Assembly (NCBI GenBank): GCA_034670405.1
Contig: JAXDDX010000043.1
Span: forward strand, 1-64,000
DNA from: Hoplostethus atlanticus
Taxonomy: Eukaryota; Chordata; Actinopteri; Trachichthyiformes; Trachichthyidae
Reading direction: 5' to 3'
Length of the DNA: 64,000 nt
Of this stretch, positions 1 to 64,000 are shown one piece after another. The position numbers were made by a program, and so were the translations under genes. Position 1 is the first letter of the stretch. Each line of letters starts with the position of its first letter. The notes under the pieces are model-generated. The model did not search any database. It was given only the letters and a program-made list of their open reading frames with translations, and had not been told where the DNA came from.

Positions 1-431
1 GTTAGAGTATGGCTGGATTCTCTCAACTGTGCTCTCCAGGTCAGCACTCCAGCCTTCCGGCCCAATCCTATTCCACCCCCTAAGCCCTCACCCTATCCAC
101 TCCGCCTCCGTTTGCGCATTCATGTGGAGGGTTCACCACACTGAGGGCCATAACAAAGCAATTAGCAGGGAGTGGGAGTGGCTATAAAACCCTCCATCAG
201 TGAGTGTACATCACTGCAGACTTATCACACGACACTCTATGGAAGAGCACCAAAAATATCAGGATGTAGGAAACCACATACAAATTTAAGTTCCGTCTTG
301 ATAATTTTTATTGATTATTACCGAAATCGGGGGAAATACGTTTAAATATGTGGTCAAAACATGAAAATACATATATAATTGTATACAATTATACATACAC
401 GCATCGATTTAAAAACAAAACACACTTCATT
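1..431. other. Unique-looking flank with a possible TATA-type promoter
   Basis: No coding frame longer than about 60 codons is convincing here. A TATAAAA at 183-189 sits in a GC-richer context and is followed about 30 bases later by ordinary transcribed-looking sequence, so it could be a core promoter, either of a host gene or of an old LTR. No exon can be linked to it, and the Rex1-like LINE begins at about 432. This is only a motif match. Confidence 0.2.
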
Positions 432-696
432 TTAATGATTCAAGATTCAAGAAGTTTAATTGTCACATACACACACGAGGTGTGTAGTGAAATGCAAAGT
501 GGCAATGCTCAGCAGAAATGTGCAAAATAACAGGTTCACACTATTTACAATAACCAGCACAATATTTACAATGTCACAGTTTTTTAAGAGCTCTATATAA
601 AAAACAACACAATATTTACAATAAGAGCACTTATATATAAAAAAAATATAGTAAAAAAAGGGAAAATTGTATGTATAATATAATATAAATTATAAA

Positions 697-2475
697 TTAT
701 GTGTAGTCTTTACCTAAGTGTGTGTGTGTGCATAAGAGGGGCAGTGTGTGTGTCTTGGTGGGGGCCCTGGTGAGGTCAGAGTTCACAGTCCTGATGGCCT
801 GAGGAAAGAAACTCCGTCTCAGTCTCTCTGTTTTGGCAGCGTGACTGCGGAGGCGCTTGCCTGACCGCAGCAGCTGAAACAGTCCGTTGTTGGGGTGGTG
901 AGGATCCTTCATGATCCTGCAGGCTCTGGTTCTGCACCTCCTGGTGTACAAGTCCTGCAGGGTGGGGAGTGTAGTTCCAATAGTGCGCTCAGCCGAACGC
1001 ACTACTCTCTGCAGAGCCTTCCTGTCCTGAGCGGAGCTGCTGCCAAACCAGGCAGTGATGCTTCCTGTCAGGATGCTCTCCACAGCTCCAGAATAGAAGG
1101 ACTGAAGGATCCTCCGGGAGACTTTAAATTTCCTCAGCTGCCTGAGGTGGTAAAGGCGCTGCCTCGCCTTCCTCACCAGAGTGTCTGTGTGTGAGGACCA
1201 TGTCAGATCATCAGTGATGTGGACTCCCAGGTATTTATACCTGTTCACCCTCTCCACAGTAGTCCCATTAATCCCCAATGGTGAGTACGTCCTCTGTTGT
1301 TGTGTCCTCCTAAAGTCCACAATCAGCTCCTTAGTTTTGGTGACATTCAGGAGGAGGCTGTTGTCCTGGCACCAGAGTGACAGATCAGCAACTTCCTCCA
1401 GGTAGGCCTTCTCGTCGTTGTTGGAGATCAGGCCCACCACCACTGTGTCATCCGCAAACTTAATGATGGTGTTGGAGCTGAACCTGGCCACACAGTCATG
1501 TGTGTACAGGGAGTACAGTAGGGGGCTGAGGACGCAACCCTGGGGGGATCCTGTGTTCAGGGTGAGGGGGTTGGAGGTGTGTCTACCCACCCTGACCACC
1601 TGGGGCCTGGCGGTCAGGAAGTCCAGGATCCAGGCACACAGGGGGGTGTTCAGTCCCAGCTCCATCAACTTGCCAGCCAGTCTGGTGGGGACTATGGTAT
1701 TGAAAGCTGAACTATAGTCAATGAACAGCAGTCTCACATAGCCCCCCTTCCGGCTGTCCAGATGAGAGAGTGTGGTGTGCAGTACCTGGGAGACAGCATC
1801 ATCCGTGGATCTGTTGGGACGATAAGCAAACTGCAGCGGGTCCATGGAGCAAGGGAGGAAGGCGCAGATGTAGTCCTTTATCAGCCTCTCGAAGCATTTC
1901 ATGACCACCGAGGTGAGGGCCACCGGTCGGTAGTCATTCAAGCATGCTGGAGAAGCATTCTTGGGCACAGGGACAATAGTGGATCTCTTGAAGCAGGCGG
2001 GGACCACAGACTCAGCCAGGGAGATGTTGAATATAGTGGTGAACACTGGAGCTAGCTGATTAGCACAGGTCTTCAGTACTCGCCCAGATATGCCATCCGG
2101 ACCAGCAGCTTTCCTGGTGTTCACCCTCGTCAGAGCCCTCCTCACACTGTGCTCGGTCACAGAGAGTGTGTGTTCATCCCCAGCGGTAGAACTCACTCCG
2201 GCTGCGCTAACGGTGATGTTGTTAGCCGGCGAGCTAGCGCTGTTGTTGCTAGCCTCAAACCGTGCATAGAATGAGTTCAGGTCCTCCGCTAGGGATGCGT
2301 CGGCACTCACAATTGCGGGGGGTCTGCCCTGGTAGTCCGTTATAGTCCGTAGCCCCTGCCATAGGCGTCTGGTGTCGCGCTGCTCCATCTGCGACTCCAC
2401 TCTGTCCCTATACCTCCTCTTGGCCTCCTTCACCGCCCTTCTTAGTCCATAGGACGCTGCCTTGTGCTCGTCCAT
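697..2475 (-). CDS. LINE reverse transcriptase (Rex1/Babar-like)
   Basis: This 592-codon open frame is the polymerase part of the element's ORF2, which copies the element RNA at the nicked target. Visible motifs are RKAAGPDG at residues 121-128, the [10 protein letters not shown] palm motif at 251-260 with the first catalytic Asp, [12 protein letters not shown] at 310-321, and the catalytic FADD box at 340-343. The C-terminal part has the [11 protein letters not shown] block and a region with paired Cys and Arg (TRRCRTRAC) typical of CR1-group elements. The listed Met start is not the natural start: the frame continues from the endonuclease upstream across the frame break near 2517. All catalytic residues look intact. 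Confidence 0.88.
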
Positions 2476-2497
2476 GTTGCCGGATACAAGACCGGAG

Positions 2498-3772
2498 TTA
2501 TAGGCAGCAGTGCGGGACGTTCAAAGCGTCGCGGATGGATTTATCAACCCACGGTTTTTGGTTAGGAAAGGACCTAACTTTCACCGTGGGGATGATGGTG
2601 TCCACTAGCGTTGCTATGAAGCTCGTTACTACTTCCGTAAACTCGCTGACGTCCCTGGAACTGGATTGGAACATGTCCCAGTCGACGTCACGCAGAGCGT
2701 CCTGTAGCTCAGCCTCTGATTGGTCAGACCACCGCTTTACGTCCCTCGTCACTACCGCTTCCCGTGCTATCCTTTGTTTATACTCCGGTAGCAGGAAAAT
2801 GGCGGCATGGTCTGATTTGCCGAACGGAGGGAGAGAGACAGCCTTGTAGCCTCTCTTGAACGGCGTATAGCAGTGGTCCAACGTTCTTTCCCCTCGGGTA
2901 GCACACGTAATGTGCTGGTGAAAGTTCGGCATGACTTTTTTTAGGTTCGCCCTATTAAAGTCCCCAGCCACCACCATAGCCGCGTCGGGATGCTTGTTCT
3001 GATGCCGACATAACACATCATGTAGGTCCGATAGTGCTACGTCGGTGTCCGCTTGTGGTGGTATGTAGACGGCTGTGGTGATGACCGAGCTGAACTCCCG
3101 GGGAAGGTAGAATGGACGGCATGAGATAGTCAGATGTTCCAGGTTCGACGAGCAGGAACGAGAAAGAGTCTTAATGTCCTTGGGGTTGCACCACTTGTTG
3201 TTGGTCATGAAGCAAACCCCTCCACCCTTAGATTTGCCAGACTCTTCCGTTCTATCCGCACGGAAAACAGAGAAGGACTCGGTTGGGCATATGACTCGAT
3301 CCGGCACCAGCGGGGTCAGCCATGTTTCCGTCAGACAAAAGACGTTACAATCCCTCATGTCCCGTTGGAATCTAATCCTCGCCCTAACATCATCTAACTT
3401 ATTATCCAGAGACTGGACGTTAGCAAGAAGGATGCTGGGCAGAGGTGGACGGTGGGCTTGAACTCTCAGTCTGTTCCGAATTCCGCTCCGTTTTCCCCGA
3501 TGTTTCCTCCTTCGTCTCCCCGTAGGTGAGTCTCCACTGTTGTTGTTGTGGCTCGCTCGTACTATCTCTGCCGGCCACGCTGGGTCGATGGGAAAAGTGG
3601 ACAAAAACCTTTGTTTTGCGCAAAAGTTTATGTCCAAAAGTGTGCTACGTTCGTATGATGTTAGTGCCGATGTGTTTGAGCAAAAAAAGATATTAAAAAC
3701 AAACACAAAAACTAAAAAAACGCACAATCTCCGCGGAGCTACCACGACGGCGTCTAGACACGGCCGCGCCAT
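2498..3772 (-). CDS. LINE apurinic/apyrimidinic-like endonuclease region (Rex1/Babar-like)
   Basis: This frame encodes the target-nicking endonuclease that precedes the reverse transcriptase. Recognisable blocks, in order, are [13 protein letters not shown], the catalytic LTETWL, a G-G-G-V-C-F block, [19 protein letters not shown] (catalytic Asp and Asn) and [12 protein letters not shown] with the conserved Ser-Asp-His. The last stretch ([24 protein letters not shown]) is the linker toward the polymerase. The frame ends early because one extra base near 2517 shifts it out of register with the downstream polymerase. The first 60 or so codons are probably 5' untranslated sequence read open by chance. 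Confidence 0.85.
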
Positions 3773-3780
3773 CGTTCAGG

Positions 3781-4130
3781 GCATTTGCTCATTGTTTTGT
3801 GGATGTCTTACATTTACAGGGATGGTTGAAAAAACCAAGCAACTCATGAGATGATGATGAACTCCAGATGAGAGTACAACATGAATATGTAGAACATAAC
3901 TGAGCCAATTGGTGAGAAAGGGAATTGGGGGGAATGTAGTAGAATGTAGTAGTCCCTGCCACACATAGTACATTTTAGAAATGTTACCATGGTATTTGTA
4001 CCATAGAGGTAATGGTGCATGTGCCATTGTACATCGTACCATGGCATTTTTGAACAGTACCAATGTATTGGTCACAGTACCAAGGTACTGTTGAAGGTAC
4101 CATGGTACCATGGTTTTTTAAGGGATACAG
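3781..4130. repeat. Palindromic TACCATGG-rich repeat
   Basis: From about 3987 to 4112 the sequence repeatedly alternates GTACCATGG, GGTACCATGG and AGTACCAAGG, so both strands read alike over short spans. Several overlapping ORFs on the minus strand are by-products of this low-complexity pattern. Similar GGTACC-rich sequence reappears at 6711-6750. It is probably a degenerate palindromic repeat or small DNA element. No transposase or clear terminal repeat is visible. Confidence 0.5.
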
Positions 4131-4900
4131 CAAAGGTTGAGCTAATAACCTGTGTAAGAAGTGTGAAAGGGGTTTAGCTCTTTGTGTTGTCAAAGGCATC
4201 CACTCTTGTTAGGGTAATGTAATTCTGTTTATTACAAACAGTATTACAAACATTGTCAATGACATAATCAGAGCATGGGAGCGCTGGTAGGGGAGGCTCT
4301 CTCCGCCGGGTGCGGAGGGATCCCCACGGGCTCCGAGGGGAGGGGGGTGAGGCTGATTCGCTGTAGCTGTCGGTGCAGGTGGTGCGGGGCAAAGCTTTCT
4401 TCTCTGGCTCTTTAAGGGCAGTGAGGCTCAGCCAGAGATGGTGGTGCTGTAGAGTGGAGGACGATGGCCCGCCAGCCAGGGCCATCGCATGGGTGCGGTG
4501 CAGAATGAGGTGCTATGGCCACCTCCTCCATTTCGGCAAGGAAGATTTCCCCACTGCCATAGCCGAAAAGGAGCTGCTAAAGAGAGCTATATTATTAGCT
4601 GCTGCAGCAGACTGGGTGGCGCATGCAGAGCTTCTGTCTGCCAGCCAGCCAGCTTCTGTTTGCTTTGCAGACAGGACCGGTTTCTTGTCTGCCATGCAGT
4701 TTTCCTGCGGGAGGAGGAGAGCAGCCAAACTAGGCTTGAGTCGGGGGACTGCGCCGTGCTATGCCTCCCACTTTTCTTTCAGCGAGCTGAAGAAAAGTGA
4801 GCTGAAAAAAAGTGGGAGAGCAATGGGCGCAGAGGCTCAATAGCAAAAGCCGTTAGAAGGAGAAGCCTAAGTGAAATAGAACTGTATGCCATTTCGGGCT
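4131..4900. other. Unrecognised GC-rich segment with several short overlapping ORFs
   Basis: Between 4270 and 4840 the base composition rises clearly above the surroundings and open frames exist on both strands, the longest being 156 codons (4373-4843, +). None shows a domain I recognise. The overlap of frames in several phases suggests GC-driven openness, not selection. It directly precedes the gag region of a gypsy remnant, so it may be LTR or leader sequence of that element. I cannot assign it. Confidence 0.3.
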
Positions 4901-4959
4901 AGTAGTGTATTTAGTTATCTCCGGTGGCTCCCCTAGGTAGGGCTTCTCCAGTTCCTTCC

Positions 4960-6710
4960 ACTGACACATTTGATGTAAACGAGCATATTGCATTGGTTCC
5001 CACTTTCCGGGAGATGGAAGTAGATTCATATTTTCATATCCTTTGAGTGCATAACAGCTCCTTTGAGCGTATCGCAGTTCCCTGAAGTGGCCCAAATATG
5101 TGTGGACTCTGCAAATTGGTTGGCAAAGCTCAGGAGGTCTGTTCATCACTTTCCCTAAAGGAAAGCTTGAACTATGACAAACTATGTCAAAGCGGCTATC
5201 CTACATACTGTATATACAAGTTGGTTCCAGAGGCTTATAGGCAGAGATTCAGGAGTCACAAAAAGACCCAGCCTCCAACCTTTTGTAGAGTTTGCCCTTG
5301 AAAAAGCGATATTGTTTGATAAATGGTGCACAACAAGTATGGTAGATGACTACAATTCTTTTTGTGAGCTAATTTTGTTGGAGCAGTTTAAAAATTGTTT
5401 GCCAGAACGTATTGTGGTGTATCTGAATGAGCAGAAGGTAACCTTGTGATCACAAGTGGCTGTTCTCGCAGATGAGTTTGTCCTAACCCATAAGAATGTG
5501 TTTCTGTCCTCTCGCTCAGACAAGTCATCAGTGCCTTGACCAGTGAAGTCAGACCTTCATTACACTCAGTTGGAGAGACCTACCTGAGTATCTTCTCAAC
5601 TGAGGGAGGACTGTGAGTGTCATAAGAGAGGCCACGTTATTGCTAATTCTTTGTCAAGTATCAGTCATCACCTAGTTCTCCTCAACCTAAAGGCATGGGT
5701 TCGTGTCCCCGTTTCCAGATGTGAATTGTCACAAAGTTACAGTTAAGTGTTTTGTTTCATTAACTGGAGATCCTAAAGATCAATGATCAGTTAGGACTTC
5801 ATGATCCTTGCTGATGTTCTGCTGGTGTCTGAGAAGTCCCATGCCATTCAAATGTCATCGTCCAGCAGATCAAAATGGGTTTTGTGCCAGCACCCTTGCA
5901 CTGGATTTATGTACAGTCTGACCTCCGTAGTAGTTGTCCGTCCTGCTCTACATATGAAGGGGATGGATTTCATCATGTGTAATGACAATTCCTGAAGTAA
6001 AGTGCTGCCCATTCCAGAGGTGGTAGATAGCCCAGTGGACCCTGTGTCTGACAGTGTAGGAGAAAGTCATCCTGACATTTTCACAGTTTGTGCCCTTCGG
6101 CATTGACCTCTCTGACTCATTTCTTGTTACAGAGCAACCAGATGAGGATGTTGTCAGTCCAAAAGACCAGTCCCATACTGTTAGGGTACAAGTCCTGAGG
6201 CTATACCTTTACCCGTCACCTGTGAAGAGTTCATTGCTGCACAACAGGGCGATATGACCCTAACTGCCTGTCTTCTGTCGTTGGCCCAGAAGCGACGAAT
6301 AAACAGAAAATGGCCTACTTCATTGATGATGGAATGTTGATACGTAGATGGACTGCACATGCTGCAGAGGGGATGGACTGGAGTATTTGTTATCAGGTTG
6401 TTATTCCCTCACTGTACCGTCAACATGTGCTGTGCTTAGCCCAGGTCAGGTAATTTAGGTGTAACAAAGACCTGTGATTGAGTCCTGAGACATTTCTTCT
6501 GGCCTGGACTGAAGTCTGATGTGGCTTGTTACTGCTGTACAACGGTCAAATTACTGGAAAACCGAACCAGGCAATCCCTCTGGCTCCTCTATGTCCTATA
6601 CCTGTTATGAGTGAACCATTTGAAAATGTCATCGTTGATTGTGTTGGCTCCTTACTCAAGACTAAGTCAATGAATCAATTCTTGTTAACCATTATGTGTG
6701 CTGCTACCAG
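4960..6710 (+). mobile_element. Degenerate Ty3/gypsy remnant with SCAN-like gag and integrase zinc-finger region
   Basis: From about 4960 a broken gag is readable in pieces, including a SCAN-like segment at 5098-5449 (ELVPEAYRQRF-type and LLEQFKNCLPERI-type blocks). A protease-like region follows but is full of stops. From about 6200 the frame resembles the N-terminal zinc-binding and early core part of integrase (QITGKPNQAIPLAPL and FENVIVDCVGSL blocks at 6540-6650). Reverse transcriptase is missing, so a large internal deletion has occurred. The element stops abruptly at 6711, where a GGTACC-rich repeat begins. The family's usual order and the SCAN-like gag are known for fish gypsy elements; the placement is by eye. 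Confidence 0.7.
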
Positions 6711-6800
6711 GTACCAGGTACCAAATACCAAATACCAAAACGATACCTGGGATTCGATACCAATGCCAAAACTATGCTTTTTTCAATACCTTACTTTTAC
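6711..6800. repeat. GGTACC/ATACCAAA-type repeat abutting the gypsy remnant
   Basis: A short run of GGTACC, AAATACC and GATACC motifs interrupts the integrase reading frame at 6711. It resembles the palindromic repeat at 3987-4112 in style. It is probably the end of another inserted element whose body is the A+T-rich sequence that follows. No coding content is seen. Confidence 0.4.
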
Positions 6801-7444
6801 ATAAGCAAAGGAATTTAAGAAAATAAGCCAAAACTTCTCAAATGCATCAGTGTTTCAAACAGCATTACATTACATTACAAAACAAATACAGTATAAAATG
6901 TACAAAACCTTATTTTTGAAACCAGGAAACATATATTTAACATATTTATAACGTATATATATACTACCTGTGGAAGAATTTATAGCATCCTATGATCTGA
7001 GTCTCTTTTTAGCCTTAGCTTGTTTCCTGTATCCCAGTGTACCCTTAGTTTCTAATTAGTGCGGCCTAAAGGAACTGTTTGAATGCCTTGTGTGACTTAG
7101 GCCATGTGTGATCATGTGTATAGGTTTTATTGCCTCATGTATGTCCTGTATGAATATGTGGATTGTGTTTTAGACCCATCTCATGTCCTTCTCTTTGCTT
7201 CCATAGAAGCCCTTTCACACAACGCACATTGTTCAGACTAAACTATTAGAATAATGTTGCAGATGTTTAGAAACTGCCCCCCTTGTTTTTCTTAGCTTTA
7301 TAATCTCTGCTCAGAGGTCTCTCTGGGATCTGCATATCACACCTTCTGTGTATATCTCTCCTGAGCGCTTAGCATTTTGTGTTAATAAATATACTCAAGT
7401 AATTCATGACTCGAAGACTTTTTGTCAATACCTGAATTTATTCA
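6801..7444. other. A+T-rich sequence without recognisable genes
   Basis: This interval has many stops in all frames, no long ORF and no clear terminal repeats. The only structure is a weak run of TATAT around 6955-6970. It may be the body of the element that starts at 6711 or ordinary intergenic or intronic DNA. Confidence 0.4.
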
Positions 7445-8040
7445 ACACTACCGGTCAAAATATTCTTTTTAGAACACCCCCATTTTTCCAGTTTTTATTT
7501 AAATTTACGCAGTTTAATGTCTCAATGTACTGTGAAATTAAAGCATAGAACGGTGGTGCTTCATGGCCCAGGCAAGCCTCTTTTTCTTATTTTGCCATCT
7601 TAGCAATGGCTTTCTTACTACCAATCGACCTGTCAAACCTGCAGCTCTAAGTCTTCTCTCCACAGTTGAAAGGTCCAGACTTGCTTACTTCGACTAGTGT
7701 TAACCTGTGCTTGAAGCTGTTGTCCTGTGAGCCGCCTATCACGCAAGCTGTTGACTCTCAGAAACTTATCTTCTGATTCTGTTGTGTTGTTCTGTTGTCT
7801 TTGGGTCTGCCAGACCTGTTCCTGTCAGAGTTTCCTCCAGTTTAAAAGTCCCTTTTGATGGTGTAGGAAACTGTACTGAAACTCTGAAATTTACATTATT
7901 TTTCAGTTTTTGCTGACCTAAACTTTTTTTGTAACCTCTAGCAGTTTACCATTGTACCATTTCAGGTTATTCACTGGACTTGAATTGCTTAAATTTCAAT
8001 AAAAACTAGAAAAATGGGGGTGGTCTAAAACCGGTAGTGT
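7445..8040 (-). mobile_element. Internally deleted Tc1-like DNA transposon
   Basis: The two ends are inverted copies: CACTACCGGTCAAAA near 7446 and TTTTAGACC..ACCGGTAGTG-type sequence ending at 8040, each followed inward by an AACACCCCCATTTTT block. This is the terminal pattern of fish Tc1 elements with CACTACCGGTC ends. A TA flanks the right end (8040-8041); the left copy reads AA. Inside, on the minus strand around 7540-7660, a piece resembling Tc1 transposase is readable (RWQNKKKRLAWAMKHH), but most of the gene is gone, leaving about 0.6 kb. It lies just upstream of the desmoglein exon at 8113. Confidence 0.75.
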
Positions 8041-8112
8041 AGGTTAATGCTATTGAATGTACGATTACTGCTGACATTCAGGTCTAACATTTTGATCCCT
8101 GGCCCTTCACAG

Positions 8113-8330
8113 GAGGTGCCGGTACTGAATATGGCAGCACAGGTGGATGGGAAGATGGAGAAGATGGGCATGATGGGTCCAAACACCTTACTAATGGCAC
8201 CCTTGGTAGCTGGGGGAACATGGAGGATGGGCCAGGGCAGCGGCTTCTACTCTGAGTTTGATGGCAGAGAGGCAGGAGGAGTGTTTAATGGCATTTCCCT
8301 GCCAGACCCCTGGAACAGCGCTATGCCCAG
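8113..8330 (+). CDS. dsg2-like: Desmoglein-like cytoplasmic exon (unit 0, orphan exon)
   Basis: A polypyrimidine tract and CACAG at 8108-8112 precede an open 218-base exon that ends in CCCAG|GTGAGG at 8330/8331. The reading starts in phase 0 with EVPVLN and ends in phase 2 after WNSAMP. It contains FDGREAGG and GISLPDPW blocks that resemble the intracellular region of fish desmogleins just after the membrane-proximal catenin-binding part. It would naturally follow an exon ending in phase 0, such as the one at 35516-35646, but it lies 27 kb upstream of that exon. It is therefore best read as belonging to an upstream desmoglein unit, or as displaced. Splice sites and phase are intact. No other exon of that unit is visible in the window. 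Confidence 0.6.
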
Positions 8331-8514
8331 GTGAGGAAAAAGCTGACCATTCCACCCTTAGGCATGTCTTTTCCTAAACCCATACTAAAATCTAAATTTG
8401 ACTTGTCTTATAACTGGGACAAGACAGCTTGATCAGGACATGAAGTGTGAAGGAATAATTTCATTATGATGATTGTCTTTTGTCTCCCCAATACATAATG
8501 ATTGCAAGTGTGAA

Positions 8515-9180
8515 TGTAGAAATGTGGCGGCTCGCCACAGTACCGGGGTCCGTGACAGACAGAGACATAGGCAGGAGGCAGAGTTAACTGGCCAGCAGGC
8601 CGTTTTATTGTCAACCAGCAATAAACCCGGCTCGGCGTTGCGTGCGCCGAGGAAGACGGCACTCTACACTGCCGTCTTCCTCGGCGCACGCACCTCCTCC
8701 TCTCCCGGCAGGCCAGCCGCGGTGCACCAAGGCTGCCCCAGTCAGCCAGGCTTCCAGGGGCGTCCCACCCCAATCCTGACTGGGCAGCCCTTCCAGCGAC
8801 AGGTCGTCGCTGCCTTCGACGCCCGCTCTCCCACTCAGTCATTTCCGCCGCTCGTGCCCTCGCCTCTGTCTTGGCAACCCCGCTGCGGACCTCGCTTGGA
8901 CGCGGCTGCTGCTGGCTCGTCTCTCCGCTCCCAGTCGACTCACGATCTCCTGTTGACTTTCAGTCATTCTGCCAGCCTCTCACACTGGCACTCTCACCCA
9001 GTCACACATCCACACGCAGGTTAAAAAGAGCCCGGCTGCAATCAGCCTTAATTGTCCGCAGCCGGTACCGGATCCAGGGTAGAATCAGCCCACCGACTCA
9101 ACTCTCCCCTGGATCCACGCTAAGTCTCAGAGTGTGCTGGAGGTCAAGGGGCAGAAAACGAGCGCTGTCTAATTGAAAAT
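8515..9180 (-). mobile_element. Probable solo LTR, diverged relative of the Gmr1-type LTR
   Basis: The segment begins with a TACCGGGGTCCGTGACAGAC block at about 8542 and has a GTTTTATTG run shortly after. Both features recur in the LTRs at 9305 and 13248 (TACCGGGTTCGTGACAGAC, then GTTTATTAG), so it looks like a diverged LTR in minus orientation. It is GC rich and gene-free, and a TTAAAA around 9023 could be its promoter box. ORFs on both strands (for example 8473-9024) have no recognisable domain. The exact ends are not resolved. Confidence 0.5.
8639..8692. repeat. Long perfect hairpin (23-bp arms, 8-bp loop)
   Basis: The arm 8639-8661 is the exact reverse complement of 8670-8692, leaving the 8-base loop 8662-8669. 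The arms are very GC rich (CGCCGAGGAAGACGGC). On either strand the transcript could form a very stable stem-loop. It lies inside the LTR-like segment, about 80 bases after the GTTTTATT run. Confidence 0.85.
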
Positions 9181-9304
9181 TAGGGCCAGACTCAAACTCA
9201 GCTTACTGGATACGGGGAGTGTTATAGAGTGAACCAGAGTGAACCAGACCCGGTTACAATGCTCATTTGCTGTTTAGAGCAGTTTGAAACTATGTTAGAA
9301 AAAC

Positions 9305-9510
9305 TTGTATAGCCAACTCACTACTATACCGGGTTCGTGACAGACAAATCAGGCGAGACAGAGTGTTCAGGTTGGGCGACACGCCGGGTTTATTAGCCCT
9401 AAATAATAATGTGTACACACATTTAAATGTAGCTCGCTCCGTCCTGTGTGTCTCTCCTCCTGGAGACATGCTCTCTCTCTCCGTGTCCCCTGTTCACTGC
9501 AAAACATATA

Positions 9511-9546
<36 letters not shown>

Positions 9547-9622
9547 AGTCCACTCAGACCTGATCTGCTGCAGCTGGTACCGGGGCAGGGCGAACCCGCC
9601 CGACACCCCCCTGTCTGCCACA
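9305..9622 (-). repeat. 3' LTR of the Gmr1-type element
   Basis: This LTR (minus orientation) reads inward from TGTGGCAGAC at 9622. It shares with the 13248-14025 copy the GACAGAGTGTTCAGGTTGGG block, the GCCCTAAATAATAATGTGT block and the GTTAGTCCACTCAGACCTGAT block. It contains a (CA)n microsatellite at about 9513-9542 that is much shorter in the other LTR. A poly(A)-signal-like TTTATTAG lies at about 9389. Confidence 0.8.
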
Positions 9623-9689
9623 CACCCCCACGGCCCGACTCAGGCCGGGGAGCCGCCTGGCCGACAACCCACCCCCGCCCGCCCCCTTG

Positions 9690-10051
9690 AGAGCGGGAGA
9701 GAAAGTCGGCCACCACCATCTGCGCCCCCGGCCTATGGATCACCTTGAACTCAAACAGCTGGATGCCAGGTACCAACAGTGATCTGCACATTGGTATCCT
9801 TCATGCGGTGGAGCCACTGCAGCGGGGCATGGTCCGAGCAAAGAGTGAAAGGGCGCCCCAGGAGGTAGTAGCGGAGGGTGCTGACCGCCCACTTGATGGC
9901 CAGACACTCCTTCTCCTTCTCCACAGTTCCGACTGATGTACAGCACCAGGCGGTCAACCCCCTCCACCTGCTGGGAAAAAACGGCCCCCAGCCCTCTGCC
10001 CGATGCATCAGTCTGGACACAAAAGGGGAGAGAGAAGTCAAGCATATGCAA
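9690..10051 (-). pseudogene. RNase H region of the Gmr1-type element
   Basis: The minus strand shows a [15 protein letters not shown] block with the first catalytic Asp, then LYISR, then [21 protein letters not shown] and [13 protein letters not shown] blocks, in order, for the RNase H fold. The readable pieces lie in two overlapping frames, so at least one frame shift splits it. The stretch continues to about 9690 with a VIHRPGAQMVVADFLSR block. It is the last coding domain before the 3' LTR, as expected if integrase sits upstream. Confidence 0.75.
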
Positions 10052-10085
10052 AACAGATTACCCACAGAGGGCTAATTTCACTCTA

Positions 10086-11006
10086 TCAAATGCCTGTTGA
10101 CACCGCTCCGTCCACTGGACCGGATCTGGCGCGCCCTTTCGGGTTAGGTCGGTCAAGGGGCTGGTCAGCTCCGAGAAGCCCGGCATGAACCTCCAGTAAT
10201 AGCCAGCCAGCCCCAGGAACCGCTTCACCTCTTTTTTCGACTTGGGTCTTGGGCAGGCCGCAACCGCTGCGGTTTTGTCTATCTGGGGCCTGCCTCAACG
10301 ACTCGAGCACTGCTCCCACCTGCTGCATGTGCCGTTCCCAGCTGTCACTGTGGATGATGACATCATCCAGGTAGGCAGCGGCCTACGCAGCATGTGGGCG
10401 CAACACCCGGTATATGAGGTGCTGGAACGTGGCGGGGGTGCCAACAAGCCGAGCGGGAGTGTCACAAATTGGTACAAACCGTACGGAGTAGAGAAAGACG
10501 TTTTTTCCTGGGACTCTGGAGAAGGGGAAGGGAAGGGAATCTGCCAGTAGCCCTTGGTTAAATCCAGTGTTGTGAAAAAGCGAGCGTTGCCTAACCGGTC
10601 TAGTAGCTTGTCAACCCGAGGCATTGGGTAGGCATTGAACTTTGACACATCATTCACTCTGCAGTAGTCCACATAGAACCGTATAGACCCATCGGGCACA
10701 CCAGTCGCTGTTGGACTCTTCTACCACCCCCATCTGCAGCATGGCCTTCAATTCTGCCTGCACGACCTTACGCTTATGCTCGGGCAGGCGATACGGCCGG
10801 GTGCGTATTTTCACCCCAGGGTTGGTCTCTATGTGGTGGTGAATGAGCGTTGTGGGGCCTGGCAGGGGAGAAAACACATCGGCAAATCGCTGCTGTAAGG
10901 CGGCCACGTCTGCACTCTGGCTCAGTGAGAGATGGTTATCACAAAGGGTCGGGGTTTGATTGGCCAATTTTGGAACCTCCGGACCCAACTCATCTCTCTC
11001 GATCAC
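10086..11006 (-). pseudogene. Reverse transcriptase region of the Gmr1-type element
   Basis: The frame starting at 11006 covers a linker and the first RT block (RPYRLPEHKRKVVQAELKAML, then MGVVEESNSDW). It is continued in another frame by PDGSIRFYVDYCRVN, ARFFTTLDLTKGYWQIP and STPYGLYQF. The catalytic YLDD box is readable on the minus strand at about 10345-10380, again in a shifted frame. The three frames show that the domain is broken, but all main motifs are recognisable. Its position downstream of integrase is the unusual point. Confidence 0.78.
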
Positions 11007-11116
11007 CGAGGTGGCCAGCGAGACGGACTCCGCCTCACCCCACGCTTTAAGGAGGTTGACGTGATAAAGTTGTGTCGTTCCACCTCTGTCAGTACGCTCA
11101 ACCTCATAGAAGCACT

Positions 11117-11676
11117 TTATCCCGGTGAAAACTGTCTTAGCCGCGCCCCTCTGTCATACAGCTGCCGTTGACGTTCCTGGGCCTGGAGCAAATTCTCATG
11201 TGACAGCTGCCCCAGCGTGTGGAGTTTTGCTCGCAGGTCCATAACATACTGAATCTCATTCTTACTCATGCTAGGACCTTCCTCCCAGCTTTCTTTAATC
11301 AGGTCCAGCACCCCCCGGGGTCTCCTGCCGAACAGGAGCTCAAAGGGAGAAAATCCTATGGAGGCCTGGGGCACCTCCCGCACTGCAAATAACAGAGGGT
11401 CCAGCCATTGCGTGCATAATACACCAAGACTAATACAAAGCGATATCCTTGTGCACTGTGGTCTAATGGCCCGATGATGTCCATACCAAGTCTTTCAAAT
11501 GGCACCTCAACTAAGGGAAGAGGGCGCAATGGCGCTTTTGGGGTGGCCGGATGATTAACTCGCTGGCATTCGGGGCAGGTGGCGCAGCACCTCTGCACGT
11601 CCGCCCAAATGCCCGGCCAATAGAAGCGGTCCATTATCCGCTGTAGTGTTTTATCATAACCGAGGTGTCCAGCCAT
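11117..11676 (-). pseudogene. Integrase region of the Gmr1-type element, core deleted
   Basis: The N-terminal zinc-binding part is clear (GHLGYDKTLQRIMDRFYWPG, then CATCPECQ), followed by the start of the catalytic core (GMDIIGPL with the first Asp). The reading then jumps near 11400 to REVPQASIGFSPFELLFGRRPRG, the late-core block, so the middle of the core with the other acidic residues is deleted or scrambled. The C-terminal part follows to 11117. It precedes reverse transcriptase on this strand. Confidence 0.8.
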
Positions 11677-11689
11677 CGGGTTTACTCAA

Positions 11690-12159
11690 CTGGGTGATCT
11701 TGGCTCACTCTATACAGTCTATCCCTCATCACAGAAAAGTATGGGTGAGCGAGCGCGGCGTCAGGGCGCACCTTTTGACCATCAATTTGCATAATTCGGT
11801 CGAAGGCAAAGCGTAGGGTGTCGTCACTAGACTGCTCGAGCGGAAAATCTTCCGTGGGGTAGACTACCAGAGCCGGGGGAATCCCCGGGCGGGGTTCCTC
11901 CGCCCCGCCCCCTCGTCAGGGTCGGGCGACCTCGCATCACCACTGAGCACCGCGCAGTACTCATATTTCCCTAACAGCCATGAACGCACCCCCGCAGTTT
12001 CCCACACTAGTAGCGAAACCAGGCCAATCGGTGCCTAATAATAAGGGGTGCGACAGGTGGGAACTAACCGCGGCCTTTATCGTATGCTTTTCCCCCGGTA
12101 ATGAATTTCCACTGGCACCACCGGATATGTGTGGATATCCCCATGCACGCACTGAATAT
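11690..12159 (-). other. Internal region between protease and integrase of the Gmr1-type element
   Basis: No long frame survives here. The sequence is GC rich and continuous with the element on both sides. In this element type the stretch between protease and the integrase zinc finger is short and poorly conserved. I see no inserted repeat. Confidence 0.4.
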
Positions 12160-13225
12160 TCACGACACCTCCACCAGAGCCCCGGGTCGAACCAGGCTTT
12201 GATGGATCATGGTCTGCGTACAGCCAGAATCCAGCAAAGCCTGGTGTCTACCCCCTTGAATCCTTACCGGGATACGGTAGGTCCCCTCCAGACCGGGGGA
12301 GGAGGCTGGCGGTCCGGCGACCCGGACCACTTGCTGAGCCGTCCGCACCGCCAACACTCTGCCCAGGCGCTTTGAGTCGCCATCTGTGGGCCCGCCCCGA
12401 CCTTGTGAGCGGGAACCTGCGGAGACAGGGGAGACAAGAAGGGTTAGTGGGGCGAAGACTGGGTCTGGGGGGAGGCGTTGGGCCCGGGGAGTGGAAGAAC
12501 GGCCTCTTCTGGGGAGCCAGGATGGGGAGGGGCCCCACACTGGTCCTGGGGTCGGACGGGGAGGGCCGCGTCCAGGCCGGCCGGTCGGTGGCAGCAAACC
12601 CAGGCGGCTATGCGGGCCGGGAGCCCCCCCCAGGAACTGCTCGAGCACCACTGTGTCCACCACCTCGTCCATAGTGGAGGCCTCCGGCTGGAGCCAATGC
12701 CTGGCCGCGTCCCACAGCTGGTGGCTGTAACCGAAGGGCCGCCCGGCCCTCCCGTACGCCAAGCCACAGAACCGCTGGCGGTATCCCTCTGGCGTCAGCC
12801 CCAGGCGGTCGAGGATTGCCTTCCTCACCGCAGCGTAGTCATGCCGAGCGGCTGCTGGCTGCCGGCAGACTGTGGACTGTGAGCTGCGCCTCCCCGGTGA
12901 GCAGTGGTATCAGCTGCAGGGCCCGCTCCTCCGGGGTCCACCTGCTCACGTCCGCCGACAGCTCGAAGGCGGCGAGGAAGGTCTCGGCATTGTTGTTGCC
13001 GGTCATCCTCTGGAGGCTGACTGGGGCTGGGGCTGCGGGCCGATCTGCCCCAAGGTCCCGCAGCAGCTCATGCAGCGCCCCGCGGTCCTCCGCCTGGGAC
13101 TGTGCGACGGACAGGAGGGTCTGCGTCTGCTGCTGCAGGACCGCTGCCTGTGCCTCCTGCATGGCCACCAGAGAGCCGACCAGGTTCTTGAGAGGGGATG
13201 ACTCCGCCCGGCGTTCGTCTGCCAT
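12160..13225 (-). pseudogene. Gag and protease region of the Gmr1-type element
   Basis: Gag starts at 13225 with an ATG directly inside the 5' LTR and runs to about 12839. It is then continued in another frame from 12828 with a SCAN-like segment (ILDRLGLTPEGYRQRF, then VVDTVVLEQFLGG). Toward 12200 an aspartic protease core is visible (VRIQGGRHQALLDSGCTQTM), with the catalytic D-S-G present. A one-base shift around 12830 separates the two gag halves. GC content is high, which keeps several irrelevant frames open on the + strand. Confidence 0.75.
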
Positions 13226-13247
13226 TAGATCCCGAACGAGCCCCCAC

Positions 13248-14025
13248 TGTAGCCAACTCGCTACTATACCGGGTTCATGACAGACAGATCAGGCGAGACA
13301 GAGTGTTCAGGTTGGGCGACACGCCGGCTATGAGTATGAGCCGAGTATGAGCTCTTACCCTCGGGCAGACGATATAGAGTACCCAGATGTAAACTCAACC
13401 GTTTTAAAAACTCATTTGTGCCTATCTCAATTAAAATTTTAAATAGTGTTATGTAGGGGTAGGATGTAAGGGTTGTTCAATAGCTCCATGGTGTTCTTAT
13501 CACTGGTTGATATGTGCAATATGTGGAATGTGCAATATGTGGACTGTGCAATATGTGGAATGTGCAATATGTGGACTGTGCAATATGTGGAATGTGCAAT
13601 ACGTGGAATGTGCAATATGTGGAATGTGCAATATGTGGAATTGGTGTTGTTTTACTACAGTATGTGCTGCTTGTTATATGTTGTTTGTTTTTATTATGGA
13701 GGCAGTTATATGTGTCCAAGACAAATTTCCCCACGGGGACAATAAAGTATATTGTATTGTATTGTATTGTTTATTAGCCCTAAATAATAATGTGTACACA
13801 CAGTTAAATGTGGTTCGCTCCGTCCTGTGTGTCTCTCCTCCTGGAGACACACTCTCTCTCTCCGTGTCCCCTGCTCACTGCAAAACATATAGACACACAC
13901 ACACGTTAGTCCACTCAGACCTGATCCGCCGCAGCTGGTACCCCGCCAGGGCGAACCCTCCTGCCAGCCCGACTCCGCCTCCCGCACCCAGCCAACGGCC
14001 CAACCACACTCCCCAGTCTGCCACA
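13248..14025 (-). repeat. 5' LTR of the Gmr1-type element, split by a LINE insertion
   Basis: LTR sequence runs from 13248 to 13326, is interrupted by about 440 bases, and resumes at 13769 with GTTTATTAGCCCTAAAT exactly where the other LTR (at about 9388) continues. Removing the insertion gives a length close to the 3' LTR. The two LTRs differ at scattered positions and in CA-repeat length, so the element is not very recent. Confidence 0.8.
13327..13768 (+). mobile_element. 5'-truncated LINE tail inserted in the LTR, with a 15-bp minisatellite
   Basis: The insertion ends with TTTCCCCACGGGGACAATAA followed by ATTGT repeated several times, the 3' end style of fish CR1-group LINEs with short tandem tails. 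Upstream, at about 13509-13640, a 15-base unit (TGTGCAATATGTGGA and close variants) is repeated about eight to nine times and keeps several frames open on both strands. The rest is A+T rich. A related 3' end in the opposite orientation lies at 17937-18000. Confidence 0.65.
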
Positions 14026-14232
14026 ACTTGATTTTAATACAGCAGGAGTATTAAATGGAATCCAGTAATCGCAACTTTTCACGATTATCATATTGCCATA
14101 ACCGTGACCATAATTGTAATCTCAATTAATATACATTTAATTGTGCAGCCCTACAGCTGGCCAGCCAACCCATGTGAGCCATTTGAATCAGAGCCTGAAG
14201 AGGAACTCAGGAAATCCATGTTCTGTTGCGGA
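14026..14232. other. Short A+T-rich spacer with a GTGCAGCCCTA repeat edge
   Basis: The sequence between the upper LTR and the second Rex1-like copy contains ATAATTGTAATCTCAATTAA and, near 14145, GTGCAGCCCTAC, an edge motif common in fish DNA-element remnants. No coding content is visible. Confidence 0.35.
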
Positions 14233-15300
14233 GAGAGACAGCATCATCTGTGGATCTGTTTGGACGATATGCAAACTGCAGCGGGTCCATGGTATGAGGG
14301 AGGAAGGCACAGATGTAATCCTTGATCAGCCTCTCAAAGCATTTCATGACCACCGAGGTGAGGGCCACCTGTGGGTAGTCATTCAAACAGGCTGGAGAAG
14401 CATTCTTAGGCACAGGGACAATCGTGGATTTCTTGAAGCAGGCGGTGACCACAGACTTCACCAGGGAGAGGTTGAATATCGTGGTGAACACTGGGGCTAG
14501 CTGATTAGCACAGGTCTTCAGTACTCGCCCAGATATGTCATCTGGACCTGCAGCTTTCCTGGTGTTCACCCTCGTCAGAGCCCTCCTCATGTTGTGCTCA
14601 GTCACAGAGACTGTGTGCTCATCCCTAGCGATGGAACTCACTCCAGCTACACTAACAGCGTTATTGTTAGCCGGCGAGCTAGCGGTGTTGTTGCTAGCCT
14701 CAAACCGTGCATAAAATGAGTTCAGGTCGTCAGCTAGGGATGCGTCAGCTCTCACAGTTGAGGGGGGACTGCCCTGGTAGTCAGTTATAGTCCGTAGTCC
14801 CTGCCATAGGCGTCTGGTGTTGTGCTGCTCCATCTGCGACTCCACTCTGTCTCTGTACTTCCTCTTAGCTTCCTTCACTGGCCTTCTCAGTCCGTAGGAC
14901 GCCGCCATGTTGCCGGATAGAAGTCCAGAGTTATAAGCAGCAGTACGGGTGTTCAGAGCATCGCAGACGGATCTGTCAACCCACGGTTTTTGGTTAGGAA
15001 AGGTCCCCCGTGGGGACGATGGTGTCGGCTAGCGTTGCTATGAAGCTCGTAACTACTTCCGTAAACTCGCTGACGTCACTGGAACTGGATTGGAACATGT
15101 CCCAGTCAACGTCACTCAGAGCGTCATGTAGCTCGGCCTCTGATTGGTCATACCACCACTTTACGTCCCTCGTCACGACCATTTCCTGTGCTATCCTTTG
15201 TTTATACTCCGGTAACAGAGAAATGGCGGCATTGTCTGATTTGCCGAACGGAGGGAGAGAAACAGCCTTGCGGAGCTGCCACGACAGCATCTTGACTCAT
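14233..15300 (-). mobile_element. Second Rex1/Babar-like LINE copy, deleted at the 3' end and internally
   Basis: The frame at 14908-14207 (minus) is the early part of the reverse transcriptase, very similar to the copy at 697-2475 from AASYGLRR through the [14 protein letters not shown] block, where the match stops at about 14233. The frame at 15290-14994 is the end of the endonuclease (FGKSDNAA, then a linker ending DWDMFQSS). At about 15269 the sequence jumps to what is the extreme 5' end of the first copy (CGGAGCTNCCACGAC), so most of the endonuclease is deleted. It lacks the polymerase active site and the 3' tail and cannot move. Confidence 0.82.
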
Positions 15301-15779
15301 CTTGAAGAGATACATACACAGCGAGTGTTATGCAAGTCATCAACAATATGGTAAGTGTGCACAACCTTTATAGGGAGAGTGTAGTTAACATACAGAAAGA
15401 GGTGTAACTTCTCAGGTTCCAGCTTGGTAACTCTTAATGACTTGGCTGTAACTCTCACACTTCTGGGGAACTATGACAGTTTCAGACATACCAGCCAGTT
15501 CAAGGATACCCAGCTACCTGATAGAGATCAGGATAACTAGGAGTAAACTGTTGTGATGTCAAAAGGGGACCTGAAACTAACAATTGAAGAGCACAGTGAT
15601 AAAGGAAGCATTATGCTTATGCAGTGTTTCTTCACAAGGCTATTCAGCATTCCAACACATGGATATACAGTATTACAAAGATAACATAGGTACATAGTAT
15701 TTTCTTCCACACCCAACTAAATGCTATGCTGACTTGGAGAAGCATCTACTGCAGAGAGCGAGAGAGTGTTTTCCTGCAG
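15301..15779. other. No recognisable feature
   Basis: This is A+T-rich sequence with stops in all frames and no clear inverted or direct repeat. It separates the second Rex1-like copy from the BEL/Pao remnant and may be the 5' part of the latter decayed beyond recognition. Confidence 0.4.
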
Positions 15780-16120
15780 AACTCAATACCCTCAGGCTAA
15801 TAAGCCTATCCCAAATAGCAGTATACTACTCCCCTATCTCCTGAGTATGACCCTGAGCTCGGCCTCATCAGAGTGGGTGGCCGACTTTGCAGAGCTGAAG
15901 GTCTTGACCATGACATCATCCATCCCATTATAATGGATCCTAAACATCCCATCACCAAACTCATTATACAGGACTATGATAGAAAACTGCTTCATCCTGG
16001 ACATGAGTGTGTTATAGGAGTAATCAGATGCAGGTTTTGGATCCTGTTGGCTGCCAAGCCATTCACCAACACCAGTGCCACAACTGTCATTCCCAAAATG
16101 GCAGACCTTCCTCCAGCTTG

Positions 16121-17674
16121 AACTTCTCTCTGACTGTGGCACTAACTTCCGAGTTGCAGAAGTTAGTTCTGTCATCTAAACCCACGACCTGCATGCTTGA
16201 CCCTCTGCCTGCTAATCTACTCAAAGAACTTTTCCCTATCCTAGGACCCCCAATTCTCTTATTGATCAATCGGTCGCTCTCCACTGGCACTGTGCCCTCC
16301 GTCTCCACTGTGCCCTCAGTGGCCGTAATCAAGCCATTATTGAAAAAACCAAACCTTGATCGTGAAGTACTTCAGAACTACAGACCAATCTCAAATCTGC
16401 CCATACGGAAATGTAATATATGTACATATAGTAAATTTCCATATATAAAATGTATGTACATGTGAAGGAAAAACATGTATGTACAAACTATATATGAAAC
16501 CTATTAGAAATTGGAACAATTTCATATATGACATATATGTCTAGCCCATACAAATATATATGTTTATGCATTTTGTGACATATATGTCACGTATATAATT
16601 ATTTATACATATAACCTATATGTATTTGACTCCTCTTTTGACCACTAAATGTTAACCAAAATGCGTGCACTCAAATTGGAAACAGTGTCATAATTGAAAC
16701 CAAAACACCAATAAACATGCTTAACCAAATTGTGTTTCGTTTGTGATTTGTTATGTACTGAAATTAGTCACCCACACTGCAGTATGGTGTCGGCCATCGG
16801 TAGGGCCGTCACATACATATACAAATTTTACTATGGATATTTCATATATGTTAAAAACCTATATCGTCATACATCCAGCGGATGTATGTATGTGGTAATA
16901 ATATATCGCCTTATATGTAACATATATGGCAATATCGCTCGCTGATATAGGGGCATATATGTCATATATTACATTTCCGTATGGGTGCTGTTCCTCTCCA
17001 AAGTACTTGAACGAACTGTAGCCAGCCAATTTACGGATTTCATGTCAAAAAACAACCTATTTGATCCCTTTCAATCTGGCTTTAGATCTTTCCACTCCAC
17101 CGAAACTTGACTCCAACTCAACCTCAGCACTATTGCTACTTTACCTGAGTGCAGCCTTCGACACAATTGATCATATGATACTCTTGAATTGTCTTGAAAA
17201 TTATATTGGTATCCGGGGATCAGTTTTTTCTTGGTTTAGGTCTTATCTACTTGATAGATCACACCGCGTCTTTTACAAAAATATGACCTCAGAGTGTTGC
17301 AATGTGGACTTTGGTGTGCTACAGAGCTCTGTCCTAGGCCCACTACTATTCTCTATCTGTTACCACTTTGTGACATTATTCACAAATTCTGCATTAACTT
17401 CCATTGTTACGCCAATGACACTCAAATTTACTGCCCAAACATCTATTGCACGCCCGACCGTCCTGGTAGGCGGATCCCTCTCTGAGTAGCCCCTCTCAAG
17501 GTTTCCTCCATTTTTTCCTAAAAGGTTTTGTGGGAGTTTTTCCTTTTCCTCTCTGAGGGTCCAAGGCTGGGGGATGTCGTGTACTAACCATTTATTGTTT
17601 TCACACGGTGGGCACTGTGAAGCCCTTCTGTAACGGTGATTAAGGGCTATACAAATAAATGTGATTTGATTTGA
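16121..17674 (+). mobile_element. L2-like (CR1 group) LINE nested in the BEL/Pao remnant
   Basis: The + strand reads LLSSKPTTC- and AVIKPLLKKPNLD-type blocks before NYRPISNLP, is interrupted by a MITE at 16402-16983, then resumes with the FDPFQSGFRS block, LYLSAAFDTIDHMILLN and a degraded YAND-TQIY site where the active box normally reads YADD. After an internal deletion it reaches the typical 3' untranslated region and ends with TGATTTGATTTGAT at 17661-17674. It matches the cleaner copy at 37817-39912. It is 5' truncated and dead. Confidence 0.82.
16402..16983. mobile_element. A+T-rich MITE with terminal inverted repeats, nested in the L2-like LINE
   Basis: The left end CATACGGAAATGTAATATAT (16402) is the reverse complement of the right end ATATATTACATTTCCGTATG (to 16983). 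The insertion splits the LINE reading frame exactly between the NYRPISNLP block and the following block, so the boundary is well defined; TGCC on the left and TGCT on the right may be a 4-base target duplication. The interior is full of CATATATG-like palindromes. No transposase is present and the superfamily is not determined. Confidence 0.78.
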
Positions 17675-17933
17675 TCTACACTTCAGTGGAAGCTGGGAAC
17701 GAGAAATGAAATCTGTGAAAATGGTGCTCCATGTTACACTAGGAAATCAACCCACAACAGATGCAGTTCTCCATACTGTCCTGATTGAGGTGGAAGGTAT
17801 TTTAAATTCAACACCCCTTGGATATGTCTCTTCTGACCTGACTGATCCAGACCCAGTCACACCAAATATGTTGCTATTGGGGCAGCATGACTTTTCTCTC
17901 CCTCAGGCAATCTATTGCTCAAGTGACTTTCTG

Positions 17934-17936
<3 letters not shown>

Positions 17937-17966
<30 letters not shown>

Positions 17967-18130
17967 CTCTTTATTGTCCCCAAGGGGAAATTGCAGTTTG
18001 CAGCAGTATAAGACAAGAGAGGCACACATCACTATACAATAAACAAATTTATTGTCTTATATTTCACTAAATAAGTATCAGCAGCCACTAATAGGCATAC
18101 ATGTCAGTCTCTCAATAAGATATGATTGTC
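17937..18130 (-). mobile_element. 5'-truncated LINE 3' end with (GATA)n tail
   Basis: A (GATA)n run at about 17937-17967 is followed by GCTCTTTATTGTCCCCAAGG and GGAAATTGC. On the minus strand this reads as CCCTTGGGGACAATAAAGAG followed by a TATC repeat, the same 3'-end style as the insertion at 13700-13768. It abuts the BEL/Pao remnant at 17936. Only the terminal part is present. Confidence 0.55.
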
Positions 18131-18164
18131 TAGGGGAGGTCGCAATGACTTGCTCATGCTATCA

Positions 18165-18600
18165 ATGTGCTGAATGCCATGCTTGCTATGTTCGCTGTTT
18201 GCCACATGCTCGCCGTTGGATGCTGTGTTTGCCGCATGTTCGCCGCTGGCTGCTATGTTCGCCGTTTGCCGCATGCTCGCCGTTGGGCGCTATGTTCGCC
18301 ATTTGCCGCATACTCGCCGTTTGGGGCTATGCTCGCCGTCAGCTGCTATGTTCGCTCCACCAATACACATAATATAGCAGGCGACCAATCGTCTGCTGCC
18401 CATGATCACTCAACCATCCACGCTTGCAATGCTCGCAATTATGCTGCCATGCTTGCCGTTTGCTGCCATGCTCGCCGTTTCGCTGCTATGTTCGCCGTTT
18501 CGCTGCCATGCTCGCTGTTGGCTACTTTGCTCGCCGCTGCTGTTAGGTTTGCTGTTATGCTCGCCGTTGGCTACTATGCTCGCTGTTGCCGCTACTATTG
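18165..18600. repeat. Degenerate GC-rich minisatellite built on TGCTCGCCGTT
   Basis: The motifs TGCTCGCCGTT, TATGTTCGCCG and TTTGCCGCATGC recur roughly every 27-30 bases across the interval, interrupted around 18355-18420 by non-repeat sequence. Because the unit lacks stops, frames of 60-155 codons are open in several phases; I regard these as by-products. It looks like a locally expanded tandem repeat. I do not recognise the unit. Confidence 0.65.
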
Positions 18601-18784
18601 CATATTTGGGGGACCGCTGTGTCCATACAAATAAGGATAAAAGTAGAATACCCGGCCGGTTCTGATCCTGAATCAGCTTTGATGCAGCAGCTCAGTATTC
18701 AGGATATCAGTTTTGGGTGTCCTCATGGAAATAGTGGGTGCTCCACTATAAACATAGTTTTATTCATATAGTATATTCCGTGTC

Positions 18785-19010
18785 TGCCAAAGGGTCCCTT
18801 TGCCCGTGTGGCGCCCGTCCAGCTCGCATGAGTCGGGCGTGGCGGCCGGGGAACCTCTGGTTCCTCGAGTCCGTCCGCATTACGTGCGCGTCAGCGGAAG
18901 GGGCCTACCTCACCCAAGTTCGGTCCGAGGCAGCGTCGCCGCAGCCCTCGTCGAGGTTGGGGGCGACGACGGCACTGCTGCACAGCTTGAAGCCAAGCTG
19001 CAATAATCAC
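18785..19010. other. Isolated GC-rich island of unknown nature
   Basis: About 225 bases rich in CpG lie between A+T-rich sequences. Two overlapping + frames (18738-19037 and 18800-19006) stay open, but neither shows a domain I recognise. It could be a fragment of an exon, an LTR or a structural-RNA-derived repeat. Confidence 0.35.
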
Positions 19011-20640
19011 ATCACAGGATGTAGTTTGCATATTTAGACAATAAATGGTCAAACTGTTGGCATTTTAAGGAACCTGACTTGTAATAGCCAGAAGTATGGA
19101 GATGGTTCAACCAAGAAACAAACTTTGAATTTATACCTGTGTGAAGGAAGAACCTCAGACTATACCAGATTAAAGGTCTGTATTCATGCAATTGTCTTTC
19201 ACATTGATAGTGTAACATGGAGTTCAAGTATCAGAATAAGGGTTTAAAACAAATCATATAAGAAACCTCATATGATAGCAAAAGGTTTATTAGTTGACAC
19301 ACACAAAATTGTCCAGAGTCTCTATGTCATGTAGTCTCAACCAGAGCTCGTCTCCCAGACCCGATGTTAACCCCTCTCCCAAGCATGCATTTCACTGTTC
19401 TTATATATAGCAGGACAATCTTTTCTTAGGCTCTGAAAATGTTGACCATACTAAGCACTGAGTCCATTGATCACATATCCAGCTCCTGTTTATAGAAATG
19501 ATCAGTTTGGAAACTGTTGAAGCCAGTGGAAGGAAAATCTACCAGTTCCCTGCTTTCGTTGTTGGATTTACAACCATGTTGTCCTGTGGTCTGGCCTCTG
19601 CACACTCTTCTCTACCAAGATGTACGTCTTGACTCAGTCCAAGGCGCCATACAGCTGCAGGACCTAGCATTCCAAAGACACCTGTAGTGCTGGAGCCTCA
19701 GGATTCATCTAACAGAGATGCCCCTGTCTTCTTCCAGTTGCTGTCTTCAAACTTCACAAAATAATTCTAAATATATTTTACCATGTTTCATGCCTATATA
19801 CATTCATGCAAATCAGCTCATAACAAATAAATTGGACTGGAATCAGATATTGGCAAGTCGTTGGCTATTTGCATGTGCATGGAGAATTCTGTTGTTAAGG
19901 CAAGGCACCACAGGTGAATAGAAAAAAATATCCTTTCATCATATCAGAATGAAATTTTAAATATGGAATTACAAACCCGTTTTGTATTACAACTTTTATT
20001 TATTATGTTATTAACGTTCATAAAATTGCATGTCAGTTCGAAGAGTTTTTTTCTCAGTGGATAAAGTCAAAGTACATCCTGTTTCATTTTGATGAATAAC
20101 TAAATAGTAATTTACAGAGGGATTTGTAAAAAATGTTTTTGGGTGAATTATTTACAAAATACTATGGGTATGGCAAACATTATTTTCTTTTGTCTTTTTT
20201 CAAATGAAACACCCAATAGAGGCAGCAGGTGAAATTCAATGATCATATCTATGAGTCTGAAAAAAATGTTTTGCATACAAGAAATATGCCATTTTTAGAA
20301 ATGTTCAAAATGTTAAAGTTAAAACATACAAACAAACTATTTATAGGTGTTTTTGGTGATATTTTGTATATTTTATGAAAACTACAGTAGGTACAGAAGC
20401 AAAATATATCTGATTAACAGATTATCAATTAATGTAATCTGTTGTATTAACATATATAACAGATTACCACAGTGTGACAAAGCACCGCGTTCTCTGATCC
20501 CGCAAGGTATTGTGGGTATTTGAATGTTTGTTATCACAATACATTATTTGTGTAAAAGGGTAAAAGTATTTAGTTTCCTATGTTCAAAATAAAGTAAATG
20601 TTATTAACAGCAATATGTTATTTACAATCTTTATAATAGG
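19011..20640. other. Mostly A+T-rich sequence, one possible LTR, no gene
   Basis: From 19255 to 19920 there is a moderately complex segment with AAAGGTTTATTAG near its left edge and TTCTTATATATAG near 19400, a layout that would suit a minus-oriented LTR. No TG...CA boundary or duplicate was found. From 19920 to 20640 the sequence is strongly A+T rich with stops in every frame. No exon-like segment is visible. Confidence 0.3.
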
Positions 20641-20649
20641 CATTTACAT

Positions 20650-20910
20650 TATCCATCCATTTTATATACCCACTTATTCCTATTCAGGGCCACAGGGGGT
20701 GCTGAAGCCTATCCCAGCATGTATTGGGCAAAAGGCACATTTACATTATGTCAAACCTATATCAAACCTACAATAGTACTTTTTCTAAAAATCATTATTA
20801 TATTCTACATTATGTGATAGAGCAGCATTTGTTTACATACACAGGTATTACAGTAATTTAGCAGTCGCTTTTATCCAAAGCGACTTACAAAGGTGATAGT
20901 TGACAATATG
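20650..20910. repeat. Two short dispersed-repeat fragments (Rex3-like tail; LINE/SINE tail)
   Basis: At 20651-20740 the sequence ATCCATCCATTTTATATACC, followed by a GGGCCACAGGGGGTGCTG- and GCCTATCCCAGCATG-type stretch, is a widespread fish repeat that I associate with RTE/Rex3-like LINE 3' ends in minus orientation. At 20858-20900 AGTCGCTTTTATCCAAAGCG and ACTTACAA form another common fish retroposon tail. Both are short, truncated and non-coding. Confidence 0.5.
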
Positions 20911-21094
20911 TGGGGATTGAACACATTGTTGCTCATTTTTAATTCACTGTGAAATGACAGCCACACAGGGGCAGTGTTACTCTATCTTACCGATGGTACA
21001 ACCATGCAGCAACCTTTCACTCAGTTCATGGTTTTCTGGTCCAGTCCTCTGTTTCACAGTGAACAGTAATTTCTGACTGTTTTTTGTATTTCAG

Positions 21095-21229
21095 CTCCAT
21101 GACACATACATTCTGACAGTAAAAGGTCAGGACCTGGATGGCAAACCAGGGGGAAACTTTGCAACCAGCACCATTACCATTCACATCAATGATGTGAACG
21201 ACAGCCTCCCCACTCTAGACAAAGAAGAG
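21095..21229 (+). CDS. dsg2-like: Desmoglein unit A exon: end of cadherin repeat EC3
   Basis: TTTTTTGTATTTCAG precedes the exon and GAG|GTAGTT ends it. The 45 codons (phase 0 to 0) read YILTVKGQDLDG and then TITIHINDVNDSLPTL. The D-x-N-D box is the calcium-binding linker at the end of a cadherin repeat, and YxLTVxxxDxxG is the preceding strand. Its length and position match the exon that closes EC3 in desmogleins. It is intact and followed at 21247 by a Tc1-like fragment in the intron. Confidence 0.82.
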
Positions 21230-21246
21230 GTAGTTTTGTTTAATAT

Positions 21247-21340
21247 ACAGTACCAGTCAAAGGTTTGGACACACCTGACTGTTTGTCATGATCTTAAATA
21301 CATTTTGATCTAAAGGCTTGTTCAAAAGAACCGAATCAGT
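21247..21340. mobile_element. Tc1-like terminal fragment in the desmoglein intron
   Basis: ACAGTACCAGTCAAAGGTTT followed by GGACACACCTGACT is the terminal repeat style of a common fish Tc1 family, and the following CATGATCTTAAATACATTTT-type sequence continues it. No matching right end or transposase was seen, so it is a fragment only. Confidence 0.55.
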
Positions 21341-21868
21341 TAAGTGAGTGAGTTGATTTGACTCACACAACTGAATCGATTCAGCAGCGGTTATAGCAGC
21401 GCCAGAAAAAAATAAAAAATAAAAAATTGCTATTTAAGTGTTTTATTTATATTTTTGCCAGTGTTTTGTCTTTGCTACTCAAGTTTGCCAGTAAGCTAAC
21501 TTGTGCTCTGAGAAATGTTTGTAGAACTAAAACTCCATTATGCTTGTTAGCATAGTGAACATTATCTCAACCAGTGATGATGGAGACTGGTTCAGTTCCC
21601 CAATATTGAGTCAAGCAAAATTCAGTGCTACTGTATAGGAAAGAAAGAGATATTGTAACTACAAATGTGTTCTTGTGACATAAAACATCCAAGTCCAGGC
21701 ACTCGTGTGGGTTTTAATGTTAAAATGTCTGTAATTGGAGAGGTCTAAGACATTAAAATACCTAAGCGGAACCTATGCCTTCATCAGGTATAGGTTTGCA
21801 GTCAAGTTGTGATTTATACCTAATACTCTTTAAACCCTATTACACTCATTAATGTGTTTTACCTGCAG

Positions 21869-22035
21869 TATGAGGGCAGTATTGAGGAGAACAGAGGGTG
21901 TGGAGGTGATGAGAATCAAATCAGAGGACCTGGATGTTATGTACACAGAAAATTGGGAAATCGTCAAAGGCAATGAGGCTGGCTACTTCAGCATCACAAC
22001 CAACCAAGACCAACAAGGGCATCCTAATGCTTCTA
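21869..22035 (+). pseudogene. dsg2-like: Desmoglein unit A exon: start of EC4, frame-shifted and truncated
   Basis: TGTGTTTTACCTGCAG leads into YEGSIEEN. After 21892 the homologous reading continues in another frame ([15 protein letters not shown], then [12 protein letters not shown]), and after 22010 in a third (NKGILMLL). The residues match the start of desmoglein EC4 up to the expected exon end, but no GT donor is found where the exon should stop. Instead a hAT-like terminus begins at 22056. Two shifts in the same direction plus the missing donor make this exon non-functional as read. Confidence 0.72.
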
Positions 22036-22055
22036 CATCTGCTACAATGTCTCTA

Positions 22056-23010
22056 CAGAGCCGGGCAGCCCTATGTACCGCAAGGGCCCCCCCTCCCCCT
22101 CGTGTCAAAGCAGGTGTCAATGTTTACAACTTCGATGAGAGGATGAAGTGGAACTATCCTTCTGGTCACGAAAAGAGAAAAAAAACACCATGAGTGTGAA
22201 TTGCGGGAACAGCAATCAGGTAAACTTGTGTTCTCTTCTCTCTGAGTTTGATGTCAGCAAATAACAGTAACGTTACGTTGATGTGCTAGCTTGCAGTGCA
22301 TCTCTCTCTAGTCAGTCTGTCTTGCTAACCCAGCTGGGCAGTGCATCTCTTGGTCTGTCTGTGTCTTGCTTTCTTGCCAGCTACTTCCAGGGCTGTGTTC
22401 TGTAACTTTGTGCCTGACAAAAGTGAGCGTGAAATACAACTATTTATTAGTTTGATAAACGCAATGGGTGTTTATAAACTGCAGCTCGGAAAAGATAACC
22501 GTGTCGCACCTGATCATGCATTCAAATGCGCGTGCACGAAATGAAACTCGCGCTTTCCAGCAGCAACCTCTGTTGGGACCAGTCCAGACAATATATGGGC
22601 GTGATGGCACTCCTCATAGGCGCACATAAGTTTAAAACAAGACAATGATTATCTAGTCTTATCTAGACAAGGTTTAGTTACAACTCTAGACTAATGCAAG
22701 ATGGAAAGCAATGGATTGACATTGACTATTGATTAAATTTTCAATATGGTTACACATATCTCAGTAAATAATAACCATCAAGTATTCAGCCAAGCCATAG
22801 TATAAATAGTATTTTATATTTGAAAATGTATAAAAGGAAATCTGGGGTAGCCAGTTTGAATGGGCCTGATGCAGCTGATAAAATTAATAATAGTATTGTT
22901 ATCTATAATTTACAGGTGCTATGCTTGAGTTTGTCAGTAGAGGAGATGCTGGATCATCAGCCAGTACAAGCACAGACATACTGTATAGGTGCAGCCATAG
23001 CCTATAGGCT
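22056..23010 (+). mobile_element. hAT-like element fragment with zinc-finger leader exons
   Basis: It opens with CAGAGCCGGGCAGCCCTATG at 22056, typical of hAT termini, and continues through a GGGCCCCCC stretch. A start exon around 22136-22199 encodes [10 protein letters not shown] and ends in CAATCAG|GTAAAC. A second exon starts after TTTACAG at 22915 with GAMLEFVSRG. This two-exon leader is characteristic of vertebrate hAT transposase genes with a TTF-type zinc finger. The catalytic region and right terminus are not present before the gypsy fragment at 23245. It interrupts the desmoglein EC4 exon. Confidence 0.62.
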
Positions 23011-23244
23011 TATGTTTACATTGTATAGCCAAAGGTAATTGTATAATATTGCGAGGAATGGACTAATCAGGCAGCAAAGCCAAAGCTCAGTGTTATATTA
23101 TTATTTTCTATATTTTATATTTTCTACAATTTCTTATTTATGTTAATATTCACTTATCTTAAGATTCTATAGAAATATTCTATTCAATAAGTATTGTTTG
23201 TTTATACCTCATTCTGTTCTGTATAGGTCTACTTATTCTTAGAC
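23011..23244. other. A+T-rich spacer
   Basis: There is no ORF or repeat edge here. It separates the hAT-like fragment from the gypsy fragment. Confidence 0.35.
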
Positions 23245-23965
23245 CGACAGATGGGCTTAATCAGACCCTCCTCGTCTCCTGTTGGTGCTGGCTTCTTTTT
23301 CGTGGAAAAGAAAGATCACGCCCTGCACCCCTGCATCGACTTCCGGGGTCTAAACAACATCACCATTAAGAATAAATATCCACTTCCACTCATTGACTCT
23401 GCTTTTGAGCCCCTCCAACACGCCACCGTCTTTTCCAAGCTGTACCTCCAGAACGCCTACCACCTCATCCGGATCCAGGAGGGTGATGAATAGAAGACGG
23501 CTTTCAACACCGCGCTCGGCCACCTCGTCATGCCCTTCGGCCTCACCAATGCCCCGGCAGTTTTCCAGGCACTCGTTAATGACGTCCTCCACAACATGTT
23601 GAACCGCTTCATCTTCATCTACCTCGACAACATCTTGATCTTCTCCCGGAACATGGAGGAACACACACGTCAGGTTGGTGCTTCGTCGCCTTTTTGAAAA
23701 CAAGCTGTTTGTTAAAGCCGAGAAATGTGAATTCCATGTTTCATCCCTTCGGCCCCTCCGGATCATTGACGACCATCCGGCCTACACTGTCTGGAGGATC
23801 ATGGACATCCGCCACCATGGCCGAGGTTTCCAGTACCTCGTTGACTGGGAGGGTTACGGCCCAAAGGAGCACAGTTGGGTCCCACGTCGGAACATCCTGG
23901 ATCCCTCCCTCATCCACGACTTCCACCGGGAGCATCCTGACAGCATTTTCCCTCTCAAATTTTGA
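23245..23965 (+). mobile_element. Internally deleted chromodomain Ty3/gypsy (sushi-like) fragment
   Basis: The + strand starts within reverse transcriptase ([20 protein letters not shown], then [20 protein letters not shown], then [15 protein letters not shown]). A stop at 23491 and a frame shift follow before the [16 protein letters not shown] and [11 protein letters not shown] blocks; the catalytic YLDD reads YLDN. After [12 protein letters not shown] (about 23740) the sequence jumps directly into a chromodomain ([20 protein letters not shown], then [20 protein letters not shown]) ending at 23964. RNase H and integrase are deleted. The chromodomain is typical of sushi-type fish elements. 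Confidence 0.82.
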
Positions 23966-24196
23966 GGAGGCATAGCCTTCCTTGCCCCCCCGATGAGTCG
24001 CCGCTGCTGTATTCATGCATACAATGTAATCGGTGTTACAGACTTACCGCTCATTTCATTAAAATTTGAGACTGTTGACAAATACACACAAATGACTGCC
24101 CATAATCAGTTAATTTCGTTATATCATTTACAGACGCCCTGTGTAAGAGTTATTATTTTCTGCTGATGTACTCTTTTTTTGTGTGCCATTCCCCAG

Positions 24197-24630
24197 GCTG
24201 TGGATTATGAGGATGTGAAATATCTTGAACTGGGGCTGGTTGTGAGGAACAAGGCTAAGCCATATGATGGCGCTGGACATGGAGCTGCGACAGTTATTGG
24301 AATTACCTCAGGTGGAGGAGCAAGAGGAGATGTAGGAGGAAGTGGCACTGGTACAGGAGGTGTGTCTGGGGGAAGTGGAAGTGGAATTGGAACTGGAACT
24401 GGAACTGAAGGACATTGTGGGGGATCATCATGGACAAGTTCGACCACCAACAAATATAAAGGTTATCCAATCAAAATCAACGTGAAGACCCAGCCTGAGG
24501 GACCACATTTTGACCCTACGGTCAAAGCCATTCCCATCTCAGAGGGGGGCCACTCTATCAACATTAAAGAGGTCATTGCCCATTACCCAGCACTGGATGG
24601 AGATACTGGGAAACCATCCGAGAATGTCAG
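24197..24630 (+). CDS. dsg2-like: Desmoglein unit A exon: EC4 end to EC5 start, with glycine-rich insertion
   Basis: The acceptor is CCATTCCCCAG|GCT and the donor GTCAG|GTTAGT; the exon has 434 bases, phase 0 in and 2 out. It starts with AVDYEDVKYLELGLVVRNKA, the desmoglein EC4 strand pair. A stretch of about 45-50 residues made largely of Gly, Ser and Thr (from DGAGHGAA to GGSSWTSS) follows, and the fold resumes with GYPIKINVKTQPEGPHFDP, then INIKEVIAHYPALDGDTGKP. The Gly-rich part sits where mammalian desmogleins have a short loop. The frame is fully open. In context it follows the broken EC4 start exon across a 2.1-kb intron filled by hAT and gypsy fragments. Confidence 0.83.
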
Positions 24631-24736
24631 GTTAGTGTACACACACACACAAACACAAAATCCATTTACAGAAAAAATACTCTTATAGGTTTAATTGTCA
24701 ATGCTTCAAATAATTGACAGTTTATTTCTGCTGTAG

Positions 24737-24879
24737 GTATGCTAAGGGATCTGACACTGGTATCTGGCTGACCATCGACCCAAAGACAGCTGAGATTAGA
24801 CTCAACAAGATGCCTGACAGAGAGTCTCCCTTCCTGATCAATGGGACATATATTGCTAAGTTTCTCTGCATGACTGATG
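24737..24879 (+). CDS. dsg2-like: Desmoglein unit A exon: EC5 first half
   Basis: It is preceded by TTCTGCTGTAG and followed by GAT G|GTAAAC. The first base completes the Arg codon left open by the previous exon, and it ends in phase 1. Residues [20 protein letters not shown], then [10 protein letters not shown] and [13 protein letters not shown] form the EC5 strands of desmogleins, with the usual A-E-I-R-L-x-K-x-P-D-x-E core. It is intact. Confidence 0.82.
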
Positions 24880-25036
24880 GTAAACTCTTCCACTGTGTGC
24901 TCTGCTTCATACTTGATACATATCAGAATGCTCTCAGGAAAGTAAAATAAGTGCCTCATCAAAGGTTGAATTGACCAGATAGCATCAGCACCATGGTCTG
25001 GTTTTAGCACTCATGAAATTATCTAAAATGGCAAGC

Positions 25037-25393
25037 TCAAGTCCAAATGGCAAACCAAACAACAACCCCAATAGGGTGCAAGTTCACAAAGGCATAAAAT
25101 GACAAGAAAAACACAGCACTCTTCAGCCTAAAAGGGGGTTGATATATTGCTGTTACAGAAAGAGGCATTCTGGATCTATACATTGCAGACAGGGAACCTT
25201 GATTCTTCATTAGGTCCCTGTGGGTTCCCTGGGATTCCTCTACAGTAGGGATGTTTCCTCTAGGTGCAATCCTGTGTTTAATATCAGGTAACTCAAAAAT
25301 AACAAACACAAAAGCCAACAGGGCTGCTATACTAAGTACTAGTCCCAGATAGAGACAGAGACATCTGGACCACAGCTTGTTGAAGGACAACAT
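25037..25393 (-). CDS. Unidentified 118-codon ORF with a hydrophobic N-terminal segment
   Basis: This minus-strand frame starts with a short basic leader and a strongly hydrophobic run (CLCLYLGLVLSIAALLAFVFV, residues about 11-31) that could be a membrane anchor, followed by a hydrophilic part. I do not recognise it. It lies in an intron of desmoglein unit A, directly beside a minus-strand gypsy remnant beginning near 25430, so it may be an element-derived gene or chance. No partner exon or regulatory motif was found. Confidence 0.25.
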   Translation of the reverse strand: MLSFNKLWSRCLCLYLGLVLSIAALLAFVFVIFELPDIKHRIAPRGNIPTVEESQGTHRDLMKNQGSLSAMYRSRMPLSVTAIYQPPFRLKSAVFFLSFYAFVNLHPIGVVVWFAIWT

Positions 25394-25429
25394 CTACTCT
25401 AGGAAAGGGTTTGCTCAAGATTCAGTGTG

Positions 25430-26880
25430 ATTAGGAGGGCAGGGCTGCTATTGGTGCTGCTGGCGCTGTGTGGCTGTGACAGTACCACCTCCTCTATGGA
25501 CGGGGGATGTGTGAAAGACCGGGTGGACCCTCATGGCTCAGGGAAGGCTAAAAAGACAGGAGACCGGGTTGATCCTCTTCTCCACCTCAAAGGGCCTGAT
25601 GTACCTAGGCACGAGCTTGTGGTTCTCTACCCTTACAGTTGCGGTTTTCCACCCAGATACTGTGCACAAAGCCAAACCTTGTCTCCTGGCTGGTAGGGCA
25701 CCATGGGTCTTCTCTTGCGGTTAGTGAGTAGAGTCTGCTGGGACCAGGCTTGCAACAGGGCTGCTCATCTCCAGGTGCGGTGGCACCTGCGGATGTAGTC
25801 CCTCCTCATTGTGGGCCACCAGAACTGCCTCTGCAGGGACTTCAGGGTTTGATCTGTGCCGGGGTGACCCACCAGTTGGGACGAGTGCCCCCATTCCAGC
25901 ACTCTCACCAAGAGCTCCTGGTTCCCAATGTCATAGTTGCTCTCGGCAGGGTAGAGGCGTCTGGAGAAAAAGGCGCAGGGATGGAGCGTCTCATCGTGTG
26001 TTGGGTACAAGATGGCATCTATGCCTACATCCTACATCAGCTGAAAGAATGGATGAAGCGGTGATAGAAATTGGCAAATCCCATGAATCACTGTTCCTGT
26101 TTGATGGAAGTGGGTCTGGGCCAGTCCACTACTGCCTGCACCTTGCCGGAGTTCATCTGCATATTCTCTGGAGTGATGATGTATCCAAGGAAGCGAACCC
26201 GGGTGGCATGGAATAGGCACTTCTCTGGCTTGACAAAAAGGAAGAGGATACTTATTCTTGACTGTGATGTTATTGAGTGGACGGTAATCTATACATGGGC
26301 AGAGGCCTCCATCTCTTTTGCCCATGAAGAAGAACCCCACACCAGCAGGGGATGTGGAGGAGTGGACGATGCTGTCCAATATACTTCTCCGTGGCTCTTG
26401 TCTCTGGAACAGAGAGAGAGAGTACAGTCTCCCCCAGGAGGGACAGGTACCAGGCAACAGCTCTATCACACATATGGGCGGTGAGGAGGCAGTGAGGTAG
26501 CTCTCTAAAAAGCTTGCTAAAAACCACCTAGAGGTCCATATACTCACAGGGGAAGGAGGGTAGGTGTATGGACTCCTTGCTGTGAATTTGCAGGGGATGA
26601 ACCTTCCAGGAGGTTTTAAAGGAGCCATGTGGAAACATTGTCAAGTTCTTCTTTTTTTGGCTAGGCTGAGTTTCTCCAAGTCAAAGTGACCGGTAGCATG
26701 GTCTGGAAGGTAGAGAAGGTTAATAAAGAAATTTGACCCATCAGGACCCCTCTACTCACCGACGGGTCTGCTCTTTTTGGCCACTGGGGGCAGTTGGCGC
26801 AGAGATGTCCCTGCGCTCCGCAGTAGAGGATCAGGCCCTCGGCCTCTTGGGCTCCAGTGCTCCATGCTAACACTTAGCAT
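25430..26880 (-). mobile_element. Degenerate chromodomain-type Ty3/gypsy remnant (minus strand)
   Basis: Reading from 26880 downward: a gag zinc knuckle (CGAQGHLCANCPQWPKR) and protease leader, reverse transcriptase pieces (PAGVGFFFMGKRDG, then CIDYRPLNNITVKNKYPLPF at about 26370-26250), RNase H and integrase zinc-finger pieces ([20 protein letters not shown], then [18 protein letters not shown] at about 25950-25800), and a decayed C-terminal region. Frame shifts, stops and internal deletions are frequent. The blocks match the sushi-like type also seen at 23245-23965, but this is a separate copy in the opposite direction. Confidence 0.75.
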
Positions 26881-27100
26881 ACACAATGTTGATACTCAAA
26901 CCGGAGCCAAGTATTTACTAGGGACCCATGGATGATTTTGCTGCCTATGTTATTACTTAATGGTTAAGTTGACCAAAGAGACAATCTACCAAAAACATTG
27001 TCTCTGTCTCTCAACTTGAACTAATTTATAACAAGAGTGGAAACAGCACTGAGATGCTGACTAGTCTGACCTGTCCTCATTCCCTTGTCTCCCTATACAG

Positions 27101-27322
27101 GCATACCCTCTCAAACAGCCACGGGCACCATAACCATCCAGGTGGCAGACTTTAATGACCACTGCCCCACCTTGACCAGTAACGTCAGGACTATGTGTAC
27201 TAATGTTGACGCTGTCACTGTAACTGCTGAGGATAGGGATGCATTCCCTAATCGAGCTCCTTTCAGCTTCTCCATCATCCCAGAGGGCACCAAGGGCAAA
27301 TGGGATGTTCAGCATCTTAATG
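27101..27322 (+). CDS. dsg2-like: Desmoglein unit A exon: EC5 end and membrane-proximal region
   Basis: The exon follows CTCCCTATACAG and ends AAT G|GTGAGG; 222 bases, phase 1 in and out. TGTITIQVADFNDHCPTL carries the variant calcium linker (D-F-N-D) seen at the EC5 boundary. Then VRTMCTNVDAVTVTAEDRDA and PFSFSIIPEGTKGKWDVQ match the extracellular anchor region of desmogleins. It is fully open and in phase with the neighbouring exons. Confidence 0.84.
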
Positions 27323-28636
27323 GTGAGGTTAATAATAATAATCAGAATTATAATCTGTATCTATAATAGCAGGTCCAAAATAGTTGCAAAGCACTTAGAA
27401 CTTAGCACTTAGAAAGAAGTAAAAAACAAATCACATAAAATCAACAGCAAAAGGAAGTAAGGTAACAAATATAAAGCAAGGCATAAACAATTAATAATTA
27501 ATAAAAGAAAGTCTACAAAAAATTGTTTTAAGAAGTGAGTTAAAAGATGATTCACATTTTGCTCAGGCAGGTCGAGGAGAAACTTTGGAACAGCCTATAG
27601 GGAACAGACAATACGAATGTCAAATCTAGATTTTGAAAGAGCCAGTAGGGACTTCTTGTTTTTAGGTGCTCAGGAGGAGCCACCTCTATAAGAGCTGGGC
27701 TTTGTGTGTGCATTCATTCGTTCATTCATTAACTCATACAGACATGCTTTAAAGTTTATGAACAAATTATAGAAACCTTTAGTTTTTACCATGCATGCCT
27801 TATATAATAAAAATTAACCTTTACTTGACTGAAATAAATAATTATAATTATAATAAATAATTGTGCATGTTGTAAAATGTAGGTAGTAAGTAGAATCAGG
27901 TAGGTAAGTAGAATCAGTTTGGTAAATAATTGGGTATGAAGTTAACCAAGTAAAGGTCAGACCTTTGGGGAGGATATTGTGTGGAACTCCCATAATGACA
28001 GATGAGAAACGTGGTCAGTTTTGTTTCCTGGGGCTGACGGACCAAGTCTAAAGCCTGCAGGATAATTCACCTAACAGGATTCCAATGAGTATAGATGGAT
28101 TAGTGACAAGATTCACCTAGCCTTCATCCTAAGGTCTGCCCCTCTAACTACTTAATATTCCCCAATTCCCCAGTGTACTGGGTACTTGCTAAATTCACCT
28201 TAGTTAACGGCAGCTCTTCTCTTTGAAACGGTTGGTATATATGCTAGGTTTATATTTAAAGGGCTATACTTTAGCCATAAATTTAAGTATACTTTAACCA
28301 TCTAGGGCACGTTTAGTGGACCACTTGTTCTACTCTAGGTCAAGAGTAACCTGTAAGAACCTTATGTTGACAAAACTTAGAGTGTTGCTATCTACCAGAA
28401 AGGGTGGCTACTTTGATTAGTTTATTTTGATTAGTAATAGTAAATACAAAATGCTTTATCATGGTATATCAAATAATAATCCAAATCCAATCCAATCCAT
28501 AATCCAAATTAACAAAAAATAAATATAAAATAAAATACAAAAATCACTTGTTTATCTAGAGTTTGGAACAGCCAATAGGGACCCGATCGACAGTACTACA
28601 CTCCTCTGAGAACTAAGTAACTAATGTTTCTGGCAG
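27323..28636. other. Intron of desmoglein unit A, A+T rich, possible degraded repeat
   Basis: The similar strings TTTGGAACAGCCTATAGGGA (27584) and TTTGGAACAGCCAATAGGGA (28561) flank the interval, suggesting two fragments of one old dispersed repeat. The rest is low-complexity A+T-rich sequence. No coding potential is seen. Confidence 0.4.
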
Positions 28637-28874
28637 ACACCTCGGCCAACTTGAGGACCCCTGAGGAAATGTGGCCTGGTTTTTATGAGGTGGCATTGGA
28701 TGTGAGGGACGAGCAGGGACACACCTGTCCAGACCTGCAGAAAGTGAAGGTGGAAGTTTGTACCTGTGAGGATGGAATGGTATGCAGAGTTCGAGGCGCC
28801 GGTGATCGGCTAAGGGGCAGAGTTAGGAGCTGCAGCCATTGGACTGATCTTCCTGGGCCTGCTAATGCTACTAC
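28637..28874 (+). pseudogene. dsg2-like: Desmoglein unit A exon: anchor and transmembrane start, broken
   Basis: TTTCTGGCAG precedes the exon. It reads DTSANLRTPEEMWPGFYEVA, then VRDEQGHTCPDLQ and VCTCEDGMVC, the Cys-containing anchor next to the membrane. In the G run at 28814-28817 the frame is lost; the hydrophobic segment GAAAIGLIFLGLLMLL lies one frame over. By phase the exon should end at 28874, and the following bases are ATGAGT where a GTGAGT donor would be expected. The next exon (35516) begins with the exact two bases needed to complete the split codon, which supports this boundary. As read, protein and splicing are both disrupted. Confidence 0.75.
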
Positions 28875-28982
28875 ATGAGTATGATGTGACATTCATCCTG
28901 ATGAAGAACCATGTGGTCAAACAACTAAAACATCGGTGTAGTCAAGACAAGCTTAGTAGAGTCCAAGTCAACACCAAGATCC
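28875..28982. other. Start of a 6.6-kb intron before the Harbinger-like element
   Basis: There is no feature beyond continuation of a short open frame past the mutated donor. Confidence 0.4.
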
Positions 28983-29020
28983 GGGGCCAAATGTATAAAC
29001 CATGCGTACTGTAGTGTATG

Positions 29021-30860
29021 CAGGAGACATCGGCCTCCCCCCCTCTTCGGACCATACAAAATACACAGCAACACCCAAAGACTAACACATTCCTCTCCCA
29101 GGGCCTTCCTATGAGGTCAAGACCCCTGCTGTGCTCCCAGGAACCCAAGGAACCCCCTTTGCAGCAAAAGGTGGATTTCCCCATAAATCTGCCAAAAAGT
29201 AACACTTTGCAGGTTCGACTTGCCTGCTCTGGTGCCATTAGGAGATAGGTCCGATGATAAGGGCCGGGGAAATGTACCTAATATGCCTTCCAAGGGAGAC
29301 ACAGAATAAGTGAACCAAGAAACTCTGGAATGTATTGCAAAAATGTGCTTTCTGTATATGTTTTATTAGATTTGAACTTCACATCCTGTGGCCGATGATG
29401 TGCCCTACTCCCCAATGTAGTATCTGGGTTATTCAAGGCACACAGAATGTGTTATCAGGACTTTTGGTTTACTCGCCAGTATTTTGTGGTAAGACAGTGA
29501 TGTTTGGTGTCATACAAACCCATTTGTTGTAAGGTGATTGAATATGTCACTTGCATCCCCAAAGGATCAAGAAAAATTATGTTTTCCAAACTTGAGCTGC
29601 AAATGCAGTTTTAGGGGATGGTGATCACCGATCATCAAGTTGTAAATCTGATGCATGCAAATGAGGGAAATACCTACCACTCCTGACATACCATAAAACC
29701 CTCTCAGCCCTTGGGCTCGGCTCAGCACAGACACGAAATCTCACGAACTCGAACGAACAAAGGAGGACAACTCCTGCAACAGGGTGGACGGGCAAAAACT
29801 CAGGCGGAAAGACATCAAGAAACATCAAGGAACATCAAAAAAACTCAACTCAACCATCCTGCAGCCAGTCCCGCAGCCCGTCCTGTAACTAAGTTTGAAC
29901 CTGGCTCAAAGCTCTTCTCTCAGCTCAAGTACCAGACCAGCTCTAGAGTGAATCTTGCCGAGACGGCCGATTGAGTTCACTCAACCTGATCCAGAAGACT
30001 ACGAAACCACGTCAGAAGCCAGCCGCTATTCTACTCTGCTTCCTGAACGATGTGAGTCAACACATCGACCTATCCCTCTATATCCACTGAGGTGAACTGT
30101 TGGCACGATGACTCCGACGAACAACGGCCCCCGTACCGCACTCCACAACGGCCCTCCTGACGTCGACTGGTCCAGACCAACACGTGCGTGTGTTTACCTG
30201 TCCACTGAGACTGTGCGACGGTTACCACGGAGACAAGGCACGCTGACACCCTGCAAACCAGACGGTAACCAACTTTCTTGTTGATGCACAGGTGATGCAA
30301 AGGCAGTGTTGAACTGTGAAAGTGAGGTTAGAATACTCTCTCTCTCTCCACTATTCTCTGTCCTTCTGTCCCAAGTCTCCCGGAAACTGTCAGCTGTCCT
30401 CCAAGCCATCTTTCGCTGTTGCCACATTGCCGCAATTAGACGTATTACAGCTCAGGTCGTTTTGTCGGTGCCAACTTCCTTGCAATTGCTATTTGCCATA
30501 TTCTCTGCCACTGTTACTTGGCATACCATTTGCCAATATTACCTGCCCTCATTTCATTTAACTTTGTTGTACATATTGTACATATATTTATCTATCATTA
30601 TTCATTGTGTTTAATCAGTTAATAAATCTTTGTATTTATAAAGAACTGATTATTGTGTGTTATTGATATATCCTGGACATGAAGGTAGAAAATCACTGAA
30701 ATCTAGAGCTCACTTCTTCTGACTATTAGACTGATATCATTATAAAGAGACTATTCCAGTGTAAACTGGTGGTGCCCCGCGAGTGTTAATTAATAAGATA
30801 TTAATTACTAAGAATAATTTCAATAATTGTCAATTTTCAGAATTGACCAAATAGTCTCAT
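29021..30860 (+). mobile_element. Unclassified LTR-like insertion within Harbinger-like element 1
   Basis: Harbinger-type terminal sequence stops near 29020 and resumes near 30870. The insert has a moderately complex, non-coding body, an AATAAA with nearby T-rich sequence at about 30621, and at 30768-30783 CTGGTGGTGCCCCGCG, which could be a primer-binding site just after an LTR. Small ORFs (29711-29974, 30306-30614) show no recognisable domain. A second LTR was not found, so this is a tentative call. Confidence 0.35.
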
Positions 30861-31501
30861 CATTCATAACGAAGCACAACACGCTACACGTACACACGAA
30901 AAGTGTACTTACGCCACTTTCCACACAGGATTCTGAATGTATAAAAATCCACAGGCGGTGAGAATGTGCGTACTGGTACACATCTGTCACACCAGCACTT
31001 TCCACGCAGGTTTCCGAATGTATAAAAATCCACGGCCGATGAGAATGTGCGTACCAGTACACATCTTTCACACCATGCGTACCGTATACGCAGTCTTTTG
31101 AGTCAGATTAGTGTGATGTTGCGAGTTGGCAAAAAAGGATAATAAAAGTGTGAATTTGGGTGACATTTTATTTAAAGCTTTTTTCCTTCACTACATTGTG
31201 TTGGAATGTAATCTATAGTTTAAAAAAACCTTCACAATGATTACATAGTGATGCGTGAGTGGTTAACAACCTTTTTTTGACAAGCCTTAATTTCGTTCTA
31301 TCTTGAGTAAATATGTTTGTCACTATGCATTATAATAATTATGATGATAATGATCTTTATATGAATAAATGGCAGTTTGGCCCAGGATAAAAGCCATGCG
31401 CCCATCAAGCGAAGAGAGCACTGGGGTCCCCTCTCCTCCTCCAGTAGCTCACACACTAACGCTGTGCGCAGTAATGCGCTTCTTGGCCTCACGTAATCAG
31501 A

Positions 31502-31702
31502 CTACTTTATTTTCATCTCCTCCAGAGTCTGCGGCTCTGAACTAATGGCGTTCACTGCTTCGGTTACTTTCTGCCATTCAACTTGTTTCATTTTGGTAAT
31601 GCCAGAGCTTAGGCTTCCAAATAATACGCGTTTTCTTCTGTCAATTTGATCAACCATTATTTCAAGTTCACAGTCGGTAAAATTGCGCTTCTTCTTCTTC
31701 AA
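31502..31702 (-). CDS. Myb/SANT-like DNA-binding protein fragment of Harbinger-like element 1
   Basis: The 66-codon frame begins KKKKRNFTDCELEIMVDQID, then VLFGSLSSGITKMKQVEWQK and VTEAVNAISSE. The pattern of a basic start, an acidic helix, a conserved W-x-x-V-T-E-A-V-N and a third helix is that of the second protein of PIF/Harbinger transposons, which binds the termini and helps the transposase enter the nucleus. The frame ends shortly after the domain, so the protein is truncated. Confidence 0.7.
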   Translation of the reverse strand: MKKKKRNFTDCELEIMVDQIDRRKRVLFGSLSSGITKMKQVEWQKVTEAVNAISSEPQTLEEMKIK

Positions 31703-32529
31703 TTGCTTCTTAAATGCTTCTCCTCAAAACGAAACTAAATGCTGGCCCTTTACATGCAAACCAGGCAATTGGGGGTGTGTTGGAAGCCATTTATAGTCAA
31801 TTGTGGGCATGGTCAAAAGGCTTGTGCACGGTGCTCACAATTTCAGGATGATTGAGATGTATGAGGAAAAAACATGTGGGAACAGATGCACGTGGGGTTT
31901 TATAAATCTGACGAAAAGACTGCGTATGCATGTTTCCTGTTTTGTGTGTACACAGATTTCTACACCTAAATATACACAGAGTTTTATACATTTGGCCCCA
32001 GGTCCAAGCTGGTTGAGACCAAGTAAAGACAGAGACCTGAGAAAATCCAGTCCTGTTGTCCTAGAACCAGAATATCGTCCCAGTTAGCTTAGTCAGCAGA
32101 GAATTTAAGCCTCTTTCAGATATACACTTTGGATATTTTCCAGAGAATCAGGTCCGTACTTTAAGGAGTTGCCCTTCCACACATATAGCACACCACCGGA
32201 GAATGTCCGTTTCGGATGCGTTCACAACAACATAAAATACTCTGGTTAGTTTAGGCAAGGGGTGGGGCCTGGGTAGAACGCGCGGGAGACAGGACATGAC
32301 GCAAAAAGTGCGCTGCAGAAATTGCAGTGTTTTATTAACAGCACGAAGATGGCGGACAAAGTGACCAGCTCACTCTCAGTGGCCATTTTTGCGTTGATGT
32401 CAATACTAAATGTAATATCTGCAGTATCGACAAAAGGGTTATTATCCCGGTTTCGCTCTAGTCGCATGATAAATACGTCATCAACACGCCCCCTCGCTCG
32501 TCGACAATACAAGCAGATTCATTGAGAGG

Positions 32530-33480
32530 GGTTCACTGGAGATGGGGGGAATAGAGAAGGCTGGAGATGGCAGGAGGAGTGGAGATGGCGAGGCGAGGAT
32601 GGGTGAGTAGCAGGCAGGCAAGCAGACAGGCTGGGTTCCTGGACTACGGGAGACAGAGGTCCAATCCCAATGTCCACACTCACGGACTCACAGACTTTGA
32701 GGCGCGTTCCCGCTAAGTCCGCGAGGGTTTAGGGCTGTCCCACTGTCAAATCGTCAAGTGCGAGGGCTCTCTCGCAGACTTTTGAGCCCGTTATGCACAC
32801 TTTCCGTAAGTCCGCATTTCTGCAGACTTTGCCTGAGGGAATTACCCACAGTTCATAGCATTGGGACGTTGAATACAGGGTTACCAGGGGAAGCCCGGAA
32901 GCGCTTTAAAAAAAACGGTAAACAAATGGAAGGACAAATGTTTATTCATTTTTTTTTTTTTTGCTTAATGATGCTGTTTTGACAAAAACAAGTCAATTGA
33001 TTATTTTACAATTAACTCTGTAAGGCAAGAGCCTGGGAGATGTTCAGATCAGGCAGTCGGTCCCTTAAGTGCCTTGGCCATGAACAAAGTAAAAAACTTA
33101 ATAAAAAGTCCCAAACCCACAATCGTACGTAACATGTTTTGGTATCGTCAAGGTAACGAGATATGTCGCCAAGTGCTGTCCCATTCCTATTTATACAATT
33201 TCGAGCCCTTGCAGCCTCTCGCACTCAAGCATTTACCAGGTGACGTCAGTTAAGTCCGTGAGGGTTCAGGGTTTAGGGGGGGACATTGGGATTGGGCCAG
33301 AGCAGGAATTAAAGGTAGCAAACACGGGGAAACAAGCATAGGCGATATCAAAAACGAAGCGCGGCTGGAGAGTAGCTACCACTAAAGCAGAAGCAACAAT
33401 CTGGTGATGAGTGGGAGGAAAGCCAGGGTTGATATACAGGAGAGTAGATGGAAGCCAGGTGTGCAGGCCACTCACACTCA
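32530..33480 (-). mobile_element. LTR fragment related to the solo LTR at 42222, split by a MITE
   Basis: The blocks AGGCAGGCAAGCAGACAGG (about 32608) and GAAAGCCAGGGTTGATATAC plus GAAGCCAGGTGTGCAGG (about 33417-33468) correspond in order and orientation to blocks in the solo LTR 42222-42833 (GAAAGCCGGGGTTCTTATAC, AGCAGGTGTGCGG). A TATA-like box is shared. The right edge dissolves into a CACTCACGCTCA minisatellite. Boundaries are approximate. Confidence 0.5.
32661..33295. mobile_element. MITE with CCAATCCCAATGTCC terminal inverted repeats
   Basis: CCAATCCCAATGTCC at 32661-32675 is the exact inverse of GGACATTGGGATTGG at 33281-33295. Sub-terminal blocks are also inverted copies (GTCCGCGAGGGTTTAGGG near 32717 and AAGTCCGTGAGGGTTCAGGG near 33252), and an inner pair around GTGCGAGGGCTC and GAGTGCGAGAGGC is partly complementary. 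There is no transposase. It splits the LTR fragment. Confidence 0.75.
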
Positions 33481-33580
33481 CACTCACGCTCACACTCACG
33501 CTCACACTCACGCTCACACTCACGCTCACACTCGGGCTCACACTCGGGCTCACACTCGGGCTCACACTCGGGCTCACTGG
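33468..33580. repeat. CACTCACGCTCA minisatellite
   Basis: About nine to ten tandem copies of a 12-base unit alternate CACTCACACTCA, CACTCACGCTCA and CACTCGGGCTCA. The change from CACG to CGGG units in the second half shows block-wise amplification. It keeps long SVSP-type frames open on the minus strand that are not genes. Confidence 0.85.
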
Positions 33581-33721
33581 GCGATAAAACATTTTAGACT
33601 AGGGTGCTGGATGGGTAAAGTCCGTTTAATTTCCAGACCAACTGATTCGGACATTTGTGTTCACACATACAACCCCTCCGAGTAATGTCTAGATAAATTC
33701 TGGATTTCACTGCATGTGAAA

Positions 33722-33825
33722 GAGGCTTTAGTCTCAGGGTCATGGGTTCAAGGCCCACCTAGCATTAGCTATCACATAAGTTGCTGTGGACAAAAGCATC
33801 TGCTAAATGATTGTAATGTATCATG
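33722..33825 (+). mobile_element. tRNA-derived SINE remnant
   Basis: GGGTTCAAGGCCC near 33747 fits a B box (GGTTCRANNCC), and the following GTTGCTGTGGACAAAAGCAT and CTGCTAAATGATTGTAATGT form a retroposon tail widespread in fish (the reverse of the tail at 20858). The A box is weak, and the copy is truncated and ends in AATGTA-like sequence. Confidence 0.5.
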
Positions 33826-35515
33826 TAAAAATAGGTGATGAACAGTGTACATGTCTTTCCAAATGTAAAAATAACACTTAATGAGTTTCTTAACGGTCAT
33901 CAGGTGTAGATCTATCTTCAGGAGGAAAGTATTAGTAATGATAACGTATCAGTAGTGGAGTTGAGGGAATACACAGATATCTGGAGTATACCCGCAAATT
34001 TCAGAATAGTAGAAGGGCGCAGCATGGTCACGCACACGCACACGCACACGCACACGCACACGCCTTACCAGCAGGTGGCAGTAGCCAGAGCTGGGGACCA
34101 GTCTAAGAGGTTGGTCTATTCAGCAAATTACACTTATTAATCCATTCACCATAGAACGAGAAGGGTCCAGCCACCAAAAGGCACACCTAGTCCATTCTAG
34201 TTATATAGAGCTGCATAATTGTCTACACTGTAAGTGAAGAGGCCCCAATAGACAAACCTGGTGTGACCCACTGCAAGAGTGAGGTCAAATAAGACCGGAC
34301 AACGCCACTTTGGGAGTTTCACCCAAGGAAATATCTGTATTTTTGATGACCAGAAGAGTTTCCACAAGACACGAGTAAGTAGGGACAGTAGAGCCAGAGA
34401 CGTGATATTCAAGGCCCGATGGGCAATTTATTTCAAAATAGAGCGAAGACGAAGCTGGGGATAAAGGGCAGAGTTAAAACAACAATTTTATTAAACAATC
34501 TACTACAAAACAATATTAAAATGCGGAGGGAACGCTAGGGAGTGCTACTGACTGCCACCAGAAATAATAATAAATGGAAGGTGGCTGACCGACTGTAGGG
34601 ATCGTACCTTGGACCAGGGGACCGACCGTATCACCGCCACGCAAAAATGACAACTATCCAGTAAATAAAGAAAAAACAAAATAACATTACACAGAAAACG
34701 CTGGCGCAGTCAGCATACTCTTTTACAATTGCCCATAAAATATATTAACGGCGTACGGCGGCTACGCCGTACTACCGGCAATACACAGGTGAAACCAGCC
34801 TTTTACCCTAACATAGATTGTAGGAAAAGCAAAGCAGCAGCGGCGATGTCCTAAAAGACAGACGATCGCCTGTTATCTATACTTAAAAGCATAACCGTCA
34901 TACATAATACAACGAAATCTGGCCGCCAACATTACCTTTACGGTAGCGCTACCTCCCGCTGATCAATGGATACCCCGAAGCAAACCTATAAGACAGTGAT
35001 TTAGTAAATCTGGCCCGTGCACAGATCGCCTAGTGCAATACCAGGGGATTGTCTATAGGAGGAATACTGCCCATACCATACCTGCTATAGTAGACAGCAA
35101 CCCACAGAGTTTACCCGCCGGGGAAACACAATAGCCCGTGACACCTGTTCCAATGATAAAACGGTAAGACCTCAAGCCACATGATACCCAATAAAAGCAG
35201 ACCCAATAGTAGACATACCTCTTAGCAGCGATCGGCTCTACACAATGCCACGGCACAGGGAAACCAGAATTCAGGTTTAACCATAGCGTGTCTTACCTGG
35301 GGTATATATACACGCACTCTGTAAGCAAGCTAATTGCTTGATACTTCGCCTCTCCGCCCAAAACTGCGGGGGGGGGGGGGGGGGGGGGGCGTGGCTGCAG
35401 GACAGCAGAACTACGGCAGCCGAGTAGCTCCGTTTGTAGAGACTGGAGCTATTTCTACCGGTTACACTGGAAAGAGAATAGTCTGGCAGGTAGGTAGACT
35501 TTGTTATGTCCACAG
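33826..35515. other. Intron sequence with microsatellites and an unassigned GC-rich repeat-like segment
   Basis: A hexanucleotide (CACACG)n run at about 34028-34063 and a G run of about 22 at 35369-35390 stand out. From 34440 to 35350 the composition is more balanced and a TTTTATTAAA occurs near the left edge, so a minus-oriented LTR is possible, but no matching ends were found. A short palindrome GTACGGCG..CGCCGTAC lies at about 34754-34773. No gene is seen. Confidence 0.4.
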
Positions 35516-35646
35516 TCATTCATCTGTTGCTGCTCTTATGCCATTATGGTGGGGCTGGTACTCTGCCAGGGGGCTTCAATGAGACGCCCTTTGACAACAA
35601 ATCACATCTCATTGCCGCCCACACTGAGACCCAGGACGAGAATACG
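35516..35646 (+). CDS. dsg2-like: Desmoglein unit A exon: transmembrane end and start of the catenin-binding tail
   Basis: TTATGTCCACAG precedes and ACG|GTAGGA follows; 131 bases, phase 1 in and 0 out. It reads IHLLLLLCHYGG, the end of the membrane helix with juxtamembrane Cys, then GGFNETPFDNKSHLIAAHTE, a conserved membrane-proximal segment of desmogleins preceding the plakoglobin-binding part. The split codon fits the broken exon at 28637-28874. A following exon should start in phase 0, as the orphan exon at 8113 does. Confidence 0.8.
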
Positions 35647-35814
35647 GTAGGACAAACCTATTTAATTTGCCTTTAAACGTGTCAATGTTGTAAACTTTTG
35701 AATGTTGATATGTATGCGCACAATGTCTACTCTGTTTCTGCAATCACAACTGGTTCTATCTATCAACACTGTAACCTCGGTATCAAGTATGATGTCAAGC
35801 ACCCCCCACTGCAG

Positions 35815-36234
35815 TCCCTGGCTACTGTCCCACAAACAGAACGTACTGTGGTCAGGGAGTCATCTGAGCATTCTCGCATAGTGACTGAAGGCATGGCCCC
35901 AGTGAGGGAAGTCATGGCCCCAGTGAGGGAAGGCATGGCTTCAGTGAGGGAAGTCATGGCCCCAGTGAGGGAAGTCATGGCCCCAGTGAGGGAAGGCATG
36001 GCTTCAGTGAGGGAAGGCATGGTCACAGTGAGAGAAGGCAAAGCAAGCCAAAGCCAGAGGCTCCTATTACAACAGCAGCCTATCTACTACACCACCACCA
36101 CTGTAATGCAGCCCATGCAGAACATTTTTCAACCACAGCTTCAGAACACAGAACACACATCTCTTCCACAGTCCCTTCTCACTACAAGGTGGTGCAGGAG
36201 AAAAAAGGCAACCACCGAGAAAGTCACTGAATAA
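35815..36234 (+). pseudogene. dsg2-like: Desmoglein unit A terminal exon with 7-residue repeats
   Basis: A pyrimidine-rich CACCCCCCACTGCAG ends at 35814 and the frame is open in phase 0 to a stop at 36232. It reads LATVPQTERTVVRE, then repeats of the type GMAPVRE/VMAPVRE, then QPIYYTTTTVMQPMQNIFQP, which resembles the repeat-containing distal tail of desmogleins. The last 30 codons no longer look like the family, and an alternative frame (SHYKVVQEKK) seems a better continuation near 36180, so a frame shift is likely. The open frame upstream to 35698 may be real exon instead of intron; the start is uncertain. Confidence 0.62.
35890..36036 (+). repeat. In-frame 21-bp tandem repeat (seven units) in the desmoglein tail
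   Basis: Seven consecutive 21-base units encode seven residues each: GMAPVRE, VMAPVRE, GMASVRE, VMAPVRE, VMAPVRE, GMASVRE, GMVTVRE. Units 2, 4 and 5 are the same at protein level, as are 3 and 6, suggesting unequal exchange. The unit length is a multiple of three, so the frame is kept. Confidence 0.9.
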
Positions 36235-36639
36235 GGTGTTTACAGAACAACACATAATAGCAAATACCTGAGCAAAAGCAAACAGGATATACCTTGTTCA
36301 GGTGTGTCTTTCAACCATATGATTTGCAAGTTGTTCAAACGTCTGGCAAGGCAATGAATTTGCGACACTGTTAAACTGTTAAACTGTACATGTCTCAGTT
36401 TATAGAGGGTGTGTTGCAGTATATTGACTAGGTATGAAGCCTCATGTGCCTGCACGTACTTTACACTCTGTTATTTCACAAGAATGTCAGTGATCAGTGT
36501 ATATAATGGGCATATTTGTAGGATGTAGAGTTTCTGCTTAACACTTTTTAAACCTCTGCACATATACATTTGTTTGGTGTATTACTTATTTGTACAGTAA
36601 TAACTGGGCTTTTTTCATGTTTCAGCTTGGTTTTTGATT
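36235..36639. other. Downstream region of desmoglein unit A
   Basis: This is A+T-rich sequence with no ORF and no clean AATAAA; it may be 3' untranslated or intergenic sequence. Confidence 0.4.
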
Positions 36640-37490
36640 TTATTGTTTTAATTGAACCTTTATTTAACCAGGAAGTCCCATTGAGATGAAAAGAAAATCT
36701 CTTTTTACAATAGAGACCTGGCCAAGGTAGCAGCCATACAGTTTCATATCATACAGTACAATACAGCAAATACAACATAAAAAACAGTTCACAACAATTC
36801 AAATAAAATAGCATTTCAAGTAACAAACAAATTTGGCTAGTCTTAGTTCTTTTTGCAGATTATTCCATGCCCAAGGTGCATAGTAGTTAAATGCAGTTTT
36901 ACCCAGAGCTGTAAGAACCAAATCAAAAAGCAACCATTTTGAGGAGCGTAGTTGGTAACTGCCAGAACTGAGACAAATAAGCGTACAGAGGTAGATAGGG
37001 AGTTTACCCAGTATCGCTTTATAAATAAAAATTTACCAGTGCTGCTGCCTGCATGTGGTCAACCCACCAATTCATAAAGAGTACAATGGTGAGTAAGGGA
37101 CTTTGCATTTGTAATAAAATGCAGAGAAGCATGGTACACTGAATCAAGGCTCCATAAAACTGAGGAAGCTGCATGCATGTATAATGTCACTGTAATCAAT
37201 CACAGACAGAAAAGTCTCTTCTAGAAGTTTTTTTCTTGGCATTAAAACTAACACAAGATTTATTTCTAAAATAAAAGCCAAGCTTCACTTTAAGCTTCCT
37301 AACTAGGTTAGCAATATGTACACTAAATAAAAGCTTGTCGTCCATCCATATACCCAAATACTTGTACGAGGGCACCCTTTCAAGGGCTTTACCATTGGAT
37401 AGATACATCCACAAAGGTGAATCTTGAATCTTGTATGTCCCTAGTACTATGCCAAAACAACACAATGCTGGCGTTCTTACTGAAACCACA
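36640..37490 (-). mobile_element. 5'-truncated LINE fragment (reverse transcriptase C-terminus and 3' end)
   Basis: At the left edge GAACCTTTATTTAACCAGGA and GTCCCATTGAGAT, then GAGACCTGGCCAAG, form a known fish LINE 3' end in minus orientation. The minus-strand ORF 37489-37196 contains VPSYKYLGIWMDDKLLFSVH, then KLKVKLGFYFRNKSCVSF, the region after the polymerase palm in non-LTR elements. Remnants at 44890-45200 and 52180-53690 appear to be of the same or a related family. The 5' part is absent. Confidence 0.7.
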
Positions 37491-37816
37491 ACCCATAATT
37501 ACATTCCATGGTGTTGGCACCTGTAGAGGCTCTGCCTGTTTCTGTTTACCGTTTGTGATACATGTAAAGTACTACCATACAACTAGCCAGGCAGGTTGAG
37601 TGAACGTTCTGTGTCATGCAATGTTTTACTGTGAGATACCAAACTACACACATCTCTAGCTAGTGCTACTGACTGATATAACAGACAGAAATATGAAATA
37701 ATGGAAATGTTCTGTTTAACTAATGTAATTTCATGGAAATGTCATGGATGGTAACTCCATCCATTCACAAACCACAGTACATTCTGTGATACGTCCTATG
37801 CAAGGATTCCAGGGGG
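37491..37816. other. No recognisable feature
   Basis: This is non-repetitive A+T-rich sequence between two LINE fragments. No ORF or inverted repeat is seen. Confidence 0.4.
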
Positions 37817-39154
37817 ATGAACTATAGACCAATCTCAAATCTGCCGTTCCTCTCCAAATTACTTGAACGAACAGTAGCCAGTCAACTTACAGATTTTTTG
37901 ACAAAAAATAACCTGCTTGATCCCTTTCAATCTGGCTTTAGATCCCTTCACTCGACCGAAACTGCACTTACGAGAGTGGTAAATGATCTTTTGTTAGCTA
38001 TTGACTCCAATTCAACCTCAGCACTATTGCTACTTGACCTGAGTGCAGCCTTCGACACAATTGATCATGCGATACTCTTGAACCGTCTTGAACATTATAT
38101 TGGTATCCGGGGATCAGCCCTTTCTTGGTTTAGGTCTTACCTACTTGATAGATCACACCACGTCTTTTACAACAACATGACCTCAGAGTGTTGCAATATG
38201 GACTTTGGTGTCCCACAAGGCTCTGTCCTAGGACCACTGCTATTCTCTATCTATATGCTACCACTTGGTGGCATCATTCGCAAATTTGGCATTAACTTCC
38301 ATTGCTACGCCGATGACACCCAAATTTACATACCAGTCAAACCAACCGATGACACCCAATTCCAAAAACTAGAGGCCTGCCTATCAGAGGTCAAATATTG
38401 GATGTCCCTAAACTTCCTACTCCTTAATGGCAGCAAAACTGAGATGCTGATTGTGGGACCGGCTAGACATAGACACTTATTTGAGAATAGTACTCTTAAC
38501 TTTGATAGTTGTGTAATCTCCCAGAGCCCATACGTTAAAAACCTTGGGGTAAAATTCGACCCTACCCTCTCATTCGAGTTGCACATTAAGGAGATCACTA
38601 AATCAGCGTTTTATCATCTTCGCAATATTGCTAAAATTCGACCTATGCTAACAGAGGCAGACGCAGAAATTTTAGTACATGCCTTTGTATCATCCAGAAT
38701 CGATTATTGCAATGTCCTTTTCTCGGGCTTACCTACTGGGCGCACTAAAAAACTACAACTGGTCCAGAATGCTGCTGCCAGAATCCTGACCAAAACTAAG
38801 AAATTCGACCATATAACTCCCATCCTGTCCTCATTACACTGGCTACCAATTCAGGCCAGGTGTGACTTTAAGGTGCTTTTACTTACATATAAATCATTAC
38901 ATGGGATGGCACCGTCCTATTTATCCGATTTGATTAAACCTTATAAACCGCCACGCGCCCTCAGATCTCAGGACGCTGGCTACCTGTCTATCCCAGCAGT
39001 CAAAAAGAAAACTGCAGGTAACAGAGCCTTCTCTTACCGGGCTCCCTATCTATGGAACAGTCTGCCTGCCTCAATCAGAGAGGCAGGCTCTATCCAAGTC
39101 TTTAAGTCAAGGCTAAAAACCCATTTATTCTCTCTGTCATTTGACCAGCCTTGA
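37817..39154 (+). CDS. L2-like LINE reverse transcriptase (5' truncated)
   Basis: The 445-codon frame has LLLLDLSAAFDTIDHAIL (residues 70-87, first catalytic Asp), GVPQGSVLGPLLF (131-143), CYADDTQIY (163-171, catalytic box) and a long C-terminal region with LQLVQNAAARILTKTKKFDH and SSLHWLPIQARCDFK, the hallmark tail of CR1/L2-type elements. The Met shown is only the first in the truncated sequence. All active-site residues are present, yet the copy lacks endonuclease and promoter and would not move on its own. Confidence 0.88.
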   Translation: MNYRPISNLPFLSKLLERTVASQLTDFLTKNNLLDPFQSGFRSLHSTETALTRVVNDLLLAIDSNSTSALLLLDLSAAFDTIDHAILLNRLEHYIGIRGSALSWFRSYLLDRSHHVFYNNMTSECCNMDFGVPQGSVLGPLLFSIYMLPLGGIIRKFGINFHCYADDTQIYIPVKPTDDTQFQKLEACLSEVKYWMSLNFLLLNGSKTEMLIVGPARHRHLFENSTLNFDSCVISQSPYVKNLGVKFDPTLSFELHIKEITKSAFYHLRNIAKIRPMLTEADAEILVHAFVSSRIDYCNVLFSGLPTGRTKKLQLVQNAAARILTKTKKFDHITPILSSLHWLPIQARCDFKVLLLTYKSLHGMAPSYLSDLIKPYKPPRALRSQDAGYLSIPAVKKKTAGNRAFSYRAPYLWNSLPASIREAGSIQVFKSRLKTHLFSLSFDQP

Positions 39155-39912
39155 GGGAGTGGCTCAGTCTCTTCTCAGAGTAAGGCTAGACCAGTTAGCT
39201 CATCCTAGATCAGGGTCCTGCCGATGGATACTAGCATCCTGCCTACATGTCCTATTCTCCTGGTCTACCTGCTCCTGTCCACTGACGCTGGTCATGTTTG
39301 TCTGTGTGAGTGAGAGTGTGTGTATGGGTGTGTGTGGGTGAGTCTCCTATCTGTTCCAGGCCGCAGCCCGGCAGAGTTGGCGTCTGGTTGGTCCCGCCTC
39401 CTAGGACGATGCTGACTGAGCGGACGTTGCGTTCCCCTATCTGGGCAGAGTTGGCGTCTGGTTGGTCCCGCCTCCTAGCACGATGCTGACTGAGCGGACG
39501 TTGCGTTCTCCTATGTGGGCAGTGTTGGCGCCTGCATGGTCCCCTAGTCCTATGATGACGCTGACTGAGTTGCCGTTGCTGTGATGCCGCCCCATCAGAT
39601 CTGGATGTCCCACCAAAATAAACTTTCATATATTGTGTATACGCTGCTTGCCCAAACTCGGCATCTATTGCACGCCCAACCGTCCTGGTAGGGGGATCCC
39701 TCTCTGAGTAGCCCCTCCCAAGGTTTCTCCCAATTTTCCCAGTGAGGGTTTGTGGGAGTTTTTCCTTGTCCTCTCTGAGGGTCTAAGGCTGGGGGATGTC
39801 GTGTACTAACCATTTATTATTTTCACATGTTGGGCACTGTGAAGCCCTTAGAGACTGTAACGGTGATTAAGGGCTATACAAATAAATGTGATTTGATTTG
39901 ATTTGATTTGAT
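37817..39912 (+). mobile_element. Young 5'-truncated L2-like LINE copy with open reverse transcriptase
   Basis: It starts abruptly inside the polymerase region (NYRPISNLP) and runs through a 445-codon frame, a 3' untranslated region containing two near-perfect direct repeats of about 75 bases (39378-39530), and ends with four TGATT/TGATTTGA tail units at about 39888-39912. The endonuclease is missing, as expected for 5' truncation during target-primed insertion. The copy at 54950-56524 differs at only four residues in the shared 299 codons, so both are recent. Confidence 0.88.
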
Positions 39913-40599
39913 GAATTCCAGGGTTTACACACACATTCGTATACAGGCAGATCTGGGTGCCTCTGCAAATACAGAAGTAATCACCATGGTATACAATAAT
40001 GTTTTGTTATTTTGTGAGCTATACAAACATTTCTTGCAAGAAAGCTAACCAGCAAACTTGAATAGCCAAGAAGGAACTCCAATGAATGTCCAAGGCATTC
40101 AAGATCTTAAAAGGGCAGCAGTCAAGCTAACTAGCTTACTTGGATAGACCAATCCCAGTGTTTGCAAACATTGCCACGCATGCACACAAACTGGTTGAAA
40201 ACTAATGAAGTGCTGTAGAGTTGGGGTACAGAATTTCGTACTCAGCTAGCTAACTAGCGAGAAAAAAAACTGCATGTCTTCATGTCATCATGGAGAAACT
40301 TGGTCGGAACATTATAATGATTTGTCTGCATAACAAACCATTATGTTAACCATTAACCATTATATAACATATATTATTATAACATATATACATGTTGTTC
40401 CATTATAGAACACTGACAAGTTGGATAACAAGTTGGAAAACTTGGATATCTCTGTTATACCAGAGGAATAAAGCAATAAGTAGCAGAGAGTTTGCTCTAC
40501 GGCATGGTCAAACACTATTTTACATGGAATCATACTGCACATGGATACTATGCACTATGGTTTCTTGTGACCCTGTTTGATCTAAACTTGGGTTACTAT
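39913..40599. other. No recognisable feature
   Basis: This is A+T-rich sequence with many ATATAT and AACCATTA runs (40340-40395). No ORF of interest and no repeat edges were found. Confidence 0.4.
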
Positions 40600-41090
40600 T
40601 ACACATCCCTTTCCCTTTCACAGCGGAGCAACGACCCGGGTTATTCCTGGGTCAGGCATTGGTGTGAATGGGTCAAAACGCGTTATCAGACCCAGGTCCG
40701 CGATCCTGATCTTGACCTGGGAATAACCCGGGTCAGATGCAGCTCAGCTGCGGTGTGAACGGGGCGACCTGGTTTACACAAATGACGGGAACTCTTATTG
40801 GTTAAGATCAGAGGCACATTATATGCCAGCCAGTTCACAACAAGGTCCGCAACAACGAACCAATAGAACAAATAACAATGGAGAATTGGAAAGATTAGGA
40901 AATCAGAGAGCTTCTGTCCATTCGTGGGGAAGAAGCAATAAAGCGTCAAATTACCGGGATGGTAAAAGTTTCAATTATCTACGGCAATATTCCCGGGACA
41001 GTAGTTTGGTTGGAATGGGTCCAACACGGGAATGACCTGTGTTCAATTACCCTTGTAAATCATGGGATTTGTGTGTGAAAGGGGTATTAA
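40600..41090 (+). mobile_element. Small DNA element carrying a broken Myb/SANT-like domain
   Basis: The left side has CCCTTTCCCTTTCACAGC and the right side GTGTGTGAAAGGGGTATTA, partly inverted copies. Around 40635-40740 GACCCGGGTTATTCCTGGGT is complementary to the CTGGGAATAACCCGGGTC stretch, giving an internal palindrome. At 40878-41030 (+) the frame reads ENWKD, a stop, EIRELLSIRGEEAIKRQITG and IIYGNIPG, matching a Myb/SANT-like domain of Harbinger-associated proteins. The stop and short length show it is inactive. Confidence 0.5.
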
Positions 41091-42221
41091 TTATTTTTAT
41101 GGTGTGATTGTTGCTCTTGAAAATAATGTGCTAACAACAATATTGTTTTTTTTCTTGTGTTGCACATACATGGTCATGGTCATAAATGCTAGCAATTGAT
41201 ACAATTGATAAATGCTAGCAATATGATGTTAAAATGCTTATGAAATTGGTTAATTTATTATCATACACACATGCACCTGTACATTTATTATATAATTTTA
41301 TTGTATGATGCGTTGGAACACATTTTGACATAATATTGGGGTTGTTTCAGAGATATCTATTAAAAAGCTTGACTGGGGCCTGTATTAGTGATATTTTTGC
41401 ATTTATGACTACTGGTACACAAAAGACTATTTATTTTTCAATTTGAAAACATTAGATGGAAAAGAAACTTGCACTAACCTGGGCTGCTTGAGTGGGTGCA
41501 CAAACTGGCATGGTTAAGCTGTATCAAACAGATACAAATCCACAAATAGTGATGAAACCTGGTTGCGGTGCTCAGTAATGTAAATTCTAGCATGAAGCCT
41601 TGTAAAATCGTCCAAGTCAAAAAAGAAATGTCACTTACTTAAAGTGATACAAGAATGTAGGACAATATATTATATAGATATTATATAAGACAATTTTGTT
41701 ACGCATATCTCACTTAGTCAAATAATGATGGTGTTTGGCAGTCAGGACTCACCCTAGGAATGAAGATCAGGACAGGGCATGCACGGTGGTGAATCTTCCT
41801 TCTTAATGTAGGACTATGCAGCCTCTAGATTAGTCTATTCTTCTAGATGTTAAAGTAATAGGTTACATTACAATAGTACTTTCTGTTTAGAGTATATTAC
41901 TATCCACATTACCTTTGAGTTATTAAAAAACGCACAAACAAAATGATTCTTGCAAAATGTGTTAGTCATCCATTAATGTAGTAATATAGACATATCAGAC
42001 TATTTGATTTACTATTTCCCAGTCCTTGAGGAGGATCTACTTCCCTGTAACTCTTTTGGTGTTTTTTTCTGATGTTTTACAAGCTGCAAAATGTATATAC
42101 AAGTATGTTTACAAAATATGATCAGAACAAAAACCCATGAAAATCTCTCTGAAATGTCTGGTCAAGACAGCAAGATTCTATATAACACATATTACATAGT
42201 GAGAAACCCTAATCAGGATTC
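41091..42221. other. No recognisable feature
   Basis: This is A+T-rich intergenic sequence with stops in all frames. No terminal repeats, exon-like segments or family edges were detected. Confidence 0.4.
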
Positions 42222-42833
42222 TGTTGCGATTGTGTTACAGGACCCAAGTGCAAACTATAGACACAGAGACGATGGTAGGGAAAAACAAGGTTTTACTGGG
42301 GAATTAGTACAGAGAATGGCAAGGTAGGAATGGCAAGCTGGGGAGACGGGCTGGTGCAGGAGCGGGGTGAACGGAGCTGGGAGACAGGCAGGGAACCAGG
42401 AAGACAGACAGGCAGGCAGGGTAGACAGGCAGGGAACCAGGAAGACAGACAGGCAGGCAGGCAGGGTAGACAGGCGGTGGTAGGTCGGCAGGCGGGGAGT
42501 CAGGGAAGGAGACTGGATCTGGATACAGGACAACAAGGTTAGTAAAGGCGTAGGAGAAACTTTGAGATAAATCTGCAAAGCGGCCGAGAGGCGAGACTGA
42601 CGGGGCAGTACAAACAACGATCTGGCGATGAGTGGTTGGAAAGCCGGGGTTCTTATACAGGAGGAGATGACTTGATGGATAGCAGGTGTGCGGGGTAGAG
42701 TAGGTGAGCGGGAGGTGGTGATGAGCCAGGGAGGAGCCGGAGTCTGGAGCCACGCCCGCCAACACATACACACAGACAGACAGAGACAGACAGGTAGAGA
42801 GACTGCTAGGAGGCAGAAGTGGAGGGCGTGACA
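42222..42833 (-). mobile_element. Solo LTR
   Basis: On the minus strand it begins TGTCACGCCCTCCACTTCTG (42833) and ends GCAACA (42222), with the imperfect 5-base flanks GATTC on the left and GGTTC on the right. A TATAAGAACCCCGGC box lies about 175 bases in (near 42650), and a TAAAACCTTG segment near the other end may include the polyadenylation region. A purine-rich AGACAGGCAGGCAGG-type minisatellite occupies 42380-42480. ORFs on both strands are composition effects. The related split copy is at 32530-33480. Confidence 0.65.
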
Positions 42834-43656
42834 GGTTCTCACTATGGCCCTGATGGAAAATTCCATGGCTTTTCATGGGTAAAAAAAAGTCGCAGCCACC
42901 ATATGATGCAATGAATGCATGAATCAATTTGGAAAACTGGTTTACTGTTGGTTTGCAGTCTGTATAAACCCAGTTTCCAAAATTAATATTTATGGTCGTA
43001 TTTACAAATTAATAGCATTGATAATAGCATGACAGAATGTGTTAACATATTAACATATACATTTTAGTATATCCCTGTAAAGTGATCCATTTGTAAAATT
43101 CACTGATATTTCATGATTCCCCCAGAGGATTTAATAAATTCCCTGTTTGGAATACAACCTCTCAAAATGTCATGATGTTCCAGGCATCGCCTGAGAAGCG
43201 GGAATCCTGTACAATGACTAATCCAATTACCAAACTAATAAAAGTCTGGTGTGCCCTTAAGGGGTGAGGGGGAGGTTACCTTACTTTACCATGACCTGAT
43301 CTACACCCTGCATTGCACTGTACAGTAATTACTGTCTCAGGCGGAGTTGTGAGCATGAAAAGGAAGATAAGTGATAGGGGTATTTGGCGATATGGGCGTG
43401 GTCTGCATAAGAACTTAAAAAATAAAAAAAGAGGAGAGCTGGGGTAGAGAGTGACAAGTGATTTCTGAGAGAGAGGATCTTATCAGGGCAGTTTTTCCCA
43501 TGCAGTGAGGGCTTGTTGTTAGCATTGTCTTGGCATCAGGACCTGCTCACATTACCACATTGGCTCTGGCACAACCCACTTGAGGGCTGTGCCTGTAGTT
43601 CCCGCTGAGCAGCAGTCATAGCCCTGAGCCCTGCTTCTACTGGACGCCTGTCCGTC
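42834..43656 (+). promoter_or_regulatory. Upstream region of desmoglein unit B (putative promoter and 5' UTR)
   Basis: The region just before the unit B start codon is free of recognisable repeats, unlike the rest of the window. At 43400-43425 GCATAAGAACTTAAAAAATA could serve as an A+T-rich promoter box, followed by a purine-rich GAGAGGAGAGCTGGGG stretch and a moderate-GC leader to the ATG at 43657. No upstream ORF overlaps the start in a way that would block it. Exact start of transcription is unknown. Confidence 0.4.
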
Positions 43657-43704
43657 ATGGAGTCCTTGTCAACCACTGTTTTGCTGTTGAATCTGGCAGT
43701 GATG
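43657..43704 (+). CDS. dsg2-like: Desmoglein unit B exon 1: start codon and signal peptide
   Basis: The exon has ATG in a GTCATGG context, then 16 codons (MESLSTTVLLLNLAVM) and a clean GTGAGT donor, ending in phase 0. The hydrophobic core TTVLLLNLAVM is the start of a secretory signal. A 16-codon phase-0 first exon is the layout I know for desmoglein genes. It is supported by the in-phase propeptide exon at 54462; a short second exon may lie between them and could not be seen. It starts unit B, 7.4 kb after the end of unit A. Confidence 0.68.
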
Positions 43705-44889
43705 GTGAGTTTGGATCTCTCTGTGTGTGTGTGTTTCAAATTTCAAATAAGTTAAATAAGGACAAGCCAATGTCAACTGACAGTCTGTTTTTATCTTTTA
43801 AAATGTTAGTCCATGACTTTTCCTAGACCTACTTTCTGTACAAACCAGCGTTGTTGAATTTGTAAATCACAAAAAGGAAATACTAGTTGTAGTTACATGA
43901 ACCCTATTAAATTGATGCCTGGGTGGCTTTCTCTTAGATCTCCCAAATTCATTTTTCTGGTGTTACCAAATAAAACCTAGGACCAAAACTCTCTGTGCTG
44001 AATGTACAGAGGAATTTACAGTGCATGAAAAAAGACAGAATAATGCATAATATTGCCTTTCAATATTTATAGTAATATTGTTATGTGTAACATTTGTGGG
44101 CAGTTATATGTTGTGTTACTCTTGAGAAATTTAAAATACATTAAAATAATAATTCATTAGTTCAGAAATATAGATACTTTACCCTCCATGACCTCAAATT
44201 GTGTTAAATCCATCTTTATTTGATTTAGGATTTACTGCAACAGAAAAGGTTTCATTTTCTAGATTCAGTTTACAACTAGGCTTTTAAAATAGTCATGAGA
44301 GAAAATAGAAATGCGGTGCCCCTCGGGAAAATAATTCTGCATAAAATTTCATACACTTTGCACAAAAGTTTACCCAAGTTATAAAAGTAATGTTATTACT
44401 TCCAATAATAATATTACTCATTGCCACAATTCAGAATAATGCATCTCCTTCTATTCAGTGTAACTTCTGCATGGGACACTGGACCAGTGCACTGTTGGTC
44501 ATTCACTACATGTTGAACGTCTATATCTAGAGTGAACAGTCCTTTGTATCTCTAGCACTGTCCTTTCACACCGTATGCAAGGTCTTTCGCAAGTCAACTT
44601 TATCTGTATAGTTAAGTTAATTTTTGCAATTTTGGTATACATTGAAATTGGCACTGCTTTAATATTAAAAGCCATGGTTAGTGTATATAGTTGCTCAGAA
44701 GCCCTAAAGACAAACTCACAGAAATTCACAGAAATGTATTGGAAAAACACCCAGAATAATGTCAAAGTGACTGTCAGAAAAACATTTTTTTCTTGTTGTT
44801 TCCATGTTGTACAAGCAAAAAAGACTGATACATATGGTGGGTGTAAATTATAATGTCAAGTTCAGGGAGTATAAATGATTTAAAACATG
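43705..44889. other. Intron 1 of unit B, no recognisable feature
   Basis: This is A+T-rich sequence. An open frame at 44575-44853 and its opposite-strand counterpart show no domain. A small second coding exon of the desmoglein could hide anywhere in the 10.7 kb to 54461 but is too short to call. Confidence 0.4.
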
Positions 44890-45200
44890 TTCATGTAGCT
44901 TTATCATGTCCCAGTTTAGGTCACCTAACAAGATAAATTCAGATTTGGTGTAAGGGGCCAGGAGAGAGCACAGACTGGTGCTGACAGTGGGCAGTAACAC
45001 CCAGCAACCATTACACGGGAGTTATTTGAAAGTTTCAGTTTCAATAACGAGTAAATCAAACTTTTGGGAACAGATTTGGCTAAAATAACAGTGCACTGTA
45101 GATGGTCTTTTGTCGAGATGGCTACCCCAACACATCTAATAATAGTTCCTATCCTGGTTAAGGTCTTGTTCGGGATAAGAGAACCTTGGCTGTACATCTT
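44890..45200 (-). mobile_element. LINE endonuclease fragment
   Basis: The minus strand reads KLSNNSRVMVAGCYCPLSAPV and then a decayed LTPNLNL block; NNS-x-V-x-V-A-G-C-Y-x-P-P-S-A-P is a typical endonuclease block of CR1/jockey-type LINEs. Only about 300 bases remain. The two truncated LINE fragments at 36640-37490 and 52180-53690 might be of the same family. Confidence 0.55.
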
Positions 45201-48200
45201 GGAAACTTATCTTACACATAATCTGTACTGAAAAACAGTAAACAGGTGTATAAATATCTCAGATATTAGCAGTGGCAGTGTAATGAGGGCCAGGGGCTAC
45301 GGCCCAAGAGCAGAAGCACACGGAGGCAGGCAGTTGAAGGGAAAAAGTCCAAAGCTCATTATGTGTAACAAAAAGCAACCAGACAAAAGCTTTAGCAAAA
45401 ACTAACAAAGAACTACCAGACATAAGGTGGGAAAACTAGCAAAACAAGAGTAACAAATGCTCACTAGAACAAACTGGAGGCTTGCAGAGTGGTAGCCCTG
45501 ATACAGGACCCTTTGGGATCTTTCATCATATGGGCTGTTTACCTCTCCAGAGGGTCCTTTCCTGCTCCATTGACTTTTTACCACACGAAAGTCAGCAAGC
45601 CCGATACCGAAACCAATGCGTAGAATTTCACTTACCTAAACAGATGTCCATAATCCTTCACTTGTCTACTTTCACCGCGGTGGCCCTCGCTACATCTTCT
45701 ATGCATAAATAAACTTTTATACTTTGTTAAAGACACGTATACTTCAAAATTTCCATTGTAATGAAATCCAAGATGGCTGACAGATGCCTCAAACTCTTCT
45801 TCGGCACTTTGCGTCTGCACAATATGTATGCTGCTTATTGCGCAGACGCAAAGTGCCGAAGAAGAGTTCCCTCATAGCTTTCTCCAGAATTACTTCAACA
45901 TCAACGTTATGCAATATTATTCCCACGAGGCAGCTTCAAGGTGTTGTTACGACCGGCTTGAAAGCCGCAACACAAGGAGGGACGCGACACCGAGTTAGAT
46001 GCAAAATGAATACATTTATTTACAAAAAAATATATAAATTCAGAGAACAAACGAAAAAGCTGGGTCTTGTGTCAGGGAGTTGAGAGCAGTGAACAGTGAA
46101 CAGACACACACACACACGCAAAACAATAACAAGACACAGAATGACACGTAACAGTGTAGTAAATGTGCCTAGCTTCCATTTGAGTTGCCTATAAAAAATT
46201 TCCTTGCCTAGAGGGAGGCCTACTGTGGGAGTTTATTGGTTTGCTTGTCTACTTGGCAAGGGATGACGCTGTTGCTGTATATCCCTTATTCTTTTAGTAG
46301 GCTATGAAACCACATGAGAGCTCCAACCCAGAGAACCAAGCTTCAAAAGTGTTGATGATTTAAAGGGACATTAAGTAACCATTGACCTTTATTGACCTCT
46401 ATAAGAAAACCTTTGGAATAGCAATACTGATTTAAATTCCAATGGGTGGGAAATCGGAGTACTTGACCAAGTAATCTTTGAGTCATTAGTGTTGATCATC
46501 AACCTCTAGCAGAAACATTTTGTGCCATGGGTCAGTAAAAAATCATACTTATTGCATCTTCAATTTCAACACACTGTCCCCGAAAGGAAATATTATTGGT
46601 TTAATTCTGTCACGTCACCTGTGTTCCTGTGTGTCAAACCCCACAGAAGTGCTATACACATGTAAATAAATTAATACAAGATCAATTTCGATATGATTAA
46701 TACATGCTTAATGATGTGAATAGTCATACCCATGGGGGTAACCCCAACTGGAGATGGGGGAACATGACCCCCCCCCACCCCCCACTTGAAAATTGCTATT
46801 TTGTCCCCTCCACTTTTTTCGATTTTATACAGAAATACAACAAGAATGTACCTTTTCTATAGGATTTTATGTGACGTTTAGGGCCTTATTTCTGCTAGAG
46901 GTAGGCCTACCCATGTAATGTGAGATTGTGTGAAAATGCAGGAAATTAGTTTTAAACGGCCAAGTAAATTCTGGGGGAGGAGCCCCAGGCCCCCCACTAC
47001 AATTCTGCCGCCCCCCCCCCCCCCCCCCCACACTTTTCAGAACATGGTTACATCCTTGTTCATACCACAACACCGCACAGACAAGCATGCTCACAGACTA
47101 TATGCAAATACATTCCACTGATCTTACTCACTGCCTTGGACAAATCTTACATTTCCCAGATGAATAGACAAAGCATAATTAAATCAAGAGACATGCAAAA
47201 TAATAGAACGACACTGTGTTCACAAAGTGGCTGATGGCCAGCATATCACACCAATAGATCAGTATGCACTGCATCATATTAATAACATCATGAATGACTT
47301 TTCATTAGACATATTTCTTTTGTTGCTTAGAGCTCACTTTCCCATTGACATTAATTTGCTAATCCTCAGAGTTTGCTGAGTGCAAAACTAAAATCAAAAT
47401 TGTGATTTTTATGACAAAAATTATAGTGTTTGTACAGGATTCAGTCATTTTGTACCAAAACATGAAACAAGCAGTTAGTTAGTTAGTTAGTTACATTAGT
47501 GGGTGACATACAACCACTCTACAGATATGCATTGTGAATCAATCTACATTGAACTGTTGTGCTGATATGACATGATAAAGCAGTGAGAGAGGAGTGGAAA
47601 GATTCAATATATCCTAGCCAATACATCCTGGAAGTTCTGGTAGTGTTTGCATAGGGTGTTTATGCGCATCCAATTTATGAACAATTGGCATTCATCATCT
47701 GATACACCTGGAGTAAGAACAAATTGAGTTTTTCCGCATGCAGTCACAAAGAAACAATGCAGTCAGGTGGATGAATTTGAAAGAGAGAGTACACCCACCC
47801 ACTTTTCTCCTGTGTTTCCAGTACTTCCTGGGTGTGCCAAACAGATGGGCATGTGCCAGGTTCATTCATTTCATTCTTCTTTTATTTAAATCGTGAGGAA
47901 TCTTTGAGGCTCATTTAATGTCGAGATAACAAAGTTAAAGAAAACAGATAGAAAGTAATAGTAATTATAATCCTAATAAAACAATAATAATAAGAAAACT
48001 TTATCTTTCATGCAGTATTTGCATGCTTTTACATTAAAAGGAAAAATTAAAAAGAATTAAAAGGAGAGATAGGAAGATAAAAGTCAAGTGCTTTGCATTA
48101 GGAAGGTCTACAGTCAAATATTAAAAGTGTAAAGAATGCTAATTAAAAGCTTATTAAAAGCTCATTAAAAGCTTACATTTGGTCATTGTTCTAAACTGTC

Positions 48201-48231
48201 CAAAGGTTATGAGAGAATCAATCTTTCATAA
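45201..48231. other. Unit B intron with unclassified repeat-like segments
   Basis: No gene is recognisable. Possible LTR-like blocks start at about 45280 (GAGGGCCAGGGGCTACGGCC) and at about 45947 (TGTTACGACCGGCTTGAAAG, followed by a TACATTTATTTAC signal). At 46730-47050 a C-rich, purine-poor segment with runs of C and GGGGGAGGAGCCCCAGGCCC looks like a fish DNA-element fragment. The rest is A+T rich with an (AGTT)n run near 47475. A perfect hairpin at 45792-45868 is listed separately. Confidence 0.35.
45792..45868. repeat. Perfect hairpin with 27-bp arms and 23-base loop
   Basis: The segment 45792-45818 is the exact reverse complement of 45842-45868, with the loop 45819-45841. The stem sequence (CTTCTTCGGCACTTTGCGTC) is of normal complexity, not a simple repeat. 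The size resembles a microRNA precursor or the core of a palindromic MITE. I see no flanking terminal repeats. Confidence 0.85.
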
Positions 48232-48757
48232 ACTCATGCTTTATTTATATAGCACATTTACAATGTGCTTCACAGATAAAAATATAAAATATGTGCAAAA
48301 TAAGTAAAACAGGTTAAAAAATAAAACACATTATATATTTAATATTATACAATTATACAATACAATACATTCAAACATCCTCAGCAAGGACAATCATTAA
48401 AAGAAGCTGAAAAAAGAAACATTTTTAGCCTATTCTTAAAACAGGCAAGAGTTGGGGCATATTTCAAAGAGTGCAGAAGAGTGTTCCAGCGACTGGGTGC
48501 ATAATAACTAAAAGCTGCCACACCAGATAGCTCACAAGCCTATCTAAAATATATTGACCAGCCAGGCCATTCAATGCCTTAAAAACAATAAGAAGTATCT
48601 TAAAATCAATCCTAGTGGACACAGGGAGCCAGTGGAGGGATTTAAGAATGGGTGAGATGTGAACAGTTTTCTGAGCCCCACTCAGTCTAGCTGCTGCATT
48701 TTGGATCAGTTGGAGGCGTCCCATAACAAATGCATGTACTAGTTTCTCAAGATCTGG

Positions 48758-49998
48758 GACCATATTCACAAAACATTTTATCTTACCACTAAGAGGACTC
48801 CAAAATAGCAGTAAAAGTTTTTAGCTAAGAGTTTTCTCTTAAAACCTATTCACAAAGCTGCTGAGACCAACTTTTAATAAGGAATGGGGAGAGATCTTAA
48901 ACTAAGAGAAAGGGCGGGGTTGACCCCGTTGCTATGGATGATGTCACAAGCTTGCCTGATAGGGGATGGGTCTCTGTCAGTGATTTCATCATAGAAATAC
49001 TGTAGAAGGAGGTATCATGTTGCCATATTCAAATAAAGATTTCAAAATAAAAATGTAGGCTAAGTGTCACTGATTAAACATGAAAACAAGAATAATACAG
49101 GCTACTGACTAGTCAAGTATATGTTCAGGTAATTGTCAGCCTCTGACATATCTGGCATCTCGTGAACAATTAGTGGATATACATATAAGCAGCCTTTTAC
49201 TGATCAGACTAGAATAACCATGGCTGATAGGAAGACGTGTGACGCTACATTGTGCAAACGAAAACGAAAACCAAACTCGACAGAAGAACAGCTTTTACTT
49301 CTTGTCCAACTTGTGCATGAAAGGAAGGACATTATTAAAGGGAAATTTGGAGTTGGGATAACTTCAAAAACCAAAAAAGAAGCATGGGAAAATATATGCT
49401 TGCAAATAAATGCAGCTTTCCCACTTCTGTCCAGAACCACCGATGACTGTGAAAAGCGCTGGTATTCTTTGCAGTCTCAGGGAAGCAACCGCCACAGGTA
49501 ATAGGATGTTAGGCCAATTATTTTCAACTACACTAGACCACAATGTTTGATTCTCTATCATTCAATGTATTTAGCCTATATAAAAATGAACATAAATGTA
49601 TTTATACATAAATGAACCTTGCTACATGTCATCGCAGATTATATTAACATGTAATCTATAATTCTAAATATTTATTGCATTTATTAGGAGGAGGCTCAGC
49701 ACCCAAGGCTCTATCGCCTATTGCCTCAGTGATGTACAGTGTCCTTGGGCACTCAGACACCAGCATAGGATTGTTTGTGATTTGGTCTTAGCGTCTTAGG
49801 AGTCCTCTTGACTACCCCTAACTTTTCACAGATTTAGGAGCTGGTTTTAGTGCTAAAACGCTTTGTGAAATGCTCTTAGACCAAAAATTTAGGAGTCCTA
49901 AAATTAGGACTGACACGCCCATTATTTTGAAGAGTTTCTCCTAAATAAGCAAGTTGGGAGCTACTTTTAGCCTTAACATGTTTTGTGAATACGGCCCC
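48758..49998 (+). mobile_element. PIF/Harbinger-like element 2
   Basis: Its ends are GACCATATTCACAAAACAT (left) and ATGTTTTGTGAATACGGCCCC (right), inverted copies with a few differences. TGG flanks both sides (48755-48757 and 49999-50001), a 3-base target duplication as expected for this superfamily. Inner stretches such as ACTAAGAGGACTCC and GGAGTCCTCTTGAC are also inverted. A + strand ORF (49220-49501) is the element's Myb/SANT-type protein. No transposase frame is present. Confidence 0.78.
49220..49501 (+). CDS. Myb/SANT-like DNA-binding protein of Harbinger-like element 2
   Basis: The 93-codon frame starts with an ATG and reads KPNSTEEQLLLLVQLVHERK, then GKFGVGITSKTKKEAWENIC and TTDDCEKRWYSLQSQ. 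This helix pattern with E-x-x-L-L-L-L-V and a final K-R-W-Y is the three-helix Myb/SANT fold used by Harbinger elements' second protein and by SNARE-domain-like host genes derived from them. An apparent donor (AG|GTAATA) occurs at its end, so the gene may have a second exon. The frame appears undamaged. Confidence 0.65.
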   Translation: MADRKTCDATLCKRKRKPNSTEEQLLLLVQLVHERKDIIKGKFGVGITSKTKKEAWENICLQINAAFPLLSRTTDDCEKRWYSLQSQGSNRHR

Positions 49999-50014
49999 TG
50001 GTTTTGATGTTAGG

Positions 50015-51426
50015 TATGGCGGCATATGAGTGACAAAATCCGCGAGCGCAATTGAGATCACCGCGCGCGTAATTTAAACAGCCGCGCACACATATTATTT
50101 TTGAGAGCGCTTTCACAGCACTCGCGCGCAGAATATATCTGCTCGCACGAGCAATATTGTAACCTGCGAGGAGAAATCCATGCTTTGAGCGCGCGCGCAG
50201 AATCCGAAGCAGCACGCACAACTATCATTGCTCTCCTGCTCGCGAAACTTTCACCTGCTCGCTCGTGAGTGTTTTTTCTTTTTGGCAGTAAGTGGGCGGA
50301 CCCAGTCACAATTGTATCCCTAAATCTAATTGGTTACAGTGATTGGCCTTTTTGTCTCGGCGCAAGTAAACAAGGAAGGAGAAACAATAAAGCTTTATGT
50401 TCTATGAAGTGGTTGATGGAAGAAAAAAAAAAGTTATGGCCACTTGATACCTTGACCTCTGTCATGAAGTGGACTGGTAATGAAGCAGTGGTCTTTTATT
50501 TAATGACTTGTTTGATCGATTGATAGCGTGAAACGTATAGGTTGTGAACGAATCGCGAGCGTCCATGCTTCTCTATCTCCATCAGATGAATGGCAAATGT
50601 CACTGTGATGTGTGTAATAACAAACTCGTCGCGTCTGTTTACGTAAACGTCATCGATGACGTATCAGGGTCTTGAAGGGTTGTCCCATTTCATAGGGGGA
50701 GATTTCAACCACTACCCCTTGTGACCAAGCCGAAGGGCAAGGGGCACTCGAAAACGAGGGGTAGGGCTGAAAATGAGAAATGAGATTTGGCCTAAGTAGC
50801 CTTAATCAAATAAATACGTTGATGAATATATATACATGAATCATTACATACATACATGAATCACTATAATAATTCCAGTGTTCGCGCCCTTTGGCAATTT
50901 ATTCACAATCAGTTATGGGAAAGTGGCAGAAATATTACTGTATAACAGTTATGAATTATGTTCATTCTTTAGGCTATTTGTTTATTTATTTAGTTTAGCT
51001 CTCCTTAAATTGACCGCTGCTGCAGCCAACACCCTTCAAAACGCGCAACTTTTACTTTGAAGGCGAGCTGTCTCTGGTTGCGAGAGGACTGAAGACGAGG
51101 ACTGTAACCAATTAGATTTAGGGATACCATTGTGACTGGGTCCGCCCACTTACTGCCAAAAAGAAAAAACACTCGCGAGCGAGCAGGTGAAAGTTTCGCG
51201 AGCAGGAGAGCAATGATAGTTGTGCGTGCTGCTTCGGATTCTGCGCACGCGCTCAAAGCATGGATTTCTCCTCGCAGGTTACAATATTGCTCGCGCGAGC
51301 AGATATATTCTGCGCGCGAGTGCTGTGAAAGCGCTCTCAAAAATAATATGTGTGCGCGGCTGTTTAAATTACGCGCGCGGTGATCTCAATTGCGCTCGCG
51401 GATTTTGTCACTCATATGCCGCCATA
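50015..51426. mobile_element. 1.4-kb DNA element with 325-bp terminal inverted repeats and 6-bp target duplication
   Basis: The left arm 50015-50339 and the right arm 51102-51426 are inverted copies over about 325 bases with few mismatches. Both ends read TATGGCGGCATATGAG outward to inward. GTTAGG occurs directly on each side (50009-50014 and 51427-51432). The arms are rich in CG dinucleotides and contain many GCGCGC and CTCGC motifs. The 760-base centre contains a GTCCCATTTCATAGGGG stretch and the CCGAAGGGCAAGGGGC motif but no long ORF. Long arms plus a 6-base duplication recall Polinton-type ends, but the terminal AG of that group is absent and the superfamily remains open. Confidence 0.82.
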
Positions 51427-52179
51427 GTTAGGCCTCTTATTTTAGAAAGCTGATCTTCTGATACTGTTGATATGACTGCTAAAATTGAACTCAGCATCTA
51501 AAATTACACCAAGATTCCTCACTTGTGTTTTGGTTTTGAGGGACAATGATGAGCAGAACCCCATACGGGGATCTGAACCAGTTAAGGACCGGGCCATACA
51601 ATCCTATCCATTTTTCCAGTCTATCCAACAGAATTATGTGAGCTACAGTGTCAAATGCAGCAGTGAAATCAAGCAGTACCAGAGTCTGTGTTTATGCAGA
51701 GGTCATTCACAATGGTCAATTCACATGTGGTCTAAATCCTGATTAGAAGTAGTCAAGGTGGTTATTTTGATTTTAAATAAAAGTACACTAGGTTATGGAC
51801 AATTTTTTCAAGGACCTTACTAAGAAAAGGAAGATTGGAGATGGGTCGGTAATTGCTGATAGTTGATAGGTCCAGATTGTTCTTTTTCAGCAGGGGTTTA
51901 ATGACAGCTGTTTTAGGGCATTTGGAAACATGCCGGACTGGAGGGATATGTTGACAATTTGTAGTACCTCGATAGCCAAGCATCTAAAAGTGGCTTTAAA
52001 CATTGAAGTGTAGCCTTGTTTATATGAGAGCATGTATCCATAGTCACTATACTACTATTGAGTGCTGGAGGAGGGGTTATTGATATACTGTAGAAGCTGT
52101 ATTGACTGTACGTAGAAGCTCTGATGAATTCTCTAATGTTAACAATTTTACTGTTTAGGGTGCGTTAAAGATTGAAGAA

Positions 52180-53690
52180 AGCTGACTATTCAAGTTCAGA
52201 ACAAACTTGTGGGACTTCAAGCATAAGCCAGAGTGTTTGGTAGTGCCCATCAGCCCAATCCAGAATAGTTGTGATATAAAAAGGTAATTTTCCAACAAGA
52301 GATTTGTAGATTAAACAAATACCATTGTTTATCATGTCTCTCGGGCAGTGAAGACCAACCAACCTTATCATACAGGATGCAGTGATGAGTAGCATATCTA
52401 ATAAATTTGAGCGCGGAATGATATACTGAGTCTAAGGGCTTAAGAGTGGAAACATATAGTATATATAGTTTGTCTATAAATAGAAATTACATCACCATAA
52501 TCCAAGATTGACAGGAAAACTGCTTCAATGATTGCTTCAATGACTTTTTGCTGCAATTTACTGACATCATTGTCTATATGGTATTTAAATGTAAATCTCT
52601 CATCAAGCAAGATATTTATATTCTGTAACCCTCTCAATGGTAGATCCGTTCAGCGTAGATAAATGCAGATTATTGTAATCAATATCTCTGGCTCTAGAAA
52701 ATAGCATGAACTTAGTTTTATTTGCATTCAGTACCGGTTTAAGATTAATAAGTGCATCTTGCAGAGCAGTAAGAAAAGTTCTCAACAGCTGATTATACAG
52801 AGTCACCAAAACTGTACAGAATAGTATCGTATCTGCATAAAGGTGAACGTGACAGACAGTAAGAGATGAGAAAATATCATTAATATAGATAGCAAACAGA
52901 ACAGCACCCGGAATTTATCCCTGTGGAACACCTTTTGTTAACGGTAAGACGTCAGACTGGGCATTCCCTAATTTTACACACTGAAGCCTCTATCAAATGC
53001 CAAATATAGCAGCACAATGTTTATTTTTGTCCAAAGCAGATATATCATTCAAGACCAACATAACAGCAGATATGGTGCTATGTTTAGCTCTGAAACCAGA
53101 CTGATGAGGGCTCAACATAGAATACCTAGAATACCAATGATTCCAGGATTTTTGCTAAACAGGACAGTTTGAAGATTGGTCGATAATTATTTAAATCACT
53201 TCTATCTCCTCCCTTATGCAATGGAGTTACATGAGCAGTCTTCCAGACACTAGGGACTATGCCAGTCGAAAGATTGAGAATATGCGCTATTTGTTCTGAG
53301 GTAAATGGGGTGGAAAGCCTTAGAAAAAGGATCTAGTTTATCCTCTCAAATTGATTTCCTGGCATAAATGCTTTGTAATGCATCATCATCACAACTTTAG
53401 GAGAGAAAGGCTGTAAGGTAAATTGAGAAGCACAGCTTATAGGATGTACACCATCATTATTAATAAAAGGGGGCCCTGTGTATTCATTTTCAATAGATAA
53501 CCAGCAGCAACAAAGTGTTTATTAAAAGCTAGGCAAATCTCTTTCTGGTCAGATAATAAACATTCAATTTGACGTGTGGATATAGAAATAGTGGTTTTGT
53601 TCAATTTACTGCCTTCCAAAGTGATGCAGGGTTCGAGGTTGCATACACAGTATATTGCATATACACCTGGTAATTTGTGTGACAACAATG
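52180..53690 (-). mobile_element. Degraded non-LTR retrotransposon fragment (reverse transcriptase)
   Basis: Several short minus-strand frames can be aligned in order: KPVLNANKTKFMLFSRARDI and TIERVTEYKYL (52809-52603), FTFKYHIDNDVSKLQQK (52637-52440) and ICLIYKSLVGKLPFYI (52395-52186), together the post-palm and C-terminal polymerase region. Upstream to about 53690 the palm can be sensed only in fragments. Frame shifts and stops are dense. It appears related to the fragment at 36640-37490. Confidence 0.6.
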
Positions 53691-54461
53691 TAACATCACA
53701 TCATTAAAAATGTTTCAGCGATCTAAAACATCAACAGTAAATGTCAAGTTTTGGTGTCAGCCCCTCAGGATCAAAGAGCAAGGGCTTCTTTCTAGAACCA
53801 CAATTTTGTACCAATGCTCAACAATTGTACAGGGAGAAATCCATTGTACGAGAGGCAGAGATACCAATTTCTCCACAAACAGTAGCCTCAATAGACCAGA
53901 ATGCAATGCAGCCACAAGACATTGTGTATTTTGAGTAAGGGGCAGGGGTCATTAATCAAAAGTAAACAAGGTAGTTTGAGGGAACGTGGTGTCGTGGAAA
54001 TTTGTCAAAGAAGTCAATGGCCACTGAAAGTTGTTTAAGCAGAGTGGATCATTTAATCATGTTGCAGCATGGAGAGAAATCAGCATACAGCTCCAACAGC
54101 ATTCAAGCATTTCTCTGCCCCTCTAAGAGTGAGCAGGATCTTTATACCTACACGTTACACAAGCCCTTTAAGGGTTACCTCAGGTCAAAATAACAAGGTC
54201 ACTAGAATAGACAAAACAGTGTTGGTAGACAAATGACTTGGAGACACTCAGTGCTAGGCTAATCACTTTAAGTGTTTTTTTTCTTTAAGTGAAAGTAAAA
54301 TTACTGACTTCAAAAAATACACAAAAAAAGCTACTCCATTACAATAACGAGTAATTTGTTACTTCGACCTTCAACTAAATCTAGTATTACTGTCCATCGC
54401 TTCTGCCTCAACAAATTAATAAAGTGGCATGCTGTGATATCTCCTTCCTTACCTTCTGCAG
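53691..54461. other. Unit B intron, no recognisable feature
   Basis: Short frames such as 53741-53938 and 54002-54193 have no domain. The final 30 bases before 54462 form the acceptor tract of the desmoglein exon. Confidence 0.4.
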
Positions 54462-54587
54462 CTGTATGGGTCTTTGGGAGGTGGTGAGGCCAGCATACAG
54501 CTGAGACGCCAGAAGAGGCACTGGCTCGTCCCAGCACAGCCACTAAAAGAGAACCGGGACTACACTCCAAGACACTATCTTACCAGA
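54462..54587 (+). CDS. dsg2-like: Desmoglein unit B exon: propeptide end, furin-like site and EC1 start
   Basis: CTTCCTTACCTTCTGCAG precedes and ACCAGA|GTAAGA follows; 126 bases, phase 0 to 0. It reads LYGSLGGGEASIQL, then RRQKR, a proprotein-convertase site, and immediately HWLVPAQPLKENRDYT, the EC1 start of desmosomal cadherins. The Trp at position 2 after the cleavage site is the strand-swap residue used in adhesion. It ends in LTR, and the next exon begins IRSD, giving the family's usual join. With exon 1 it would give a very short propeptide unless another small exon exists. Confidence 0.82.
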
Positions 54588-54949
54588 GTAAGATGTTCCA
54601 TCATGTCTTCACATCATGTCGTCTCATTGTTGTTCAATAATGTGTTTCCTGACTCTGCAGTGCAATGCGGCACAGCAATTATAGTGGTAAATAAAAAAAA
54701 GAGTAAAGGCTTAATTCACTATAAGGCAAACAATCATTATTTTGTGAAATGTTAAACTCACATTTATGGGTATGGGTTCTGTTTAGTCCTTTGTTCTGTC
54801 AGACTCTTGTTTGTAATATCACAGAATTAAATATTGTTTCCATTTACTAGGACTATAAATTATAATGCTTTGCTTTGTGACACTTGGGTCGTATTGGGTA
54901 GTATTAGTAGTAGTAGTATTACAGCTTGTGTTAAACACACACTGTCTAA

Positions 54950-56524
54950 ATCAAATCACATTTATTTGTATAGCCCTTAATCACCGTTACAGTCTCTAAG
55001 GGCTTCACAGTGCCCAACATGTGAAAATAATAAATGGTTAGTACACGACATCCCCCAGCCTTAGACCCTCACAGAGGACAAGGAAAAACTCCCACAAACC
55101 CTCACTGGGAAAATTGGGAGAAACCTTGGGAGGGGCTACTCAGAGAGGGATCCCCCTACCAGGACGGTTGGGCGTGCAATAGATGCCGAGTTTGGGCAAG
55201 CAGCATATACACAATATATGAAAGTTTATTTTGGTGGGACATCCAGATCTGATGGGGCGGCATCACAGCAACGGCAACTCAGTCAGCGTCATCATAGGAC
55301 TAGGGGACCATGCAGGCGCCAACACTGCCCAGATAGGAGAACGCAACGTCCGCTCAGTCAGCATCGTCCTAGGAGGCGGGACCAACCAGACGCCAACTCT
55401 GCCGGGCTGCAGCCTGGAACAGATAGGAGACTCACCCACACACACCCATACACACACTCTCACTCACACAGACATGACCAGCGTCAGTGGACAGGAGCAG
55501 GTAGACCAGGAGAATAGGACATGTAGGCAGGATGCTAGTATCCATCGGCAGGACCCTGATCTAGGATGAGCTAACTGGTCTAGCCTTACTCTGAGAAGAG
55601 ACTGAGCCACTCCCTCAAGGCTGGTCAAATGACAGAGAGAATAAATGGGTTTTTAGCCTTGACTTAAAGACTTCGATAGAGCCTGCCTCTCTGATTGAGG
55701 CAGGCAGACTGTTCCATAGATAGGGAGCCCGGTAAGAAAAGGCTCTGTTACCTGCAGTTTTCTTTTTGACTGCTGGGATAGACAGGTAGTCAGCATCCTG
55801 AGATCTGAGGGTGCGTGGCGGTTTATAAGGTTTAATCAAATCGGATAAATAGGACGGTGCCATCCCATGTAATGATTTATATGTAAGTAAAAGCACCTTA
55901 AAGTCACACCTGGCCTGAATTGGTAGCCAGTGTAATGAGGACAGGATGGGAGTTATATGGTCGAATTTCCTAGTTTTGGTCAGGATTCTGGCAGCAGCAT
56001 TCTGGACCAGTTGTAGTTTTTTAGTGCGCCCAGTAGGTAAGCCCGAGAAAAGGACATTGCAATAATCGATTCTGGATGATACAAAGGCATGTACTAAAAT
56101 TTCTGCGTCTGCCTCTGTTAGCATAGGTCGAATTTTGGCAATATTGCGAAGATGATAAAACGCTGATTTAGTGATCTCCTTAATGTGCAACTCGAATGAG
56201 AGGGTAGGGTCGAATTTTACCCCAAGGTTTTTAACGTATGGGCTCTGGGAGATTACACAACTATCAAAGTTAAGAGTACTATTCTCAAATAAGTGTCTAT
56301 GTCTAGCCGGTCCCACAATCAGCATCTCAGTTTTGCTGCCATTAAGAAGTAGGAAGTTTAGGGACATCCAATATTTGACCTCTGATAGGCAGGCCTCTAG
56401 TTTTTGGAATTGGGTGTCATCGGTTGGTTTGACTGGTATGTAAATTTGGGTGTCATCGGCGTAGCAATGGAAGTTAATGCCAAATTTGCGAATGATGCCA
56501 CCAAGTGGTAGCATATAGATAGAG
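54950..56524 (-). mobile_element. Young 5'-truncated L2-like LINE copy (minus)
   Basis: The 3' end begins with AAATCAAATCACATTTATTT at about 54950, followed by the same 3' untranslated region as the copy at 37817-39912 but with one fewer 75-base direct repeat. The polymerase frame runs from 55615 to 56514 and is cut at MLPLGGIIRKFG, just before the catalytic box. The junction at 56511-56537 is an 11-base palindrome around GAGAA. The sequence is nearly the same as the other copy, so it is recent. Confidence 0.86.
55615..56514 (-). CDS. L2-like LINE reverse transcriptase C-terminal part
   Basis: 299 open codons start near the catalytic CYADDTQIY box (residues 17-25) and continue to the C-terminal end (SRLKTHLFSLSFDQP). 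Compared with the copy at 37817-39154 only four residues differ in the shared region. The first half of the polymerase, with the first catalytic Asp, is missing because of 5' truncation, so the product cannot be active. The Met shown is internal. Confidence 0.85.
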   Translation of the reverse strand: MLPLGGIIRKFGINFHCYADDTQIYIPVKPTDDTQFQKLEACLSEVKYWMSLNFLLLNGSKTEMLIVGPARHRHLFENSTLNFDSCVISQSPYVKNLGVKFDPTLSFELHIKEITKSAFYHLRNIAKIRPMLTEADAEILVHAFVSSRIDYCNVLFSGLPTGRTKKLQLVQNAAARILTKTRKFDHITPILSSLHWLPIQARCDFKVLLLTYKSLHGMAPSYLSDLIKPYKPPRTLRSQDADYLSIPAVKKKTAGNRAFSYRAPYLWNSLPASIREAGSIEVFKSRLKTHLFSLSFDQP

Positions 56525-56768
56525 AATATCTATATGCACAACACAACGTCTAGTTGTGTTGTTGTATCAGATAGATAGGTTGTTATACTGATGTCAATCA
56601 TTTCTTTGAGAAGGATTTGAAATATTCTATTTGGAAACTGTGCTTTCTTGGTGCCTTGTTCTGTAGAGAATTAATGAGCACCTCCTCTTCAGATATGTCA
56701 GCACTGATCTCTATCTTCAGCCAGGAATTTGGTAAGGGGTAATTTATACAGGCCCCACTTTGCTGAGG
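56525..56768. other. Short unassigned segment between the LINE and the gypsy remnant
   Basis: There is no clear coding sequence. It is probably decayed gypsy sequence downstream of RNase H or flanking intron. Confidence 0.35.
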
Positions 56769-57287
56769 TCATCTCTGGATACAACGTCTCTTGTTGGCAC
56801 AGTCAATCAGGTGGGCTGGTTCTTTACTTGCCACTCCATCGCAGCACGCCCGTGTCACCTCTGCAGCTACGGTCCCATTTGCCAACTCCTCCCCATCCTC
56901 ATCTTCTCCTCTGGGGGTGGGGATCTGCAATGGCACACAGGACAAGGCATCAGCATTTGTGTTGCTCTTACCAGCTCTGAATTTGAGTGTATAGTTGTAG
57001 CTGGCTAGCCATGCTGCCCAACGCTGCTTCACACTTCTCAGGTTGGCTGTATGCAGATGGACGAGAGGGTTATTGTCAGTGTATACTGTAAATTGGGAGC
57101 CGAGCAAGTATTCATGGCATTTTTCAGTGACAGCCCATTTTAAGGCTAGGAATTCAAGCTTAAACGAGCTGTAGTTGGCATCATTTTTTTCTGAGGGGTG
57201 TAAACTACGGCTGGCGTAGGCGATGACTCTCGACCCCCTGCTGTACTTGCGCCAACACTTCTCCCAACCCCCGTGTGACGGCTGCAA
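56769..57287 (-). pseudogene. RNase H region of the gypsy remnant
   Basis: The frame reads SRVIAYASRSLHPSEKNDAN, then KLEFLALKWAVTEKCHEYLL, then FTVYTDNNPLVHLHTANL and KSNTNADALSCVP. The E-x-x-A-L-K-W-A-V helix and the Y-T-D-N-N-P-L strand are intact RNase H motifs. The first part of the domain (YTDASN with its Asp) lies 0.7 kb away at about 57970, because of an insertion. The end is followed by stops. Confidence 0.78.
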
Positions 57288-57950
57288 CTACCAGCTGCAC
57301 CATCAACCTAGCACACCAACGGTAATCATACACAACTATACACCTTTTAACATATATAAAAATTATACTGACAATAGGTTGTTTTTTTTTAAAACCTTTT
57401 ATTAGCTTTGTGACATGAACATATGACTGATTTGAGTGCACACAATCTTTCATATCAAAATGTGTTGCTATAACATACTTTCCTTTGTCGAGTATCTGCT
57501 GCTGAGCCATCAGTCCTTGCCACCTGGCCAACAAAGACCGAGCCGCCGCCTCAGACCAGCTTATGTGGGCCAACAGGGTGATTGGACCCTACCACACCAG
57601 CTACAGCCAGAGGGGTGGTTCGGGACTTTCTGTCATGAAGTACCCTGCAATTAACTATGGGCTAGTCCCATTGTGTATATAGCACTGCTGGTGGGAGTGG
57701 AAGTTAGTTAGTTTTTGTTTGGTCACAGCACTTATGACTTCATTTTGACTTAGTTCTGTTTATTTTGACCGATATAATTTTCTGTCTCTAGAGCAGTTCT
57801 TTAAGTTGAAGTCGATCTTTTGTTGTTACTTGTTTTGTTACTGATTTTACCCATCTTAAATAATTGTACATATTTTTGGGCTAAAAAAAACACCTTATTT
57901 TTCATACCACCTGATCTCCCAGTCGTACTGCAAACCCCAGGTCCCTCACA
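57275..57950. mobile_element. Insertion of unknown type within the RNase H domain
   Basis: RNase H coding sequence is readable up to the YTDASNRG region near 57950 and resumes with RGLGEVLAQVQQG near 57290. The roughly 0.67 kb in between is not part of gypsy elements. It is A+T rich in the middle and has GTGTGACGG at its left edge and CCCTCACAC at its right, which could be short inverted ends. No transposase or tail is seen. Confidence 0.5.
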
Positions 57951-59119
57951 CCCCGGTTACTGGCATCTGTGTAAACAACAAATGGGAGTGAGAAGTCAGC
58001 AAAGGCCAACACTAGGGCCTTTATGAGGGCTTGCTTCAGCTGATGGAATGTTTGATCACAGTCAGGACCCCAATCCTTCAAGGGTACCCCTGTCCGGTGC
58101 TTGTCTTTTTTTGGTTGGCCCACAAGCTGGCCATGCAAAAGCCGAGCTACTTTGGAGAAATCCTTTATGAAACGACAGTAATAGCCAATCAGACCAAGAA
58201 AAGCACGAAGCTCTCTTACCGTGGTTGGTCGTGGCCAGTCAGACACTGCCTTCACCTGCTCCACCACTGGAGTAATGCCCTTCTCTGCCACAATGTGTCC
58301 CAGGTATTGCATGCTTTTCTGAAAGAGATGACACTTACTTGGTTTTAACTTTAGGCCATGCTGTGCCAGACGCTGCAACACTAATTCCAGGTGCTGCAGG
58401 TGGGAAGAGAAGTCTGATGAGAAGACAATTATAGCATCCAAGTAGATGATATAATGAAATGTGGCAGGAGCATTACAGAGACCGAAAGGCATCCTGTGGA
58501 ACTCATACAGCCCCATGGGCGTGGCGAATGCCGTCTTCTCTTTGTCCTCTGGATGTACTGGGACTTGCCAGTAGCCACTGGCTAGATCCAGAGTGGAGAA
58601 GAAGGCAGTCTTAGACAGCATGGGTAACAACTTCTCTATACGAGGCAACGGGAAGGCATCTTTGTGTGTGAGGCTGTTAACTTTGCGGTAATCCACGCAA
58701 AATCTGATCGTTCCATCTTTTTTTCTCACCAAGACTATGGGCGAAGCCCCTGTTATAACCCCTGTTTCTACCATGTCTTGTAGGAGAGTATGTACCTCTT
58801 GATATAAGTTGGGGGGAATCTGTCGGTGGCGTTGTTGTACAGGAGCTGCATTGCCTGTGGGGATCTCATGGAACACAGTGTCAGTGAGTCCATGGTCATT
58901 GTCCTCCAAGGCGAAGACCTCTCTATGCTGTGCCAGGAATCTGAACACTTCTTTGTTTTGTGCAGTGGTCAAGGTTGCCTCTGGGAGGTTTCCTGGCATA
59001 TCCCTTTCACTTTGAACTTCACTGGAAGGGATCAGTTGTAGGTGTACTTCCATTACGCCTGGCTTGTCCATTGCACCAGAAGAAATGTCAGCTTGGTTGG
59101 ATGAGGGAGAGTTGACCAA
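57902..59119 (-). pseudogene. Reverse transcriptase region of the gypsy remnant
   Basis: The 405-codon frame contains PIVLVRKKDGTIRFCVDYRK, FFSTLDLASGYWQVPVHPED and MGLYEFHRMPFGLCNAPATF. About 20 residues normally between the ATF block and the active box are missing, and the box reads YLDA where YLDD is expected. The thumb and connection follow (LKPSKCHLFQKSMQYLGHIV, then LRAFLGLIGYYCRFIKDFS). The frame stays open despite the loss, but the polymerase must be inactive. Confidence 0.8.
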
Positions 59120-59301
59120 GCTTTTGGTACCTTCTCATGAAGACAGTGTTGCCACTCGGGTTTTTCAGCCTCAAAAGGAACTTTACTGTCATCTGCAGTC
59201 TATGGCGTGAGCAACTACACAGAGGGTGGCATCAGGCAAAGGTTCAATCAAGCCTAAGTAAGGCTTCGCCCCTGGTCCTCCATGAATCCAGCCTGGCAGA
59301 A

Positions 59302-59784
59302 TCACTTCTTGGGAAGTATCTTGGCATTGGTCAGTACCCGGACATAGCCCACCTCACCATTAGAATTGGCAAACCTTGCTTCATGAGTGCACATAGTCAT
59401 GGCTTCGCTCCACACCTGACGACCAGGTGGATTGACTTTTGGGGCTGGTTTGTGTTGTGGTTCTTTGTCTTGGAATAGGCTGGCCCAGCAGCCGCGGATG
59501 ATATTCATACCCAGTAGCCCAGGGGTACGGGCCAGGCAGTGGTCTTTGACAACGACAATGCGACATTGAGGTAAGGTGACAGCCCCGATCTCCACCTCCA
59601 ACTCTAGACAGCCAACAAAGGGTATGTTCTTACCATTTGCTGCAGTGAGGGACAGCCATGTTGAGGAGTCTTGAAGCCTTGTTCCCTTATCTCCAAACAG
59701 TTGTTTAAAAGTGCTCTCTCTCAAGAGGGTCACTTGAGAACCTGTGTTGAGGACATAAATTACTTCTTCTCCTGCCATCTTCAC
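59302..59784 (-). pseudogene. Protease region of the gypsy remnant
   Basis: The 160-codon frame starts MKMAGEEVIYVLNTGSQVTL, where the catalytic D-T-G of retropepsins reads N-T-G, then IPFVGCLELEVEIGAVTLPQ and LLGMNIIRGC, the flap and C-terminal core of the domain. The replacement of the catalytic Asp should abolish activity. It sits between gag and reverse transcriptase as usual. Confidence 0.72.
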
Positions 59785-59850
59785 TAGAATGGTTGAACTT
59801 TACCCCACTAGGACGTTCCTGGGTATTTCGGCTTGTGCTGCAACCCTAAC

Positions 59851-60720
59851 CTAGGAATTTAAAGGCGCCGAGCCAGTTGAGTTGGACCTTTGCTGCAATG
59901 TCTCCCGTTTTTTGGCATCTCCATCTAGGTCATATTGGTTAAGGTTAGGTGCGGCTTGTCTGGCTGGTTCTCGTGGGTGGTCCGGTGGTAGAGCTGTTGG
60001 TAAACTTGGCCTTCGTTCTCTCCCCTGATATCGAGGGTAATGGGGCCCCCTGCTGGTAGTCTGATACCCTTGGTTCAGTTTAGTTTTCAGTTTGCTTACA
60101 ATGTTCTTGGTGAAGCTCATCTGGTCCCTCAACTCTGCTGTCATTTCTTCCTTTAGGTCTTTTTTAAGCTGTGTGAGATCGAGTGTAGCTGCTGAATGTG
60201 GGGAGAGATGGGCCACAGCATACTAGCAGGTGGCAATGGAATCTTCTCCCTCAGCCTCCATACGAATCCTCACTTCCTTCTTTATATCTGAAAAAGACAG
60301 AGTTCGAGTAGAAAGGATCTTGGTTCTTAATTCTCTTCGCATAAGGATATCGATGTTAGCCATAGTGGGGTCCCTCTTTTTCAGCTTAAGGAAGAGTTCC
60401 TGTAGCCGGAGTGAGAATTCTTCAGCCGTCTCTGAAGCCTCTTGTCTGCAGCTGAAACAGCAGGCATTCTCTCACCATATAACTCTTTTAAGACCACAAA
60501 GACTCTGCTGTATCTCCCTTAGTATCTGATAAAATGAGAATCTGGCCTTTAGCTTCTCCATCTTACTGCTTGGACGTTATCAGCCATCTTGCACATTCTA
60601 TTGTTTTTAGGTTTGCTTCCCATTCTCTTAACCCAACCTCTGAGTTTATACCTCTGATTTTTTTGTTTAAATTAGCTCCACTAGTTTCATCCTTGTTACT
60701 AGTTTCTGGCATTGTTCTGA
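59851..60720 (-). pseudogene. Gag region of the gypsy remnant
   Basis: Between 60720 and 60230 the minus strand shows pieces such as ETAEEFSLRLQELFLKLKKR and LRTKILVRTRTLSFSDIKKE, the capsid-type region, split by frame shifts. The frame 60216-59851 is the hydrophilic C-terminal part, rich in Lys, Pro, Gln and Arg. No clear zinc knuckle is visible. Confidence 0.6.
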
Positions 60721-60769
60721 ATGTTCCAGCCACTGGAACCCAAGCCCTGCACTGCCGACTACGCCAAGT

Positions 60770-62252
60770 TGTAACAGGTTCAAAAGTTAGCTGTATTTGC
60801 TACGCCACCCTCAATAGAGAGGTGAGGGGCCTCTCAAGTTTAGCCAGATTCTATACCCAGGAGTCAGAACATCAGTGGCCAAAACACACTCAGAACAAGA
60901 CAATGCCGAAGATATGAAAAATCTAACACTGTTTATTTAGACAAAGCAGTAGGTTACAGTTTAAAATAACCATCTATAACTCCTGGACCACCCTTGGAGA
61001 ATAGGCGCACCTAGGAGGCAAGAGAATAACATAGCCCACTATATCAGAAAAATAAATGTCTCACACCACACAAATCGCTACACAATGGAAAGGTGACTCA
61101 AATCACTCAAATTCAACACACATCATAGATCACACCATAGGTAAAGCATATCAAATTGACCATATAAAGTGACAAGCCAATATAGACTTCAGGCTTCTAG
61201 GCAATCCTACAATAAGAAAATGGTAATTAAATGATGGATAACTAGATATTTAAATACAATTCCATGCACCACAAGAAATTATTAGGTAATTAATCCCTAG
61301 ACACCTCCACACAATGCAATACAAGGCAATATGGAAAATAGATAGGTAGTGAACAACAGATTACTTCAATTTAAGGGTAAGACAAGGCCTAGGTAATATT
61401 GGAATAGAACAAATTAATAAATACAATACATTACAATACAATGTAATCCGAGGCAGTAGGATAAGTAATAGACGATGAATGGATAGCTTAGGTTATCAAG
61501 GCCTATGCAATCGAAATAAGCAACTAGACGATGAATAAATAGGTACGTCATCCAAGTCTGCCTGAGAGATAAATATGCGAATAAATAGATTTGTTCAAGT
61601 TTAGTAGACAGATCATCAGTACACTGCAAGTTCAATTCTTCGCTTTTCCAAACAACGGTGTGAGGTAATTGGATTAAATAAATGAGCAGTTAAGAGAGTG
61701 GAAGAGAGAGAGAGCGAACGAGAGTATCTCCACACATCACCACACAATGCAGAGCGAAAATAAAAAATAAAATAATAAACTAGGCCTGGTAATTTCCAAA
61801 TACAATCTATGAGGGATGCGTGAGGTCGGATGGAACGCGTTTTAGTAGGAACTAAACCATTACCATGTATTCTACAATTCTAACTTCTTGTAATATAATA
61901 GATAGCAATCACATAACGAATAAAGAACAAGGAGATCTTTTAGCAACCAATACAATACCGCACGAAGCGTGTTAAGAGCGTCCTCTCCAACATCACACGC
62001 TCTCGTACAAAGGGCCACACCTGACTGAAGGTGCGCTTCAGTTTTATTAATCGGCTGCCACGACTCGCTTGCTCATTGGCGGTCAACAGCCAGTCGGCAG
62101 CGCGGCTTCGTCGTACTCGGGAGACAGAAAAGAGAGGAATCAGTAGCATGTCAATTGTAATGGAGGGGAAATCAGTGGTAGGTCATAGTAATGTCATGAA
62201 CACTAATGATTTTTAAACCACTCAAAGATTCCTGCATTTCCCCCATGTTACA
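60770..62252 (-). repeat. LTR of the gypsy remnant (about 1.48 kb)
   Basis: On the minus strand it starts TGTAACATGGGGGAAATGC at 62252 and ends CCTGTTACA at 60770; the outer TGTAACA and TGTTACA are inverted copies, as in LTRs. Directly downstream lies the primer-binding-like ACTTGGCGTAGTCGGC. The body is A+T rich, with many AATACAAT runs and no domain-bearing ORF. No second copy lies in the window, so the boundary call rests on one LTR. Confidence 0.65.
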
Positions 62253-63179
62253 TTACTATCCACGTTTTTTTCTGACCAAAAAGAACAAGCAATGATTGTT
62301 ATTTTTAAGTTCGTAGAACTGGCAAACCTGCACTCTGCACATTGCTCCCCAAATGGATAGTCAAAACTTAATTTAGCACTTGCCAAAGGCCAGGTCTTTG
62401 CTTACTATCTCTGGCAGGATTGTAAATTGCTGGCTTATGTCTGCGGATTGCATATTGGGATATGCAAATATCCCAATCCGCTAACAGCCCTAACTTGCCT
62501 ACTCAATAACAAATCTTGTCTGACTTGTTCACCTTCATGCACAAAGACAATCTGATGCATGAGGTTCTCTCACCTAAGTGTTATCTTCTGTCTTTACTCT
62601 CAGTTGCTGCTGCCTGGGGCTCAAACACTGCTTATGCTTAGTCCTTTGCTCGTTGTTGTTTTTGTACATGGAAGATGTGCAATTTTCACCATTTTTTTCT
62701 GTAACAGCAGCACATAGATAGTTCCAAAAATACATTTCATCCTATATCCATATTTAATCCATATTGAAAAGCACTTTTTCAATTGATGTATTTGCTTCAC
62801 TATGCGCTTCCTCTTTTGTAATGATCTTGCTTTGTTCAATGCAAGTTTGTTTGTGCCAAGACCAAGGCCTGTCTCGACAAGCCTGTTGCACTTTCCCAAT
62901 GATATCTCTGTGTCTAAGTGCTGGTTGTGCTGAAATATTTCTTTAGGGGTCCATTTCCACCCAGTTGCTAGGGGAGGTACTACACTATTTACTGTTGTGT
63001 CTTTAGAGCAGTCCAGGTGTTTTGTGCTTTTCAAAAATCAATATTGGCAGGTATGACCTTGCAGCATAGAGACTCCTGCTTACCCGAGTGAAGTAAAGTG
63101 AGTTGTGTTTACATTGATAAGTTAATCAATTCTAATTATTATTATAATTAGCTTTTATTATTTTTGTTATTTTTTTCAG
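62253..63179. other. Unit B intron, one unrecognised ORF
   Basis: A minus-strand frame of 137 codons (63034-62621) has no family I recognise; it is Lys rich and hydrophilic, with TGWKWTPKEIFQHNQHL as its most distinctive part. The rest is A+T rich. The acceptor tract of the next exon, TTTTTGTTATTTTTTTCAG, ends at 63179. Confidence 0.35.
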
Positions 63180-63335
63180 ATCAGGTCAGACTTGGACACC
63201 AAACAGACCCTATATTACTCTCTGTTCGGTCCTGGGGCAAGTACGTACCCCATCAACTTGTTTGTTGTGGACGAGTCTAGTGGACGGGTTTATGTCCGAG
63301 GGAAGCTTGACCGAGAGGAGAAGGAAATTTACACT
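63180..63335 (+). CDS. dsg2-like: Desmoglein unit B exon: first half of EC1
   Basis: The exon is 156 bases, phase 0 to 0, with donor TAC ACT|GTGAGT. It reads IRSDLDTKQTLYYSLFGPGA, then YPINLFVVDESSGRVYVRGK and LDREEKEIY. IRSD-x-D, the Y-S-L-x-G-x-G-A strand and the L-D-R-E calcium ligand motif are hallmarks of desmosomal cadherin EC1. The frame is intact. Confidence 0.87.
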
Positions 63336-63853
63336 GTGAGTACACATATACAAGTGAACACATTGTGTGGTGTTTTCATACAGTATAACGGGCCTTTGGA
63401 AGTAATTATTTATTCATTTTATTTATTATTTATTTATTTAGTATTGTCATATAAATAAATGTTGATGTTTTGCTACTGGTGATGGATATAACACAATAGT
63501 GATTCAACCTCTAGCCAGTTCATGAATGCTTTTACATTTACTGTTGTAACCTGTGTGGAAGTGATGTGCTTTACATTTCCGGTTTGTTTGGAATAAATGG
63601 AAGAACTGGGTAGTTAGCATGAGCAGCGATAGCCACCATTGCTGAACAGACAAAGAAAAGAGCGCCACCTACAGAAACCCAAACTTCATCAAGAGAAAAC
63701 CCAAGGAAAAAGACGTCAGAGTACTAGACACAATGTTGGACTAGTGTTTTATGGGAAAGTGTAGTGCAGAAACACCACAGCAATGAGAACTGAGCACCAA
63801 ATATGGAGACATAATTAAAAAAAAAAGATTTTGAGAATTGCCATTTTAAGTTA

Positions 63854-63857
<4 letters not shown>

Positions 63858-63902
<45 letters not shown>
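63858..63902. repeat. (GT)n microsatellite
   Basis: An uninterrupted run of about 22 GT dinucleotides lies in the intron, about 20 bases upstream of the next desmoglein exon. Runs of this length are expected to be length-variable. Confidence 0.9.
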
Positions 63903-63908
<6 letters not shown>

Positions 63909-63924
63909 TTATTTTATACCACAG

Positions 63925-64000
63925 CTTACAGGAGAGGCCAAATATCGTAACGGCACGGTGGCTGAGAGTGATATAAATCTGAGGTTTGTTGTGCAGGATG
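63925..64000 (+). CDS. dsg2-like: Desmoglein unit B exon: EC1 second half (cut by the window end)
   Basis: TATTTTATACCACAG precedes LTGEAKYRNGTVAESDINLR and then FVVQD, where the window ends. This is the second half of EC1 leading to the calcium-binding linker. Phase 0 matches the previous exon. It is partial because of the window edge, with no sign of damage. Confidence 0.85.

Follow-up and report, generated by a model that had tools for sequence, protein, structure and literature searches.

The window analysed here comprises the initial 64 kb of contig C43 (JAXDDX010000043.1) in the 633-Mb genome of Hoplostethus atlanticus. As summarized in Table 1, it was found that positions 21095 to 36234 contain eight desmoglein-2-like exon segments in gene order (unit A). 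A solitary exon (the orphan exon) lies upstream, and another desmoglein gene, unit B, begins downstream and continues past the window, its last exon being open to a stop codon at about 77.2 kb of C43. An earlier, sequence-only reading of the window had pointed out the eight segments, the orphan exon, and the start of unit B, all of which are indeed present.

Table 1. Features of the desmoglein locus in window coordinates.
Feature	Position	Strand	Evidence
Orphan exon: desmoglein exon 13, displaced upstream	8113..8330	+	54.6% amino acid identity to gene 0 exon 13 (gapped alignment); 88-89% nucleotide identity
38-bp desmoglein exon 14 scrap, downstream of orphan exon	9125..9162	+	89% to C126 reverse complement 84396-84433, E 4e-7
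Unit A duplicon, collinear with gene 0 from intron 5 to 3′ flank, broken by insertions/deletions	19841..41898	+	blastn vs C126 reverse complement 71255-87044
Unit A exon 6 (EC2/EC3 border), 135 nt, open, splice sites retained	21095..21229	+	89% amino acid identity to gene 0
Unit A exon 7 (EC3), broken	21869..22032	+	alignment vs gene 0
Insertion (~2 kb) replacing exon 7 end and intron 7 start	22033..24006		without detected gene 0 homology
Unit A exon 8 (EC3/EC4, Gly-rich insert), 434 nt, open	24197..24630	+	protein/PDB matches, gene 0 alignment
Unit A exon 9, 143 nt, open	24737..24879	+	tblastn, gene 0 alignment
Unit A exon 10, 222 nt, open	27101..27322	+	tblastn, gene 0 alignment
Unit A exon 11 (extracellular anchor, membrane helix start), broken	28637..28874	+	gene 0 alignment
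Unit A exon 12 (membrane helix, intracellular anchor), 131 nt, open	35516..35646	+	tblastn, gene 0 alignment
Deletion scar (~1.96 kb vs gene 0): whole exon 13 and 5′ part of exon 14	35737..35760		gene 0 comparison
Unit A exon 14 remnant	35760..36234	+	gene 0 comparison
Unit B exon 1 (signal peptide)	43657..43704	+	tblastn
Unit B exon 2 (propeptide cleavage site, EC1 start)	54462..54587	+	tblastn
Unit B exon 3	63180..63335	+	tblastn
Unit B exon 4, truncated by window end	63925..64000	+	tblastn

Unit A resembles the desmoglein-2 family along the gene in order. For seven of its eight segments, tblastn gave matches in gene order to P0001, a desmoglein-2-like protein of fish (E-values from 2.7e-51 for exons 8 and 9 to 4e-9 for exon 12), while the last segment matches the last exon of gene 0 described below (8.5e-42) and lies inside a match to P0003 spanning 35530-36150 (2e-9). 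Exon 8 alone matches four distinct PDB sequences (E ≤ 0.01), all named Desmoglein-2, one of which also names Desmocollin-2. None of the eight short desmoglein pieces scanned reached a Pfam cut-off, although two of them matched Cadherin weakly (E 0.02 and 0.16); presumably, a single piece covers too short a part of a domain. Thus, the family assignment rests on the protein and PDB searches. The retained exons align with those of gene 0, and their sizes and phases follow the exon table of zebrafish Dsg-alpha (PMC3268089, Table 3).

The start of C43 overlaps the end of another contig, C126, with 97.9% identity over 6.88 kb, the first 3.5 kb being 99.9% identical. The overlap is partly composed of a LINE-like element and has an indel-rich stretch toward the C126 end. 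I infer the join of the two contigs from this end overlap. C126 carries a near-intact desmoglein gene, gene 0, modelled from exon 2 to exon 14 with AG/GT boundaries and a single open frame that holds until a lone break within a poly-G run of the exon 14 tail. Should the overlap be genuine, gene 0 would lie about 8.5 kb upstream of the first base of the window. This gene, and not unit B, is the relevant relative. Three genes of the cluster presumably work: gene 0, unit B, and unit C, which comes next. Their exons are open or nearly so; exon 1 was not located in gene 0 or unit C. Lone breaks at low-complexity runs, of a suspicious kind, were seen both in the gene 0 exon 14 and in the Gly-rich exon 8 of unit B.

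Homology between unit A and gene 0 is firm from position 19921, preceded by a 24-bp match at 19841-19864. Unit A retains exons 6-12 plus a portion of exon 14, but neither exons 1-5 nor exon 13; no match to exons 1-5 was found by tblastn or blastn in the approximately 19 kb upstream of it within the window. Altogether, 57.5% of the parent interval is missing. Exons 6, 8, 9, 10, and 12 are still open and keep their splice sites, exon 8 being 78 nt shorter than its gene 0 counterpart. In contrast, exon 7 has two 2-nt deletions (near 21891 and 22003) and a 12-nt in-frame deletion, and its 3′ end and splice donor are gone. The insertion at this point includes a reverse-transcriptase fragment (RVT_1 at 23494-23697, E 2e-10). 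Exon 11 has a 5-nt deletion near 28810, and its donor at 28875-28876 is AT where gene 0 has GT. In the exon 14 remnant, a 21-nt tandem repeat has expanded (35880-36040) and 532 bp have been deleted internally at 36151/36169. In total, three frameshifts are present in unit A and two of its splice donors are lost, and the at least five lesions counted previously hold against gene 0 (in exons 7, 11, 13, and 14, with exons 1-5 not found).

With exons 1-5 unmatched upstream of it in the window, unit A lacks the signal peptide, the propeptide cleavage site, and most of the EC1 and EC2 repeats of a working desmoglein. The intracellular cadherin segment, which binds plakoglobin, is also absent, exon 13 having been deleted together with the 5′ portion of exon 14, and the frameshifts and lost donors in exons 7 and 11 preclude a single open spliced frame. 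The introns are retained, collinear with and homologous to those of gene 0, as in an unprocessed (duplicated) pseudogene; a processed pseudogene (retrocopy) is ruled out by them.

How unit A has changed since the duplication was assessed against gene 0. The blastn collinearity includes introns, with 68-93% identity per block (gaps counted). Noncoding divergence (K) is 0.100 over 3154 sites in 18 chosen blocks and 0.099 over 4342 sites when 11 omitted blocks are added, so that the choice of blocks did not bias K. Over 527 codons, Ks is 0.100 and Ka is 0.058, giving a dN/dS of 0.58 (bootstrap 0.39-0.92). A pairwise bootstrap range below 1 is expected with gene 0 under constraint, but unit A may have worked for a short time. 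Of 77 differing codons (orphan exon included), polarisation by other fishes assigned 29 changes to unit A and 7 to gene 0 (binomial p 3e-4); both states were seen in other fishes at 17 codons and neither at 7, and the other 17 had no outgroup. The implied dN/dS is 0.93 on the unit A branch (0.74-1.06, a range reflecting the polarised proportion only, with the error of Ka and K excluded) and 0.23 on the gene 0 branch. Protein change on the unit A branch is thus near neutral, assuming equal neutral rates on both branches. A milder contrast than 29:7 was found at 259 conserved columns, with 40 departures in unit A and 22 in gene 0. In the tree, which has Myripristis as the sister row, unit A and gene 0 are sisters (100/99), and the end branch of unit A is 7.5-fold longer (0.18 vs 0.024), although its row is a protein joined across the breaks, which may lengthen that branch.

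Unit A is very likely an unprocessed pseudogene of a teleost desmoglein-2-like (Dsg-alpha or dsg2.1 type) gene, in agreement with the previous proposal of a recent desmoglein pseudogene within a cluster. A gene 0 segment reaching at least from intron 5 to the 3′ flank was probably duplicated; given a genuine contig overlap, the copy lies in tandem with gene 0 and is oriented the same way. Lacking a promoter, the signal peptide, most of the first two cadherin repeats, and the intracellular catenin-binding segment, the copy would make no desmosomal cadherin; it has probably drifted near the neutral rate ever since, while mobile elements inserted. The sequence-only reading saw a gene caught in decay, once working and now failing. 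The near-neutral protein change on the unit A branch and the missing 5′ half rather favour a copy without function since its birth or since shortly afterwards, and unit A was probably dead or almost dead from the start, drifting nearly neutrally since the duplication. That it was born complete and working, was long kept, and later lost its 5′ exons and broke down is less likely, though a real contender: the homology runs past the 3′ end of gene 0, so that not the exons alone were duplicated, five exons have stayed open, the pairwise dN/dS falls below 1, and gene 0 likewise departs at conserved columns. Against such a long working life, the polarised changes and the longer branch point to a dN/dS near 0.9 throughout the time since duplication, and exons 1-5 are unmatched upstream in the window.

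It is very improbable that C126 represents the other haplotype of the same place, with gene 0 as the working allele of unit A. The two do lie on separate contigs whose join is inferred, but their noncoding sequences differ by 10%, whereas the contig overlap begins with nearly identical sequence and puts them in succession in the same orientation. There is next to no chance that unit A is a working gene in which faulty assembly produced the breaks. The suspicious single breaks in gene 0 and unit B and the indels toward the C126 end would fit such errors, but the 2-, 2-, and 5-nt deletions of unit A fall in ordinary sequence, and errors would also have to account for a donor substitution, a 2-kb insertion, two large deletions, and five exons without trace in 19 kb. 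It is also extremely unlikely that unit A is still transcribed and affects the cluster through its intact exons 8-10 or its RNA, for instance as a noncoding or antisense counterpart to gene 0 or by supplying spare exons to a transcript from upstream.

The orphan exon had been taken for another family member. Judged from its sequence, it is instead exon 13 of the recent duplicate family of unit A, absent from unit A and itself broken, with a newly noted 4-nt frameshift and two in-frame deletions. It is no evidence of an intact upstream gene, given this frameshift and the exon 13 that gene 0 has of its own. A spliced exon 13 moving alone is unsupported, for the exon sits in a homologous block (8035-8517) with intron flanks on both sides. 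The fragment probably dates from the round of duplication that produced unit A, as either a piece displaced from that unit or the final remains of a third copy. There is somewhat less than an even chance of three tandem copies (gene 0, Z, and unit A), Z surviving as the orphan exon and the exon 14 scrap. The two fragments are in gene order, and the noncoding K of the orphan block against gene 0 (0.113, 258 sites) is comparable to that of unit A; on the other hand, both fall in regions absent from unit A, as expected of a displaced piece of it. Such complementarity was rejected as proof of displacement, because with so much of the parent interval absent from unit A it is weak evidence either way.

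Is the duplication part of a wider expansion of the cluster? Unit A and gene 0 diverged from each other more recently than from the other fishes represented in the tree. Unit B does not belong to this expansion; it groups with Larimichthys, Osmerus, and Clupea proteins. Since units B and C are placed in older fish paralog clades, the lineage-specific part is the duplication of unit A and the orphan exon only. The lineage-specific expansion proposed earlier thus stands for these two and falls for unit B. Unit B is represented in the window by exons 1-4 and unit A by exons 6-12 and 14; they have no exon in common there, so that a dN/dS comparison between the two is impossible within it.

According to PMC3268089, zebrafish Dsg-alpha is the Dsg2 orthologue, lies on chromosome 20, and has 14 exons, and no other Dsg paralogue was detected besides Dsg-beta on chromosome 2. 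Exons 7, 9, and 10 are 186, 143, and 222 nt in Dsg-alpha, as given there, and likewise in gene 0, and the number of exons would be equal provided that gene 0 has one signal exon, which was not located. A Gly-rich extracellular insert is common to Dsg-alpha (43 residues) and the lineage of unit A and gene 0. Compared with the published Dsg-alpha structure (PMC3268089), unit A is without exons 1-5, exon 13, part of exon 14, the frame, and two donors.

Desmoglein-2-type genes seem to duplicate repeatedly in fishes. Eleginops maclovinus has two desmoglein-2-like proteins with consecutive locus tags, and the same search gave three in Archocentrus centrarchus, encoded on contigs of equal length. Both Eleginops proteins and the two Archocentrus proteins included in the tree share the clade of unit A and gene 0, although the duplications are separate in the tree and those duplicates are annotated as proteins, whereas unit A is broken. 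Mouse Dsg1a, Dsg1b, and Dsg1c arose by triplication, are of the Dsg1 type, and are functional; like unit A, they are lineage-specific tandem copies in the desmosomal cadherin cluster. Unit A shares with unprocessed pseudogenes as a class its kept introns, tandem position, frameshifts, lost splice sites, and near-neutral change, and is set apart only by the displaced exon 13. A literature search for teleost desmosomal cadherin gene duplication returned no papers, and one for tandem desmoglein pseudogenes had none on the subject among the matches listed. Unit A offers a clean example of an early-dying desmosomal-cadherin duplicate. For annotation, there is a risk of fusing unit A, the orphan exon, and gene 0 into a single false model, or of listing unit A as a working desmoglein; beyond this it is an ordinary finding, duplicated pseudogenes being a known kind.

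Further along the contig, a galactosyltransferase domain (PF02709) was observed at C43:127029. In mammals, B4GALT6 lies near TTR and DSG2.

The alignments show that the broken desmoglein-2-like copy in the window (unit A) arose by duplication of gene 0, a near-intact desmoglein on contig C126. In blastn, collinear blocks that include the introns connect 71255 to 87044 of the reverse complement of C126 (C126r) with 19841 to 41898 of C43, the contig that begins with the window; the first match (24 bp) is weak, and the homology is firm from 19921. The matched share of the parent interval is 42.5%, and unit A lacks exons 1-5 and 13. Six of the eight segments share 80-90% of their amino acids with gene 0, whereas exons 8 and 14, both of which have length-variable repeats, share 68-69%; the amino-acid identity to units B and C, older paralogs downstream on C43, is 32-72%. 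The sequence-only reading pointed to unit B and an orphan exon (8113-8330) as the neighbours of unit A; the parent is instead gene 0 on C126.

The window is the opening 64 kb of the 3.6-Mb C43 in an assembly of 632.8 Mb and 1161 contigs. With the protein joined from the originally noticed segments as the query (7994 candidates scored), 55 proteins matched at E <= 0.001, the named ones being desmoglein-like, cadherin-domain, "Si:ch73-74h11.1", or hypothetical fish proteins; the top match was a Scatophagus argus protein (60% identity). tblastn with this fish desmoglein-2-like protein (P0001) placed seven segments in gene order (21101-35646), and the last exon was recovered via the parent gene and within a longer match of a further query, P0003. 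Exon 8 by itself matched four distinct PDB sequences, every one named Desmoglein-2. None of the eight short desmoglein pieces scanned reached the Pfam cut-off. The first reading of desmoglein-like segments in order is confirmed.

In the genome search with P0001, the top desmoglein matches were on C126, C43, and C31; this is a lower bound, as the scoring covered 62 of the 882 candidates. Gene 0 is located in the first 100 kb of C126, read as the reverse complement, and its exons 2-14 have a single frame open up to one break at a poly-G run in the tail of the last exon. This break and the Gly-rich break of unit B are possibly assembly errors. It was found that C126r 93142-99994 matches C43 1-6832 (97.9% over 6.88 kb), the first 3.5 kb being 99.9-100% identical and the remainder 94-98% identical and indel-rich; a LINE-like element, with RVT_1 at 700-2520 on the minus strand, makes up part of this overlap between the end of C126 and the start of C43. 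Joining the two contigs is probably justified. If the overlap is real, gene 0 would lie upstream of the window and in the same orientation, its end about 8.5 kb short of window base 1, and unit A would be in a tandem position. At about 6.2-15.2 kb of C126r, there are cadherin-like exons on the minus strand, opposite to gene 0, which are perhaps a desmocollin.

The lesions of unit A were scored against gene 0 (see the table). In exon 7, an insert of ~2 kb carrying a reverse-transcriptase fragment stands in place of the 3′ end and the donor. There are also in-frame changes in exon 7 (12 nt), exon 8 (78 nt fewer, net), and exon 12 (3 nt), and the repeat expansion in exon 14 (21-nt units) is likewise in frame. 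Unit A, an intron-containing copy truncated at both functional ends and with broken frames, is an ordinary duplicated pseudogene. The duplication may have broken within intron 5, or the 5′ part may have been lost early, which would have left a copy without a promoter or signal peptide; this copy would then have drifted, gathering mobile elements.

Features of the desmoglein loci and of the window (window coordinates unless a contig is named)
Feature	Position	Observation
Unit A exon 6	21095-21229	kept
Unit A exon 7	21869-22032	kept, broken
Unit A exon 7 lesions	near 21891 and near 22003	2-nt deletion at each
Unit A exon 8	24197-24630	kept
Unit A exon 9	24737-24879	kept
Unit A exon 10	27101-27322	kept
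Unit A exon 11	28637-28874	kept, broken
Unit A exon 11 lesion	near 28810	5-nt deletion
Unit A exon 11 donor	28875-28876	AT (GT in gene 0)
Unit A exon 12	35516-35646	kept
Unit A deletion	35737/35760	about 1.96 kb gone
Unit A exon 14 (last)	35760-36234	partial
Unit A exon 14 repeat	35880-36040	21-nt repeat, 7.7 copies, expanded vs gene 0
Unit A deletion	36151/36169	532 bp gone
Gene 0 exons 2-14	C126r 68123-84640	AG/GT borders throughout
Gene 0 frame break	C126r 84220-84250	poly-G run, exon 14
Unit B	43657 to stop at about C43:77.2 kb	
Unit B frame break	C43 69860-69960	Gly-rich repeat, exon 8
Unit C	C43 about 84 kb to past 98.2 kb	
Exon 8 glycine-rich insert, paralogs	24197-24630; C43 69719-70262, 91236-91889; C126r 75143-75654	
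SCAN domain frame	12163-12909	minus
Myb/SANT-like domain frame	49166-49498	plus

Was unit A ever a working gene? Over 527 codons (Gly-rich codons masked, one stop codon removed), unit A and gene 0 differ with Ks 0.100 and Ka 0.058 (dN/dS 0.58, bootstrap 0.39-0.92), and noncoding K is 0.100 in 18 blocks that I chose and 0.099 once 11 left-out blocks are included. I polarised the 77 differing codons (orphan exon counted) with eight of the 55 proteins as outgroups: 29 are derived in unit A and 7 in gene 0; at 17 the outgroups show both residues, at 7 they show neither, and 17 are without outgroups. The contrast is milder in the 259 outgroup-conserved columns, with 40 departures in unit A and 22 in gene 0. 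Assuming equal neutral rates on both branches, the implied dN/dS is ~0.93 on unit A (0.74-1.06, a range covering the polarised proportion only) and ~0.23 on gene 0. The end branches in the tree are 0.18 and 0.024, respectively, to be read with caution as the row of unit A is a protein joined across breaks. The branch-wise protein change and the missing 5′ half favour the view that unit A was dead, or nearly so, from birth, although a short working period is still conceivable. The earlier picture of a desmoglein gene caught in mid-decay holds as to a pseudogene but not as to its history.

The orphan exon, previously taken as a neighbour hinting at expansion of the cluster, is exon 13 of a gene 0-type copy, with a 4-nt frameshift close to the exon end. 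The block 8035-8517 matches 82708-83286 of gene 0 (88-89%) and comprises exon 13 and both intron flanks, while a 38-bp piece (9125-9162) corresponds to part of exon 14. The orphan may have been displaced from unit A, or else it is all that is left of a third copy. The block and the 38-bp piece each correspond to stretches absent from unit A, as a displaced piece would, but this is not decisive because unit A lacks 57.5% of the parent interval. The orphan and unit A are equally far from gene 0, with a noncoding K of 0.113 for the orphan (258 sites) and 0.100 for unit A.

Apart from one break where exon 8 is Gly-rich, exons 1-14 of unit B are open, and exons 2-14 of unit C each have an open frame, judged exon by exon to the extent examined. 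In a tree of 33 rows (five from this genome and 28 of the 55 proteins), unit A pairs with gene 0 as its sister (100/99), adjacent to Myripristis (97/85). Unit B, in whose row half of exon 8 is misread, clusters with Larimichthys, Osmerus, and Clupea, and unit C with Labrus and Pogonophryne. Unit A is the recent copy among them, and its divergence marks the orphan as recent too. Comparable recent desmoglein duplicates are found in Eleginops and Archocentrus. At a second locus (C31 2250001-2280000), a desmoglein-like gene and a further gene resembling desmosomal cadherins lie on opposite strands; the former groups in the tree with the desmoglein-2 proteins of Nibea and Fundulus.

The sizes of gene 0 exons 2-13 (123, 159, 139, 161, 135, 186, 512, 143, 222, 243, 134, and 318 nt) follow those given for zebrafish Dsg-alpha in the available text of PMC3268089 (129, 162, 142, 164, 132, 186, 395, 143, 222, 240, 119, and 297). 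According to the same text, Dsg-alpha likewise has a glycine-rich extracellular insert, whose role is termed unknown in zebrafish as well, and the two zebrafish desmogleins are on chromosomes 20 and 2. These two positions may correspond to the loci on C126/C43 and on C31. Among the paralogs, the length and composition of the glycine-rich insert in exon 8 differ greatly.

The first exon of unit B lies between two oppositely oriented copies of the same non-LTR-type reverse transcriptase (RVT_1; 37790-39151 and 55618-56529). The SCAN and Myb/SANT-like frames are probably from mobile elements. Intron 2 of unit B contains an LTR-type element with reverse transcriptase and RNase H domains (56772-59134, minus strand).
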